Below, one piece after another: positions 1-64,000 of a DNA stretch of 64,000 bases (positions are counted from its first letter, which is position 1; every line of letters starts with the position of its first letter). The position numbers were made by a program, and so were the translations under genes. The notes beneath the pieces were generated by a model that was not told the origin of the DNA, searched no databases, and saw nothing but the letters and a program-made list of their open reading frames with translations. Source of the DNA: Antedon bifida (lineage: Eukaryota > Echinodermata > Crinoidea > Comatulida > Antedonidae); contig OY727095.1 in assembly GCA_963402885.1 (NCBI GenBank), forward strand, positions 12,405,001 through 12,469,000. Direction: 5' to 3'.

Positions 1-1500
1 TAAATGAATTGTGTTATACTGACATATTAGTATAAATTTTGATTAAATGTACGCATTTTTATTTTATTATTTTTATTGTACTGTTAATATCTCGGAATAA
101 TTTATTTATTAATAGGCTCCTAAACATAAAATACTGAATATGGAAAAATGGTATAATAAAAATAAAGGTAAAAACAAATAAAATACCCAAGTTCTATTTA
201 GAGTGCTATTGTTGAACATTGTCATGATTTACAGTGTGTGTAGAAAAAATGTTTTTACAAGGAACTATTATTGTCTTTCATTATTAATTTATAGTAACTT
301 CCTGGTTGTGTTTTCAATTTTACACCTTTTACAGACATAGATTGACCTCATAAAATTATAGACCTTGTAGCAGGGGGAGGGTAGCCAAATACTCTACTCA
401 GCTTATCATCATGGCGAAATGCCCTCAAATGAGATACCCTTTGTCATTCAGCACAAAAGAAATTATGTATGCGTTCAATCTAATGAATCCTTAAATTAGT
501 ATTTTTTCTTGCATAAAATGTTATTTTTGTTGTTGATTTTATTATTAGTTTCATGTTATTGATGATAGTTTGTAGATATCATATTGGTTTGTTTATTTGT
601 CTGCAATTATACTGTGTAGTGTAGACATAATCAATTAACTGAATCACCAAGCAGGGGTTATCCCTATACTTTGCCTGCTGGCATATTGGTGTGAAATGGT
701 TTGTTTGGGCCTAGCTCAGAGGATAATTGTTCATTTTGTTGCTCAATATTATTGAATTTGTTGATAATTCAGTAGAAGTCAATCATTCTGTATCATCAAG
801 TTTATGATTAACAGTGATATAGTTGCTCGTTGCAATAACATGTTAAATTAATGTTGGAAATCTACCATCATTTAGTGTTGTTTACAAAATGGTATGACTA
901 CAGTACATGAAATTTAAATTAATTTTCTCTTACAGTTTTGCGGTAAATATTTGTAATGATTTTGAGGAAATACTAAAAATAAATAAGTTAAAATTGGTTT
1001 ATTTAATTAAGGTCTTTTGTTAAAATGTGACCTGGTGCTGAATACATCTGCTACTAGTATTTAATTTTGCTAGGTTACTGTATTTTGTGAATATATAATT
1101 TCTTTTGTGTTATTTAACAATAGGAGTTTTCGTTAAGGCCATGTTGTCATGGTAATGGATGTTTTTATTGTACCTTCTAGGATAGTATACAGTAGTTCAT
1201 ACATTACTGTGTAATATTTGATTTTTTTTCAAAAAAAAGTCTTAATTTAAATTTGTAAAATCCCTTATGTTTATAATACTGTATATTTGAGACAATGCGA
1301 AATGATGATCTATAGTGACATGCACAAATTTAATCCTTTAAAAGAATAACAATAATGTTCAATAATCCTCTTATGTTTGTGGTTTTTAAAATTTCATTTT
1401 AATTAATTGTCGTTGTTTGACATGATCACACATTAAAGTTGACCAAGACTAACTTGTATTGTACAGTAAGGACTAAAATTACAAGCTGTTGATACTTGCT
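1..1500. other. non-coding stretch, nothing recognised
   Basis: AT-rich sequence with no convincing exon, RNA gene or repeat on either strand. It may be an intron or 5' flank of the corepressor gene whose first visible exon is at 14831. Confidence 0.5.
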
Positions 1501-1554
1501 CCAAAATTGAGGAATAGACAGCCTATTGGGTGGGTTGGGAGGGGGGGGAGGGGG

Positions 1555-1760
1555 GGGCACTGAATTGCGGTGTGTACAACCCATACAACAAATTTCTTCT
1601 CCTCTAAAAGGTCCCTTCGCGTCGTACAGCTGCTCTTTTGTCTGTCCACAACGACAGAGGCTAAGATGGACCAGTACACCCTACTCTCCGAAAAATTAAC
1701 TGGGTTAAAAGTTCACACAAGCCAGATGTGTATGCACTTGTACTCAAGTTTTAAGTTAAA
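1555..1760 (+). repeat. SINE-like dispersed repeat (family D), fragment
   Basis: It shares blocks with 22318-22615, 37335-37575, 41390-41660 and 43070-43260: a 'ccacaacgacag(a/g)ggct' start, 'gaccagtacacc', 'ctactct..cgaaa' and 'gccagatgtgtac'. The short open frames here on both strands are explained by this repeat. The family has no visible protein-coding capacity. Confidence 0.6.
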
Positions 1761-2537
1761 TTTCACCCTTCATCTTCTTTACACTGTTTGTTGTAAAGCT
1801 ATTTTGTATTGCTTTAAAATAGACTAAAGAGGTTTACATTACAATGAAAAAAAAATGGTTTAATCGTTCATGGCCTTTAAAAATGTTCCGCAGCCTAAAT
1901 TTAAGCCAAATTTATGGCTTTGAAACCTACTAGATAGAGGTATACAGGGACACCCACATTTAAAGTCTTTCACCCAACTAAAACTGCTGTACTGTATATT
2001 CCATGCCTAAAATTTGAACACACTACCAATTTAAAAAGAAAAAGTACTATTTTATTTTTACACCCATGCTTGTTGACACTGTATTGTATCCCTGCTGAAC
2101 CTTTTAATATTCATTAGTTTTGACTAGATAAACAGTCACATAAATTAGATAAAGATAATAATATTAATAATAATATACAGATTGACAGTATTTAAAATAT
2201 AGATTGTCATGACAGTCTCTAGAAATTGTGTCTGCAATTATGAAACCTTTTTGTACAATGATGAGTATCATGTGCAATACACAGCCCTATATCTCCATAA
2301 CCTTTTAGTGATTCCCGACAATAACTGTGATATTTTTTTTATCTATGCTGTTGCGTGCCTGATTTTTAAAATGTGGTGTTATAGCTAGAGGAGTGCATTT
2401 AGTGGTGTACATGATTACAATTGATGACAACTAATCGAGTGATGGAATATTAGAATCGATGATGACTTCTATTCTCTGCTCCCTGCTTATCACCATTGGC
2501 CAATGGGATTTGTTCTATCCTTGTCATATGATTAGTT

Positions 2538-2904
2538 TTTTACTCTACAAATCAATAATGATTTTTTTGGGAGATTTTTTTAATTTTATTTTATAAATTG
2601 TTGTGATGTACAGTTCATTAGCAGATCAATATGCCATATAAAACCAGTGAACCATAACTTTTACTCTACAAATCAATAATGATTTTTTAGGGATTTTTTA
2701 ATTTTATTTATAAATATAAATTGTTGTGATGTACAGTTCATCAGCAGATCAATATGCCATATAAAACCAGTGAACCATAACTTTTACTCTACAAATAAAT
2801 AATGATTTTTTAGGGATTTTTTATTTTATTTATAAATATAAATTGTTGTGATGTACCTGGTTGATTCAGATCAATATGCCATATAAAACCAGTGAACCAT
2901 AACT
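2538..2904. repeat. three tandem copies of a ~122-bp block
   Basis: The block beginning 'ttactctacaaat' and ending 'aaaccagtgaaccataac' occurs three times, starting near 2538, 2659 and 2782. The copies differ by few substitutions and small gaps, so the triplication looks recent. I see no coding potential. Confidence 0.85.
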
Positions 2905-4540
2905 TTGATTACATCATTTTTGAATTGCATACTGTACAGTAGAAGTTGTAGAAATATTAAATCTCTTTGTTACTTTACACTAATATGCAATAAACTTTTA
3001 TTTAGAAATATACAAAGTGAATATACACTATCACTGTAGAATCCTTACTGTAGGGTAGGCAAGACATTTCACATGAACGTGTACAACATTTAAATTACTG
3101 TAGACAGTTTACAGTAGTTTTATCATCTCAAGAATAGTGACTGCAAATGCTAAGCAATCAAAGTTAATCAACTTTGTCTATTTCGTGCCTAGCTTACCTG
3201 GGTAAACCGACAATAGCCCATGCTCTCCAGAGGGAGGGCTTAGATATGAAAAGTAAAAAGTTCCATACCATAATGGACTAGTCCTCAACCATGCCCTCAT
3301 GTGGGGATGTTCCAGCGTACCACTGTCATCATTTTGCTTACTTGACTGTGAGGACAGCGGAGGATAAACGGTGGCAGGTAAATGGCACTCATAGACTACA
3401 AACACCACCATTGGTTTGTGTAATTTCAATTTAAAAGGAAAAATTCATTATCGTTGTGCAAGCCTGAACGATGGGTTGCTAACATTTTGACAGCATACTA
3501 TTAACATTTTGTAAGCTAAATTAAAGTTACCATTATTAAAACAAAATACCATTAAAAAAAAAAACAAGCAACATTCAGCTTGCTTGCCTCATACAACTAA
3601 CAACGATAATAATAATATGAATCTATTATAGAGGTTAGCACAACATAACATACATTGTATGCACAACATTGTTTGAATCGGCATTAAATTTAATTGTATT
3701 GCTTACTATCAACATTATTAGGACGAGGTCAGTTTAACGATAAATTACATTTTGCGATAATATCATGTAAGATAAATTATTATTAGTGAAGGGGTGACCT
3801 AGTTGTTACACAAGCCACGATTTATGTACTCTCTTCGCAGAAAATACAGCATACTTTAGTACTGTATGTATAGCAAAATTTTACTCTAGGTTCTTCTAAT
3901 AATTAATTTTCACCTTGCACATACAGTACATTACCTAGCCTCTTACAGTATTAACTATACCTTGGCTATTACATCATAATTTTTTTTTCTAAGAAGATTA
4001 GCATTGCTTGGTCTGAATATTTCTTATTAAAGCACCTTAGTTTGATGTTTGTATGCATAATACAGTGCGTACTATAGTAATGCATATTGCATTTTCTAAA
4101 ATTATTACCCCTCTCTCTTCCCGCCCCTCCCTATATTTCAAGTTCAAGCCGACGCAACTCAAAATGCTAGACAGTACATGACTATGCCCATCATATCACC
4201 CATGATTCATGCAAAAACTTAAAGAAACAAATTAATGTTGGCACTGTGTGACTATCAGATAGCCCTTCTGTAGACCTATTTAAAGTAACAACATCCTATA
4301 CTGACCCTTGTTTGCAAGTCCAAATAAAACGCTTTTTTTATTTCTATATTAAATACATTTTCATTGTTAAACCCAGCAATTACTCAATATATTTATTGTG
4401 TTAATTATTGGTGTTTTAACAGTAACTCCAAATTCTTTATTTGTTTTGTTTCAAGAACAAAAAGCCTTTATTTATTGTGTTGGTTGAAGCCATTGTACCT
4501 CCTCAACACATTGTTTACCATTCCTATTCTTACAGAAGTC
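2905..4540. other. non-coding stretch
   Basis: AT-rich, with no supported exon or repeat. A short minus-strand open frame at 3178-3429 lacks homology that I recognise and has no exon-like context. Confidence 0.45.
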
Positions 4541-4645
4541 TTTACTTACTGATGAAGGGCTAGTGTTGCCCGAAAGCTCTGCTAACTTTTCTGGCTGTTT
4601 TACTTTATCTTTTTGATTTAGCTTTTCGCTTTTTTTTTTGTATCT
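4540..4645 (+). repeat. dispersed repeat fragment interrupted by the 2.44-kb element
   Basis: The 'gggctagtgttgcccgaaa' and 'ctggctgtttta' blocks recur in diverged form at 55190-55350. The fragment resumes after 7085 with 'ctccattgagat', so the element at 4646-7085 appears to have inserted into this older repeat. Confidence 0.6.
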
Positions 4646-7085
4646 GGGGCATTCCACAGTATTTGGTCCGTGGGTTTAAAAATTTCATTTACTGATTTTG
4701 ATGTAACTCTTGGCCATTTCTTAAAGTAGACATGTTGAAGTTTATTAAATAACATTTTTTTTATTTTTCTGATATTGATTTTTTAAGTTATTGAATATTA
4801 AATATGAAAAAGTCATATTTGGCGTTACGGACGGGACATTTTTAATCCTATTTATTTCATAAACTATGCATCTTATTACTGTTTTTTCAACAGATATAGT
4901 TACTTTATGTCTCAATAATACATAATCAAGTATTTAATTAAAATTTTGTTGTTTATTAATTTCATACATCCATTTCAAATTCATAAATGTCCCGTCCGCG
5001 ACGTTTTAGGCGGTTTTTTTACATTTATTTTAAAAGTAATGATGCAAAAATCTTGATATTTCATTTTCTCCTCCTGAGAACTATATCTCATTATATTATG
5101 AACAAATTTTTTGAAAATTTTAGATTTTGATGAAAATATCATATTTCAAAAATATATTGTTACGGACGGGACATTTTTGTTACGGACGGGACGTATCATT
5201 TAAATCCTAATTATTTCACAAACCATGCATCTTTTAAAAAAATTTTTGCCAGATATAGTTACTCTATGTCCCTATTGTACATATTCAAGCATTTTATAAC
5301 ATATTTTGTTTATTAAATTTCATATATACATTTCAAAATTCATAATTGTCCCATCCGCGACATTTTAATAGTAGTTTTATGGTGTTTTTTACATTTCAGT
5401 TAAAAGTATTGATACCACAATTTAATATTTTGTTTTCTCCTTTTAAAACTATATGCAATACATTATAAACAAATATTTTGAAACTTTTGGTGAAAATATC
5501 ATATTCAAAAATATATTGATGACATTTTTCGTAGGCACGGGACAGACATTTTTGTTAAGGACGGGACATATCATTTAAATCCTTTTTATTTCATAATAAA
5601 ACCATGCATCTTGTTAACATTTTTGCCCATAAATATACTGCAGTTACTTTTTTTTTAAAGTAAGCTCCAATTATTCATAATATTAAAATTGTTTATTAAT
5701 TTCATACTTGCATTTCAAAATTCATAATTGTTACTTCTGAGACATTTCGATTGGGGGTTTTTCCTCACTTGTGAAGTAATGGCTTTAAAATTGTTATTTA
5801 ATTCCTAATTTTAAATCTTAATTTTCAACTCCTAAGGATATTAAATTGCAATAGATTTAAACAAGTTTTTTAAAACTTGTATTTTTTTATTAAAAAAACA
5901 TTACTATCAAAATTTATTGAATGTTACGGATGGGACATTTTTTTAATGGATGTGATGACAATACTGTAGGAATTAAAAAGTGTTTTTGTACTGTAGGCTG
6001 AAAAGTACTGTACAAAGGTGTTAACTGTTGTTTATTAATCACAAAACATTGTGGTCTGTATTTAAAACAACAACCCACAAAAGAACAATACCTAAATCCA
6101 AAACAACATGACCAGTATGAATGGGAGTATTGGGTGCGGTCATCGCTTTGTAGATTTCATTCTTTGGTGAATTTGCAACCAAAAACCTTTTATAAATCAG
6201 ATACTAAATAATTAAGATTGAATTTTAATAGAAGTAGGCCTACAGTTATTAAATCCAAGAAAGGATAGAAGGGCAAGGAAATTTCAGATGCAACTTGGAT
6301 CCACTATTCACTAAAACAAATTCAGACGTCAAACGCCAACGCCAATTTTTAAAGATTCGCCTTAAATGTGTTAATATCTTGAAGTCTCGTTTAATATGCC
6401 AAGCATAACTTTTATATTAGTGTAAATAAATATTTTGATAACATTTTACAATATTGCTTCTCGTTATAACTTTTCGAATAATTAATTTTATAAATAATAT
6501 TTCATATTTATGAATTTTAATATTTTCACTTGACATAAACTTTTAAACAGTGTTTCAAAGGTTGAATTATATTTTGACTTGTAAATAAAAGATTACATTG
6601 ATGTAAAAAACTTATTTTTAAATTTTTTTAATAGCAAAATTATACCATTTTTTAACGTGGACAAAGTTGTCCTGTCCGCGACGTTAGAAATGTCCCGTCC
6701 GTAACGACATATAAATCATATTTATTAATAAATTTTCAGTTCAAATTTTATAATTAACATTCAGTTATCTAAAACAACTATCTGGCAACATAATAATACA
6801 AAACAAATTTTAAAATCTCTTTTAAATGAGGAGAAATATTACAATACGTAAACCTTCTCAAAAGTCATGTCCATTTGCCGTCCCATCCGCGACGCATACA
6901 ATTTTCATAATAAAAATTTTTTTGTACAGTCTTTTTTCTTTTTTTGACTTTCATAATAAACATTGGCCATATATGTATACATTTATTCTACTTTGAATCT
7001 TGTATTCTTTTTTATTTCTAAGATATGTCTAGTTATATTCTCAAAAATGTCCCGTCCGTAACAAAAAAATACTGTGGAATGCCCC
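4646..7085. mobile_element. 2.44-kb non-autonomous inverted-repeat element with internal GGACGGGACA motifs
   Basis: Both ends carry the identical 19-bp inverted repeat GGGGCATTCCACAGTATTT (4646-4664 and, inverted, 7067-7085). ATCT directly flanks each end (4642-4645 and 7086-7089), consistent with a short target-site duplication. Inside there is no long open frame. The words 'ttacggacgggacattttt' or diverged forms recur about ten times in both orientations (for example 4824, 5160, 5179 and 5923 forward; 4987, 6663, 6687 and 7047 inverted). These are almost the only CpG-bearing words in an AT-rich body. The superfamily is not assignable from the ends alone. Confidence 0.8.
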
Positions 7086-8845
7086 ATCTCCATTGAGATC
7101 CCACAGCATTGTCATTTTTTCAGTATTTTGCCTTTGGATTTATATATTCAATCATTAAAATCTATTCATAATTCTTACCCTGCAGATGTAATTAATGTAA
7201 AGAGTTTAGCTAATTATTTCTATTTATCAAATGAACAGTAATACTATTGTTCAATTTGCTTAAATAACTATGAATCTCTGTCACAAAATAAAGACCATAA
7301 TCATAGTTAAAAAAGCACAATTGGGTATAAAAGTTGAGTGGCCAAGTGGTTACTGTCAAGGTAATGGCTCTGCAGCGATGAGCACTGCAACACATAGACA
7401 TAAAATCAGCGCTTGTTTCAGACTGTTCTCCATCAGTAGATAACAACATAAAATGGAGGTCCAGTGTACATAGCTTGTGTGCACTCTAAGACGATGGGGT
7501 TACTGTACCTTGGTGTCAAATTTAGCCCCTATTCCAGCTGTTTTATAATGCCAATCCCAGTAGGCCTAGAGCTTTGTTTGATCAACAATTATAACATACA
7601 GTTTATCTACTGTAGTAGTCTAAAGGTGTAGAGCAACCAAATGTGGTTTCAGAGAGCACTGATACAATAACATCATATTGAAAAGGAACACAACTTTGAA
7701 GAGAGCTTTTGATTTGCAACGCCTAAACTACTGTACATCATGCATGCAGGGATATTGCGACGTGTCATCCCCCCCCCCCCCCCCCCGTATACAGTTTTGG
7801 TGGTTTCTACAGTAGGTCCATTTGATGACCAACGACACATTATACCAGACCTACAGTAGTTACTGTAGGTCGTTGTTCTTCCCAATATTAAAAGCTCCCT
7901 AATATTTAGATTGAATTTAATGAATGGCACTGGGTACTAGAGGTCAGGTCAACAATATATTGACCAATGACATTACAGATAATCTGATTAATAGATGATA
8001 GTGAGAAAGAAGTTTTGGAGACAACAGACAAATTCACTTTTTAATATCATATCATGCTAATCTATTAATACTGATCACATGACCATCTTAAACCAGTCAA
8101 AGATATTAACTTAAGATTTGTGGAATCAAAACATGTTTTTATGTAATCAGTGAGTCAACAGTAGCTAAGTATGGTAAAACCTCATCACTACGACGACGAC
8201 GTGTCACATACAGTAGTGAATGTCGGCAAACTTGACCTTGTTCCTACATATTTTACATCATATAATTTAGCATTTATAATAATATGTAAACTATTTTTAG
8301 ATCTTTTTAAAATCATGGTGATGCCATTTAGATTTGATATTATGGAACCCTACAGTATAGAGTAAATTATAATACTGGCAGTGTTGTGCTGTTATCATCA
8401 TTATCATGTTATTCATTCAAAATTTAAATTATAGATAGTTTTTGTCAATTTTTCAATATATGTTGTTCACAGTTACATTCTTCTGAAGAAATATAAAAAG
8501 TGATACAGTCTTCTAGCTACAGCAGGAGATCTCCATGAAGCAATGAAAGACTATATAATAACTATTCTGTAGATCATTGTCAATAAATCTTTACTGCCAA
8601 TTGGTACTTGGCCATTACAGATAAGTTTATTTTTAACTGACCCATCTGGCCAGTAAAACCCATTTAGTCCATCTTTTGTTTATTTTTCAAATACAAAAAT
8701 ACAAAAAGATGAGAGCAGGAGGATAACCCTACAGAAGCTCTAGAGTTTGTTTCCATTATGAGTCACGTCTCCATGTTGAGTGTTAATACTACAGTAGGAG
8801 TAACTGTAATGTGCATGCAGGTGTTTAAAATGCAGGTGTTTAAAG
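7086..8845. other. non-coding stretch with an 18-C homopolymer
   Basis: No supported exon. A run of C is present at about 7770-7787. The open frame crossing it on the minus strand is poly-glycine from that run and is not a gene. The first ~60 bp continue the older repeat interrupted by the upstream element. Confidence 0.45.
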
Positions 8846-9240
8846 ATGCCTAACCCAAAATTAATGCAAAATTGTTTGCACCAGATGAAGATTACTTGCA
8901 TAGTGATTTTATTTATTTATTTATATATATTTTATTTCATACAAACTGGCAAACAGGTTTTATGGAGTCAATGTATGTTTTGTATAATTGTATTATCTCT
9001 CTGGAAAATAAATAATGAACTTAAGTATCCATGTGCTTTATAGAAAGTTATGGAATAATTTACCTAATAATGTGCATATACTGTAGCTCCAAGTGTACAA
9101 TGCTTTAAAAAGTTGTTAAAAAGTTCTCTTTTCTAAGGAATAATTTAGATTTGTCCTTATATACTGCTCTAATTAATGTACAGCGCTTTGGTGTTTTTGG
9201 AAAATCGCTTTATAAATCTATATAGTATAGTATAGTAAAT
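8846..9240 (+). repeat. probable retroelement tail
   Basis: The end, with 'cagcgctttggtg', 'cgctttataaat' and a run of 'tatag' units, resembles the 3' tails of common animal SINEs/LINEs ('..gcgctttataaat' plus a simple repeat). A shorter relative is at 39480-39540. The body is too diverged to classify. Confidence 0.4.
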
Positions 9241-11329
9241 CTACCTTTTTGGAATCCACAAGGAGTTTGGTTAAAAACTGTTTTTAATTTTAAATATAAA
9301 TGTATCAGTATAACCAATGATTTAAATGTTATAATAGATTAAAGCATTTCAATTGATCAGTTATATTAAATTAAAATTAATTATTGTAAATTTGAATATT
9401 TATAAATGGCCCATTCTTCTTTGATAAAACATCAAATTATTCATTTTAGAAAGTCATTTAAGTAAATGTCTACTCAGTTTAAAGCCTACCAAATGCCAAA
9501 GGCCATAGGCCACACATTCATTTTTCTAATGGATATTAAGAAATATCTGATTGATGATAACTTGGTCATGAAATTGCAGTTTTCGTTTTCGTTTACAACC
9601 CAAGATGGAATTATCAACGACAATTATTTTGATTGATAGTTTCGTAAAAGGCTTATATCGTACTTGACAACAAGAGTGATTCGTACAATTTATATGATAG
9701 CAAAAATGTTCTTGCCGATATAAGGAAAGTTGTAATTAGAAACAAATTGTGTATAATCCTTATATCATATGTGACCCCCAAAATTTGAGAGTGACTCAGA
9801 TAAGCAGGAATCTCCACCCTTTCCTTGCGGGCCTTCTCGCAGGTTCACGATATAACCGACAGGATGCCCAATGAAGAGGGCAGACCGTTTTATATCATGT
9901 TAATGTGACAAAACACAATCAATTTTTGTGACCTTGTTTACTATTATAACAAATGAAATATTTATATTGTTTTTAAAACAATATTTATATTGGATAATAT
10001 ATTACAACAGGATTCGCATTGTTGTTGCCGTTGTGGTAGTCAAACATCCTCTCAGATAGTGTTGTTTGATGTCACATACAGTACTTACCATTTTACCAAG
10101 TTTTCTTTATTAAAATGAATTCTTAAAACATTATGGGTGGAATCTCCTTTAGAATACTGTACTTTTGCATGATCAAGGATGTATATTATTATTTGGTATA
10201 AATTACATAATCATTTGCAGTAAATTTAATCGAAAAGACAAAATGAGAGTTGTTTCTCGATTTGTCTTATTTGAAGCACATTGATCATTGGTGAGTCTTT
10301 TACAGGAAATGGGGGTCTCCCTATGGGGTTTGCAATAGGGCTTTTAGTCAATTCACACATCCTTTCGCACTCAAAACTTGTATGTAAACAGTCTCCAGAG
10401 ATTAAAGCGTTTTATTAGCAAAAAGCCAAAGACCTCTCGTATTATTTTGACTTTTCTTTTTAATTCTTTGCTTTTTATTTTGATCTTTTTTGCACAGTAC
10501 AAATTGAAATTACCAACAACTGTAGTGTTCTTGTTGTTGTACTGTTTACATTGAAATTAAAATGTGTGTATTTTGTATAAAACCTCTCAATTTATAAATG
10601 TAGAAAATGGATTATTAATAATCCTAATAACAGTAAACATTTGCAGTGTATTATTGGTCCAGTATGTGTGATTTCCTATGTTTTAGTTTAACAATTTATC
10701 ATAACAAGTTAATTTAAATTCATTAAAAATAATTAGTTAATGCCTTTTGGTATTGTTAAATTGGTAGTTGGTGAAGATAATTCAGTAATTTGATTTTATT
10801 TCAATATTTTTCCTTTTTTTAAAAATTCTGTATATTGATTTTAGTTCAATACAGTATTTCTTTTCATCAACATTTGATCTGTGAGTAAATATAATTTGTT
10901 GTCATTAATATTAGTTCTGTCTCTCACATACAATTGAACTAGGGACTTGTAGTTCATGCATGCTCTCTAGACATTCACCATTACTACATATTTGATTTAT
11001 AGGTTCGTCAATACATGCTAGGAATTCTTTAAACTTTAAAGAGGCACTTGTGTTTGATTGTATCATTTTGATGTAATTCTAGCTATGACAATGAGAACAT
11101 AATGTTACCTTTGTTTGCCGTTGAACCTTTAAACAAAATGATATACAGCAGTAGTAAAAATATTAAATGTTAATGCATGGAATTGCCAATATTGAATTTA
11201 CTATGACGATTTATTTTTACTTGCACAATGTTAACTATAAGTTTAACTGTATACAGTTTTTAATAAAGTATCTCTAGATAAGAAAGTTCATTTACTAAAC
11301 CTATAGTAACTTGTATTAAGTAGAGTTAT
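9241..11329. other. non-coding stretch
   Basis: AT-rich with no clear exon. The 9775-9895 segment is less AT-rich than its surroundings but shows no open frame with splice sites that I can defend. Confidence 0.4.
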
Positions 11330-12260
11330 ACTACTATTACTAAGTACCCTATAGTGTGCAGTGTAAGTAATAAGTCTACACTACCCTACTGTATAGTGTG
11401 CAGTATTTGAGTAAGAAAGTCCATGCTACCCTATAGTGCAATATTTGAGTAAGTAATAAGTCCATGCTACCCTACAGTATAGTGAAGTATTTGAGTAAGT
11501 AATAAGTCCATGCTACCCTATAGTGCAATATTTGAGTAAGTAATAAGTCCATGCTACCCTACAGTATAGTGAAGTATTTGAGTAAGTAATAAGTCCATGC
11601 TACCCTACAGTATAGTGAAGTATTTGAGTAAGTAATAAGTCCATGCTACCCTATAGTGCAATATTTGAGTAAGTAATAAGTCCATGCTACCTTGCAGTAT
11701 AGTGAAGTATTTGAGTAAGTAATAAGTCCATGCTACCCTACAGTATAGTGAAGTATTTGAGTAAGTAATAAGTCCATGCTACCCTATAGTGCAATATTTG
11801 AGTAAGTAATAAGTCCATGCTACCTTGCAGTATAGTGAAGTATTTGAGTAAGTAATAAGTCCATGCTACCCTACTGTATAGTGTGCAGTATTTGAGTAAG
11901 TAATAATTCCATGCTACCCTACAGTATAGTGAAGTATTTGAGTAAGTAATAAGTCCATGCTACCCTATAGTGCACTATTTGAGTAATAAGTCCATGGTAC
12001 CTTACAGTATAGTGAAGTATTTGAGTAAGTAATAAGTCCATGGTACCCTACAGTATAGTGAAGTATTTATGTAAGTAATAAGTCCATGGTACCCTACAGT
12101 ACAGTAAGTGCAGTATTTGAGTAAGTAATAAGTCCTTGCTACTATACCCTAGTGCAGTATTTGAGTAAGTAATAAGTCTATACTACCCTATAGTGCAGTA
12201 TTTGGGTAAACTGTGTATTAAGTCAATACTATACTACCCTATAGCACTGTTTAAGTAAAG
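11330..12260. repeat. 46-47-bp tandem array, ~20 copies
   Basis: The unit contains 'gagtaagtaataagtcc', 'atgctaccct', then either 'acagtatagtgaagtattt' or 'atagtgcaatattt'. The two sub-types alternate in a partly regular order, which suggests expansion of dimers or trimers. The outer copies are the most diverged. No coding potential. Confidence 0.9.
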
Positions 12261-12299
12261 ATACGTTTATGCTACCCCTTCAATTACAGTATCAGTAAT

Positions 12300-12525
12300 T
12301 AATATGTGTATAAGAATAACATTGCAAATTAGCTTTAAAAATATCTAGAATTTTCTTTTGAAGGCAGGCTACAGTACAGTATATAATAATGGAGAGTGTG
12401 AGAAATAATAAGTTTTACCCCTTGTACATCAATTTAAAATATATTAATTGTGTGTGTGTAACAATAACATCCCAAATTAGCTTTAAAAATATCTAGAATT
12501 TTATTTTGAAGGCAGGCTATATTAT
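12300..12525. repeat. duplicated ~60-bp block
   Basis: 'aaattagctttaaaaatat' followed by 'ctagaatttt' and 'gaaggcaggcta' occurs at about 12327-12371 and again at about 12474-12519. It is a local direct duplication beside the tandem array. Confidence 0.7.
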
Positions 12526-13990
12526 ACTGGATAGTATAATTTTTTTTTGTATGTTTACTCATTCCGAAAACACCTACAGTACAACACCCTAAAAAGTACT
12601 CCTTTGCAGTCATTATTGGTTGAATGTTACTGTTTAATTAAGTTATAATAATTAAATTAAAACATGTTCAGTAGGTCATTGCTACTTAGACAATTGTAAA
12701 AAATAATACCATCGTTACCCTTGACCCCTGAGGGTCATTTGAGGACAGGAAGATGAACTGACGTATTTGCTATTTATTAAAATTCTAATAGTTATTACAG
12801 TTCCCCCCATGAGAATCTTATCTTTTCCGAAGACGACAAAAAATATGGTTAATTTTCCACTTTACGACTCTGTACCCTTTTCTATGGAATTACAAATTTT
12901 ATAATTTAAATTTCCTCCTTGAATGCTTATTATTTCCTTTTTGTCGTTTAAAACCAGAACAAAATTAAGAAAAAAACAATGAGAAGTTTTATGTATCCCT
13001 GAACTAAACATGGTGTCATTCTGTTCATTGTTTTCAAAGTGCGTTTTGTTTAATATGTAAAAAAAAAATAGTCAGAATTAGCAGAAACTTGGGGCAGATC
13101 ATGTATAGTTATAGTATTGATATTTACACTTAATCAAGGAGATAAACGTAATAACCCTAATTTGATAATGATAATGAAGAATAACTTCGAAAATATATAA
13201 TATTTTTTAACATTTTATTTACTATCAATTAAAATTAGTAAATGTCTCTTAAGACGTTTTATGTCATTCCGACATTACGCTTTCCATGATTTGTTTCCAT
13301 ATTTTATGTTTTGGGCAGGATGGTTTGTTATTGTGCTAAAGTCTATATTTTTTTCTTTTTTAAAATCTTTTTTTATTTGATTTATCCAGTTTTCTTAAAT
13401 ACTGTAAATGTTCTAAAATTTCTGTTCAATTTCTTTAACAATAGAAATTCTATCACTATACACACAATACTTGTTATTGTTTGATATCAATTTATTTTTA
13501 ATTTTCTCTTCTGTGGTTTGACATGCACATATTACACCTTAAGGTGATATTAATATTTCTCTAAATTTTAGTACTTGTCATATCATTGTCAGTCAGTCAT
13601 ATAATCTTGTTTATTCAGAAGCGTGTCCGTATAACATTTTGATGAAAGAGAAAAGAAAGTTATCAAAGGTATCAGTCCGCATATTATTCTTCTCGCCCGA
13701 ATGCCCGGTAGACTACAGTATATGATGTTATTATGTTAATATCAATGAAAAGCCTTTTCTCATAATAGTCATATGGCAAGCAAAACTTCTGTACCTATTT
13801 CAGCACAGTTCTGTCTTTTTTAGGTGGATTCATATGCTTTAAAATCTGAAATTCAAATAGGTGTCTTTAGGCTAAATTGATTGAGTGAGCATAAATCGCC
13901 TAATGCTGTATCCTCACTCACTTGTGCAACTTTTTGCTCACTTGTACAGTGTTGGAACTTCTCTTTATGTCATTCGTTCAGCAAGCCCTT
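12526..13990. other. non-coding stretch
   Basis: No supported exon, repeat or RNA gene seen. Confidence 0.4.
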
Positions 13991-13992
13991 AG

Positions 13993-14190
13993 CAGTGATG
14001 TAACGGTTATGAGCGCTCACTGGCTAAACCCAGATGCATATGGGACCCGTGAGCAGTGCCCAGAAGAAAAAACAGGCATTAAAATATGTCGGAAAAAAAA
14101 GCTTAAAACTCCTGAGGACCTCCAGTGTTGGAGGGCCACTTAGGTTTCCTAAACCAAGGGCCTCAGTTCTCTACATTATGCTATTGACCC
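13993..14190 (-). mobile_element. hAT-like non-autonomous element (family C), old copy
   Basis: It starts 'cagtgatgtaacgg' and shares the 'gagcgctcactggcta', 'caggcatta' and 'ggcctcag' blocks with 26466-26620, 48560-48755, 50233-50405 and 52586-52800. The far end is degraded. The overlapping open frames at 13922-14270 arise from this repeat. Confidence 0.65.
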
Positions 14191-14830
14191 TTAGACCGGG
14201 GGTTAGTAGGGTAGGGTTCGAACAAACCAAACCAGAGGTCAAAGAGGAGGAGGAGGGAGAGGGGTGTTAGTCCCGCATTTATAATTTTTGCATCCCCCAG
14301 ACAGCAAGCAACCAGCCCATGCCCCTCCCTAATGCAAGCAGCTTTGTCTTCACAAACTCAGAATAACACACAAGGATGATTAGTGCATTATATCAACACG
14401 ATGCCAAAATGTACAAGAGATACAATTGGATGGTTTATTTATAAATATGTCTTTGATAAAGTAATGTACACTATGAATTAATAATTACAACATACTCCAT
14501 TTGATAGCATTTTATTAATAACAAAGATTTTGCATTCTTTAAAACCGATGAACAAGTTATTGTTCTTCGGTGTGACATAATTCATACGGCTCAGTGAAAG
14601 TAATTTTGTTTTTCTGCAGACTTTATAAATTTTTGATATTTTGATGGGTTGTATTGGCAAATGTTAATGAACATATTTGAATACAGTGTGTAGTAGTAAT
14701 GACTATGAAGGGAATATCTATAAATCAGCGTGCATGTCCTTGACAGTGAAACCTATGCTTTCCAATTATCTCATGTACCCTTAAGCTTCTCTTAATATCT
14801 TATTGTTTTTTTTTTTACTTTTTCTCTTAG

Positions 14831-17800
14831 GATTTGAGTGTGTTGTAAAGGAGCTTTATGGGGTGGAATCGGTAAAGAGGATTACGCCCTTTAACGGTAG
14901 GTACAAATAACAGCATCTCGCAAAATTGATCGGACCCGTTACTTTATCACAATATTCCAATGAACATGTTTATCTTTTATGACCTCCAGTTAATATCATC
15001 AGGATTTTAAATGAGACCATTATGATGAAGGTTTTTGTTTTAACATAATATTATATCAAAGTTAATCCTAATAAATTATAAGAATAACGTAAAATGCTAT
15101 TTGTAACAAACGTCAGAATAAAGCTTGAATCAATAAAACTTATCTGCAGTTTAAAATAAATAATAAGTCAAATATTTCTTGGGGCATATAATTCATTAAT
15201 CAGTAATTGGCCACTACAGTAGTCCAAAGGCAAAGTGTCTGTAGTAAGAGAAACGCTAATACTGTAAAGAATGTTGAAAGCAATAAATATGGACTTTACT
15301 CCTAGCTTTCTACGTTTAGATACTGTATGCTTTACACAGATTTCTTTCAAATATTAAAGGCTCTGATCCAAAATATGAAATATATTTAAACTTGTGGTGA
15401 CAATTCAGCACTTAATTTAATGTCAACCTTCGGATCATTAGCTTGGTGTTCAAACCTGGAGACCATCATGTACTCTGAGCTGATGGTTTTCTTCTTTATA
15501 GGCTATGTACAGTCTCCCGTGTCCCATCTTCTTTCGAGAGCACTGCTATCGTAGTATCCCCTGCCCCTTCTTTTAAATAAAGTTTTTATTGCAGTCTCTC
15601 CTTCCTCTTCTTCTTTTAAAGGCTCCTTACATTTTACAATATCCCCAGCTCTGTCTTCTTTTGAAGGCTCCTACTGGGATTAAACAAAAGCTAATAAAAT
15701 ATAGTAAAAATGACAGCTAAATGGATAGATGCATGAAATCCTGAACAACTGATAATATATTCAATGTAAAATAGACACTTGGGTCACACAAACGGTGTTA
15801 TTAATAGGTGATGGAAAACAACACAAACCAAGGACAACGTTGTGTATAATGTGTGTTAAATAATTAATAAAATTATGGTTTGTACTAGTACATGAAATTA
15901 GATGAAATTATTCTCGTTGTATACTTGGCATCTATTTCTAATGCAAACTACAATTTAATAATGTTGTTAAATGTTTAAGTACTGTAAGTGTATTACATCA
16001 TTTTTACTAAATTAAAAATTGAAATGCATTTGTGATCTTGTTAAAATACTGAAATGCTTTATTTGTCCATTATGATAATAAAATAACAATAGAAATTCAT
16101 ATTAAAGATTGACAAATATTAGTACGATAAAAAATAGATAAAAATAAAATATAAAACAAAAATTCATATAACATTCATTATAGGATGTCAAAGATCTTGG
16201 TGTATAATATCTTTTTTAATATTGAGTATAAAATATGGTAGTTTAATCTGTAATAAATTCTAAATAAGCTGCTAGTATTATTTGGCTACTTAATGTACCA
16301 GAAAATTAGAAAAAGCAATGAGAGAAACTAAAATATTTGACCTGTGCTTAATGCCTGTTCACACAGTCAAGCAGTGAGTATTTTATGTCTATACTTTACA
16401 AGTAGACCCATTATGATTTCAAAATACTCTAGTTCAATTAAACGGTCAAATTAGATGTTCAAATTAGACGGTCAAATTGAGCCATTTAGAAAGATCCAAA
16501 CAACCAATATATCAATAAAAGCCTTGACAGACACATACCATTGGTACAATCTAAAACAAAAATAATTTCATGGGTAAATTAATATTTAAACATGAAAAAT
16601 GAAGATTAATTAAATCAGACTTTGAATATGTTATTTTGTAGTTTTAATAAAGTTAATCACTTTCGTAGAATGTTTTCACTTGTAAAATGACCAAAGAAAT
16701 TGTTAATTTTAACCAAAACCATTGTCTGACAGACAAGTTAGGTATATTTTGCTTTAAATTACATTTTTTTCAGGGGAACTTTTCGATCCAATTTTTGGTC
16801 AAAGTGAATAACTATTATGTGAAAATAAATTTGTATTTGCAATGATTTTTTTATTAGTGGGACAATATACCTTTAAAAAATAATAAGATTTTAGAATTGT
16901 TACTGAATATCAAACGCAATTGGATTCTTACATTTACTGTACAGTATGATCTTAAAGAACAAAGATTGACTACTGTAATAATAACTGGCAATTTAGTAGT
17001 TAGGGGTAGTTTGACCTTTGACTGCTTCCTAATTAGCATATGAGGTCAAGTTGCTAGGGACTGACAGGTGATTTTTTAGTTACTGGTACTGTACATGGCT
17101 AATAAATGTTTAAAATTTATGACTGGCCTTTTGTTAGCTGTAGATCATTTTGTGAGAGGCATTCATTAATTAATATGCAGCATTGCTTTACATGTTATCG
17201 TACTAGCTCGTTCACAGTTTCAATCAAACTTCCTCTCATTTTAAGCATATTTTTCTTATTTGTTTGGTTACAATCATACTGTAAAATATTCAAGGTCTTT
17301 TTATCGAGGAATAAAAAAGAGTTGGGTGTGAAATGTGTGTGTTGGATAAATAAATAAAAGTAAAGCTGTCTACACTATCAAACTAGTGTGATGTGCCCAA
17401 ACATGGTACATTGATATGCTTAAATATGGTAATGATATATAGTATGGGCACATCACATGTTTTTGTCCCATAAAGTTTGATAGTGTTGACAGAGCTTAAG
17501 GGATGGTAACGCTGAACTATTACCAACTGTGATTGTCATCATCATCATCATCCTCGTTTATTTGAGTCAGCATTCTCCCTCTTCCAAGGGGTTACTGACC
17601 GTCACTCATTCCAGGTTGCTACACCATCTCTCCACTTCTTCCTGTCTTGCGCCGCATCATGTTCTTCCAAACCAACTTTCCTACTTTCTTTCTTTACCAT
17701 AGCAAGCAGAAAAATTGTATGGTTTCATGTGAGCTCCAGTATGCCTAACGGCTTACCTACACTATCAAACTTATGTGACAAAGAAATGTGATGTGCCCAT

Positions 17801-20800
17801 ATATGGACATGATGATGTCATATCACTACCATATTTGGGCACTTTTTTGTCAAACTAGTTTGATAGTGTAGACATAGCTTTAGAGCTATGCTGTTCAATG
17901 CATTTGAAAGCCGCTAGGGTACACACTCATGGTGCAAATAATGCCAACATTTTTAGCTTCATTTGTCTCAATAATAAAATAAATGAAAAACAAAAGAAGG
18001 AAGATTATAGTACCAACTTTAGTCATACAAATGTGAAAATGCACATTGCTGTATTCATGCTGATTAATATAACATAGTGGCAGCAGCTTTGTTGCACAGT
18101 TTTCTTAGTGATTGATGCAAAGTTGCCGAGAAAGATATCATTATGTTCCAGTTTGACAGTTATTTATGAAACTAATAATTGTCTTTGTTGATTCATTGAT
18201 TCTATTTGTGATGCGATTCTACAACTATGTTTCATCAAGAGATGTTTACTATTTATTTATTCAACTTCATCTTTATCACTGCAGAGAACTAATATAATAT
18301 AGAACGAAAGCAGTGAAAAGAAAGGGATGAACAAGTAATAAGCACCCTAAAATAATTATTATGTGACAAATGAAGAAAAACATAAAAATTCACAAAAATT
18401 GAAGTAACACTTTGTTAATAGTTTTACTATGTGTGCAGTATTTCAAATTTTATTGTTTTTTGTCAACACTATTATATCAAACTAGTTTGACAAAAAAAAG
18501 TGTGATGTGCCCAAATATAGTGGTGATATGTCCAAATATGGTAGTGATATGAAATCATGTCCATATATGGGCACATCACGTTTTTTTGTCACATAAAGTT
18601 TGATAGTGTAGACAGAGCTTTAGAATTGAATTACATTTGTTGTTTCTCTAAGTCCACGTTGAATATCGCCCATCTAAATGACAAAAAAATATCATTAGAT
18701 TGAAAAATGGTTTTTTACTGTTATAATGATGAGAAAAAAACATTCTGTCATTTTGACTCAAACACAAACTATCAACTGAGCCAATAAAGTTAATGTAAAT
18801 TATTTCATAAATCATTCATCATATTTTTAATACTTTATTTGAAAAACAATTTACATTTTTTATATTGAAAAATAGCAAAAACAAATCATACTATATTTAG
18901 TTATTTGGTTTTTTTTTGCAATATTCTAAATGTAATGTATTGTTTGTTAGTTTGTTTTGTACTGTATATATATTTGTTATTGTTAGATTTGTAAATATTT
19001 TATTTGAATGAACTTTTAAATGGAATGTTATATATTGCTTTACTTTTTACTGTATATTATAATGTAAATTTGGTGCAATTCAGATTACTTTATTCTGCAA
19101 TGCCACTTAATATACTTTTAATAAACCTGAATTGAATTGAATTATAATATTTTTTATAGTTATTTAAGTGAGTTTAAAATTGAGAGCGCCACAAACGTGT
19201 CTGCAATCCTTTAATTCCAACACTTGATTGATGGCAAAATAGGCGTTAAATTTTATATTATCCATCTATTTAAAAAAAAAACATTTTTTGTTTCAAGAAT
19301 GTATTTGAATAAAAGTTTTGTTTGGTTTTTTTTTTGTTGCTTAGATGAAGAGACAGGGAGACAAACAGAGGATTGGGATCCATCGTTTGCTGAGATCTGC
19401 CAACTATGTATGGCAAGAAAACAATTAGTCAAGGTAAACACTATTAAGATGCAAAAATAAATATATTTTGAATTGTCTGTCAGTCTAACCTGGAAAATGT
19501 GAATTACGCATCTACAAACCACTACTCTCTAACATGATACAATAGCACACTGGGAGATGATTCCTATTTTAAATGTTTTTATTGTATGGAACCAACAGGT
19601 TTACGTCCCATCCGAAGGACGAAGTCAATTTTAATATTTTTTTGAAATATAATAACCATTTGATAATCTGTAAACCAACCAAATGATTGCCCACACAATT
19701 TCAGGTTTTACTGTTTTTGGAAATAAAATAATTAAATAAATTGGAAAAAAAAAATTAAGTACAGAAAATAAAAAGTAGAACTAAACAAAAAAGTTGTTTT
19801 ATTTAATTGAATTTATCAAATGTAGGCTTGCAGTGGGCTGAAGCGTACTTATGTAAACAGCATCTTAAGTATTCACTTCACATTCAACTTTATTATTTTA
19901 ACTGGTAACCGTAGAGCAGATTACTGATGCTTTGATTACATCAACTTGTGTTTTGCACATTTAAGATTGGTTTTTCTATTTAACAGTACACCATCATTGT
20001 GTTTCACTGTTTGATTGTTTTTGTTGATAAATGAATCAATAGTAGTATAATACATAAAATATATGAAGTTAAAAATGTAAATAATTTGTAATTGTCTGAT
20101 TACCAGTTTCAACGTGGTACTTATGTTTTAACAAATGTATATTTGTTTGTGTTTTTCTTCTCAGGAATCAATTGCAAGGCATGAACGCTATATTGATGAA
20201 TACACTGGCGGTAATTTGGATACAAAAGGTATTGTATAAAATTCACTAAAGTTGTATTTTACTAGATAACGTGTCATTGTTTAGCCCTAAACATTATCTG
20301 AATCTTGTGTGATGTTTTAACTGAGCATGTCTGCTGATAGTGGTATATTGCCATTTAGACCACTGAACACATAAGATGATAGGTTGGCTTGCAATAAGTG
20401 GCTTTCCCAAGTTATTGCACACACAGGCTACTCAAGGTCAAGTCCTGCTGAATTTTATCTATCAGCTAACATACTTAAATTGCTTATTATATTTTGCTAA
20501 AATTATTTAATTTGATCGTACACTTTTTAGTCAAGGTTACAACTAAAATTGTTCCAAAATACACTACTTAGTAGTAAACTGCACATAATAACGTCCACTG
20601 TAGTAAGTCCAAAACACTGTGCACTAAATTTAAAGATGTATTGTCCCTTGAAACACAAAAAATGAAGGTGAAAATATTCTACATTTAAATTGGCCATATC
20701 AAAGTAATATTAAAGTTATTCACTTTAAGTCGAAAATTCGAGCCAAAAACAACATGTTTAGGTAATTAACAGGTAAATTAATTTGATTACATTTCGTCTG

Positions 20801-23800
20801 GAAAATTGTTGCTAGCAAAAGTAAACAAAGATTTCAAACCATGAGTATACATTATGCATGATGCTAATTTGGATTGTTTACAACTCCTCACGGTTGAGAG
20901 GGTGTTCTCACACAGATCGCGAGGAAATTTTATGATTATGTTTATAGAGTAGCCAAACAAGCACGTTGCATTATGAGATATGTTTTGATCGAAAACTTTG
21001 ACTGGAAGTCAAAGTTATTTTTTGAACAAAAAAAACGTCTGTATTTCAGTTAAATGATTTTTTTTCGACTAATTTTTGGTGAAAGTTAATAACTATTATA
21101 CTTCAAAATGACCCACTTTTTTTCGAAATCTTTTTTTTTGGAATTAGTCAAAGGGACAATACATCTTTAATGTCTTGTGCCCTTAGATTTTACATTAAAA
21201 TAAGTTTGACCTTGAATGAGTGATTTCTAAATGTAATTTTAGATATTTACAAACATAAAGGCCATATGCCACTGGCGTTTTTCATTTCTAATGCATTCTA
21301 TTACAGACTATACCTTGAGCATCTGTAGCATTACAATCTAATGAGTAAAGACTTGTCTAATCATCCAAAAATGCATTTTATTTGAAACACAAAATTGGGA
21401 TGAATGATAATACATTACTGGGAGGGTTGACCTGTTACAGTTGAGTGGACTTTGACCTCTGGTGGTAATGAAAACGTTGTCTGCTTGATTGTGTGCATTG
21501 TTCCAGTCACAGACAATGATATGTACATAAAACAAGCAAATTAGCATAATTATATTTTAATTATTCAGCAACAACTGGCTGTGATAATATAGTATATCGC
21601 CGTTTTTATGGCCCTCTAGCAGCTGTGTATTTACAGTATAACCAAATTGTTTCGTGGAATCTGCTAATTAGTTTATTTAAATTTTTTTTTTCGATTCATT
21701 ATACAAATTTTCATTGTTACATGTTTTTTTTTGGCATCATTTTCTATGCCTTCGTTGACTCAACGTTTACCACACCAGAATTTCAATATTCACAAACTTC
21801 AGTAAAGAAACTGAATATTAATTATTAACTATTTTAAATGCACCAACTATCTCACTAAATAAATAAGAATGGAAATATGTATTATAATATAAATAAAATA
21901 AAAACATGGTTAAACTAACATACAAAATCAATGCTGTATATGTTTGAAAATTATTTTAAATTTTTTGATAACATTTACACGAGAGATTTAAAGAAATTTA
22001 TTTAATTTAAATTATTTTATTGTAGTCGACATGATAAATATCTATTCTAATCTGAGCATATTATCAATAGTTATATTACGTACAGCTGTAATATTTACTT
22101 TTTAATAGTAATGATAGAGGTTTAAACCATATGCATACCATCTGCTCGTTGTTTTTGGATTTAAAGCAGTTTATCTACCTTTGAATAACATATGAGTAGC
22201 CTACCAGAATTCAATTCTTAATCTTACTGAAGAAAATATATCACACAGACCTTTATGTTATATAGTTGTAGGTGTCCAGTGGTCAGAAAGGCTATTATTA
22301 TTATTATTATTCATTCTTTATACTGGGTAGCGTCTTCAGACTGTTCTCCCAGTGGGCCCAGCGTATAGATAGTACTATGATGAGTTTGTGACTGTGTGTG
22401 AACTAGTACAGCGGGGTAACCCCCTACTCATCTCGAAAGATGTACTAGGTGCTTTAAAGTGCACATGAACCAGATGTGTACACTGGACTTACGGCTTATC
22501 CGAGAAGATTTGTTTTACCACCAGCACCTTGAGCGAGTGAGCCTCGAACCCTTGCCGATGTTATGACTACGTATTGCGGTTCCACTCTCTTAACGGCTCA
22601 GCCACTCACTCAGGCTGTAGAACTTAATGTCTTTACACACTTGCTTATTAGTCCTGTGGGCAATAATGATAATAATAATAGTAATAATGGTTTGTTTGTA
22701 TTATTGCATAAATATAAATGTTTCTAACGCCAATGAAATATCTTTTCATAAGTTATTATAGTGATGGTCATTAAAAATTGACCCCTAAGATCAATAAAAA
22801 AATCCTTTAAATAATTGATTTAATGTTCGATGACGCAGAGAAACCATTTTCACCGCTTCAGCATTTTGAAGCTCCTTGATGAGACCTCACAGAAACAGAT
22901 TCATAGGAGAACTATTTATCTATTTTTAACCATATACCAATAATTTTATATTTTCGTAGGAGATTATACTGATGGCCAACCATTGGACCTAAGTCGAGCC
23001 GGTATTGTTGAGGATGAACGCAGTACAGACAGTCCACTATCCTTAGCAACACCACAAAAAAATCGGTCATCTCTCAAGGTGCCTTTCATTAAAGTCAAGT
23101 AAGTTTCTTCATACCTGTTTACCTACCTGCATTTTTAAAAAAAACAAAGAATGTTAAAGATCAGGAAATTAAGCAAGTGCGTGAAAAAAAACATTTTGCT
23201 TTGGGGTATGAATTCCTTGTACAGGTCAAAATTTGACCAATATCATCAACTCATAGCAAAGCAGTATCAACAATTCACGCAGTAAAATAACAATAATTTG
23301 TTAATTTGGATGTTGATCACAAAAATAATTTAGGAAAGTGCATTTATTTAACCACATAAGCAATTTTTTTTTCAACAAGGCTGCACAATAAAATTCTAAA
23401 GCTCTGACTACACTATAAAATGTGATGTGCCCATATCACTACCATATTTGGGCATATAACTACCATATTTGGGCACATCACACTGTTTTTTGATAGTGTA
23501 GACAGAGCTTAAAACTGTTACTATGCATCTAGAACATAAATTCAATCATTTTGTGAAACTATTTAAGTTTGCTGAGCACAGACACGAATAACATAAAACA
23601 GTAAAGCTACACTTAATTTAACATGGCATTCCCTCTGTTTAAAGGAAAAAGAGTAGTGATAACATGAAGAATTTGAAATGAAATTTGACAGAATTTTAAG
23701 AGCATTAAAAGATAACATATTGATTTTACTGCTGATCTTAATGGAAGGCAATCAATATTACAATGTAAAAGATAATACAGAAATAATAATTAATAATAAA

Positions 23801-26220
23801 ATCATTACGAAAAAACAACAATTTAAAAATTGGCCATTTAATTTCAAATTTGCTTTTCTGTTTTAAATATTTGTCGTCATCAGAAAAGTAGCAGCAAATG
23901 TTGTGGCTGTCTAACAAATGTACATGTATATTACTGCCATTATCCCATGTGTAAATGAATGCTTGAAATATCATATTAATATTCCTAACACCTCAATTTT
24001 CAACAAGTAATGGTTTTGCCCAAGAACAGCTCACATAAACCTTCTTATTATGTGAAATATTGATATTCAAATGTGTTTGTGATTTGGGAATAGTTGAAAT
24101 TATTATTCAAAAAACTTGAGAGATTCAGTTTGAAATAATAGGAATTATATATTGTATGTATTTGATAATTTATCAGAAATAATTTTTGTTTTTTATGACA
24201 TGAGTGATACTCAGTTGCATAACTTGTAGCGTTATGTTGAGAGATTGAGTTTGAATTAATAAAAATTATATTGTAGAATCATTGTTTCTTTCTCTCTAAT
24301 AGGAATATTTTAATCTGTTTTGTTTATATGATTTATATACAAACCTAAATTATCGAAACTGAGAACGGTTTTTATAGTTATGATTTATATATACAGTGTC
24401 ATGCAACAAAAATCATTTACGTCTAACATAATTTGTTAAATTTTTTTTACAGGAATAAAAACAAGCTTGCTCGTCATGGGAAGACCGGTACTTACTCTAA
24501 TTACACACAGGCCGATCTCAAACTTGCTTTAATTGATGTCCGCAGCGGTAAAATTGGAACACGGCGCGCATCTGTGCTTTATGGAATTCCACGATCCACC
24601 ATTCGTAACCACCTAAATCGCAATTCATTTCTTAATGAGGACGAGTCCACAGGGACAGCTAACAATCGTTCGTATAAGAAAATCAGTCCTAAAGTTGAAC
24701 AGACCACAAAAGACACTGATAAAGCTAAACATACAAAAGACACAAATACATATGGAAGCGTTTGTTTTGCTAAAGAGGGCGAAGATGTCATTTCTCGCCT
24801 TAGAAAGCATCTGGAGGAAGTCGAGAAGTGTAAAACCCGAATTGACGGTAAGCAAACAGTTGGCCGACTACTTCTACAAGAAATGCTTTCGGGTCAAGGT
24901 ATCAAAGCAAAAGATTCAGATGAGAATAATAAAATCAGTCATGAGTCTAGCCTCTCAAAAAGTGTCTTTGAGTATCTCATCGAAAAACATCTGGAAAATG
25001 TTAATGAGATTGATCAGGGTGAAAATCGGGAAAATATCGAATCGCAAAAGACAAAATCGGGGCAAGTAGATCCTAACATAAAAGTGCCTGATTTCAGACC
25101 TGTGAATGGTGGTTCAGACAAAGATAAACCATTTGTCATTGAAGAAACGAGAAATAATGCTGCTGTTATAAACGAATGGTTTAAGCGTTCTGCTTCACCG
25201 TTAATGGACATGACGTCTCAAGAACAGGATTCGGTCACTAGTAACACAAGCGGTAGGTCTGATGAATTTTGCGGGCAAAGTAAACGGCCTAAGCGAGGGC
25301 GCTATCGTTGTTACGATCGAGAAAGTCTTATGCAAGCCGTTAATGCAGTACAGCGTGGCGAGATGACCGTAACAAGAGCTGGAAATGTTTTTGGTGTACC
25401 ACATTCCACTTTGGAGTACAAAGTCAAAGAGCGCCATTTAAAACGCAATGCAAAACGTGCAGCTGAGGAAAAACCACAAACAAGCAGCACTCACTCCGAC
25501 CACTCAGACTCGAACCAAAGTCCGCAAGCACCTGAGGTATTTAAACCGCAAAGGTTAGGTCCATCCGCCATGATGTATCCAATTGGTAATACAATCATGC
25601 CCTCTTACGATAGTTTTGCCAGTCGTTTACGTGCAATTAGTGAACGCCAACTTTGGCATAGTATGTTTCCTTACTCAATTGATCCCGAAGCACTCCGCCA
25701 TTTATCGGAATCGGCTAGTCACTACTACAGATCGCATCCCCTTTACGCGGGACAGTATCTCGAGGAAGAGTATTACTTGCTAAACGAAAGGCAGTCAACA
25801 TCACTTGGATTACAACAGCCACCGAGGGAATCTTTGGTCGGTGAATCTCCACCTGAGCGGGATTCTGCACTTCCAGGGTATAGCCAATCGCCACCAGTCA
25901 AGCAGCAAGAAGTGAAACGCGAAAAGAGTTCCAATATCAACAACATCATTGAGAAACTTCTAGAAGCTCAAATATATCAGCAAGTTCAGAATATACAGGA
26001 TTCACCAGAGAGCAAAGAAGAAGCATCGCAGGAACCTGCCACTGCTGCTGCTGCTGATGAGGAGGAAGAAGAACCTACTGCTAAAGATCTTTCAAAGTCC
26101 ACGCGGAAACGACCAACAGAAGAGGAAGAAGAGGAATCAATACCCACCAAGAAAAGTTGCCATGATGATGCGGAGAATTCGCAGAAAATCACCGAAAACA
26201 TAGGTGCAATACAAGTATGA
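14831..26220 (+). CDS. E93/LCORL: E93 / LCORL-family ligand-dependent corepressor (5' end missing)
   Basis: Five exons with matching phases: 14831-14896, 19345-19433, 20165-20228, 22960-23098, 24453-26220, giving 708 residues. All introns begin GT and end AG. Residues 1-52 (GFECVVKELYG.., then a CQLC pair) match the conserved N-terminal block of vertebrate LCORL. Residues 81-85 are PLDLS, the binding motif for co-repressor CtBP; a second DLS-like motif (TAKDLSK) lies near 662-668. Two Psq/RHF helix-turn-helix domains sit at about 134-172 and 401-451; the second contains GVPHSTLEYKVKER, a hallmark of insect E93/Mblk-1 and vertebrate LCOR. The acidic stretches near the C-terminus look disordered. 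The family acts in the nucleus, binding DNA and recruiting co-repressors in hormone-linked transcription. No initiator Met is visible; the first exon receives one base from an upstream exon that I could not find. The call is secure at family level. Confidence 0.92.
16569..16880 (+). mobile_element. MITE family B, copy in corepressor intron
   Basis: It shares 'catgaaaaatgaag', 'aatcagactttga', 'aataaagttaatcacttt' and 'tttggtcaaagtgaataac' with copies at 20629, 49130, 57385 and 59275. The right end 'gggacaatatacctttaa' corresponds to the family terminus GGACAATACATCTTTAA. The left terminus is degraded. Confidence 0.75.
17363..17497. mobile_element. palindromic MITE family A, copy 1
   Basis: Inverted ends read '(tc)tgtctacactatcaaact' and 'agtttgatagtgt(t)gacaga'. 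The interior has the 'gtgatgtgccc' and 'gggcacatcac' words shared by all family members. It lies in an intron of the corepressor gene. Confidence 0.9.
17525..17700 (-). repeat. possible retroelement tail with (ATC)n
   Basis: A '(atc)n' tract is followed by a GC-richer segment starting 'ctcgtttatttgagtcagc'. The simple-repeat end plus non-repetitive body suggests a truncated retroposon in minus orientation. I cannot classify it. Confidence 0.3.
17751..17881. mobile_element. palindromic MITE family A, copy 2
   Basis: The ends 'ctacactatcaaactta' and 'gtttgatagtgtagac' are inverted repeats, and the interior is 'gatgatgtcatatcacta'. It is about 250 bp from copy 1. Confidence 0.9.
18463..18621. 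mobile_element. palindromic MITE family A, copy 3
   Basis: The left end is degraded ('caacactattatatcaaac'); the right end 'gtttgatagtgtagacagag' is intact. The interior has tandem 'aaatatggtagtgatat' words. Confidence 0.88.
18890..19145 (+). repeat. 3' tail of a non-LTR retrotransposon
   Basis: It ends 'taataaacctgaattgaatt' plus a further GAATT unit, the tail pattern seen in many marine-invertebrate LINEs. No reverse-transcriptase coding sequence is preserved. Confidence 0.5.
20629..21170 (+). mobile_element. MITE family B, long copy with both ends
   Basis: It begins 'tttaaagatgtattgtccc' and ends 'gggacaatacatctttaa', an inverted pair of about 17 bp. At about 540 bp it is nearly twice the length of the other copies, with extra interior sequence between 20750 and 21000. 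No coding potential. Confidence 0.85.
22270..22620 (-). repeat. SINE-like dispersed repeat (family D), long copy
   Basis: It carries the full family body: 'cttcagactgttctcccag', 'ggggtaaccccctactc', 'gccagatgtgtac'-type words, then 'ccactcactca'. A 'tattattattatt' tract abuts the left end, consistent with an A/T-rich retroposon tail. It lies in the corepressor intron before exon 22960-23098. Confidence 0.75.
23398..23511. mobile_element. palindromic MITE family A, copy 4
   Basis: The ends are 'gctctgactacactat' and 'gatagtgtagacagagctt'; a short copy lacking part of the left inner arm. Confidence 0.88.
24453..26220 (+). CDS. E93/LCORL: terminal exon of the E93/LCORL homolog
   Basis: A 1768-bp last exon carries both Psq/RHF domains and the C-terminal second DLS-like motif. 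It follows a strong acceptor (poly-T then ACAG) and is read in phase 2 from the exon ending at 23098; an ATG at 24433 in the same frame is intronic. The stop is TGA at 26218-26220. The GC content and codon texture are clearly higher than in the flanks. The open frames on the opposite strand are shadows. Confidence 0.93.
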
Positions 26221-27885
26221 TCTGAGAACAAAGGTGGTCTCTCTCAAATTAAATTTGTTAGACTGGACATTTATGGAAGATTTTGACAATTTAATTTATC
26301 TGCTTTTAATTGAAATGAAAAATATGGTTATTAGATCAAGTTCGTATAAACCCTATTTTATGCATCAAATACAATTTCCCACTATAAACCAAGTGTAACA
26401 AGTATTAACATCACTAACACATATACTTTGTATTAACTTTAACAACGTGCTGCATTTGAAACAACCAGTGGTTTAACGGCTATGAGCGCTCACTGGCTAG
26501 GGCCCCGGAGCTTATGGGGGCCCCTGAGGAAAATACAGGCATTAAATATGTCGAAAAGGGCTAAAAACGTCACTTGGGGTTCCTAAACAAGGGACCTCAG
26601 ACCTCTGCATTACGCCACTGAAAACAATTGTACTTGTGAATTGAGTGAGGGAAGTCATAGTGGTATTTGATAAGTTCTTTGTAGAGAAAATTTAATTGGA
26701 GAGAGAGAGATTTTGTATTTTGTTTGCTTATTGATAAGAATATTTCATGCTAATACCAGTGTATTTATTTGTACATCGTTTACACCATGTCTTTCAGTCA
26801 TTTGTTTTTGCTCTTTTCGTTTTTATTTTATTTTCAAAACTTGGATTCATGAAACATGGATACACAAGAATTTTTATAAACAAACTAAATTTACCATGAA
26901 TTGGTTTTAAAATGAATTCATTTCATTATTCCATTGCTTTCAAATGTTCTCTACATAATATTTTGTAATGTATTTATAAGCAAGCGATAGTTTGTAACAT
27001 TGTGTACTATAGGAGCTGCTTCAACTCAAATATGGTGCTAGCATAAAACGACAACAGCTCCCTCATCATTTAACCCGTTTATTCTATCTGAAGCAACTTG
27101 TCCATTTTTGTAGCCTTTTGTATGGTTTGAGCATTTTTTTTTTTTTTTAATGCAGTTTCTTCAGAGGAGAATTGTCGAAGTCCATCTACGAGGTGTGAAA
27201 CACATTCTTTGTTGAAGACTATACTGTAGTAGTTAAGTGGTACCATATTTTTTTGTGTAACAAGGTAGAGTTAACACCCTATCTTAGAATGGAATAGTCT
27301 GGTATTGTCATTATTTTTGAAAATATTTATTCCACAATTAGATAATGTGTAAAATACACCTTTGATATTTATATTGTTTACATTTCACTGGTACTTTTGT
27401 CCTGGAAGTAAATTGCAAAAGATAATCAACAAGATAATTTATAAAAACAATCTGTAATAAAATTATTAACACGTTTTGTTGACCTTGTTACAAGAGTAAC
27501 ATTCTCACTTCAACATTAAAATGACTTGCAATCTACAAAGTGCTTGTAATGGTATAGAGCTAGTGATTTATAATCATTGACTATTTTATTAAATTGTGTA
27601 CTGTATATGTATTATACGAGAGAACTGTGTTGTACGCAGATACAAATTGTTTTATTTATTGACGGTTGCATGGTCATTCAGAAAAAGAAACACTATTTGT
27701 ATAACTTGTGATTTTTGTAGGTAAAAATGAGATAAACTATGTTTTTATTTCTTATGTTAAAAAAAAGTATAAAATGTATATAATTTGGTTCTGTATTTTG
27801 CCTCTTTGCAATAGTGGGCATTGGTTATAATATTGTTAGCAAGAGATAGATGTGCATGTATAATAAAACTTTCTAAATTGTAATC
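26221..27885 (+). other. probable 3' UTR of the corepressor gene
   Basis: Sequence downstream of the TGA at 26218 lacks exons. A canonical AATAAA at 27862-27867 is the best candidate polyadenylation signal before the tandem-repeat district starts; an earlier AATAAA is near 27459. A hAT-like insertion (26466-26620) lies inside. The exact cleavage site cannot be seen. Confidence 0.45.
26466..26620 (-). mobile_element. hAT-like non-autonomous element (family C)
   Basis: The ends are 'cagtggtttaacgg' and 'attacgccactg'; the flanks GAAACAAC and AAAACAAT match at 6 of 8 positions, consistent with a decayed 8-bp target duplication as hAT elements make. Confidence 0.75.
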
Positions 27886-28261
27886 ACTGTAGGTGTTGTT
27901 TTAGGCAGAATGAGTGGGTAGGGAGGAAACCAGGAGAGGGATGAGGGGATGATGGAAGTCTTTTAGAGTTACTGTTTGTTGACCATCATGTTTTCTACGT
28001 AAATTAAGCATTTATATACTCAAGGATTGCTTGTCTTTTACAACAGCTTAAAAAACCACCGAAAAAATGGTCCATAAAATATAAATACAGAAATTATTTG
28101 TACGAGGAAATGTACAATAATTTCTTTTCTAAGATGATTTATTTAAGAAATTTAATAACTATTCCATTAAAATCTATTTTTTGGCCTTGACATTTAAACA
28201 AAAAAATTAACATACAAAGTGTTTATAATGTTGATTGTGAATAAATATATTTGATTCGTGA

Positions 28262-28675
28262 GGGGTGAAAAGTACTGAGGTTGGTTAGTACTGAGGTTGG
28301 TTGAGGCCACCATGGTTGAGGCCACACCTACCATGCTTGAGGCTACACCTACAATGGTTTAGGCCACACTTACCATGGTTTAGGCCACACCCACTATAGT
28401 TGGGCCATACCCACCATGCTTGAAACCACACATACCATGCTTGAGGCCACACCTACCATGGTTTAGGCCACACTCACCATGGTTTAGGCCAAACCCACTA
28501 TAGTTGGGCCATACCCACCATGCTTGAGGCCACACCTACCATGCTTGAGGCCACACCTACCATGGTTTAGGCCACACTCACCATGGTTTAGGCCACACCC
28601 ACTATAGTTGGGCCATACCCACCATGTTTGGGGCCACACCTACCATGGTTGGAGCCACACCCACTATAGTTAAAG
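28262..28675. repeat. ~21-bp tandem array (GGCCACACCYACCATGG-type)
   Basis: Units such as 'ttgaggccacacctaccatg' recur about 19 times with 'ggtttaggccaca' and 'actatagttgggccat' variants. The variants recur in blocks (a four-unit phrase repeats near 28340, 28460 and 28570), so a higher-order repeat is superimposed. Confidence 0.9.
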
Positions 28676-29319
28676 TTTATATACTAAGATTTGTAATAAC
28701 TTAATAAAAAGAGTACACAAGTTTTCAAATTAACAACACTGTATAATCTTTCCATGTTCTCAAAAAATGAGTGGGAAAAAAGAAGCTATGCTAATATATT
28801 TATTTTGTATGTTGAGGTAAAAATTAAATGTGTGGTCATAAAGCATATGAATGTATCAACACAGTTTTTATATTGAATCTGTTTTTTTAAGTATTTAATA
28901 GAAATGAATTTGATAAAGCTTTAGGATAATGTTAAATGAGACAGTTGTTTTGTGTGTAAAAGATTTTAATCTTTTTTTCCAAAATCCAATCTTGCCTTTT
29001 TTGTTTTATAATATTTAGCACACCTTAAGTTGATCACCATTTTTAGTTAGTTGTGAATGTGACAAACATTTTGCACAATTTTTAATTATATTAATTATTA
29101 TTTACTATTTTTATTAATTGGTAAATAAAATTTACACCTTAAATTTAATTGAAAATGAAATTAATATTTAATGAATATTTATTTAATATTCAAACATGGT
29201 TAGCCCATCATTAAGGTCAAGTCAGATCATATTTGTATATTTATGTATTGTTTATTGATACAAATTTGTAATCCCTCATTAGTTTATTATTTAATTATTT
29301 TATTTCTGGTATCTTTATA

Positions 29320-29419
29320 CAGTAAAACCCATCTTGGGAAACCACTAATCAAAGGACACTCTTATTAAAGAGATGCTTTGTTTGGTCCTAAAGATGTCCC
29401 CTTAATAGAGGTTCTACTG
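29320..29419. mobile_element. pogo/Tigger-like MITE
   Basis: The ends CAGTAAAACCC and GGTTCTACTG are near-inverted copies, and TA precedes the left end. The CAGTAGAACC-type terminus is characteristic of pogo/Tigger derivatives. Confidence 0.6.
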
Positions 29420-29667
29420 TGATTGTATAACATTTTATATTATTGTTACCAACAGTGCTTATTAGTATTATATACTTCTACTTGTACATGTATTTGTCTC
29501 CATTACCTTTGTGTGCTTAATTCAACTTTTATGAATGTGAACAACCAAATCTACTCCATTAGAATACTAAATTAATTTAATTAGTTTTCTTTACAATAAG
29601 TATTGTTATTTAAGAAAAATCCCATGTCAAGTTCAGCCAAGCTTGTGCAATTTACATACTTTTAAAA

Positions 29668-30170
29668 CCCCTTATTTTTCGCATCCCCATTAATCGCAAC
29701 CCCTTATTTTTCGCATCCCCATCAATCGCAACTCCTTATTTTTCACAACCCCTTTAATCGCAACACCTTATTTTTTGCTTCCCCATTAATCGCAACCCCT
29801 TATTTTTTGCATCCCCATCAATTGCAACAGATTATTTGTTGCATCCCCATCAATCGCAACCCCTTATTTTTTGCATCCCCATCAATTGCAACAGATTATT
29901 TGTTGCATCCCCATCAATCGCAACCCCTTATTTTTTGCATCCCCATCAATTGCAACAGATTATTTGTTGCATCCCCATTAATCGCAACCCCTTATTTTTC
30001 GCATCCCCATCAATCGCAACTCCTTATTTTTCACAACCCCTTTAATCGCAACACCTTATTTTTTGCTTCCCCATTAATCGCAACCCCTTATTTTTTGCAT
30101 CCCCATCAATTGCAACAGATTATTTGTTGCATCCCCATCAATCGCAACCCCTTATTTTTCCCAAATTTGA
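29668..30170. repeat. ~32-bp tandem array, ~16 copies
   Basis: The unit contains 'gcatccccatcaatcgcaac' then 'cccttatttt'. A sub-type with 'aattgcaacagattattt' alternates with the main type in the middle of the array, giving a dimeric period. Open frames of 69 and 122 codons across it are repeat artefacts. Confidence 0.92.
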
Positions 30171-31469
30171 TGTAGTTATTAGCACACAGCCCTGCTTATG
30201 TATCTCATGGTGCAACACAAAGATGTCTGTGCAACCCAAATATGTATATATATATATATGTATTCTGTAACAGGCGAACAATAAGGGGTTTACAGTTTTA
30301 ATTTTATCTTCGTGCAATTATGTTGTTATTACTAAAATTCTTTTTGTTAAACAACCAAAACCATTTAAATGTTAATTAAATCACATTAAAATGTTGATAA
30401 CATTTATATAGCCTCTGTACCCACACGTTCACATTTTGCTTATTTATAAACAATCATATTTTTTTAGATTGCAACGATTTATGCAAATCTATACTGTATT
30501 AATATCTGTCCAGTTCTCACATAATTGCTATTTAATTGATTAAATAATTATTTGTAAATCTTGTGTTCAAACAATGATGAAACATTTTTAGTTATAACGT
30601 AATTGTTTAGAATTCTGTTGATAATGTGAAACTATTATTGTTATAAATGTTTGTATGCTTATGTTTCTGTAAAACATTAACTGTAATCATGTGTGAATTC
30701 TCGTAAAAAAATCTATTTGATTGTTAGCTAAATGCTAATGACTGTGGCAAACCGCACTATAATCAATTTTACTCATTGCCTGATGATTCCTCTACTGTAT
30801 TTTTATCATGGAGTTAAGGAGACTTAAATTATGTAAATGAACTATCTGTTAGGGAGGTATAAATAGTAAATACTGTATTTTAGTCACAATGCTAGGGAGC
30901 TATAAATGAATGTGATATATTTCAGTTACAAAAAAGTCAAATGTAATGAGTTTGAAATAAGCACTGCTCATAAAATTAAAATACCTAGAACATCCTATAA
31001 CAACGTGTAGTAAAACAGCGATACATTTTGTCAATATTGTTGAATTTATTTAATGTATATTGCTATTGCTATAAATGATTGGTCATGTATTATGAACAAT
31101 GCCTTAGTTAGTATAAACTCAGCTTTTCATATGATGAGACGCATACTTGTAGATTAGTGTTCTAAGTAGTATTTCTTAACTTCATTATCTTTTTTTTGTT
31201 TGTGACGTTCGTTTGTAAGGTTCGTAGGCAGTTGATAAGTAATGCATTTATTTGCTTTTACTGTATGTGGGTATTTATTAAAAGCACAAAGCTACTCAAA
31301 AATATTCTTGAGACTGCTGTTTTCTTTTTTTTTAAATGGCTACAATTTGATTACAACATTCAATTTTTTTACCAATAGTATTGCTATATATACACCTATA
31401 TATTGCACAATGATGCAAATTTGACTTTTTAGAGCTAATATGCGTAGACAACATTATGTGATTCTGCGT
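30171..31469. other. non-coding stretch between arrays
   Basis: AT-rich with a short TATATA tract near 30245. No exon or repeat family is supported. Confidence 0.4.
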
Positions 31470-32935
31470 ATGATATAGTAACCAGTAACCAAGATGTTTA
31501 AAACGCAATATATGGCCATTTATAGCAATATTATTGCATAATAACAGTATTTTAAAAAGTGCATATTTTGGCAATTTTTGGAAACAATTCCTGTACTGTA
31601 TTACAGGGACTTTTTCTAAAAGAGGCTAAATTTCGACCTTTTTATTTTTTGACATAAATGGTTCTATACGTATATAAGATGTTTAAAGCGCAACTTATGC
31701 GCATATATATCAATATTATTGCATAATAACAGTATTTTAAAATGTTCATATTTTGGCAATTTTTGGAAAAAATCCTTGTACTACAGTACAGGGATTTTTT
31801 TCAAAAAATTGCAAAATTTCGACCTTTTATTTTTGGACATACATTGTTACTATACGTCTATAAGATGTTTATAACGCAATATATGTGCAAATATAGTAAT
31901 ATTATTGCATAATAACAGTATTTTAAAAAGTGCGTATTTTGGCCATTTTAAAAAAAAATCCCTGTACAATAGTAGTGATTTTTTTTTAAATTGCCAAATT
32001 TCGACCTCTTTATTTTTTTACATAAATGGTTACTATACATATATAAGATGATTATAACGCAATATATGTACATATTATATATTATAGCAATATTATTGCA
32101 TAATAACAGCATTTTAAAAAGTGTGTATTTTCGCCATTTTTTAACAAAATCCTTGTACGATAGTACAGGGATTTTTTTTTTTAAATGTCAAAAATGTCTA
32201 CCTTTTTATTTTTTGACATAAATGGTTACTATACGTCTATAAGATGTTTAAAGCGCAATATATGCTCATATATAGCAATATTATTGCATAATAACAGTAT
32301 TTTAAAAAGTGCAAATTTTGGCCATTATTGGAAAAAATCCCTGTACTATAGTACAGGGATTGTTTTTGAAAAATGGCCAAATATCAACCTTTTTATTTTT
32401 TGACATAAATGGTTACTATACGTCTATAAGATGTTTAAAACGCAATATATGGCCATTTATAGCAATATTATTGCATAATAACAGTATTTTAAAAAGTGCA
32501 TATTTTGGCAATTTTTGGAAACAATTCCTGTACTATATTACAGGGACTTTTTCTAAAAGAGGCTAAATTTCGACCTTTTTATTTTTTGACATAAATGGTT
32601 ACTATGCGTCCATAAGATGTTTATAACGCAATATATGCGCATATATAGCAATATTATTGCATAATAACAGTATTTTAAAAAGTGTGTATTTTCGCCATTT
32701 TTGGACAAAATCCCTTTACTATAGTACAGGGATTTTTTCTAAAAAAGGCCAAATTTCGACCTTTTTATTTTTTGATATAAATGGTTACTATACGTCTATA
32801 AGATGTTTTAAGCGCAATATATGGACATTTATAGCAATATTATTGCATAATAACAGTATTTTAAAAAGTGCATATTTTGGCTATTTTTGGAAAAAATCCC
32901 TGTACTACTGTATAGTACAGGGATTTTTTTCAAAC
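31470..32935. repeat. ~187-bp tandem satellite-like array, eight units
   Basis: The landmark 'ataacagtattttaaaa' recurs at about 31541, 31726, 31912, 32102, 32291, 32478, 32664 and 32849 (spacings 185-190). Each unit has 'gcaatattattgc', 'atttcgaccttttt' and an inverted pair best preserved as CCCTGTACTATAGTACAGGG. Overlapping open frames between 31991 and 33001 jump frame from unit to unit and are not genes. Confidence 0.92.
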
Positions 32936-33049
32936 AGACCACATAGTAAGCAGTTTACAAAGGTAAGAATCGGGCCACTTTTATTGACGTTCAAAATTTA
33001 ATTGTGCTATATATACCTATACATTATATTAAAGAACTGTTGTTGTCTA

Positions 33050-33492
33050 TTACATGTATATCTGAGTAATAGATATATAGCACATACCTTAGAAATAGTG
33101 ATGTGTCTCATACAGAATAGTGCATCAGTAACATTACAAAATAAGGTACAGGGATTTGCTAGTGTAATAGGCTAACATTCTATAGATATTCTGTGGTAAA
33201 CCAATCTGTTTTGTTCTCATTTACCAATAACAATTAGGATTATTTACCACATTATTTAGCAGTAATTGTTGTTGTTTGTTTGACAAAATACCCCTAATTT
33301 CACGCCTGTTATCAGTATTTATAAACTCCATGATTATGATTCCTTTCCAGAATGGGAACACTCCATTACATTTATATCTGAGTAATAGCTATGACACCTA
33401 CCTATAGTGACTTGTCTCATATAGCATGGTGCATCAGTAACATTGCAAAATAAGGTAATGTATAAGGATTTGCTAGTGTATTAGGCTAACAT
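33050..33492. repeat. two direct copies of a ~130-bp block
   Basis: 'tatatctgagtaatag' to 'gctaacatt/c' at about 33055-33180 recurs at 33369-33492, including 'gtgcatcagtaacatt' and 'ggatttgctagtgta'. The copies are separated by unrelated sequence. Confidence 0.75.
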
Positions 33493-33957
33493 CAGTACTA
33501 TACAATCAATAATATAATATCATATATTTAATACAAAGAAGATTAAAACATTATATCACTTAGTAATACTGCAGAAGGGATGTTATTCCCTCTTGGAAAG
33601 GAAAAATATAAATAAACTGACAAGCATTATCACAAACACCACAGTAAGAACATATTCAATTAAAATTGGTTCCCCATAATTGCTAATTGATTGGCCTACT
33701 GCCTATTTAAATAAAAATCCATTCAAAAGCAACCCTTTTGGATGAAGACTTCTAAATCACACTTACAAAGTAAAATATATTAGCAGATTACACTTTTAAC
33801 TTGCATGAAAAAACACCCACCGCCCCTCCCCACTCACTTCCCAATAAAAAATGGCACATTCTATCGTTATCCCCTACTAACAGTATATTATATTATTTTA
33901 GGACATTAAAGTAGGTATTTACAAAAAGTACATTAGGCATTAGTATACAGTATTATA

Positions 33958-36900
33958 TTATGTGGCTGTTAAACGTTCTACATCAGTTTGCGTGATAGTA
34001 AGATCTTCCATCTGTCCTTTTGTAGATACAATCAAATTCTGTAAATAAAAAAGACAGACAAAATTAATCAAAAATAATGCATAGAATATCATTCAGGCTT
34101 GGAGTTTTCCCCCACAAAATTAAACAAATTTCAACCTCCATATAAACAAAATTTATCAATGAAGTTCTGAATTTTATGTGCAAGCATACCATCTCCGACC
34201 ATCTAGGTTTATCTAAATTTGCCTATTCCATAATCCTGAATCTGCCCCTGGATTGAAATTAATTGCCAGGAGTACAAAGGTAATGATATGAATTGGCAGA
34301 AGTACAAAGGTTATGATATGAATTGGCAGGAGTAAAAAGGTTATGATCTGAATTGGTAGGAGTACAAAGGTTATGATATGAATTGGCAGGAGTAAAAAGG
34401 TTATGATCTGAATTGGCAGGAGTACAAAGGTTATGAGATGAATTGGCAGGAGTACAAAGGTTATGATATGAATTGGCAGGAGTAAAAAGGTTATGATCTG
34501 AATTGGTAGGAGTACAAAGGTTATGATCTGAATTGGTAGGAGTACAAAGGTTATGATCTGAATTGGTAGGAGTACAAAGGTTATGATATGAATTGGCAGG
34601 AGTACAAAGGTTATGTTATGAATTGGCAGGAGAACAAAGGTTATGATATGAATTGGCAGGAGTAAAAAGGTTATGATCTGAATTGGTAGGAGTAAAAAGG
34701 TTATGATCTGAATTGGTAGGAGTAAAAAGGTTATGATCTGAATTGGTAGGAGTACAAAGGTTATGTTATGAATTGGCAGGAGTACAAAGGTTATGATATG
34801 AATTGGCAGGAGTAAAAATGTTATGATCTGAATTGGCAGGAGTAAAAAGGTTATGATCTGAATTGGCAGGAGTAAAAAGGTTATGATCTGAATTGGCAGG
34901 AGTAAAAAGGTTATGATCTGAATTGGTAGGAGTACAGAGGTTATGATATGAATTGGCAGGAGTACAAAGGTTATGAGATGAATTGGCAGGAGTACAAAGG
35001 TTATGATATTAATTGGCAGGAGTACAAAGGTTATGATATTAATTGGCAGGAGTAGAAAGGTTATGATATGAATTTGCAGGAGTACAAAGGTTATGATATG
35101 AATTGGCAGGAGTACAAAGGTTATGATATGAATTGGCAGGAGTACAAAGGTTATGATATGAATTGGCAGGAGTAAAAAGGTTATGATCTGAATTGGTAGG
35201 AGTACAAAGGTTATGATATGAATTGGCAGGAGTACAAAGGTTATGATATGAATTGGCAGGAGTACAAAGGTTATGATATGAATTGGCAGGAGTACAAAGG
35301 TTATGATATGAATTGGCAGGAGTACAAAGGTTATGATATGAATTGGCAGGGGTACAAAGGTTATGATATGAATTGGCAGGAGTACAAAGGTTATGATATG
35401 AATTGGCAGGAGTACAAAGGTTAGGCTATGAATTGGCAGGAGTACAAAGGTTATGATCTGAATTGGCAGGAGTACAAAGGTTATGATATGAATTGGCAGG
35501 AGTACAAAGGTTATGCTATGAATTGGCAGGAGTACAAAGGTTATGATATGAATTGGCAGGAGTACAAAGGTTATGATCTGAATTGGCAGGAGTACAAAGG
35601 TTATGATATGAATTGGCAGGAGTACAAAGGTTATGATATGAATTGGCAGGAGTACAAAGGTTATGATATGAATTGGCAGGAGTACAAAGGTTATGATATG
35701 AATTGGCAGGAGTACAAAGGTTATGATATGAATTGGCAGGAGTACAAAGGTTATGATATGAATTGGCAGGAGTACAAAGTTTATGATCTGAATTGGCAGG
35801 AGTACAAAGGTTATGATATGAATTGGCAGGAGTACAAAGGTTATGATATGAATTGGCAGGAGTACAAAGGTTATGCTTAATGAGTGATTAATAAAGATCA
35901 TACCTTTTCATTGCAAAGATGCAGCAAGCAAACAAATGCGATGGGAACACTAAGATTTTTAGCCAGACTCTTCGAAAGGTTTTCTGGAAGGTGTGTGTAC
36001 ATATCTTTGAACGATTTCTGATGATTAACTTTCTCTTTTCCTTCTTCAGTATGTTTATTTTTCTCATTTTCATCAATGTTTTCCTGAAAAAACAAGAAGC
36101 AATACATACACCATGGTATCACTGTGGAAATGATCATTGTAAGGGCAGGAGGGGGGGGGGGGGGGCGGCAGAGAAGATGGTACAACAGCAACATCATGTA
36201 TGTCTTCCAAATGAAATTGAATCAAGTGACATTTTGTAGCTATAATTGGAGTAAGAAACGGACAAAAGATTGAGAATATAAGGAGTAAATATCAGTAAAT
36301 ATGTGTAAAGCCTTGTCTACACTATCAAACTTTATGTGAGAAAAAATATGTGCCCAGACTATGATGATGATGTCATATCACTATACCATATTTGGGCACA
36401 TTACACTTTTTTTCCAAACTGGTTTGATAGTGTAGACAGAGCTTAAACGAGAAGTAGAGAGATGGTGTAGCAGATTTAAAGGAAGAGTAAGAAGTAAAAA
36501 TAAGAATTGTGAAGTAGGATAGGAGCTAAGGTCAGATGTTTTACCCAACACTGAAACAGAAATGAGTTACCATCAGCAACAAACACAAACATTATTAACT
36601 TGACAGAAGAGACAGGTGACAGCATTTACCTTTTCTTGTTCACTTACGTAGGTTAGGTACTTCCACATTATACCTTTTAATTTCTGTACATCCATTCTTT
36701 TGGCAGTCTTTGCATAAGGTATATTAATTTTTGCAACCTGATAAACAAATAAATAGTGTAATTAATTTACAGACCATTGTACCTAAAGTCACAAAGACCT
36801 GTAAGTAATAAAGTGTTTTTTGAGAAACTGTTGGTAATATAGTTGAACCTCCTGTAAGTAGCCATCCCTGGGATCGGAAAAGTTTCCGTTTTTTTAGGAC

Positions 36901-39900
36901 ACAACGCAAAGCAGCGACGTATTGACGCATAGTGCTGTATTGCATAATCGACGACGCAACAGTGCTGCAAACATCGCAGATTTGATTTCACACACGTGGG
37001 GACAAACACAATTATTGGAAGGGCATTTTATTACATTGCGTAGGTTGCGTCACTAGTGGGAACAAAGCTTAAATTATAATTTGCAGTACACCAGTTATTT
37101 CCAAAAAATAAAGTCTTTTTACCCTGTGTGGTTGGGCCACTAATTTATCACCAGAGAAGGCAGTGGTATCAAGAATGCTATCCTCGCCCATCAATGTACT
37201 CTGAAACATGTTGCTGCTGTAGTCACTGGCAGTGAAGTCACCTCCTTCACCGACATCATCATGATCATCATCATCTTCCATCTGCAAAATATAAACAATC
37301 AACTCAGTAAACTTTCTACTCCCCTAAGGATCCCTACAAACGGTCCACAACGACAGGGGCTGAATGGACCAGTACACCGGGGTAACCCCTTACTCTTTCG
37401 AAAGATGTAGTGGGTTCTTTAAAGTGCACACAAGCCAGATGTGTACACTGGACCTCCAGTTTTAAGTCTTTATTCGAGAAGACTTGTCCTACCAGAACAA
37501 TGGCCGAGGAGTGACTTGAACCTGTGCCATAACCACTCGACTGCTGCCTTACTCGCTCAGGCGCTGACTCTGTCAGCAATTATTATACATTGAGATATAT
37601 TGATATTGTTAAATATTGAGAATAGCTGTTATATATTAAGTACAGTTGTTATTTATTGGCTATTTTTTTGTTTTTTGTGTGTTTACAACCACTTTTAATC
37701 ATTCATCGTTTGATTATTCATACATAATGATATTTATTGGGAACTGTGAATATTAATATAAATATTTGAATATTTTTAAGGTTTAAGCATAGCTTATAGA
37801 GTGCAGCAGCATTACTTACATTCATAGCAGGGCAGAAATTAGCTCTATCATTCTCATTATTGTAGTTGTATCCCTCAATACCATCATCTACACCATTGCT
37901 TTCACGTGCCTGTCTTTTAACCTGTAAAGAATAAAAAATATCAATGTAGAGAATACATCTAAATTTTCTTTTCCTGCAACTGAAGTATACATACTAACAA
38001 AAAGTAGCTTTGGGAGCTAGGTAAGTCAGATGGTTGAATCCTATTACATCTAGTGGTCTCAATGTGCTGAGAATTCAAATAAAAACCAACAAAAAAGGAC
38101 GATTCGGTGAGATTTGTGTCAGATCCAAATCTTATGCAGACATCTTATGAAAGACCTAATTGATACTACTCACCATAAAAGATGGTTTCAGGAAAAGTTT
38201 AAACAAATTATCTGGGTCATAGTGCAAGTCATTTGGTAGTGTCGTCGATGTCTTGCTGTTTTTTTCTAATGTAACTTTAGACAAAGTAGTTGCTGCCTGA
38301 AAGAACAAACATTAGAAAAGGTATATTTTATCACAATGGCCTCGATTTCAATTGCAACAGACAACGTATGCATTACGTTATTTGTCAAAGTCAGTTCTGT
38401 AAAATCATTTTAAATTTTGTTCATGCCTATATAAACCAACAAGTTTGTTCAAATGTGCATGTCTTTGACAACAGAATCTAAAGTGGTCACCTGGACCTAC
38501 TGTAGAATCAAAGGTTACATGACTTGACAACAAAAAATGTCCAAACCAAACTCAACATATGCAAATATTACCTCCATTAATATTCAATCATATTTTCTGT
38601 TTAGACCAGTTTGTAACCAATGTAGAGTCAGTTGACTATTTATCTTTTAAGCATTATTTTGATTGTATAAAAATGAAACAAAGAAATAAATTATGTGATT
38701 GATAGCATGTTTTGGGTGTTAACTGTACAATATACAAATAATGCACAAGTCACAGTGCGTTAGTGGAGACGTAGCGCACTCAAGGGTATTTACAATACCC
38801 GAAAGTGCGCCGCATCTCCACTAATGTACGAATTTAGACTTGTGCATGGTTTGTTTTATAACGTGGGTCTATGAACTATTTTCACTTATACCTTTTTGGG
38901 CGAATAGGCATAGACCTAGCCTAGAAAGAAGCTAGGCCTACCACGGCAAGCACCACTGCTCGGCGATCAAATCACCACCTAGCCTAGGTTTAGCTAGCCT
39001 AGCAAAACACATCCTTGAACCCATGTTATAAAGCAAATTAATGAGCCTGTCGCGTGTAAGCTATATAATTACCTTGGATTTGGAGAAAGATTTTATAAAG
39101 TCGATGTCCTTATCATAATCCAAAACGAATGCAGGTTTTTTAACCTTCGCATTGTCATCTTTCTTTTCATTGTGTTCTACAAATATAAAAACATGCAAAA
39201 TATTTATTATTGAAGCCATTAAAATCATCTGAGAGGTACATGTATTTCCCCTTGCCTTAATAAACACTGTACACATTGTAAACAAATGGTAATGGCCGCA
39301 AATATAAATTACAGTATTTTAAAATGTCATTCTATAATACAGTCACTTCCTTCCTAATAGCAATACACAGTATATCTATAAATTTTATATTTTTTTTTGT
39401 ATATGTAGTCATGAATTTTAACGTTGAAATTGAGTTATGCAATTTGATATTGTATATTTTTGCGATGTTTTCTGTAATAAAAATAGTTCATTCTTATATA
39501 GCGCTTATAAGCAAGTTCTCAATGCGCTGTACATAAATTAAAATAGACAATGGCAATAATTTCAATTAAAGAAAAGCTTGTTGGAAAAGGAAAGACTTCA
39601 ACTGGGTCTTGAAAGAGTGGAACACTGTCTGATTTTAATGTTGGGTTCCAACATATGTAGATGTCCTAGGGCCGATTGCAATAAAGGTCTTAACCGCGGT
39701 CTTAGACTTAAGCCCAAGATGAAACCCTTAGCAACGATGGTCTTAGATTTAAGACCATTGCAATAAGAAGTCTTAGGCTTAGAATTTCAGCGCCGTGGTC
39801 TTAGATTCTAAGCCTCCTCCAGGCAGGCTTACGCTAACTGCGCGACGCGAGCGCTCCTAGGCCTACCTAGGCTAGCTTGTAATATCATGGCGAAATTAAC

Positions 39901-42900
39901 TTCTTTAAATATTGCTGTGAATTGATTTTATGATACTAGTGTAGAAAAGGGGTATTGAACTATAAGACATGTGTATTATTATTTTTGTCTACCAATTGTT
40001 TCAATAGATAAAATCTGTATAGGCCCACACCTACCTGACGATCAATTACTATTAGCGGTCCACAAACGCACCAACAAGCTGTTCGCATATTCTCCATACG
40101 CGGCCTAGCGCTACACTATTTTGACCAAGAAAAGACTACATATAGTAGCATATTTAAAATTTATTTTTTTGAAGTATTTGTTTTTAAACTTTAAGCATGT
40201 ATTAATTAACCAATATTTACTATAAAATTACATACAATTTTGTTGCCAATATTTTAAATTATTTGCTAAAATCTCCTAGTATTTACGTAATCTTAACGCT
40301 ATTGAATAGGCAGTGTGTCCATTCATGCATTAAAATGGCCTCAATATGTCCTACTGAGGAGCTTGTCGCTACTCCTTATTGTTAACTTACTCTATTTGCA
40401 CTTGTTGGTATAGCGCCCTCATTTGTCGGTAACTATAGGCTGGTTTGATTGTTTGAAATTCTTTACTAATAAAGTCTCAGTTAAGACCGCTATATTGCAA
40501 TCGACTTTGCTGAGAGGCTTAACTAAGACTTTCGCGAGGGGCTTAGGGCTTAGATCTAAGCCTAAGATAAAGTCTTTATATTGCAATCCGCCCCTAGTCT
40601 TTGGAACTACTACTACTAGCAGACATTGGCCATCTGATCAAAGAGTTCTAGTAGGCAGTAGAAGGCTCTTTATCAGCTGTAATACTGCATTGCAGCTGTT
40701 AGTTGGATGATCCTTCTTAAATAAAGTTGAATAAATAAACCATTAAATGATTACCTTTGGAAAAAGGTTTAACCTTCCAATGTTGAGGTCCAGCCCAGGT
40801 TGTGAACATACTAGGTTTGAAGTAGGAGTATTCACCAGGTTGTAGTGCTAACTCAAGACTTAGGTTATCCTTGCTTCCCATAGCCATCCTGGTATAAGAA
40901 ACAAATGTTGGTCATTTATTTAATGTTTTCAAATATATGTTCTTATTTTTTAATATGATAAAGAATAATATTACATATCCTATGTATATACGTGAACGTG
41001 ACATCACTTGTCTATTGCTTCTGTATATTACCACAATGGTGAATCTCTTACCCATCACGTTTCTCTGTAATCACTTGATGTTCTATGGTATCACCTATAT
41101 ATCCACCACTAACATCGTCGTCATCACTATAATCCCCGTCATTTAAATGGTCTGGTCCATAATCATCAATAGGAGTATCTTCTTCAATTGGTTCTGGTAT
41201 AGCATGTATATCAAAGGCTTTCTCTTCTTGTGCCATTTTGGAAAACGCTTCACTAAAATTGTCCTTAAATATGTAAGTAAATAAAAACATATTCAAATAA
41301 CAGTAGTTAAATTTGAATACAAATTTCCTTGTTTGTTTTGCCAATTTAAAATTTGATACTAATTTAATATTGTTATTTGTTATTATTTATACTGGGCAAC
41401 CTCTTCAGTCAAAGACTGTCTCCCAGAGAGCCCAGTTATGATCAGTGGTTGTGATGTACTAGTACACAGGCGGGGTAACCCCCTACTCGTCTCGAAAGAT
41501 GTACTAGTGCACATGAGCCAGATGTGTACACTGGACCTACGGTTTACAGTCCTTATCCGAGAAGACTTGTTCTACCACCAGAACCATGGAGCAAGTGAGC
41601 CTCGATGTTATGGCTACGTAATTACGGTTCCACTGTCTTAACTGCTCGGCCACTCACTCAATAAAAAAACCACAAATAATATCACTGAATGAATCATCAC
41701 ATGAATAAATCATTTCAGATAATAATGGTAGTATGTCTGTCTATAATAATCCTGATAAAAAAACTCGGTTGGGCCGGCAATTTCTCATTTGTACAAATGT
41801 ACATATTCACCGTTTATAAATTAATTTCCAGAATATCACTGGGTGAATTGTTTATACTGTATGTACCCTCCTGTTATTGGCGAATTTATTTTGCTGTTGG
41901 TTGGGTTTGGAAATAAAATAAAAACAAAATAAATGTATACCTACCTCACCATTTTCACTCCAATTTGTAAACTCAAAGTCTAAGAATGCCGGGCAGATTT
42001 GAAGTGATGAGAATTGAGCACAGTTGTAGTGACCTGCAGAAAACAAAATTAATAAAACACTTCTTAAATAATATTCTTTAGCAAACAAGTAAAAAATAAA
42101 AATAATTATATAATTTTTTGCACACTAAAAGGGACAAATGTACCTTTGATTTCTGTTAAATCAACCTGTTGGTCCTGTCTGTCTTGTACCTCTCCTGCCT
42201 GTTGTCCAATGCTGTCAATAATACAGGTTGAATCCAGCAACATCTCGCAGGTGTCATCACGTACTGGTAAATGATTCAGCAGTAGACTAAATGTACCGCC
42301 CTCATCAAACGCTGCTGCTGTCTTTTGGAACAAGGGATCAACCTTGAAACGGGCAAAAACACCTCTGAGGTTAGTTGCTAGTCACATGTAGTCATAAAAA
42401 CAATTACAGTCAACTTTTCAAAATACAGGACACCTTTGGGCTGGTCTAATATGTCTGGGTATTGGAAAATCTGGTATTCAGAATGTGTTTTAATGGTAGA
42501 AAAGAATTTGGGACCTTTACGACCACAAGAAAAGTCTAAACTTCTATTTTCAGTGAGTACGGTAGCGGGAGAGTTGACTATATTTGTATAACAAATTACA
42601 TTGCTACTATAGTTATAAAGTAGTGAATAGTGCTTACCTCAAATTCTAAATCAAATTTGTTGGTTGTGATTGTGTTAAGGTTGGTCACCACAGTGTTACC
42701 ATGTCGTGCCTTAAAGACAAATATTTCAAGATAATTATAAGAAAATGTACATAGACAGACTTTGAAAGTGGAGATCTTTAAAAATGCTAAAATATAAACT
42801 TACTTTTTTCTTCTTTGTTTCTTTGGCATCATCACCCTCAAGTTGTTCTATCAAGCAAAATTAAAAAACAAATGTGTTTAAATTTTTTGCAAACAATTTG

Positions 42901-44458
42901 AAATATGCACCGCTATCATATCTTAAAAAGGATGGTAAAATTGTGGGAAAAACAGACATGGATAAAACCTACAATGTTGGAATTGTAAAGTCGGAGAATG
43001 AGAATAATGTGCTGAGCCTAATTGGCTGAATTGCACACAATTTCCATTATTCTCCCTTTTCATTAGAGTCCCTTCATGTCATACCGTACAGCAAAACAGA
43101 GCTCATTTGGCAGGCCTAAGATGGACTGGAACACCAGGGTGACATGGTTGAACTCTGTGCTTTAAAGTGTACACGAGACAGAAAGACCAAACCAAAAAGA
43201 CTTGTTTTACCACCAGATATTAAGGAGAGCCTTGACCCTGCACCCATTTTGTAGCTATCTGTCTGTTGCTTGTATCCTTAGGCAAGATACTTTACTTACA
43301 TTTGCCTCTTTCTACCCAGGTGTATAAATGGGTACCCGGTTAGATCAAGACACAACTTTGTGCTGATTACTAGCTGCATTATGGGAGTATGTTTCCATAT
43401 GCGTTTGATCCCAAAAAAATGACTGGGGTAATAATGTGAAGCGCTTAGAAGCATTGTGCAATAAGAGCTATATAAGAAGAAATATTATTATTACAAACAG
43501 TACTCGACCACTCAACTCATTGTAGGCAATAACTATGCATGAAATAAACAAACCTTTTTGATTTGATTTATCAGAATGGCCTAGACCACTAAGGACCTTG
43601 TAGGTATCTGCATGTACAGCATCTACTCTCCCTGCATAGATCTTGGCACTGGCATCAAGTGTACAGCTTGCCATCTAAAGTTGCAAATAAAATCAAGTAT
43701 TCATAGTAGTGGAAATACTAGTGTACTGTCATAGTTCATTTATTATAGTGATTATTGAGTCATTTCTACACACCATTTATACACACAAATACAATTATGG
43801 CAAGAAATTACATTTCGTGACAATTGTTTTAACAAACCTGAAAGTTTGTAAGATCTCCCATCTTCTCCTTCAGCATTTCAGACATATAGTCAATCAGATG
43901 TAAACCAAATGCATTCTTTGCGTTGATTTTCTACAAAAAAAATACCATGGTTAAATGTAATGTGTTTGTCCTCAGTTGAGGAAATTGAGATTAGACCCTC
44001 TATGGACCCGCGACAAAACAGCTTTACATCCCATCTGAAGGATGAGGTAAAGCATCTTTCCTTAGGATTAAGCAATGCTATTAGTGTGACATATGGCTCT
44101 GTATATGATATGATTTGTTTACCACCAAACCCCAAAAAAAAACACTTACATTTTCAGCCGACAATTTGATACAGCTTGAATAGTGTTCGGTCAGTTGGTC
44201 AGTGGATAAACCATTTAAAGGTAGCGACCGCCTCCTATTGGTTGGTGTAGCTGGACTCTGTAACTGTCGCTGAAGTTCCAATACCTTAGACCTACGTCGT
44301 TCTCGTCGCTCAGCTGCATCATCGTTCACGGACACATTCACAAAAGTTGTGGCAATGGATGCACTTCCTAATCTTGAATGTACTCGTCTTGTGGATGGGG
44401 AGATGTACTCAGAAGTTGACGTACGCTTTATTGATCTTGGATTGTTTGGTGTCGACAT
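33958..44458 (-). CDS. NCAPH: condensin I complex subunit 2 (NCAPH, kleisin)
   Basis: Complete 16-exon gene, 709 residues (human about 741). Exons in transcript order: 44150-44458, 43838-43930, 43554-43674, 42804-42847, 42638-42709, 42144-42342, 41945-42033, 41052-41263, 40755-40888, 39073-39176, 38174-38296, 37820-37921, 37123-37281, 36630-36737, 35904-36083, 33958-34038. All junctions are GT-AG and phases agree. The kleisin N-terminal region (about 80-175) has [11 protein letters not shown] and [21 protein letters not shown], which contacts SMC2. The middle has [15 protein letters not shown], the acidic DNA- and HEAT-subunit-binding region and [11 protein letters not shown]. The C-terminal winged helix (about 588-700; [16 protein letters not shown]) contacts SMC4. 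The protein closes the condensin I ring that compacts mitotic chromosomes. The start is the only Met ahead of the basic N-terminus. SFR1 starts 1.1 kb away on the other strand. Confidence 0.97.
34261..35878. repeat. 30-bp minisatellite, 54 units, in the last NCAPH intron
   Basis: Every unit starts AATTGG(C/T)AGG and continues AGTA(C/A)AAAGG and TTATGA(T)(A/C)TG-type words. All 54 copies keep an exact 30-bp register with no net insertion or deletion. The minus strand is open across the whole array (562 codons, 34213-35901) as a hydrophobic ten-residue repeat; the plus strand is open only in the right part. The left half mixes sub-types; the right half is nearly uniform. The frame is not the NCAPH frame: reading on from the exon ending at 35904 meets TGA at once. 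Confidence 0.95.
36307..36446. mobile_element. palindromic MITE family A, copy 5
   Basis: The ends are 'ccttgtctacactatcaaac' and 'gtttgatagtgtagacagag'; the interior is 'atgatgatgtcatatcacta'. It lies in an NCAPH intron. Confidence 0.92.
36890..37070. mobile_element. foldback-like element with CGCAACG words (family E)
   Basis: The right end 'gtgacgc'-type words and 'actagtgggaacaaagctt' match, in inverse, the left end of the element at 53379-53512 ('aagcttggttccaactagt'). The interior is rich in 'cgacgcaa' words. It lies in an NCAPH intron. Confidence 0.5.
37325..37580 (+). repeat. SINE-like dispersed repeat (family D)
   Basis: It carries 'tccacaacgacaggggct', 'gaccagtacaccggggtaac', 'ttcgaaagatgtagtggg', 'gccagatgtgtacactggac' and 'gagaagacttgt' in family order. 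It lies in an NCAPH intron. Confidence 0.75.
38741..38847. mobile_element. foldback hairpin element
   Basis: The arms pair as 'tgcacaagtc'/'gacttgtgca', 'ttagtggaga'/'tctccactaa', 'gcgcact'/'agtgcgc' and 'gggtatt'/'aataccc' around a short loop near 38792. A second inverted pair around it ('ttttataacgtgggt' near 38852 and 'acccatgttataaag' near 39020) suggests a larger nested element in the NCAPH intron. Confidence 0.7.
39475..39545. repeat. retroposon tail fragment
   Basis: 'tatagcgcttataagcaag' and 'caatgcgctgtac' are typical of animal SINE/LINE tails; related to the tail near 9180. Confidence 0.4.
39665..40596. mobile_element. inverted-end element(s) with GATTGCAATA termini (family F)
   Basis: The left end 'ctagggccgattgcaata' and the right end (inverted) 'ctaggggcggattgcaatat' are near-identical, followed on both sides by 'aaagrctt' and repeated 'cttagacttaagccc'-like words. 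Secondary ends near 39770 and 40485 allow either one 930-bp composite or two ~115-bp MITEs. No transposase. It sits in the NCAPH intron between exons 40755-40888 and 39073-39176. Confidence 0.6.
41385..41665 (-). repeat. SINE-like dispersed repeat (family D), full-length-looking copy
   Basis: 'cttcagtcaaagactgtctc' through 'ggggtaaccccctactcgtc', 'ctcgaaagatgtactag' and 'gccagatgtgtacactggac' to 'ccactcactca'. An AT-rich 'ttattatttatact' tract adjoins the left end. It is intronic in NCAPH. Confidence 0.78.
42407..42579. mobile_element. pogo/Tigger-like MITE with CAGTCAACTTTTC end
   Basis: The left end CAGTCAACTTTTC (after TA) and right end 'gggagagttgact' are imperfect inverted repeats. A diverged partial relative is at 59830-59912. 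It lies in an NCAPH intron. Confidence 0.55.
43070..43495 (+). repeat. SINE-like element, family D body plus a generic SINE/LINE tail
   Basis: The head has degraded family-D words ('cgtacagcaaaacagagctc', 'gtgcttta'). The tail has 'ccttaggcaagatacttta', 'gtataaatgggtacccggtt', 'gtgaagcgcttagaa' and 'gagctatataagaa', then (att)n, a typical animal retroposon 3' end. It is intronic in NCAPH. Confidence 0.75.
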
Positions 44459-45596
44459 GATTCTTTAAGCTATTAAACAAAAACTTTTGTCATTTTTTTC
44501 TTATTATGTTGAATAAAATGTTATTTATTCTAAAAATAGAGTACAAGGAAATTATTAAATAATAATATTATTATTATATAATAATATAGGCCTAGGCAGC
44601 CTATTTTTTTTTTTTTCATTCTCGGGATGCACATTTTTTTTTTTTTTTTCATTGCCTATTATAATGATAGTACTACTAGCCTAATAGCTAGGCCTAGACA
44701 AGGTCCTACAGGCTACTCTACCGACCCTGACTCTAGCCTAGGCCTACTTTACCAACATACACCTGAGATGAGAGCCTTTGCTGGGTCTTGGTTGGTAATC
44801 CGCTCGCTAGGCCTAGCCTAGCTAGTAGTAGGCCAGGCGGCCTAGAAAAGATATCAGTATCGCGCCTAAAAAGCTAAGCAGCAGGACCTTCGATAAAAAC
44901 CAAATAATGACAATATATTACACAATAATCAACGATTAATGCCCTAGTCATGCATTAGGTTAAAAGCATGTAATTATAAGTAATAATTGTTTACAATTTT
45001 GTTTTTCATTCAAAATAAACAAATCAAAAACTAGCGCCGTTACAAGTATCCCATACTGCATTGCGAATCCGTGACGAGTTATTGAACTATTTGAACGACT
45101 GCCGTATTTATAAAATAGATTTTATACACGCCACGCCTACTATTGAGACGTGATCAGTCAACCAGAACCATCGGCGGTATGTTTGATTTTTCTGTTTACA
45201 TAATGATACACCGTTTTGTTGTAATTTCTCTCCATTTTTTATGTTGTATAATGAACATTTATAGTTTTGAGCTAATTCCTATTTCATAGGCATCAATATG
45301 GTCTAAAAGGTATAGCCTCAGTATAGGCCTACCTCGAGGTATCTATTTTACTAGCTAGTAGAGGCCTAGCTAGGCCTAGTAGGCCTACCTACTACTCAAT
45401 CAAAGTAAGAGTAGCCAACAGACACAGACAGAGAGGCCTCGAGCCACGGCTCCCAGACACTACAGGCTACACTAGCCTATGCTGGCCAATCCAAAAGAGG
45501 GCTAGGCTATAGGCCCTATATACAGTAGTAGTAGGCCTAGTCCTAACTAACCGGATAGCTAGCCTACTATTACGAGACTAAAATACGGACAATACA
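44459..45596. promoter_or_regulatory. divergent NCAPH-SFR1 promoter region
   Basis: 1138 bp separate the two initiator codons. The interval holds locally GC-richer blocks dense in 'taggcctag'/'aggcctac' words at 44590-44870 and 45290-45560 and a CpG-bearing core near 45030-45180. I see no TATA box at a defensible distance. Bidirectional promoter use is inferred from geometry only. Confidence 0.5.
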
Positions 45597-46666
45597 ATGG
45601 AAAAACAAACTCGGCAGCAACAACCATGTCATCACGCTCCCGAGAAACTCTCCAACTCAAGCAGAAAACGAACAACTTTGAGCATAGTGGATAAAAACAA
45701 ATCAAAGAAATTAAAGCAAGAGCAAGAAAAATGCAGTGAAGATTTAATTGCTGAACGAACAACTTTGCAAAAACTAGTGTCCCAAAAACAAGAGACATTG
45801 AGGCAATTGAGATTAGTAAAATTATACAGGGCAAAGGTATTTAATTCTGATCACAATTCCCCTCTAAATTGTCAGAAATTACAATGCAAATGAACATCAA
45901 TAGCCCAACAGAATAACAAATTTCCTGCATAAAGTAGACATTTACAATTTCACAACAGTTTGATTTAAAGCTCTGTCTACACTATCAAACTAGTTTGAAA
46001 AAAGTGTGATGTGCCCAAATATTGTAAAGATATCCCCAAATATGTTAGTGATATGACATCATGTCCATATATGGTGACATCACATTTTTTGTCACATAAA
46101 GTTTGATAGTGTAGACAGAGCTTAACATCCTAAATAACAATTGTGAAATACCACTGTAAATGTCAGCCTATATAGTACTAATTTAGCATCTTTCACACAG
46201 AAAATGTAATTGTATACCAAGTCCATATTCTAATCTCTTTTAGTTTATGTATTCAACATAATCATCATCTTCCTATACTGTGCAGAACCTCTTTGGAGTA
46301 TAGTCGCACATGGGTTGGTCACGTCATTTATGCAGCATTATTTATTTTATTATGTTTGTTATATTTTCAATTACTGTACCACTTTGGAAATCAGTGCACT
46401 AGTACTGAAAGTGCTTGCAGAATAAAGAAAGAATAAATAGTAATAATAATAATAATAATTAAAGCACATTTTTTCTTTTTATTTAGAATAATCTACCAGA
46501 ACTTCAAATTCTTATTGACAAATGGAGAGAAGCCTGCCAACAGTCATTGACAGAACTGCATATGCAAATGCCAACGCCAAAACCAAGCATCAACGATCTC
46601 ATTCAACTGTGGCATTTAGATGCGAACTTGTTGCAGTACAAGAAAGATGAGGACTCATTTCAATAG
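45597..46666 (+). CDS. SFR1: Swi5-dependent recombination repair protein 1 (SFR1/MEI5)
   Basis: Two exons, 45597-45836 and 46487-46666, join in phase 0 to give 139 residues, shorter than human SFR1 (about 245). The N-terminal ~40 residues are basic and low complexity; about 41-78 form a likely coiled coil (EKCSEDLIAERTTLQKLVSQ..); LRLVKLYRAK|NNLPELQ, KWREACQQ and the DLIQLWHLDANLLQYKKDED tail match the conserved C-terminal half. SFR1 pairs with SWI5 to stabilise RAD51 filaments in homologous recombination. The start is the first Met after stops in the upstream sequence. A family-A MITE (45967-46123) lies in the only intron. AATAAA at 46728-46733 is the likely poly(A) signal. Confidence 0.93.
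45967..46124. mobile_element. palindromic MITE family A, copy 6 (best preserved)
   Basis: The ends are GCTCTGTCTACACTATCAAA and the inverse TTTGATAGTGTAGACAGAGC, both perfect. The interior words are 'gtgatgtgcccaaat' and 'gatatgacatcatg'. It lies inside the SFR1 intron. Confidence 0.95.
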
Positions 46667-46877
46667 AAACTCTATTATCTAATGGTGAAATAATAATGAT
46701 GTGTCGTTATTTTCATAACAAATGATTAATAAATTATTTACATACAACATTTCTCTTATTTTCTTTATTTTACGTAAAGTATTATCACCGTACAGTACTT
46801 TTATGGTAAAATTTACTATGGTTTGATCTGGAAATTCAGGTCACTTGGAAGTGAGCATCACTACAAGTTCAATAAAA

Positions 46878-46883
46878 TTTATT
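46878..46883 (-). terminator. candidate poly(A) signal of the secreted-protein gene
   Basis: AATAAA on the minus strand, about 130 bp after the stop at 47014. It puts the convergent ends of this gene and SFR1 within about 150 bp of each other. Confidence 0.5.
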
Positions 46884-47013
46884 CAATGCAGTAAGTCGTC
46901 CTTTTCACAGTCTATTCTGTTGCTTAAACTCACTAATCACTAATCATTTTGTATTGATTATATTTTTATAATTTCTTCATTCACGGAAATACATGTTACA
47001 AGGTTACTAAAAG

Positions 47014-48926
47014 TCATTTTGGTAAAATGTCTATCTCAATGTTTTTTAAAAGCTTTTGTAAGAATGTCTTTGAAAGTAATGGTTTAGGATCAAAATCATC
47101 TTCTGGTAGAAACAATTTAATGGCAGATCCAAACCACCAATATGTTTCATCTTTTGACGGAATGTTGCCTTCCTGTCCATACCACTTATGTGACTCAGCC
47201 GTTTGGTCACCAGTATCCGGGAACCAGTTGTGTGATGTCACTGGTTTGTGTGTCTGCTGTCCAAACCATTTGTGATCTTTACTAGGATCCTTTTTATCTG
47301 TGAACCATGTATGGGATTCTGTCGGACTCGCACCATCTGCATACCACCTATATGTTGGTTTAATCAGGTCAGGGAACCACTTATGTGACGGTGAAACACC
47401 CAACACTGGATAGTTGGCACCATTCACTAACGGTGTTGGTTTCTGTGGGGCTGTCGACTTGGCAGCAAGTGTCGTCATAATTTGTGTCTTCGACGTTACC
47501 AGCATTGGATTCTCAGTTGTAATCAAATGTGTTATCTTTTCTCTTGGTAATGGTGTTGGAATTGCTGGTACTGTTGTTACCGGCACTGGTTCCTTGGCGA
47601 CATCTGGGAAGTACCAATGTGTGCCATCTGGAAGGGTAATTATAACCGAGGTGTTGAATAACCATTTAAATCCATTCCACCATTTTGTTACAGAAGTCTG
47701 TCCTGACCTTGTCGTCAATGGCGACCTTGGTTTCTTGGTTGTTGGCACTCGTGTGGCTCCAACTGTAGGCTTTTGTTCTAATGGCACGGACGACCAAATT
47801 GAAGATGCTGAAATTCCCCCAGCCATGTGATCTTGACGCTTCTTGTGAACTTTCTTTGATTTCCTTCTCTGTCTCTTCTTCTTAGCACGTTTCTTTTCTG
47901 CAGATGTCATACCCTTTGTTGGTTTGTGTTTACGTTTTTTGCGCCTTCCTCCTATCATAAAACTTTGCCTCTTTTTTTCGGCAGATGTCAGCTTCTGTCC
48001 TCCGTTTCCAACTTTTCGCATATTATCATTCACCATTTTTACTTCTGAAATACGTTTTGTGTTAACGTGAATATTACCTTGATCTGTGTACACTTCATAA
48101 CCAATCAGGCTCAACAACTTAGCAAATGCACCGTCTCCAGTCATCTCGGTAGGTGTTACAGGCATTGTATTGTCAGTGTTGTTTTTGCACTTTATCGTAA
48201 AACTGGGCTCTCCAGATTTCCCGGCATTAAAAACGTACCAACAACTACGTTTTTTCCTTTTCAGTTTGAAAACGAGTTTGATATTTTGTCTCGATTATTT
48301 GTCATTGTTTTGTTGGTGTTTACATTAACTTGTACTTCAGTATCTTCATTCTTGTTAACAGGTTTAACAATATTTTCACGTGCTCTTTCAAGAAAACAAC
48401 GTTTGCATACATTTCCTTCATTTGTCCTTTCATCCTAAAAAAACAACAAACAAGATATCAATAGACATTCGTTAAATTAAATCAAATATTAAATTTGGTC
48501 CCTTACTTGGTAATAAGTTTGTTGGCTTTACTTGAATGAGTGTCAAACTATATGTATAACAGTGGCGTAACGCAGAGGCCGGAGGCTCCTGGATTAGGAA
48601 CCTTAGGGGCTCTCCAACGCTGGAGGCCTTGGCAGTTTTTAGCCTTTTTCAACATATTTTAATGCCGGTTTTTTCCTATGGGCACTGCTCAGGGGCATCC
48701 ATAAGCTCCCTGGGTTTAGCCAGTGAGCGCTCATAGATGTTACGCCATGCCACTGATGTATAAGTGTCTTCCTGGGTCTATGGTATATGGTGGTTTGTGC
48801 CAAGATAAATCATTTTATTTGTTTGTACATCATACCAACCTGTTTATCCTGGTGACGGTACGTTGCTTTACCTTCTGCTAGCAAAATCTTCACTACCAAC
48901 ATGGTAAGCAGTATAAACAGTCTCAT
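47014..48926 (-). CDS. unrecognised, probably secreted protein with W-F/Y repeats
   Basis: I do not recognise this gene. Coding exon 1 is 48840-48926: MRLFILLTMLVVKILLAEG, a good signal peptide, then ATYRHQDKQ. It likely begins at 48958 with 5' UTR after a TTTCAG acceptor. Exon 2 starts at 48434 after a strong poly-T acceptor and reads DERTNEGNVCKRCFLERAR.. until TGA at 48261-48263. A second frame, one base back, is open from 48294 to the stop at 47014 and includes a dibasic KRKKR, a 383-codon stretch from the Met at 48165, two copies of TSAEKKR, a very basic segment (73-110), Ser/Thr/Pro-rich linkers and aromatic motifs HWYFPD (183), HKWFPD (261), YRWYAD (272), HTWFTD (285), HKWFGQ (298), HNWFPD (312), HKWYGQ (326) and YWWFGS (342). 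The frame break means a pseudogene, an assembly error or an unseen intron. It could be a matrix or mineral-associated protein; that is a guess. Confidence 0.65.
48560..48755 (+). mobile_element. hAT-like non-autonomous element (family C) with intact 8-bp target duplication
   Basis: The left end is CAGTGGCGTAACGC and the right end TTACGCCATGCCACTG. The flanks are identical 8-mers ATGTATAA at 48552-48559 and 48756-48763. An 8-bp duplication with a CAGTGGCG-type end is characteristic of hAT transposons. 196 bp, no coding sequence. It lies in the intron of the secreted-protein gene. Confidence 0.88.
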
Positions 48927-49129
48927 CTTTGCTTGATGGAAAGATTTTCGATGAAGAACTGAAATTTGAAATAAACTATGGTGTTCAATATTGCACAAAA
49001 TAATAATAATATTTATAAATACAAATTTTTTAAACATTGTCATTTAGAGATGTGTTGCCCTGAAAAATAATTTGTAACATTTTTGTTGTTGAATATGCCA
49101 TTTTAATGTCACAAAATAATAAAAATTGG

Positions 49130-49299
49130 GTCTAAACAAAATTTACTTACCTGAAAAAACTTCCAGCTATTTATTTTGTGAAAACATTATTTTTGGAGGT
49201 TTTTTTTAACGGAAGTGATTAACTTGATTAAAACTACAAAATAACCTATTCAAAGTCTAATTTAATTAATCTTTTTTAGGGGGACAATACATCTTTAAT
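49130..49299 (+). mobile_element. MITE family B, truncated copy
   Basis: The right end 'gggggacaatacatctttaa' is intact; the interior has 'aagtgattaacttgatt'-type words in the family order but the left terminus is missing. Confidence 0.75.
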
Positions 49300-49638
49300 A
49301 AAAGTTGACCTACCTTAAATATATTTCTCTGTTCAAAAAGTAATCCTATTTTAAAAGAAAACTTTTTACTTTCATGCTATCCATCCATTAGATTCAGTCT
49401 GCACTGGCGAATTAAAATAGAAACGGTGCAAATATACTTGGATGACTAATATAACAAGTTTTGTTCCTCAATGGCCTACATTGTTGTCCATTTCCTTAAC
49501 AACAATTCTGTAGGAAATTGTGATCACGACAATTGGGAATATAACGCTAATGAATCGGGTCAACTTACTTTGTTATTGTCATTTAGTGTAGGTGGGTAGG
49601 TAAGTCAGCAATTTTAGGTTTTCTGAAATAAGAGCCTT

Positions 49639-49790
49639 AAGCTCTGTCTACACATCAAACTAATTTGACAAAAAAAGTGTGATGTGGCCAAATAAGGTAG
49701 TAGTATGCTTAAAATGGTAGTGATATGACATCATCATGTCCATATATGGGCACATCACATTTTTTTGTCAACATTTTGATAAAATGTGGT
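49639..49790. mobile_element. palindromic MITE family A, copy 7
   Basis: The left end 'gctctgtctacacatcaaac' lacks one TA-type step; the right end is decayed. The interior is 'atgacatcatcatgtcc'. Confidence 0.85.
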
Positions 49791-50187
49791 ACATACAATA
49801 AATTGATATTAAAATAACCTATTTTTTAAAAAAAGTATGGAAAACACCCACAACTAAAAATAAAAACAACATTACAAAAACTTAAATTGCACATTTTAAT
49901 GCAGATTTATTCCATTAAGGATGCATGGAGCTGTTGTGCACAAGAGAAAAATTTGTATCATGACATAATCTATCTTAAACTAATTTATAGCACTTGATAG
50001 CACATATTAACCTTTGGCAAATAGGAATAATATTGATTGATATTGATTGACATTGATAAACCAACATAAACAAAACATTTTAAAATGTTACACATACGAG
50101 AGTGGTCTTGTTTTTCACGGCATGCAACAGCAAGTCTGTACATGACTTGCCTATTACAGCATGAGAAAGCAATGCATGAGAAAGCAA

Positions 50188-50451
50188 TGCTTGGGAAACC
50201 AATGCATCCAGGGAAACCCAATGCCTGGGAAATGTGGCGTAATGCAGATGTCTGAGGCCCCTGGTGTAGGAACCCTAAGAGGCCTCGGGCGTATTTAGGT
50301 TTTTTGGCATATTTTAATGCCTGTTTTTTCTAATTGCCACTTCTCAGCCCCCCCCCCCCCCCCCCATAAGCTCCACGGTCCCTGGGTTGAGCCAGTGAGT
50401 GCTCATGCTTGGGAAACCAATGCATCCAGGGAAACCCAATGCCTGGGAAAT
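50188..50451. mobile_element. hAT-like element (family C) bracketed by 47-bp direct repeats
   Basis: The element body at 50233-50405 matches 52586-52800 closely. A 47-bp sequence containing 'cttgggaaaccaatgcatcc' and ending 'gcctgggaaat' lies immediately on both sides (50188-50234 and 50405-50451). This is far longer than a target duplication, so the copy arose by another route. Confidence 0.75.
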
Positions 50452-52173
50452 CTAAAATCAAGTCTCGTTTTAGGCTTACATTAGGGAGTAGAGTATTGGG
50501 CTGGGATTTAAACTCTGGGATTTGTATTTTCAACAATCCACAATCTCCAATGTGTAACACTTATACTGTAGGCCTATGACCTAATAATGATAATAACTAT
50601 ATTTGAGAAATAAGCCAACAGAATATCAATAGTCTTATCAACTACAAAAACATGTAGGTTAAATCTAATTAAAAATCTAATTAATAGTAAAATGTAATTA
50701 GTACCATGCAATGAATTATTGAGTGCAAAGATCCATTCTTTAAAAAAGTAAAACTATATATTGTACTTCTTCAAATAGATTCCCCTCTTGCTTTTAGGTT
50801 AAGGAAAAGGGGGTGGGGTGGGGGAGTAAACCCATGAGCTAGGCAATTTAATTGCGCATAAATCTATTTAGTGAGAAAATTAATACAAATTATTATTTTA
50901 AATTCACTTCAATGCCATTATGTAAATTTTGAATAATTTTTCTTTAAAAAAATCATAATTTTATCACAATTATTTAAAATTGTAATCAATTTTTATTCTT
51001 TGGTATATATATCTACTCAAATTTAGTCATGGTTTTACTTCTAAAAACTTCCAAACAACAAATGAATCAGGGAAATTTGCTCAGGTGTTGAAGCTTAAAA
51101 TTTAAAATTAATATAAAATAATATTAATGAAATATTTAATCTACCTAACATTAACCATTAATTCCTAAAATGTTAACAAGAACAAATTATTTTATTTTAT
51201 ACAAAAATAATATTTACATCAGTGATACTAATACAGCAGAAGAGAATGTCTAAATCTCATGCAAATTGATTTTTTTTAAATTTTAAAAATTGAAATAAAT
51301 TTAGCTGCAAATTACAAGTGTATTATTAATTATTGAAATATAGATTTATAAGAATATAATTTTATATATATCAAAGTATATCTATTAGAATTATTAAAAT
51401 TTCAAATTTTCTTCAAATATATATTTTATATTCTAGAGTAGTATTTAAGTTTTGTTAAAATAATACGTTTAAAATATGCATTTTTTAAAAATGTGATTAA
51501 AATCAAATTATTACACTATTATAAGTATAATAAAAACTATTTTAAATATACTTAACATTAAAATGAATTCTTAATTATAAGTATTTTTAAGGAATTATTT
51601 CCCAAACCTGGTACACATGAATGTTTACATGTGAAGACAATGTAAATAATTTCAATAAAATAAATAAAACTTTTAATGACTAATTCATTAAGGATTTAAA
51701 ATGTGCACAATTTTGATACATAGTAACTTATTTCATCATTTTAAATTTAGTAATAAATATACTGTACAGTGTTCTTTTAATATAGGATATAATATATAGA
51801 AAATATCTAATTTGTAATATTCACTAAATGTCCATCATATTATCACATACACAATCATAATCTTTTTCTTGTTCAGTTTGTGAACTTTAAATATATTTCT
51901 AGACTAAATTTTTTTTCATCAAAAAATCAAATGCGCAGAAAAGCAGTCTGCCAAACCATATTCAAGGTCAAAGTTTAAAACATATTTAAAGAAACCTTTT
52001 TATACGATTACTGTATATGAAATATCTGTCCCAACAGATATTTTTTATTTGTGTACCTTACACCAAGTTTAAACTCGTAACACACAACATTTGAGCAACA
52101 CTCCAAGATGTATTCTACCCTGTATGTTCCAATGTTTTTAAATAACTAAAATGGCTTGGCATGTCATATCTCA
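50452..52173. other. very AT-rich intergenic stretch / ABLIM 3' UTR
   Basis: No exon is seen. The part next to 52174 must contain the 3' UTR of ABLIM (minus strand); its end cannot be fixed because candidate AATAAA signals are many in sequence this AT-rich. Confidence 0.5.
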
Positions 52174-52929
52174 CTAAAACAGAAGTGCATTTTTCTTGAG
52201 ATCTCGTTGCTTCCATTTTGGTAAATCACTAAATTGGTTAAACCCCATTTTGAATGCCCTGTAGAAATCGCGTGTTGAAAGATGAAGCTACAGTAAAACA
52301 AAGAAATTAAGTTATAAGAAATTAGACATTTTAAAACAAAAAATATATATACATTGTAAAACGGATTCATATTAATAATAAATTTCATATTAATAAAAAT
52401 ATATCATAGATGCAAGTTCTTAATTGCAGCCATTATTTGTTGATTAACATTATCTATTCAACTAAGGCTTTTGAATTGTAAAAGTTCTGTTTTTAACGTA
52501 TAACAGTATCAGAGTGGATAGGAAGGACGGGGAGGAATGGAGGAGGAGAGGGCATCTCATTTTAAAAGGTAAATAATGGAATAAACAGTGGCGTAATGCA
52601 GATGTCTGAGGCCCCTGGTGTAGGAACCCTAAGTGGCCCTCCAATGCTGGAGGCCTCGGGCGTATTTAGGTTTTTTGGCATATTTTAATATTTTAATGCC
52701 TGTTTTTTCTACTTGGCACTTCTCAGCTCCCCCCCCCCCCCCCCCATAAGCTCCAGGGTCACTGGGTTGAGCCAGTGAGTGCTCATAGCCGTTACACCAT
52801 AATACATCTTGTTTTCCCTCACAAAATATCTTTTTTAAAACATATATAACAATATACCTCCAAATGTTTTCTGTCCACATCTTTTGGAAGTCTGTAAGTC
52901 GTTGTGAGCAATGATTCTAGTGGATAAAC
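52174..52929 (-). CDS. ABLIM: villin headpiece exons of ABLIM
   Basis: 52858-52929 (24 codons) and 52174-52287 (37 codons plus TAG) join in phase 0. The core has the conserved hydrophobic Phe residues, LPKWK and the C-terminal KKNALLF, matching the F-actin-binding headpiece fold. A family-C hAT-like element lies in the intron between them. Confidence 0.95.
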
Positions 52930-55900
52930 CTACAAAATGAACAACAACAAATGAATATTTTGCAGATAATAGAAGACTGTGATATGTGTGCAAAAAAGTA
53001 CAAAAATTGTCAACATTTCCAAATCATGGGGATTACCACCTATCTGATAGGACAGTGATTAATTTACTATTAGCAATCCTTGGCCACACAAAGACATAAA
53101 ATAAAATCATAAAATATAACCAGACCCCTGAAAATCTGAAGTGATCCCAAAAAAGTTTGTTGTTTATAAAAAGTATATTTCAAGCCCATTACGTACATAC
53201 ATAGTGGCTTCATTGTGTTTCATAGTGTAAGTGTAATTCATAAACTTATAGTGGTTACCTATAGACAAAAATGTACTATTTGCTGGTAACTGAAATAAAT
53301 ACCAAACACCAATCGATCAATCAATAATAATTTTTTTCTTGGAATTGGGACAAAGGTGTCTGTTGCATAAATGAATAAAGCTTGGTTCCAACTAGTACGC
53401 AACGCAAGAACGTAAGCCGTAACGCAAGCGAATTGACCAATCACAACGACAGTTGGACTAAACCATAGCTTGTGATTGGTCATTCGCTTGCGTTGTTGCT
53501 TACGTCCTTTAGGTTTTGAGAGAATTTAATTTTTTAGCAGAAAATTTAAAATGAAATTTACAGAATATAAGTACACGTCCAGAACATCCCATACAATATT
53601 TTAAAATGCAATAACATTAGATGGTGCTACAGCTCTTGATAATGTTAAAATCATTATTATCAAGATTATAATATAATGATATATAACAACAATTATAACA
53701 ATGATTTAAAAAATATTGACACTAACATAATTTTATGTTTTTGTTATTATAGTAGAGCAACAATAGTGAGTGAAAACAATAGTGCAGATAGAGAAAGAGA
53801 CAGGACGGGTATAAAATAAGACATACAGGTGATAATATTGTTTCATTAATGCAATGAAAGATGCTAAAATTGTTACTTGTTAAAGTAAAAACAAAGGGCA
53901 AAACATGCTAACCTGAGATTCAGTTTCATAGTATTCCTACAATATGTGGAAAAACCAAGGTAATTCAAAATTAATGACCGTTACCCAGACAGGGCCATAG
54001 GCACTGGTATGGTTGGTATGGTTTCAACCTGACCACTTTTTGACAGAAGCCTTTGACAACCCTGTAGCCAGTGCAGGGGATTGTTCCCCCTTTTTGTGGC
54101 CACTGTATCTCTTTAATTCTCATGGCTACGATACTGCAATATTTGGTGAATTCTGAGGATATACATTGCATTGGGTGGGATTTACATTTACAACCGTAAG
54201 ACTGCCATGTAGTACAGGGTAGATTGACCCAATTAAATTGACTAGCTGATTGATTGTCTTCCAACAAATCCAATTCCATGCATTCTAAAGCTCTGTCTAC
54301 ACTACCAAAAGAAGATATGTGATATGTCCAAATATGGTAGTGATATGACATCATCATTTCCAAATATAGGCACATCACATTTTTTGTCATAAAGTGTAGA
54401 CCAAGCTTAAGAAGGTGTTAATGATTTTATAAAGTAATAAATTACAAACCTTTCCTGTAGCCACATTTGGCATGGATCGACCTTGAGCTATTCGCAACAG
54501 ACGCAACCGATGTTCATCATCGTTTGATAAGGGGTGCAAGCTAGGGATAAATCCTCCATCTATTGATCCGTTACGAGGAGATGAGCTCCCTGAAAGCACT
54601 GGTGTACTGCTACCATATGATACGGGGGATGAGTAGTCCAAATAAACTGCAAAATAAAATAAATTAATATAACATACTTTAGTGATTCTATGAATATACA
54701 ATATAAGTAGGTATGTGTGTTTATCTTTATGTGTACTCGGTAATGAAAACCACCCGAGTGGTCTTTCACCTGGATTTGGCACTAGATCAACAATTTAACT
54801 TTTGCAATGTCTCTATCAATACCACTTTTATACCATTCTACACTCTCTCTATCAATACCACTTTTATACCATTCTACACTCTCTCTCTCATCAGTTGATG
54901 ACCACAACAATGAGCACATCATTTTCTAAATGTTATGCAATTTACATACCTTCACCATTCCAGGTGTCTGTGTCTCTTGGAAGTGTACAAGATCTTGGAG
55001 ACAAATATCCATTCTATAAATAGATTTAAAACTTAAGTAAACAAAATGGTCAAGCAATCGCTGCAGCACAATGTGAGTGTTTATGTGGGTCCATGTTCAG
55101 CTAAAAATCAGGTGCCTTATTTCAAAAGTCTATGTTAAAAATAGTTCAATCTCATTGTTTTTATAAATATCACTCTTCCTTGGTTAAACTGAGGGTTAGC
55201 ACTACCCGAAACCTCTGCAATTTCTTTCTGGCTGTTTATTGTTTGATTTAGCTTTTTGCTCATTTTATTTGTATCGCCTTTGCTATTCAGCAACTAATAC
55301 CCCCAGCATTGTCAATGTTTCATGTACTTATTATATTTGTATCTCCATTGAGATAAAGTGGCCATATTCACCATTCACACTTAAGATAGGTTAATACTTA
55401 GGCTTAAATAAAAAAAAAATTCCTTTCAAAATGAATACAATTTAAGGATACTTAAATATTTATTAAGTTATGTCAAATCCTTATTAAGTGTGATTGGTGA
55501 ACATCCACGCATTTGTCAAGTAATTTGCCCTCAGATTTATTTTGAAAATAAAATTTTTTTAAAAGTCCTTTGACTTTGTAAGATACTTACAGTTGGAGAC
55601 ATTGACGAGTGCCTCATGTTTGAGGGCAGTGTTGCACTTTTGGTGCTAGGTGAGTTTGCTTTAAATAAAATAAAACAAATCATTAGTATTAAAAAAAAAT
55701 TAGTAAAAAAACAGTCAATATGTGCTGGTACTTATTTTGATAAACCAGGTATATTTGGTAAATGATTTGCTTCATGGAACAATAAATAAAACAAACACTA
55801 AAATTATTTCACACAATGCAATTTATACTAAAAATATTTTAGTTCTTGAGAAACCATTTTTTTTCAGAATTATTAATTTTCAACAAATGCATGATGCCAG

Positions 55901-58900
55901 AAATAACTACTTCATTCACCACTCACCTTCGGCTATAAACTCTTTAAATTTGACTGGAATAGAATGAACACTAATTTAAAGCAAAATTTAGATTTCTTGT
56001 ATTTTAAATTCCTCATCATTCGTAGTCATGCTCATGTATCTTTTACATTCAATTTGCTCAAATGCAGTTTTTTTCCAAGCACATTGTAGACATATTTTTA
56101 GTATTTAATTTTAATTAATTATTTTTTCATAGTTTATTTAGGCACTATCTATTAATCCATTGTTTAATGTCTTTAGTGTATCTTTTACATTCAATTTGCT
56201 CAAATGCAGTTTTTTTTCAAGCGCATTATAGACATATTTTTAGTATTTAATTAATAATTTTTCAGAGTTATTTAGGCACTATCTATTATTGTTTCATCCA
56301 TAGAGATATTATATTAATAATCTTTATGTTTAAACATAATGCTTCAATAAAATGATGCATTATTTCGAGTTAATTATCAAATGCAATTAATTACAGTAGA
56401 ACCTCTTATTTGGGACACCCCTATTCAGCTGACATCCCTATTGAAGGGACACTTTCTCGTTAAACGAAAGAGGGGCAATAGTTTAACACCAAAGTCAACC
56501 TCTATTTAAGAAACACCATTATTAAGAGAACAATAGAAAGAATTCTACTGTAATTTATCATATTACAAAAATAATGATGACTATTAAACATAACAAAAGC
56601 ACTTTTCAAACACATTAGTGTGTGCTCAAACTAATCACTTGACTCTCATGCTATGGCACAATTCCAAGGCCTACAGTATTACGCAATCAGTGGTATATTG
56701 AGATATAGTTCATTAATTGTAATCCTGTAAAATAACTTAAGCTCTGTCTACACTATCAAACTTTATGTGACAAAAAACTGTGATGTGCCCATATATGGAC
56801 ATGATGATGTCATATCGATACCATATTTGGCCATATCACCACCATATTTGGTCTAGCTGAGAGCTTGACGAAAATGTCTTGATATGTAAGTTATTTTACT
56901 GGTTTACAATTAATGAACTATATCTTACTAAAACCAGAGAAAAATAGTTTCACTGAATTCTGTATCATGGAATCGTTTATGGTTAAGGAAAAAATAAAAA
57001 CAATTTTTGTGTAAAAACAAACAAAAAAAGATTCTGCAAAAACATACATAAACAGGCTTATTTCTGATTTTATTTAACGATAATGTTTCAATCAGTATTC
57101 AAACATTTTTAAGCATGCCACTAAGACTTCAGATGTAAGAATAAAAATAATAGTGAGCACAGAATGCAGGAATGTTAATACATACAATTTAATTTATTAT
57201 GAAATTAAAATAAAACAAAAAATCATAAATTTGGTAATGGACAGAAAACAAGCAGGATTGAATGAATGACAAACAGTTGTCATGACAACCCTCACCTGAT
57301 GACCATCGGTTTCTAAGAGCATCTGTAAACAAAGAGATGTCACAAACGTAAGATTGGACATTTTTATAGAGACGGGAAGAAGTGTTAAAGATGTACTTTC
57401 CACCAAAAACATGAAAATTGAAGATCAGATTTTGAATAGGCCATTTTATAGTTTTTACGAAAGTTAATCACTTCCGTAGAAAAAATAACACGAAAAAATA
57501 ATGTTTTTACTTATAAAATGAAAAAATAAATGATTAAATTCAACCCAATTTGACTATTTTTTTGCTTTAAATTATATTTTTTCAGGTAAGTATTTTTTTT
57601 TTTAACCAGTTTTTGGTCAAAGTGAATAACTATTAACTATTAAAATGGCAAATTAAAAAAAAAAATGTTTAGGGGGACAATATGTCTTTAAGAGAATAGT
57701 TTGGATCTTAGAATAGCGAAATCCCCAGAATGCTTGTGGGCAACAGATGATCGTCTGCAGGACGTATTCGTATTCAAACTGTTTTTCTTATGGTGGTACC
57801 AAACTATAGACATTAGTCTAGATACCGTACTTGTATCCGGGCTAGTATCACTAAGAGTTTAACACACACATTTTCAAGATACAAAATTAATAGTAATCAC
57901 TCACTTGATTGCGATGAGGTTGAATATCGCAATTGTCGTGCTGGTTCGGATTTCCCCGAGGGCGTACGTGAAACAGTACGAGGATCAATAACTTCTTCTT
58001 TCTTTTTCTCAAACTCTTCTCTGAGAATCATTTGACCTAGTGGAGAAGCGACCCTTGACACATCATTTTCAAATTCTTCCTCCTCCTGCTTGGCGAGGAA
58101 CCCTTCAGACTTGCTACGAAAGCGATCAAAGTACACTTGCGGAGCTGGAAAGTCCTCTCGTTCAATCTTAGCAGGTACGCCCTCTGCTGGTTTTGATGAG
58201 GCTGGGTACTTTGATTCGTTGATGATGCTGTTTGATAGATCTTTGTCCAAATGAGGGGGCTGTTTAGTCATTAATAATTCAGACATCTTAGCTGGTTTTG
58301 GTTTCATTCCTGGAGAGAAGATGACCATTAAATTAGAAAACAAACTACTATTAAAAGACAATTTTTTTTAAACATATTGCGGACACCAATCTGTAATTGA
58401 GACACCGCCCACAATATGATTGGTTCAAACATGGTTATATCTAACTTTTATGTCTGGAGAAAAAAAAATGTTATCTTAAGTTTATTTATTATTAAAAGAA
58501 TGAAATTGGAAGGTCAATTAATTTATTGTTCTGATTTATGTTTTAACATAATATCTCTATGGTTGTATCAAGAAGACTTATTTTCTTTAATTTACACGAA
58601 AAAATAACTTACTTTTGGCAAGCCAAGAATCAGTTTCCGTTTTGTTCGGAGTGATAAAATGTTGCGGATTTGAATCTAAAAATAAATATTCAAAAAATAT
58701 TGATAAATAAAACTTTAATACACTTTATGATATTGTATTGAACTGATTTATTATGGTAATAATAGAATTTATGAAATGTCAAAATAGTATTGATAAAGAA
58801 CCGTAAGTTTGTACCCCCTAGAGTTTTAGTCATTTCCTGAAACTTATACCTAACAATTGAAGCAACATGGACATGATGCTTGATAATGTTATTATAAAGT

Positions 58901-61900
58901 AAACAACATATTAAAATAGCAAGATGAAAATTGACATACAAAACAACTGAATTGAACACATTTGTGTCCATATTTACATACATAAAAACACCAACAAATT
59001 TAATAAGGAGCATAACATTTAAACATATAAAATGGTTTGAAAAAGAAAAAATCTACAAATGCATGCAAAGATAAACAAAATTGAGGTGATTATTTACCCA
59101 TTCTGGTGAATTCTGGCAACATTGTGAAACGTCAAAGGATATGGTGATAATTAAACATTAATAAAAAGACAAAAAAAACATCACAAAAAGTGTTACTAAT
59201 GTGTGCTATCAACTACAACCAAATGTATGGTAACTAAACATGCAATGGATAAAAATAATAGGGTAATTAAATTTTTAAAGATGTATTGTCCTCCAAAAAC
59301 ATGAAAAATGAAGATAATTAAATCAGACTTTGGTTATTTTGTAGTTTTAATAAAGTTAATCACTTCTGTAAAAAAAAAACAATCAAAAACCCATTGGCTG
59401 GCAGCCAATTTGACTATCTTTTGCTTTCAATTACAGTTTTTTCAGGTAAATACATTTTTTTAAATCCAATTTTTGGTCAAAGTGGATAACTATTATGGGA
59501 CATTAAAATAGCATAATCAACAAAAAAATGTTTAAGAATTTTTTTTTTTTGGGGGGACAATACATCTTTAATATACAACTAATCTTTGGTTAAATTTTAT
59601 CTAAAAATGTGTAAAATAAACCCTATATTCTCAATATTCTATGGTATGTGGTGACAGGCAAATTATTATCTTTCAACTCTCTCAAAACTATAAACATCTT
59701 TTTGAAAGTTTTGTTTTCAGAAATTGTTTTAAGCCTTGTTTCACACTGGACCTGAAATTGTAACTTTACCCTTTTAATAGAATAGTTAGCTTTACAGAGG
59801 CAGTGGTTAATGTAGCTGGCAACTTGGAAAATTTGGACCTCAAACAAATTCTGGTTTTGGGAAAATTTCTGATTTTCAACAAGTACGGTATTGAAAGAGT
59901 TGAATGTAAATAGTATTTATGTATAGGTCTATCTATATACAGCATATCTAATGTATGTAACAATGTAAAAAGTACCTAATAAATTACACACGGTGTTATT
60001 ATCAAACATGCACCTCTATTTCTAATGAACAGCTAACAAAATAATTTTTAAAAATCAGTTTTTTAAACAGTTCATAAATTCAAATTTGTCTCTCACCTGG
60101 TCTATGGAAATTTGGAGTTGTTGGTGCGTCAGGTGACCTTGGGATTCTGGGGTACAGGTAAGAGCCGGTGTTGGTTTCATGGGACAGGTAACTGTTGGTG
60201 TAGTTCAGTGCTTGAGGGTTTAAACTGTTGGAAGAACCTCTTGATCGTGGCATGTTGTTGACATTAAGAGAAAATGCCTGAGACAGAAAAGATTTAAAAA
60301 TCTATAGAAATGACAAGCACTATATGGGCCTTCTTTCAAATCTATATTATAATTGCACTAAAGCAGAAAGTTTGTTACTCTCACTGCCTAAACTGCATGA
60401 CCAATGCTTGCGCCATTTGAGCTGAGGTACTTTTTTGGAATTAGGCAAATTTCTTTGCAGTGTACAGAATACCTTTTGATAATTCCAGGACATTTTCACC
60501 TATGAAGAATTTTAAATGGTGCCTGTTTAAATCGTCTAAAAATACATTCTTACATAAGGATTATTCTGATTGTAGTCATACAGTACAGCATTTTCCTTTT
60601 TACTTGCTTCTGAAAACTAAAAAAAAAATGTTTTTCATTAATAAATCGTTTGAATTGCTAAATAAAAATAATCAACGATAAGTAGCTCTGAGTGATCATG
60701 CCTGTAGCAAGATTACCCTGGATGATAGCAGGATTACCCTGGATGATATTAAGATTACCCTGGATGATATTAAGATTACACTGTATGATAGCAAGATTAC
60801 ACTGCATGATAGCAAGATTACACTGTATGATATTAAGATTACACTGTATGATATTAAGATTACACTGTATGATAGCAAGATTACCCTGGATATAAGATTA
60901 CCCTGGATATAAGATTACCCTGGATGATATTAAGATTACCCTGGATGATATTAGGATTACACTGTATGATGGCAATATTACCCTGGATGATATTAAGATT
61001 ACCCTCTGGATGATACTAAGATTACCCTGGATGATATTAAGATTACACTGTATGATAGAAAGATTACCCTGGATGATATTAAGATTACCCTGGATGATAG
61101 TAAGATTACACTGTATGATATTAAGATTACCCTGCATGATAGCACGATTACCCTGGGTGATATTAAGATTACCCTGGATGATATTAAGATTACCCCGGAT
61201 ATTAAAATTACCCTGGATATTAAGATTACATTAGATATTATTAAGATTTCCCTGGATGATATTAAGATTACCCTGGGTGATATTAAGATTACCCTCGTTG
61301 ATAGCAAGATTACCTTGGATGATAGTAAGTAAATTCATGTTATTGTCCCCAGGATCATAAGTAGATTTAAGAGGGGAGGGATGAGCAAAACATATCTTTA
61401 TATAGAGTACATGCTTATTACATGAATATTCTTTGAAATTTGGGGGAATGCATATGTATATATAGATAGTAGTAGTACATAGATAGCGTAAGTACTTTAC
61501 AAGTAGATCAGACATATTATTGTACATTATTTTGTTCTAGTTTATCTTTTCTACTTGTAGTTCAGATTACATTTATTTATAGAATTCAATACATATTGAT
61601 TAGCATTTTAAGTTGATTACTCTACTTTAAGAAGTGAACTGATTAATACAAATTTAAGAATGTTTTCTCAAAATTGAGTACAAACTGAGCATGCTCCTAA
61701 TATATTGGTTTGTGTTTGTACTTACTTTATCAATATAGCCATTGGCTTTACTGCAGTTGGGATGCCAAATTTCAGTACCTGAAAATAAAACCACAACAAT
61801 TTTTCCATATACACATTTTTATATATAGAAGAAATAAAGATTTGATTTGATTTTGAGTTGATTTACTTTTTATTATTAATTATATATCAATGATAATGAC

Positions 61901-62387
61901 AACATGTACAGACTGCTCATTTTCAAATATGTGTACAATTATGAAGTTTTAAGGGAATGATGGTTATAATCATAACATCATAATCATGGTGTTTTAAATA
62001 GATTAGTGTTACTACAGTTATACTAGTTTAGTTTTTTTTCCATCCTATATAGTTTCTGTAGATCAATGACATGACCTGAAATGGACCAGAATGCTGGGTT
62101 AACCCCCTACTCTCTCCGAGATGACTGTGGTTTGTGGTGCCCCTATCTTAACCGCTTGATACAACTACAGTTACACTATTGAGATAAAAATCTGCTATCA
62201 ATATTAATGAGGCCACAGTTGGTACTGTGTATTTACATTAGTGTCATTATGGTTGACTTATGCAAATATCTATTATGTAAATGATGTTAATGAACTTACC
62301 TTGCACAAACATATCTTCACCTTCTGTAAAATAATATCCACAACGTCCACATTTGGCGCATGTTGGATGGTATTGCTTCTGTCCAGC
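52174..62387 (-). CDS. ABLIM: actin-binding LIM protein (ABLIM/Unc-115), 3' part
   Basis: Exons in transcript order: 62300-62387, 61726-61778, 60097-60277, (59098-59112), 58613-58675, 57905-58309, (57296-57322), (55927-55953), 55591-55658, 54950-55013, 54450-54646, (53913-53936), 52858-52929, 52174-52287; bracketed ones are microexons. Phases agree throughout. The first two give a zinc-binding LIM end (YHPTCAKCGRCGYYFTEGED.., TEIWHPNCSK). Then come the family's disordered linker (FHRP, MILREEFEKK, KSATLPS, GRSMPNV) and the C-terminal villin headpiece (YRLPKDVDRKHLE, FYRAFKMGFNQF, LPKWKQRDLKKNALLF, stop). The protein links actin filaments to guidance signalling in neurons and muscle. Upstream LIM domains lie beyond 64000. 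Confidence 0.95.
52586..52800 (+). mobile_element. hAT-like non-autonomous element (family C)
   Basis: It begins CAGTGGCGTAATGC and ends 'agccgttacaccat'. It includes 'tctgaggcccctggtgtagg', a long C run and 'gagccagtgagtgctcat', as at 50233-50405. The right terminus has lost its CACTG. Confidence 0.8.
53379..53512. mobile_element. foldback element with CGCAAG arms (family E)
   Basis: The inner arms 'cgcaagcgaattgaccaatc' and 'gattggtcattcgcttgcg' are near-perfect inverted copies with a ~30-bp loop; the outer parts 'gaacgtaag' and 'cttacgtc' also pair. It lies in an ABLIM intron and is related to 36890-37070 through its outer end. Confidence 0.7.
53913..53936 (-). CDS. ABLIM: ABLIM microexon (24 nt, EYYETESQ)
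   Basis: Bounded by TTGTAG and GTTAGC, 24 nt, phase 0 on both sides. Inclusion adds eight residues just before the headpiece; skipping keeps the frame. It matches in position the aromatic stretch preceding the headpiece in the family. Confidence 0.7.
54287..54409. mobile_element. palindromic MITE family A, copy 8
   Basis: 'gctctgtctacactaccaaa' at the left; 'aaagtgtagaccaagctt' at the right, both diverged from consensus. ABLIM intron. Confidence 0.85.
54811..54888. repeat. two tandem copies of a 37-bp unit
   Basis: 'tctctatcaataccactttt' plus 'ataccattctacac' twice in a row between ABLIM exons 54950-55013 and 54450-54646. Confidence 0.85.
55190..55365 (+). repeat. dispersed repeat related to the 4.54-kb host repeat
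   Basis: It shares 'acccgaaa.ctctgc', 'tctggctgttta' and 'gatttagcttttt' with 4560-4630, and 'ttgtatctccattgagat' with the joined flanks of the 2.44-kb element. ABLIM intron. Confidence 0.6.
55927..55953 (-). CDS. ABLIM: candidate ABLIM microexon (27 nt)
   Basis: Bounded by TTCTATTCCAG and GTGAGT, 27 nt, phase 1 in and out, adding roughly KFKEFIAE. The splice sites are good but conservation cannot be judged here. Confidence 0.5.
56030..56290. repeat. two tandem ~140-bp copies
   Basis: 'gtatcttttacattcaattt' to 'aggcactatctatta' at about 56036-56155 repeats at 56176-56286. ABLIM intron. Confidence 0.85.
56394..56550. mobile_element. pogo/Tigger-like MITE with TA target duplication
   Basis: The ends CAGTAGAACCTC and AATTCTACTG are inverted and flanked by TA on both sides. 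157 bp. The TA duplication and CAGTAGAACC end fit the Tc1/mariner-pogo group. ABLIM intron. Confidence 0.75.
56739..56855. mobile_element. palindromic MITE family A, copy 9, right end lost
   Basis: The left half 'gctctgtctacactatcaaa' through 'atggacatgatgatgtcata' is intact; the sequence leaves the family after 'accaccatatttgg'. Confidence 0.85.
57296..57322 (-). CDS. ABLIM: candidate ABLIM microexon (27 nt)
   Basis: Bounded by TTTACAG and GTGAGG, 27 nt, phase 1 in and out, adding about NALRNRWSS in the linker downstream of the large exon. Splice-site quality is good. Confidence 0.55.
57385..57692 (+). mobile_element. MITE family B copy
   Basis: 'gttaaagatgtactttccac' at the left and 'gggggacaatatgtctttaa' at the right; interior words as in the other copies. 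ABLIM intron. Confidence 0.85.
59098..59112 (-). CDS. ABLIM: candidate ABLIM microexon (15 nt)
   Basis: Bounded by TTGCCAG and GTAAAT; 15 nt in phase 1 would add EFTRM between FHRP and the next exon. With this little sequence, a chance match is possible. Confidence 0.35.
59275..59572 (+). mobile_element. MITE family B copy with both ends
   Basis: TTAAAGATGTATTGTCC at the left and the inverse GGACAATACATCTTTAA at the right; about 298 bp. ABLIM intron. Confidence 0.9.
60695..61322. repeat. ~20-21-bp tandem array, ~30 copies
   Basis: The unit is 'attaccctggatgatattaa'-like with 'agca', 'ctgtatgat' and 'actgcatgat' variants. Unit length drifts between about 14 and 22 bp. The open frames on both strands are products of the repeat. 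It lies in the intron between ABLIM exons 61726-61778 and 60097-60277. Confidence 0.92.
62040..62165 (+). repeat. SINE-like dispersed repeat (family D), short fragment
   Basis: 'atggaccagaatgc', 'ggttaaccccctactctct' and 'ccttaaccgctt'-like words in family order. ABLIM intron. Confidence 0.5.
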
Positions 62388-64000
62388 CTGAAAATAGAAT
62401 GACAGTTTAAAATCATGTCAAATAAACATTAAACTCATAAAATAAATTAATAATTTTAATACCTTTGGATATTATAGTATCTCTATGGTGTTATTCATGT
62501 TTACTTTCTTTTGTTTGTGGGTCCCACATGTATAGTTCAGTTTGTTGTGGGAGTCCCTCTTCTAAAATGTTACCATATCATTTGTAACAACATGATGATA
62601 CTTTTGTTAGACAATGATAGAAGTGCTTGATAATGAAGTCTAAATACTGTAGGTTTGGATGTATCTACAATGTTTTCATAAATCAACTTATTAGTCAAAT
62701 ACTGTGCGTCAAACTAAGATAGTCAGTGAGACTTAAATGTTGTCAATTTTAAATGTTATTTGAATCTCTTGAAATGAATGTTCCAAAGCAATACTTGTTT
62801 TTCATTGATATGCATTTCTCAATATAGAATATTAACAATACTTTATCAACGATATGAATAAAGTTTATTCTAATTGCTATTTGCTTTGTATAAACAATTA
62901 ATCTATTATACAAATTATTATATCAATATTTATATGGTCTTGGTAAATGTCAACATAATACATTTTGACTTGCATGGTTTTGTGAAGGGGATTTATACCT
63001 TCCTGATTAGACTTACCCAGGTCTGTATTTATTGTCTTTTTTTATCAATTTTTTTATTTTGATTTTAGTCTGAAAATACAAGCTTGAGTAGTATACATAT
63101 GAAACGCCATGTGTGCCAAAATATTTATCTTTTTACTAATATTAAGTCAAAACTCCGTCTGGAACCCAGACTACTTCCTGATTGATACTGTACAAATTAT
63201 AGCTACGGTACAGAGACTCAGCTAGGAGGAGGACCTAATATTGACGTATTTAGCCAAAGACCAACATAGGTTTATAATTATTGTAATTTGAATAACTCTA
63301 GTAGATTTCTGTTATTATAATTCATAGGGATACTTCAAGCTAAATTGGTATTATTTACTACAATATATCAGTATGAATAAGAATATCAAATACAGCATAT
63401 TGGTCAAAGGGAATGTGTCAATCAAAATGCCGTCTATTGGTCAGAGAAAATCTGTCAATCAAACACAATCTAAACAAATATAAATATTATATAAATTATG
63501 AATAATATTATCGTTAATATATAAGTAGATCATCATGTCACAGTTTAATTTTTACTGAACTTCTATATTAATATAAAGTAATGTACACCGCGGGGCACAA
63601 TACAGTGTGTGTTATTCTTTGATAAGAACTAACAAAATGATTATTTAATATATCCATATTTCTACTGGTAGGAATTATCGTAACCTTGTTCACTGCACAT
63701 TTCAATAATTCACTCACATTAATTAATTTTACCACTGAACTTGCAATCAATATTTCTGGACCATATTATACTCGTAGTCAACTATAGACTGTGGTATGTT
63801 ACACAAAAGCTTTTACAAATCAAAACAATGCTACATATTGAACTAGTGCATGGTGTTTATATTTAGCAATGAAATATCAATAACACAGAAGGTGGGAAAA
63901 AATAATTAAAATCAGACTCAAGTTCAGAGTTTTGTTAGGAGAGAGACAAATAATATGCAGCATTTTTTGTTTTTTAGTCTAGGCCTAGGCTAGAGGCTTC
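62388..64000 (-). other. ABLIM intron running off the window
   Basis: No further LIM exon is seen. The upstream exons, encoding the first LIM domains and the other half of the last one, must lie past 64000. An 'aggcctaggct' cluster appears at the very end. Confidence 0.5.

Follow-up and report, generated by a model that had tools for sequence, protein, structure and literature searches.

The predicted gene and its surroundings

The window, that is the whole 64,000-nucleotide stretch of DNA analysed here, contains a large open reading frame on its minus strand, which potentially encodes a protein with a very basic block and an array of aromatic motifs (Table 1). In 40 simulated 64-kb windows (order-2 Markov), the longest frame reached 195 codons, as against 426 codons at 47014-48294. 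When codon use was scored with a measure trained on neighbouring exons (1,082 codons), this frame obtained 0.10 bits per codon, the highest value of the six frames. For comparison, 309 open frames of 174 bases taken from other parts of the window had a median score of -0.24, with the 95% point at 0.20; since the 426-codon frame falls inside this range, its codon use alone is no proof of coding. The frame includes 14 Trp and two Cys residues and is followed by an AATAAA signal. It looks like a real protein gene. The gene is single in its own genome as far as searched, as no second copy was detected among the best candidates of an exon-by-exon search.

Table 1. Positions in the window of the predicted gene, its parts and the neighbouring genes.
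Feature	Position	Strand	Remarks
psq-domain gene	24427-26220		87.8 bits, cut-off 20.4
Condensin subunit 2 (NCAPH)	44081-44464		22.1 bits, cut-off 29.8
SFR1/Mei5	45582-46666		22.6 and 27.5 bits, cut-off 28
AATAAA	46878-46883	-	133 nt beyond the stop codon of the 426-codon frame
Open reading frame	47014-48294	-	426 codons + stop; first in-frame ATG is codon 44 (48165)
C-terminal tail	47017-47124	-	residues 391-426; short predicted helix, low confidence
Array of seven (H/Y)-x-W-(F/Y)-x-(D/Q/S) motifs	47125-47385	-	residues 304-390
Ser/Thr/Pro-rich linker region	47395-47814	-	residues 161-300
Variant motif HWYFPD	47602-47619	-	residues 226-231
Basic block	47815-48024	-	residues 91-160; 29 K/R and 3 D/E in 70 residues
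TSAEKKR, copy 2	47887-47907	-	
TSAEKKR, copy 1	47968-47988	-	
Candidate second exon	48261-48434	-	acceptor at 48434; phase differs from the large frame
Candidate first exon, signal-peptide-like N terminus	48840-48926	-	starts MRLFILLTMLVVKILLAEG
AbLIM	57897-58367		29 bits, cut-off 29

Except for the psq gene, all the neighbours were identified at or under the curated cut-off. SFR1, which ends at 46664-46666, lies tail to tail with the 426-codon frame. The frame at 41048-41386, which has no family match, resembles by eye a further part of NCAPH. The window also bears a tandem array at 34254-35875 (30-base unit, 54 copies, 95% matches) that is open in several frames, and further arrays at 11363-12194 (46-base unit), 28307-28671 (21-104), 29666-30159 (32), 31491-32931 (186) and 60709-61329 (21).

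The genome comprises 315,563,634 bases in 27 contigs, 11 of which exceed 19 Mb; the chromosome number of feather stars is 11. A contig of 15,844 bases (C27) is the mitochondrial genome. Its COX1 gene makes a sensible protein when AAA is translated as Asn and ATA as Ile (e.g. NNMSFW and VNTTFFDP, judged against the conserved forms), a code used by echinoderms and also by flatworms. This code agrees with the echinoderm or hemichordate origin implied by the preliminary description. The COX1 strand has 46.7% T and 26.4% A, and ND1, ND2 and ND6 (genes named by eye) are located on the opposite strand. According to PMC10478607, the mitogenome of the feather star Poliometra prolixa is 15,916 bases long, its T content being 44.9% and its A content 24.0%. 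The genome is therefore assigned to an echinoderm on its code, and to a feather star on its resemblance.

Motif array, basic block and predicted structure

The pattern [HY]xW[FY] starts at ORF residues 304, 315, 328, 341, 355, 369 and 385, seven occurrences in all; 20,000 composition-preserving shuffles contained 0.04 on average and never more than 2. Likewise, the frame has 11 W[FYW] pairs (shuffle mean 1.2, maximum 7; 20,000 shuffles). The gaps between the seven motif Trp residues are 11, 13, 13, 14, 14 and 16 residues, the last unit being measured on its second Trp. The preliminary description had thus counted seven motifs at the right spacing, but its "eighth" is the variant HWYFPD, which departs from the pattern in that H and W are adjacent, with no intervening residue. 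The residue numbers given there (261-347 and, for the eighth, 183) match ORF numbering from Met44, so they describe a protein that lacks the signal peptide.

Within the units, the residue two positions before Trp is His in five of the seven cases and Tyr in the other two, while S/T tends to precede H (column P 0.005) and D/Q to occupy the third position after W (column P 0.002). The array spacers were more alike than those of 4,999 out of 5,000 shuffles, an effect driven by the S/T before H and the D/Q after the aromatic pair. Owing to this regular spacing and these shared flanking columns, the array has the look of a unit of about 13 residues whose copies have decayed.

That the diverged repeats keep their aromatic pair, as had been proposed, was borne out by comparing the seven units with one another in all 21 combinations, a comparison between copies inside one gene rather than between species. 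At the H, W and F/Y columns, synonymous differences were many (pS 1.00, 22 differences over 22 sites) and replacement differences few (pN 0.12, 20 over 167), although this low pN is partly circular because the columns were chosen after the fact for being conserved. The pN/pS ratio was 0.12 for these columns and 0.89 for the other six (pS 0.65, pN 0.58); all nine columns together gave a pS of 0.72 and a pN of 0.41. Since the synonymous sites of the H, W and F/Y columns are near saturation, the likeness of the units does not come from recent copying. Judged from these substitution patterns, the repeats are old, with H, W and F/Y kept.

The very basic block with its duplicated TSAEKKR, also part of the preliminary description, was recovered; its two copies spell the same peptide with differing nucleotides (pS 0.73 and pN 0.11 over eight codons). 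A Cardin-Weintraub-type site was found only once, as TKKPRS at residue 186, outside this block. The Ser/Thr/Pro linkers were found as described, these residues making up 37% of residues 161-300 and 26% of the whole protein.

AlphaFold2, run without an alignment, gave mostly low confidence, with pLDDT below 50 for residues 159-426 and values of 25-43 (blocks of ten) from residue 161 onward; a single-sequence prediction of this kind is a poor test of disorder. A helix was predicted in the basic block at residues 131-157 (pLDDT 81-83) and three strands in residues 1-40 (pLDDT 63-71). On this model the gene product is probably largely disordered.

In line with the preliminary description, the protein matched no known family in the libraries searched: searches of Pfam, NCBIfam and PDB sequences returned weak matches only, all of which were rejected. 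No relative was detected in the bacterial, archaeal and viral contigs searched. Apart from the gene itself, its own genome, searched at E up to 1 with 18 of the candidates scored, yielded two minisatellites, and both were rejected as mimics of the array. These minisatellites, L002 1363-2136 (C16) and L014 978-1878 (C10), have translations with repeated QWYG or AWFPLG that resemble the array. A choline-binding or cell-wall-binding repeat was rejected, as no Pfam repeat profile matched at E up to 10, a search in which filters drop weak matches. The single match listed by Pfam at E up to 10 was a non-significant neuropeptide profile (E 3.3); a neuropeptide precursor was rejected, with just one dibasic pair in residues 300-392. 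An Argonaute-binding GW protein was likewise rejected, the frame having no GW or WG despite its 14 Trp. No account of such a protein was found in a literature search on the motif and related ideas, which mostly covered journals other than subscription journals and, for longer result lists, the best matches.

The start of the gene

A candidate exon for the claimed signal peptide is present. Region 48926-48840 encodes MRLFILLTMLVVKILLAEGKATYRHQDKQ, with a hydrophobic start like that of a signal peptide (judged without a dedicated predictor) and an A at -3 relative to its ATG. This signal-like exon has donors at 48871 (score 3.9) and 48839 (score 1.9), and the acceptor at 48434 (score 8.4) ranks first among the 137 AG in the region. 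These scores come from matrices of approximate textbook values; for reference, splice sites chosen visually at the exon boundaries of four neighbouring genes (SFR1, NCAPH, AbLIM and psq) gave 2.0-5.2 for donors (n=4) and 2.2-9.1 for acceptors (n=4). With donor 48839, the candidate second exon is open as far as 48261 and would contribute two more Cys. With strict cut-offs, no GT-AG chain joined the signal-like exon to the large frame. Relaxed cut-offs yielded 1,050 such chains, and in all 20 of the best models inspected (14 best and six best one-intron models) the last acceptor scored -1.2 or lower, some of these models having good sites elsewhere, such as the donor at 48506 (score 4.4), which follows an exon overlapping a transposable element. 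Secretion is therefore the weak point, as the candidate signal exon has no convincing splice join to the frame. A hAT-like MITE is located at 48560-48755 in the presumed first intron, flanked by an 8-base target-site duplication, ATGTATAA (48552-48559 and 48756-48763); similar stretches, 66-84% identical, occur at 14000-14181, 52586-52800, 26474-26620 and 50234-50406.

The break between exon and frame may be due to a short, weak intron, to an indel or to initiation at Met44. In the last case the product would be intracellular, with the basic block directing it to the nucleus or nucleolus and the W-F/Y array serving as linear motifs for a partner. This is possible but rather doubtful. Met44 is the first in-frame ATG, the block is indeed very basic, the signal exon is not convincingly joined, and the region 48294-48211 ahead of Met44 has a chance-like codon score of -0.25, lower than that of one reverse frame. 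However, the same strand carries a signal-like exon and the region's strongest acceptor a short way upstream, and the AlphaFold2 strands in residues 1-40 weakly favour translation ahead of Met44. It is unlikely that a formerly secreted protein has recently been broken, or the assembly affected by an indel, through a length change near 48294-48261 that shifts exon 2 relative to the phase of the large frame. The two frames are open together over just that interval, and in a sliding window the codon score is best for the exon-2 frame at 48425-48320 and for the large frame from 48230 on, with no frame consistently best in between. Nevertheless, the large frame runs for 426 codons without a stop, and an unrecognized short intron would explain the same break.

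It is highly improbable that the product is a very diverged relative of the vertebrate FGF-binding proteins, with their signal, basic part, Cys-Trp strand pair, helix and Ser/Thr/Pro tail. The order of AlphaFold2 strands and helices in residues 1-80 is reminiscent of the plan of this family. The neighbours SFR1, AbLIM and psq/LCOR-like would also fit, FGFBP genes lying near such genes on human chromosomes 10 and 4. In the accessible part of PMC2446394, on Fgfbp linkage in fish, LCOR, SFR1 and ABLIM are all unnamed. Against this relationship, PF06473 gave no match in a Pfam profile search (HMMER filters drop weak matches) or in a search of the own genome, for which the 14 control genomes were equally silent. 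Alignment scores with human FGFBP1 were equalled by 2,295 of 5,000 shuffles for the N terminus and by 127 of 1,000 for the whole protein. Moreover, mature human FGFBP1 has ten conserved Cys, compared with two in the 426-residue frame.

A putative multivalent protein and its analogues

At present the locus is that of an orphan gene whose start is unproved. The best explanation, put forward tentatively, is a disordered polyanion-binding "sticker" protein, probably extracellular, encoded by a real gene, single as far as searched, in an echinoderm that most resembles a feather star. The basic helix would bind a polyanion such as a sulphated glycan, and the seven His/Tyr-x-Trp-Phe/Tyr motifs would act as weak aromatic stickers on disordered Ser/Thr/Pro spacers. 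Through these stickers the protein could attach multivalently, either to glycan or by sticker-sticker contacts, within an extracellular matrix, mucus or adhesive. Given such a helix and stickers, it would most likely serve as a multivalent component of one of these materials; secretion, polyanion binding and sticker function are all inferred, as is the matrix, mineral, glycan or polyanion binding suggested in the preliminary description.

This sticker reading is favoured by the length of the ORF, the motif count beyond that of shuffles, the conserved aromatic residues and the likeness of the spacers. The low pLDDT together with a basic helix, the failure to find a second copy and the analogy with squid beak proteins point the same way, as do the signal-like exon with A at -3 and the strong exon-2 acceptor. 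It is weakened by the unconvincing splice join, the partly circular pN and a codon score at the level of chance frames, and also by the position of the Cardin-Weintraub-type site outside the basic block and the single-sequence nature of the AlphaFold2 prediction. A bolder proposal, which is plausible only at a low level, is that of a secreted protein specific to the feather-star (or echinoderm) lineage, whose S/T-H-x-W-F/Y-x-D unit of about 13 residues would be an undescribed glycan-binding or self-association repeat accompanied by a polyanion-binding helix. Feather stars are placed as sister to all other living echinoderms in PMC11336682.

Among known systems, the FGF-binding proteins share the general plan of a basic region, a Cys-Trp strand and a Ser/Thr/Pro linker, but are not known to have a counterpart to the aromatic array. 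Bacterial choline- and glucan-binding repeats carry Trp plus Tyr/Phe followed by Asp, sometimes Gly, as does the present array, whose period is about 13 residues and theirs about 20. The squid beak proteins have in common with this protein a repeated His plus aromatic motif in several tandem copies, and disorder, which is predicted here. In PMC6884462, a squid beak protein is described as disordered, with His plus aromatic (GHGxY) repeats that drive phase separation and self-associate through His and Tyr, and replacement of His by Lys stopped this self-association. In contrast to GHGxY, the motif here is (H/Y)xW(F/Y), spaced 11-16 residues apart, and a strongly basic block is added; the analogy implies no sequence relation. 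If the protein is secreted and multivalent, a Trp-based repeat made by an animal would join the known disordered "sticker" proteins.
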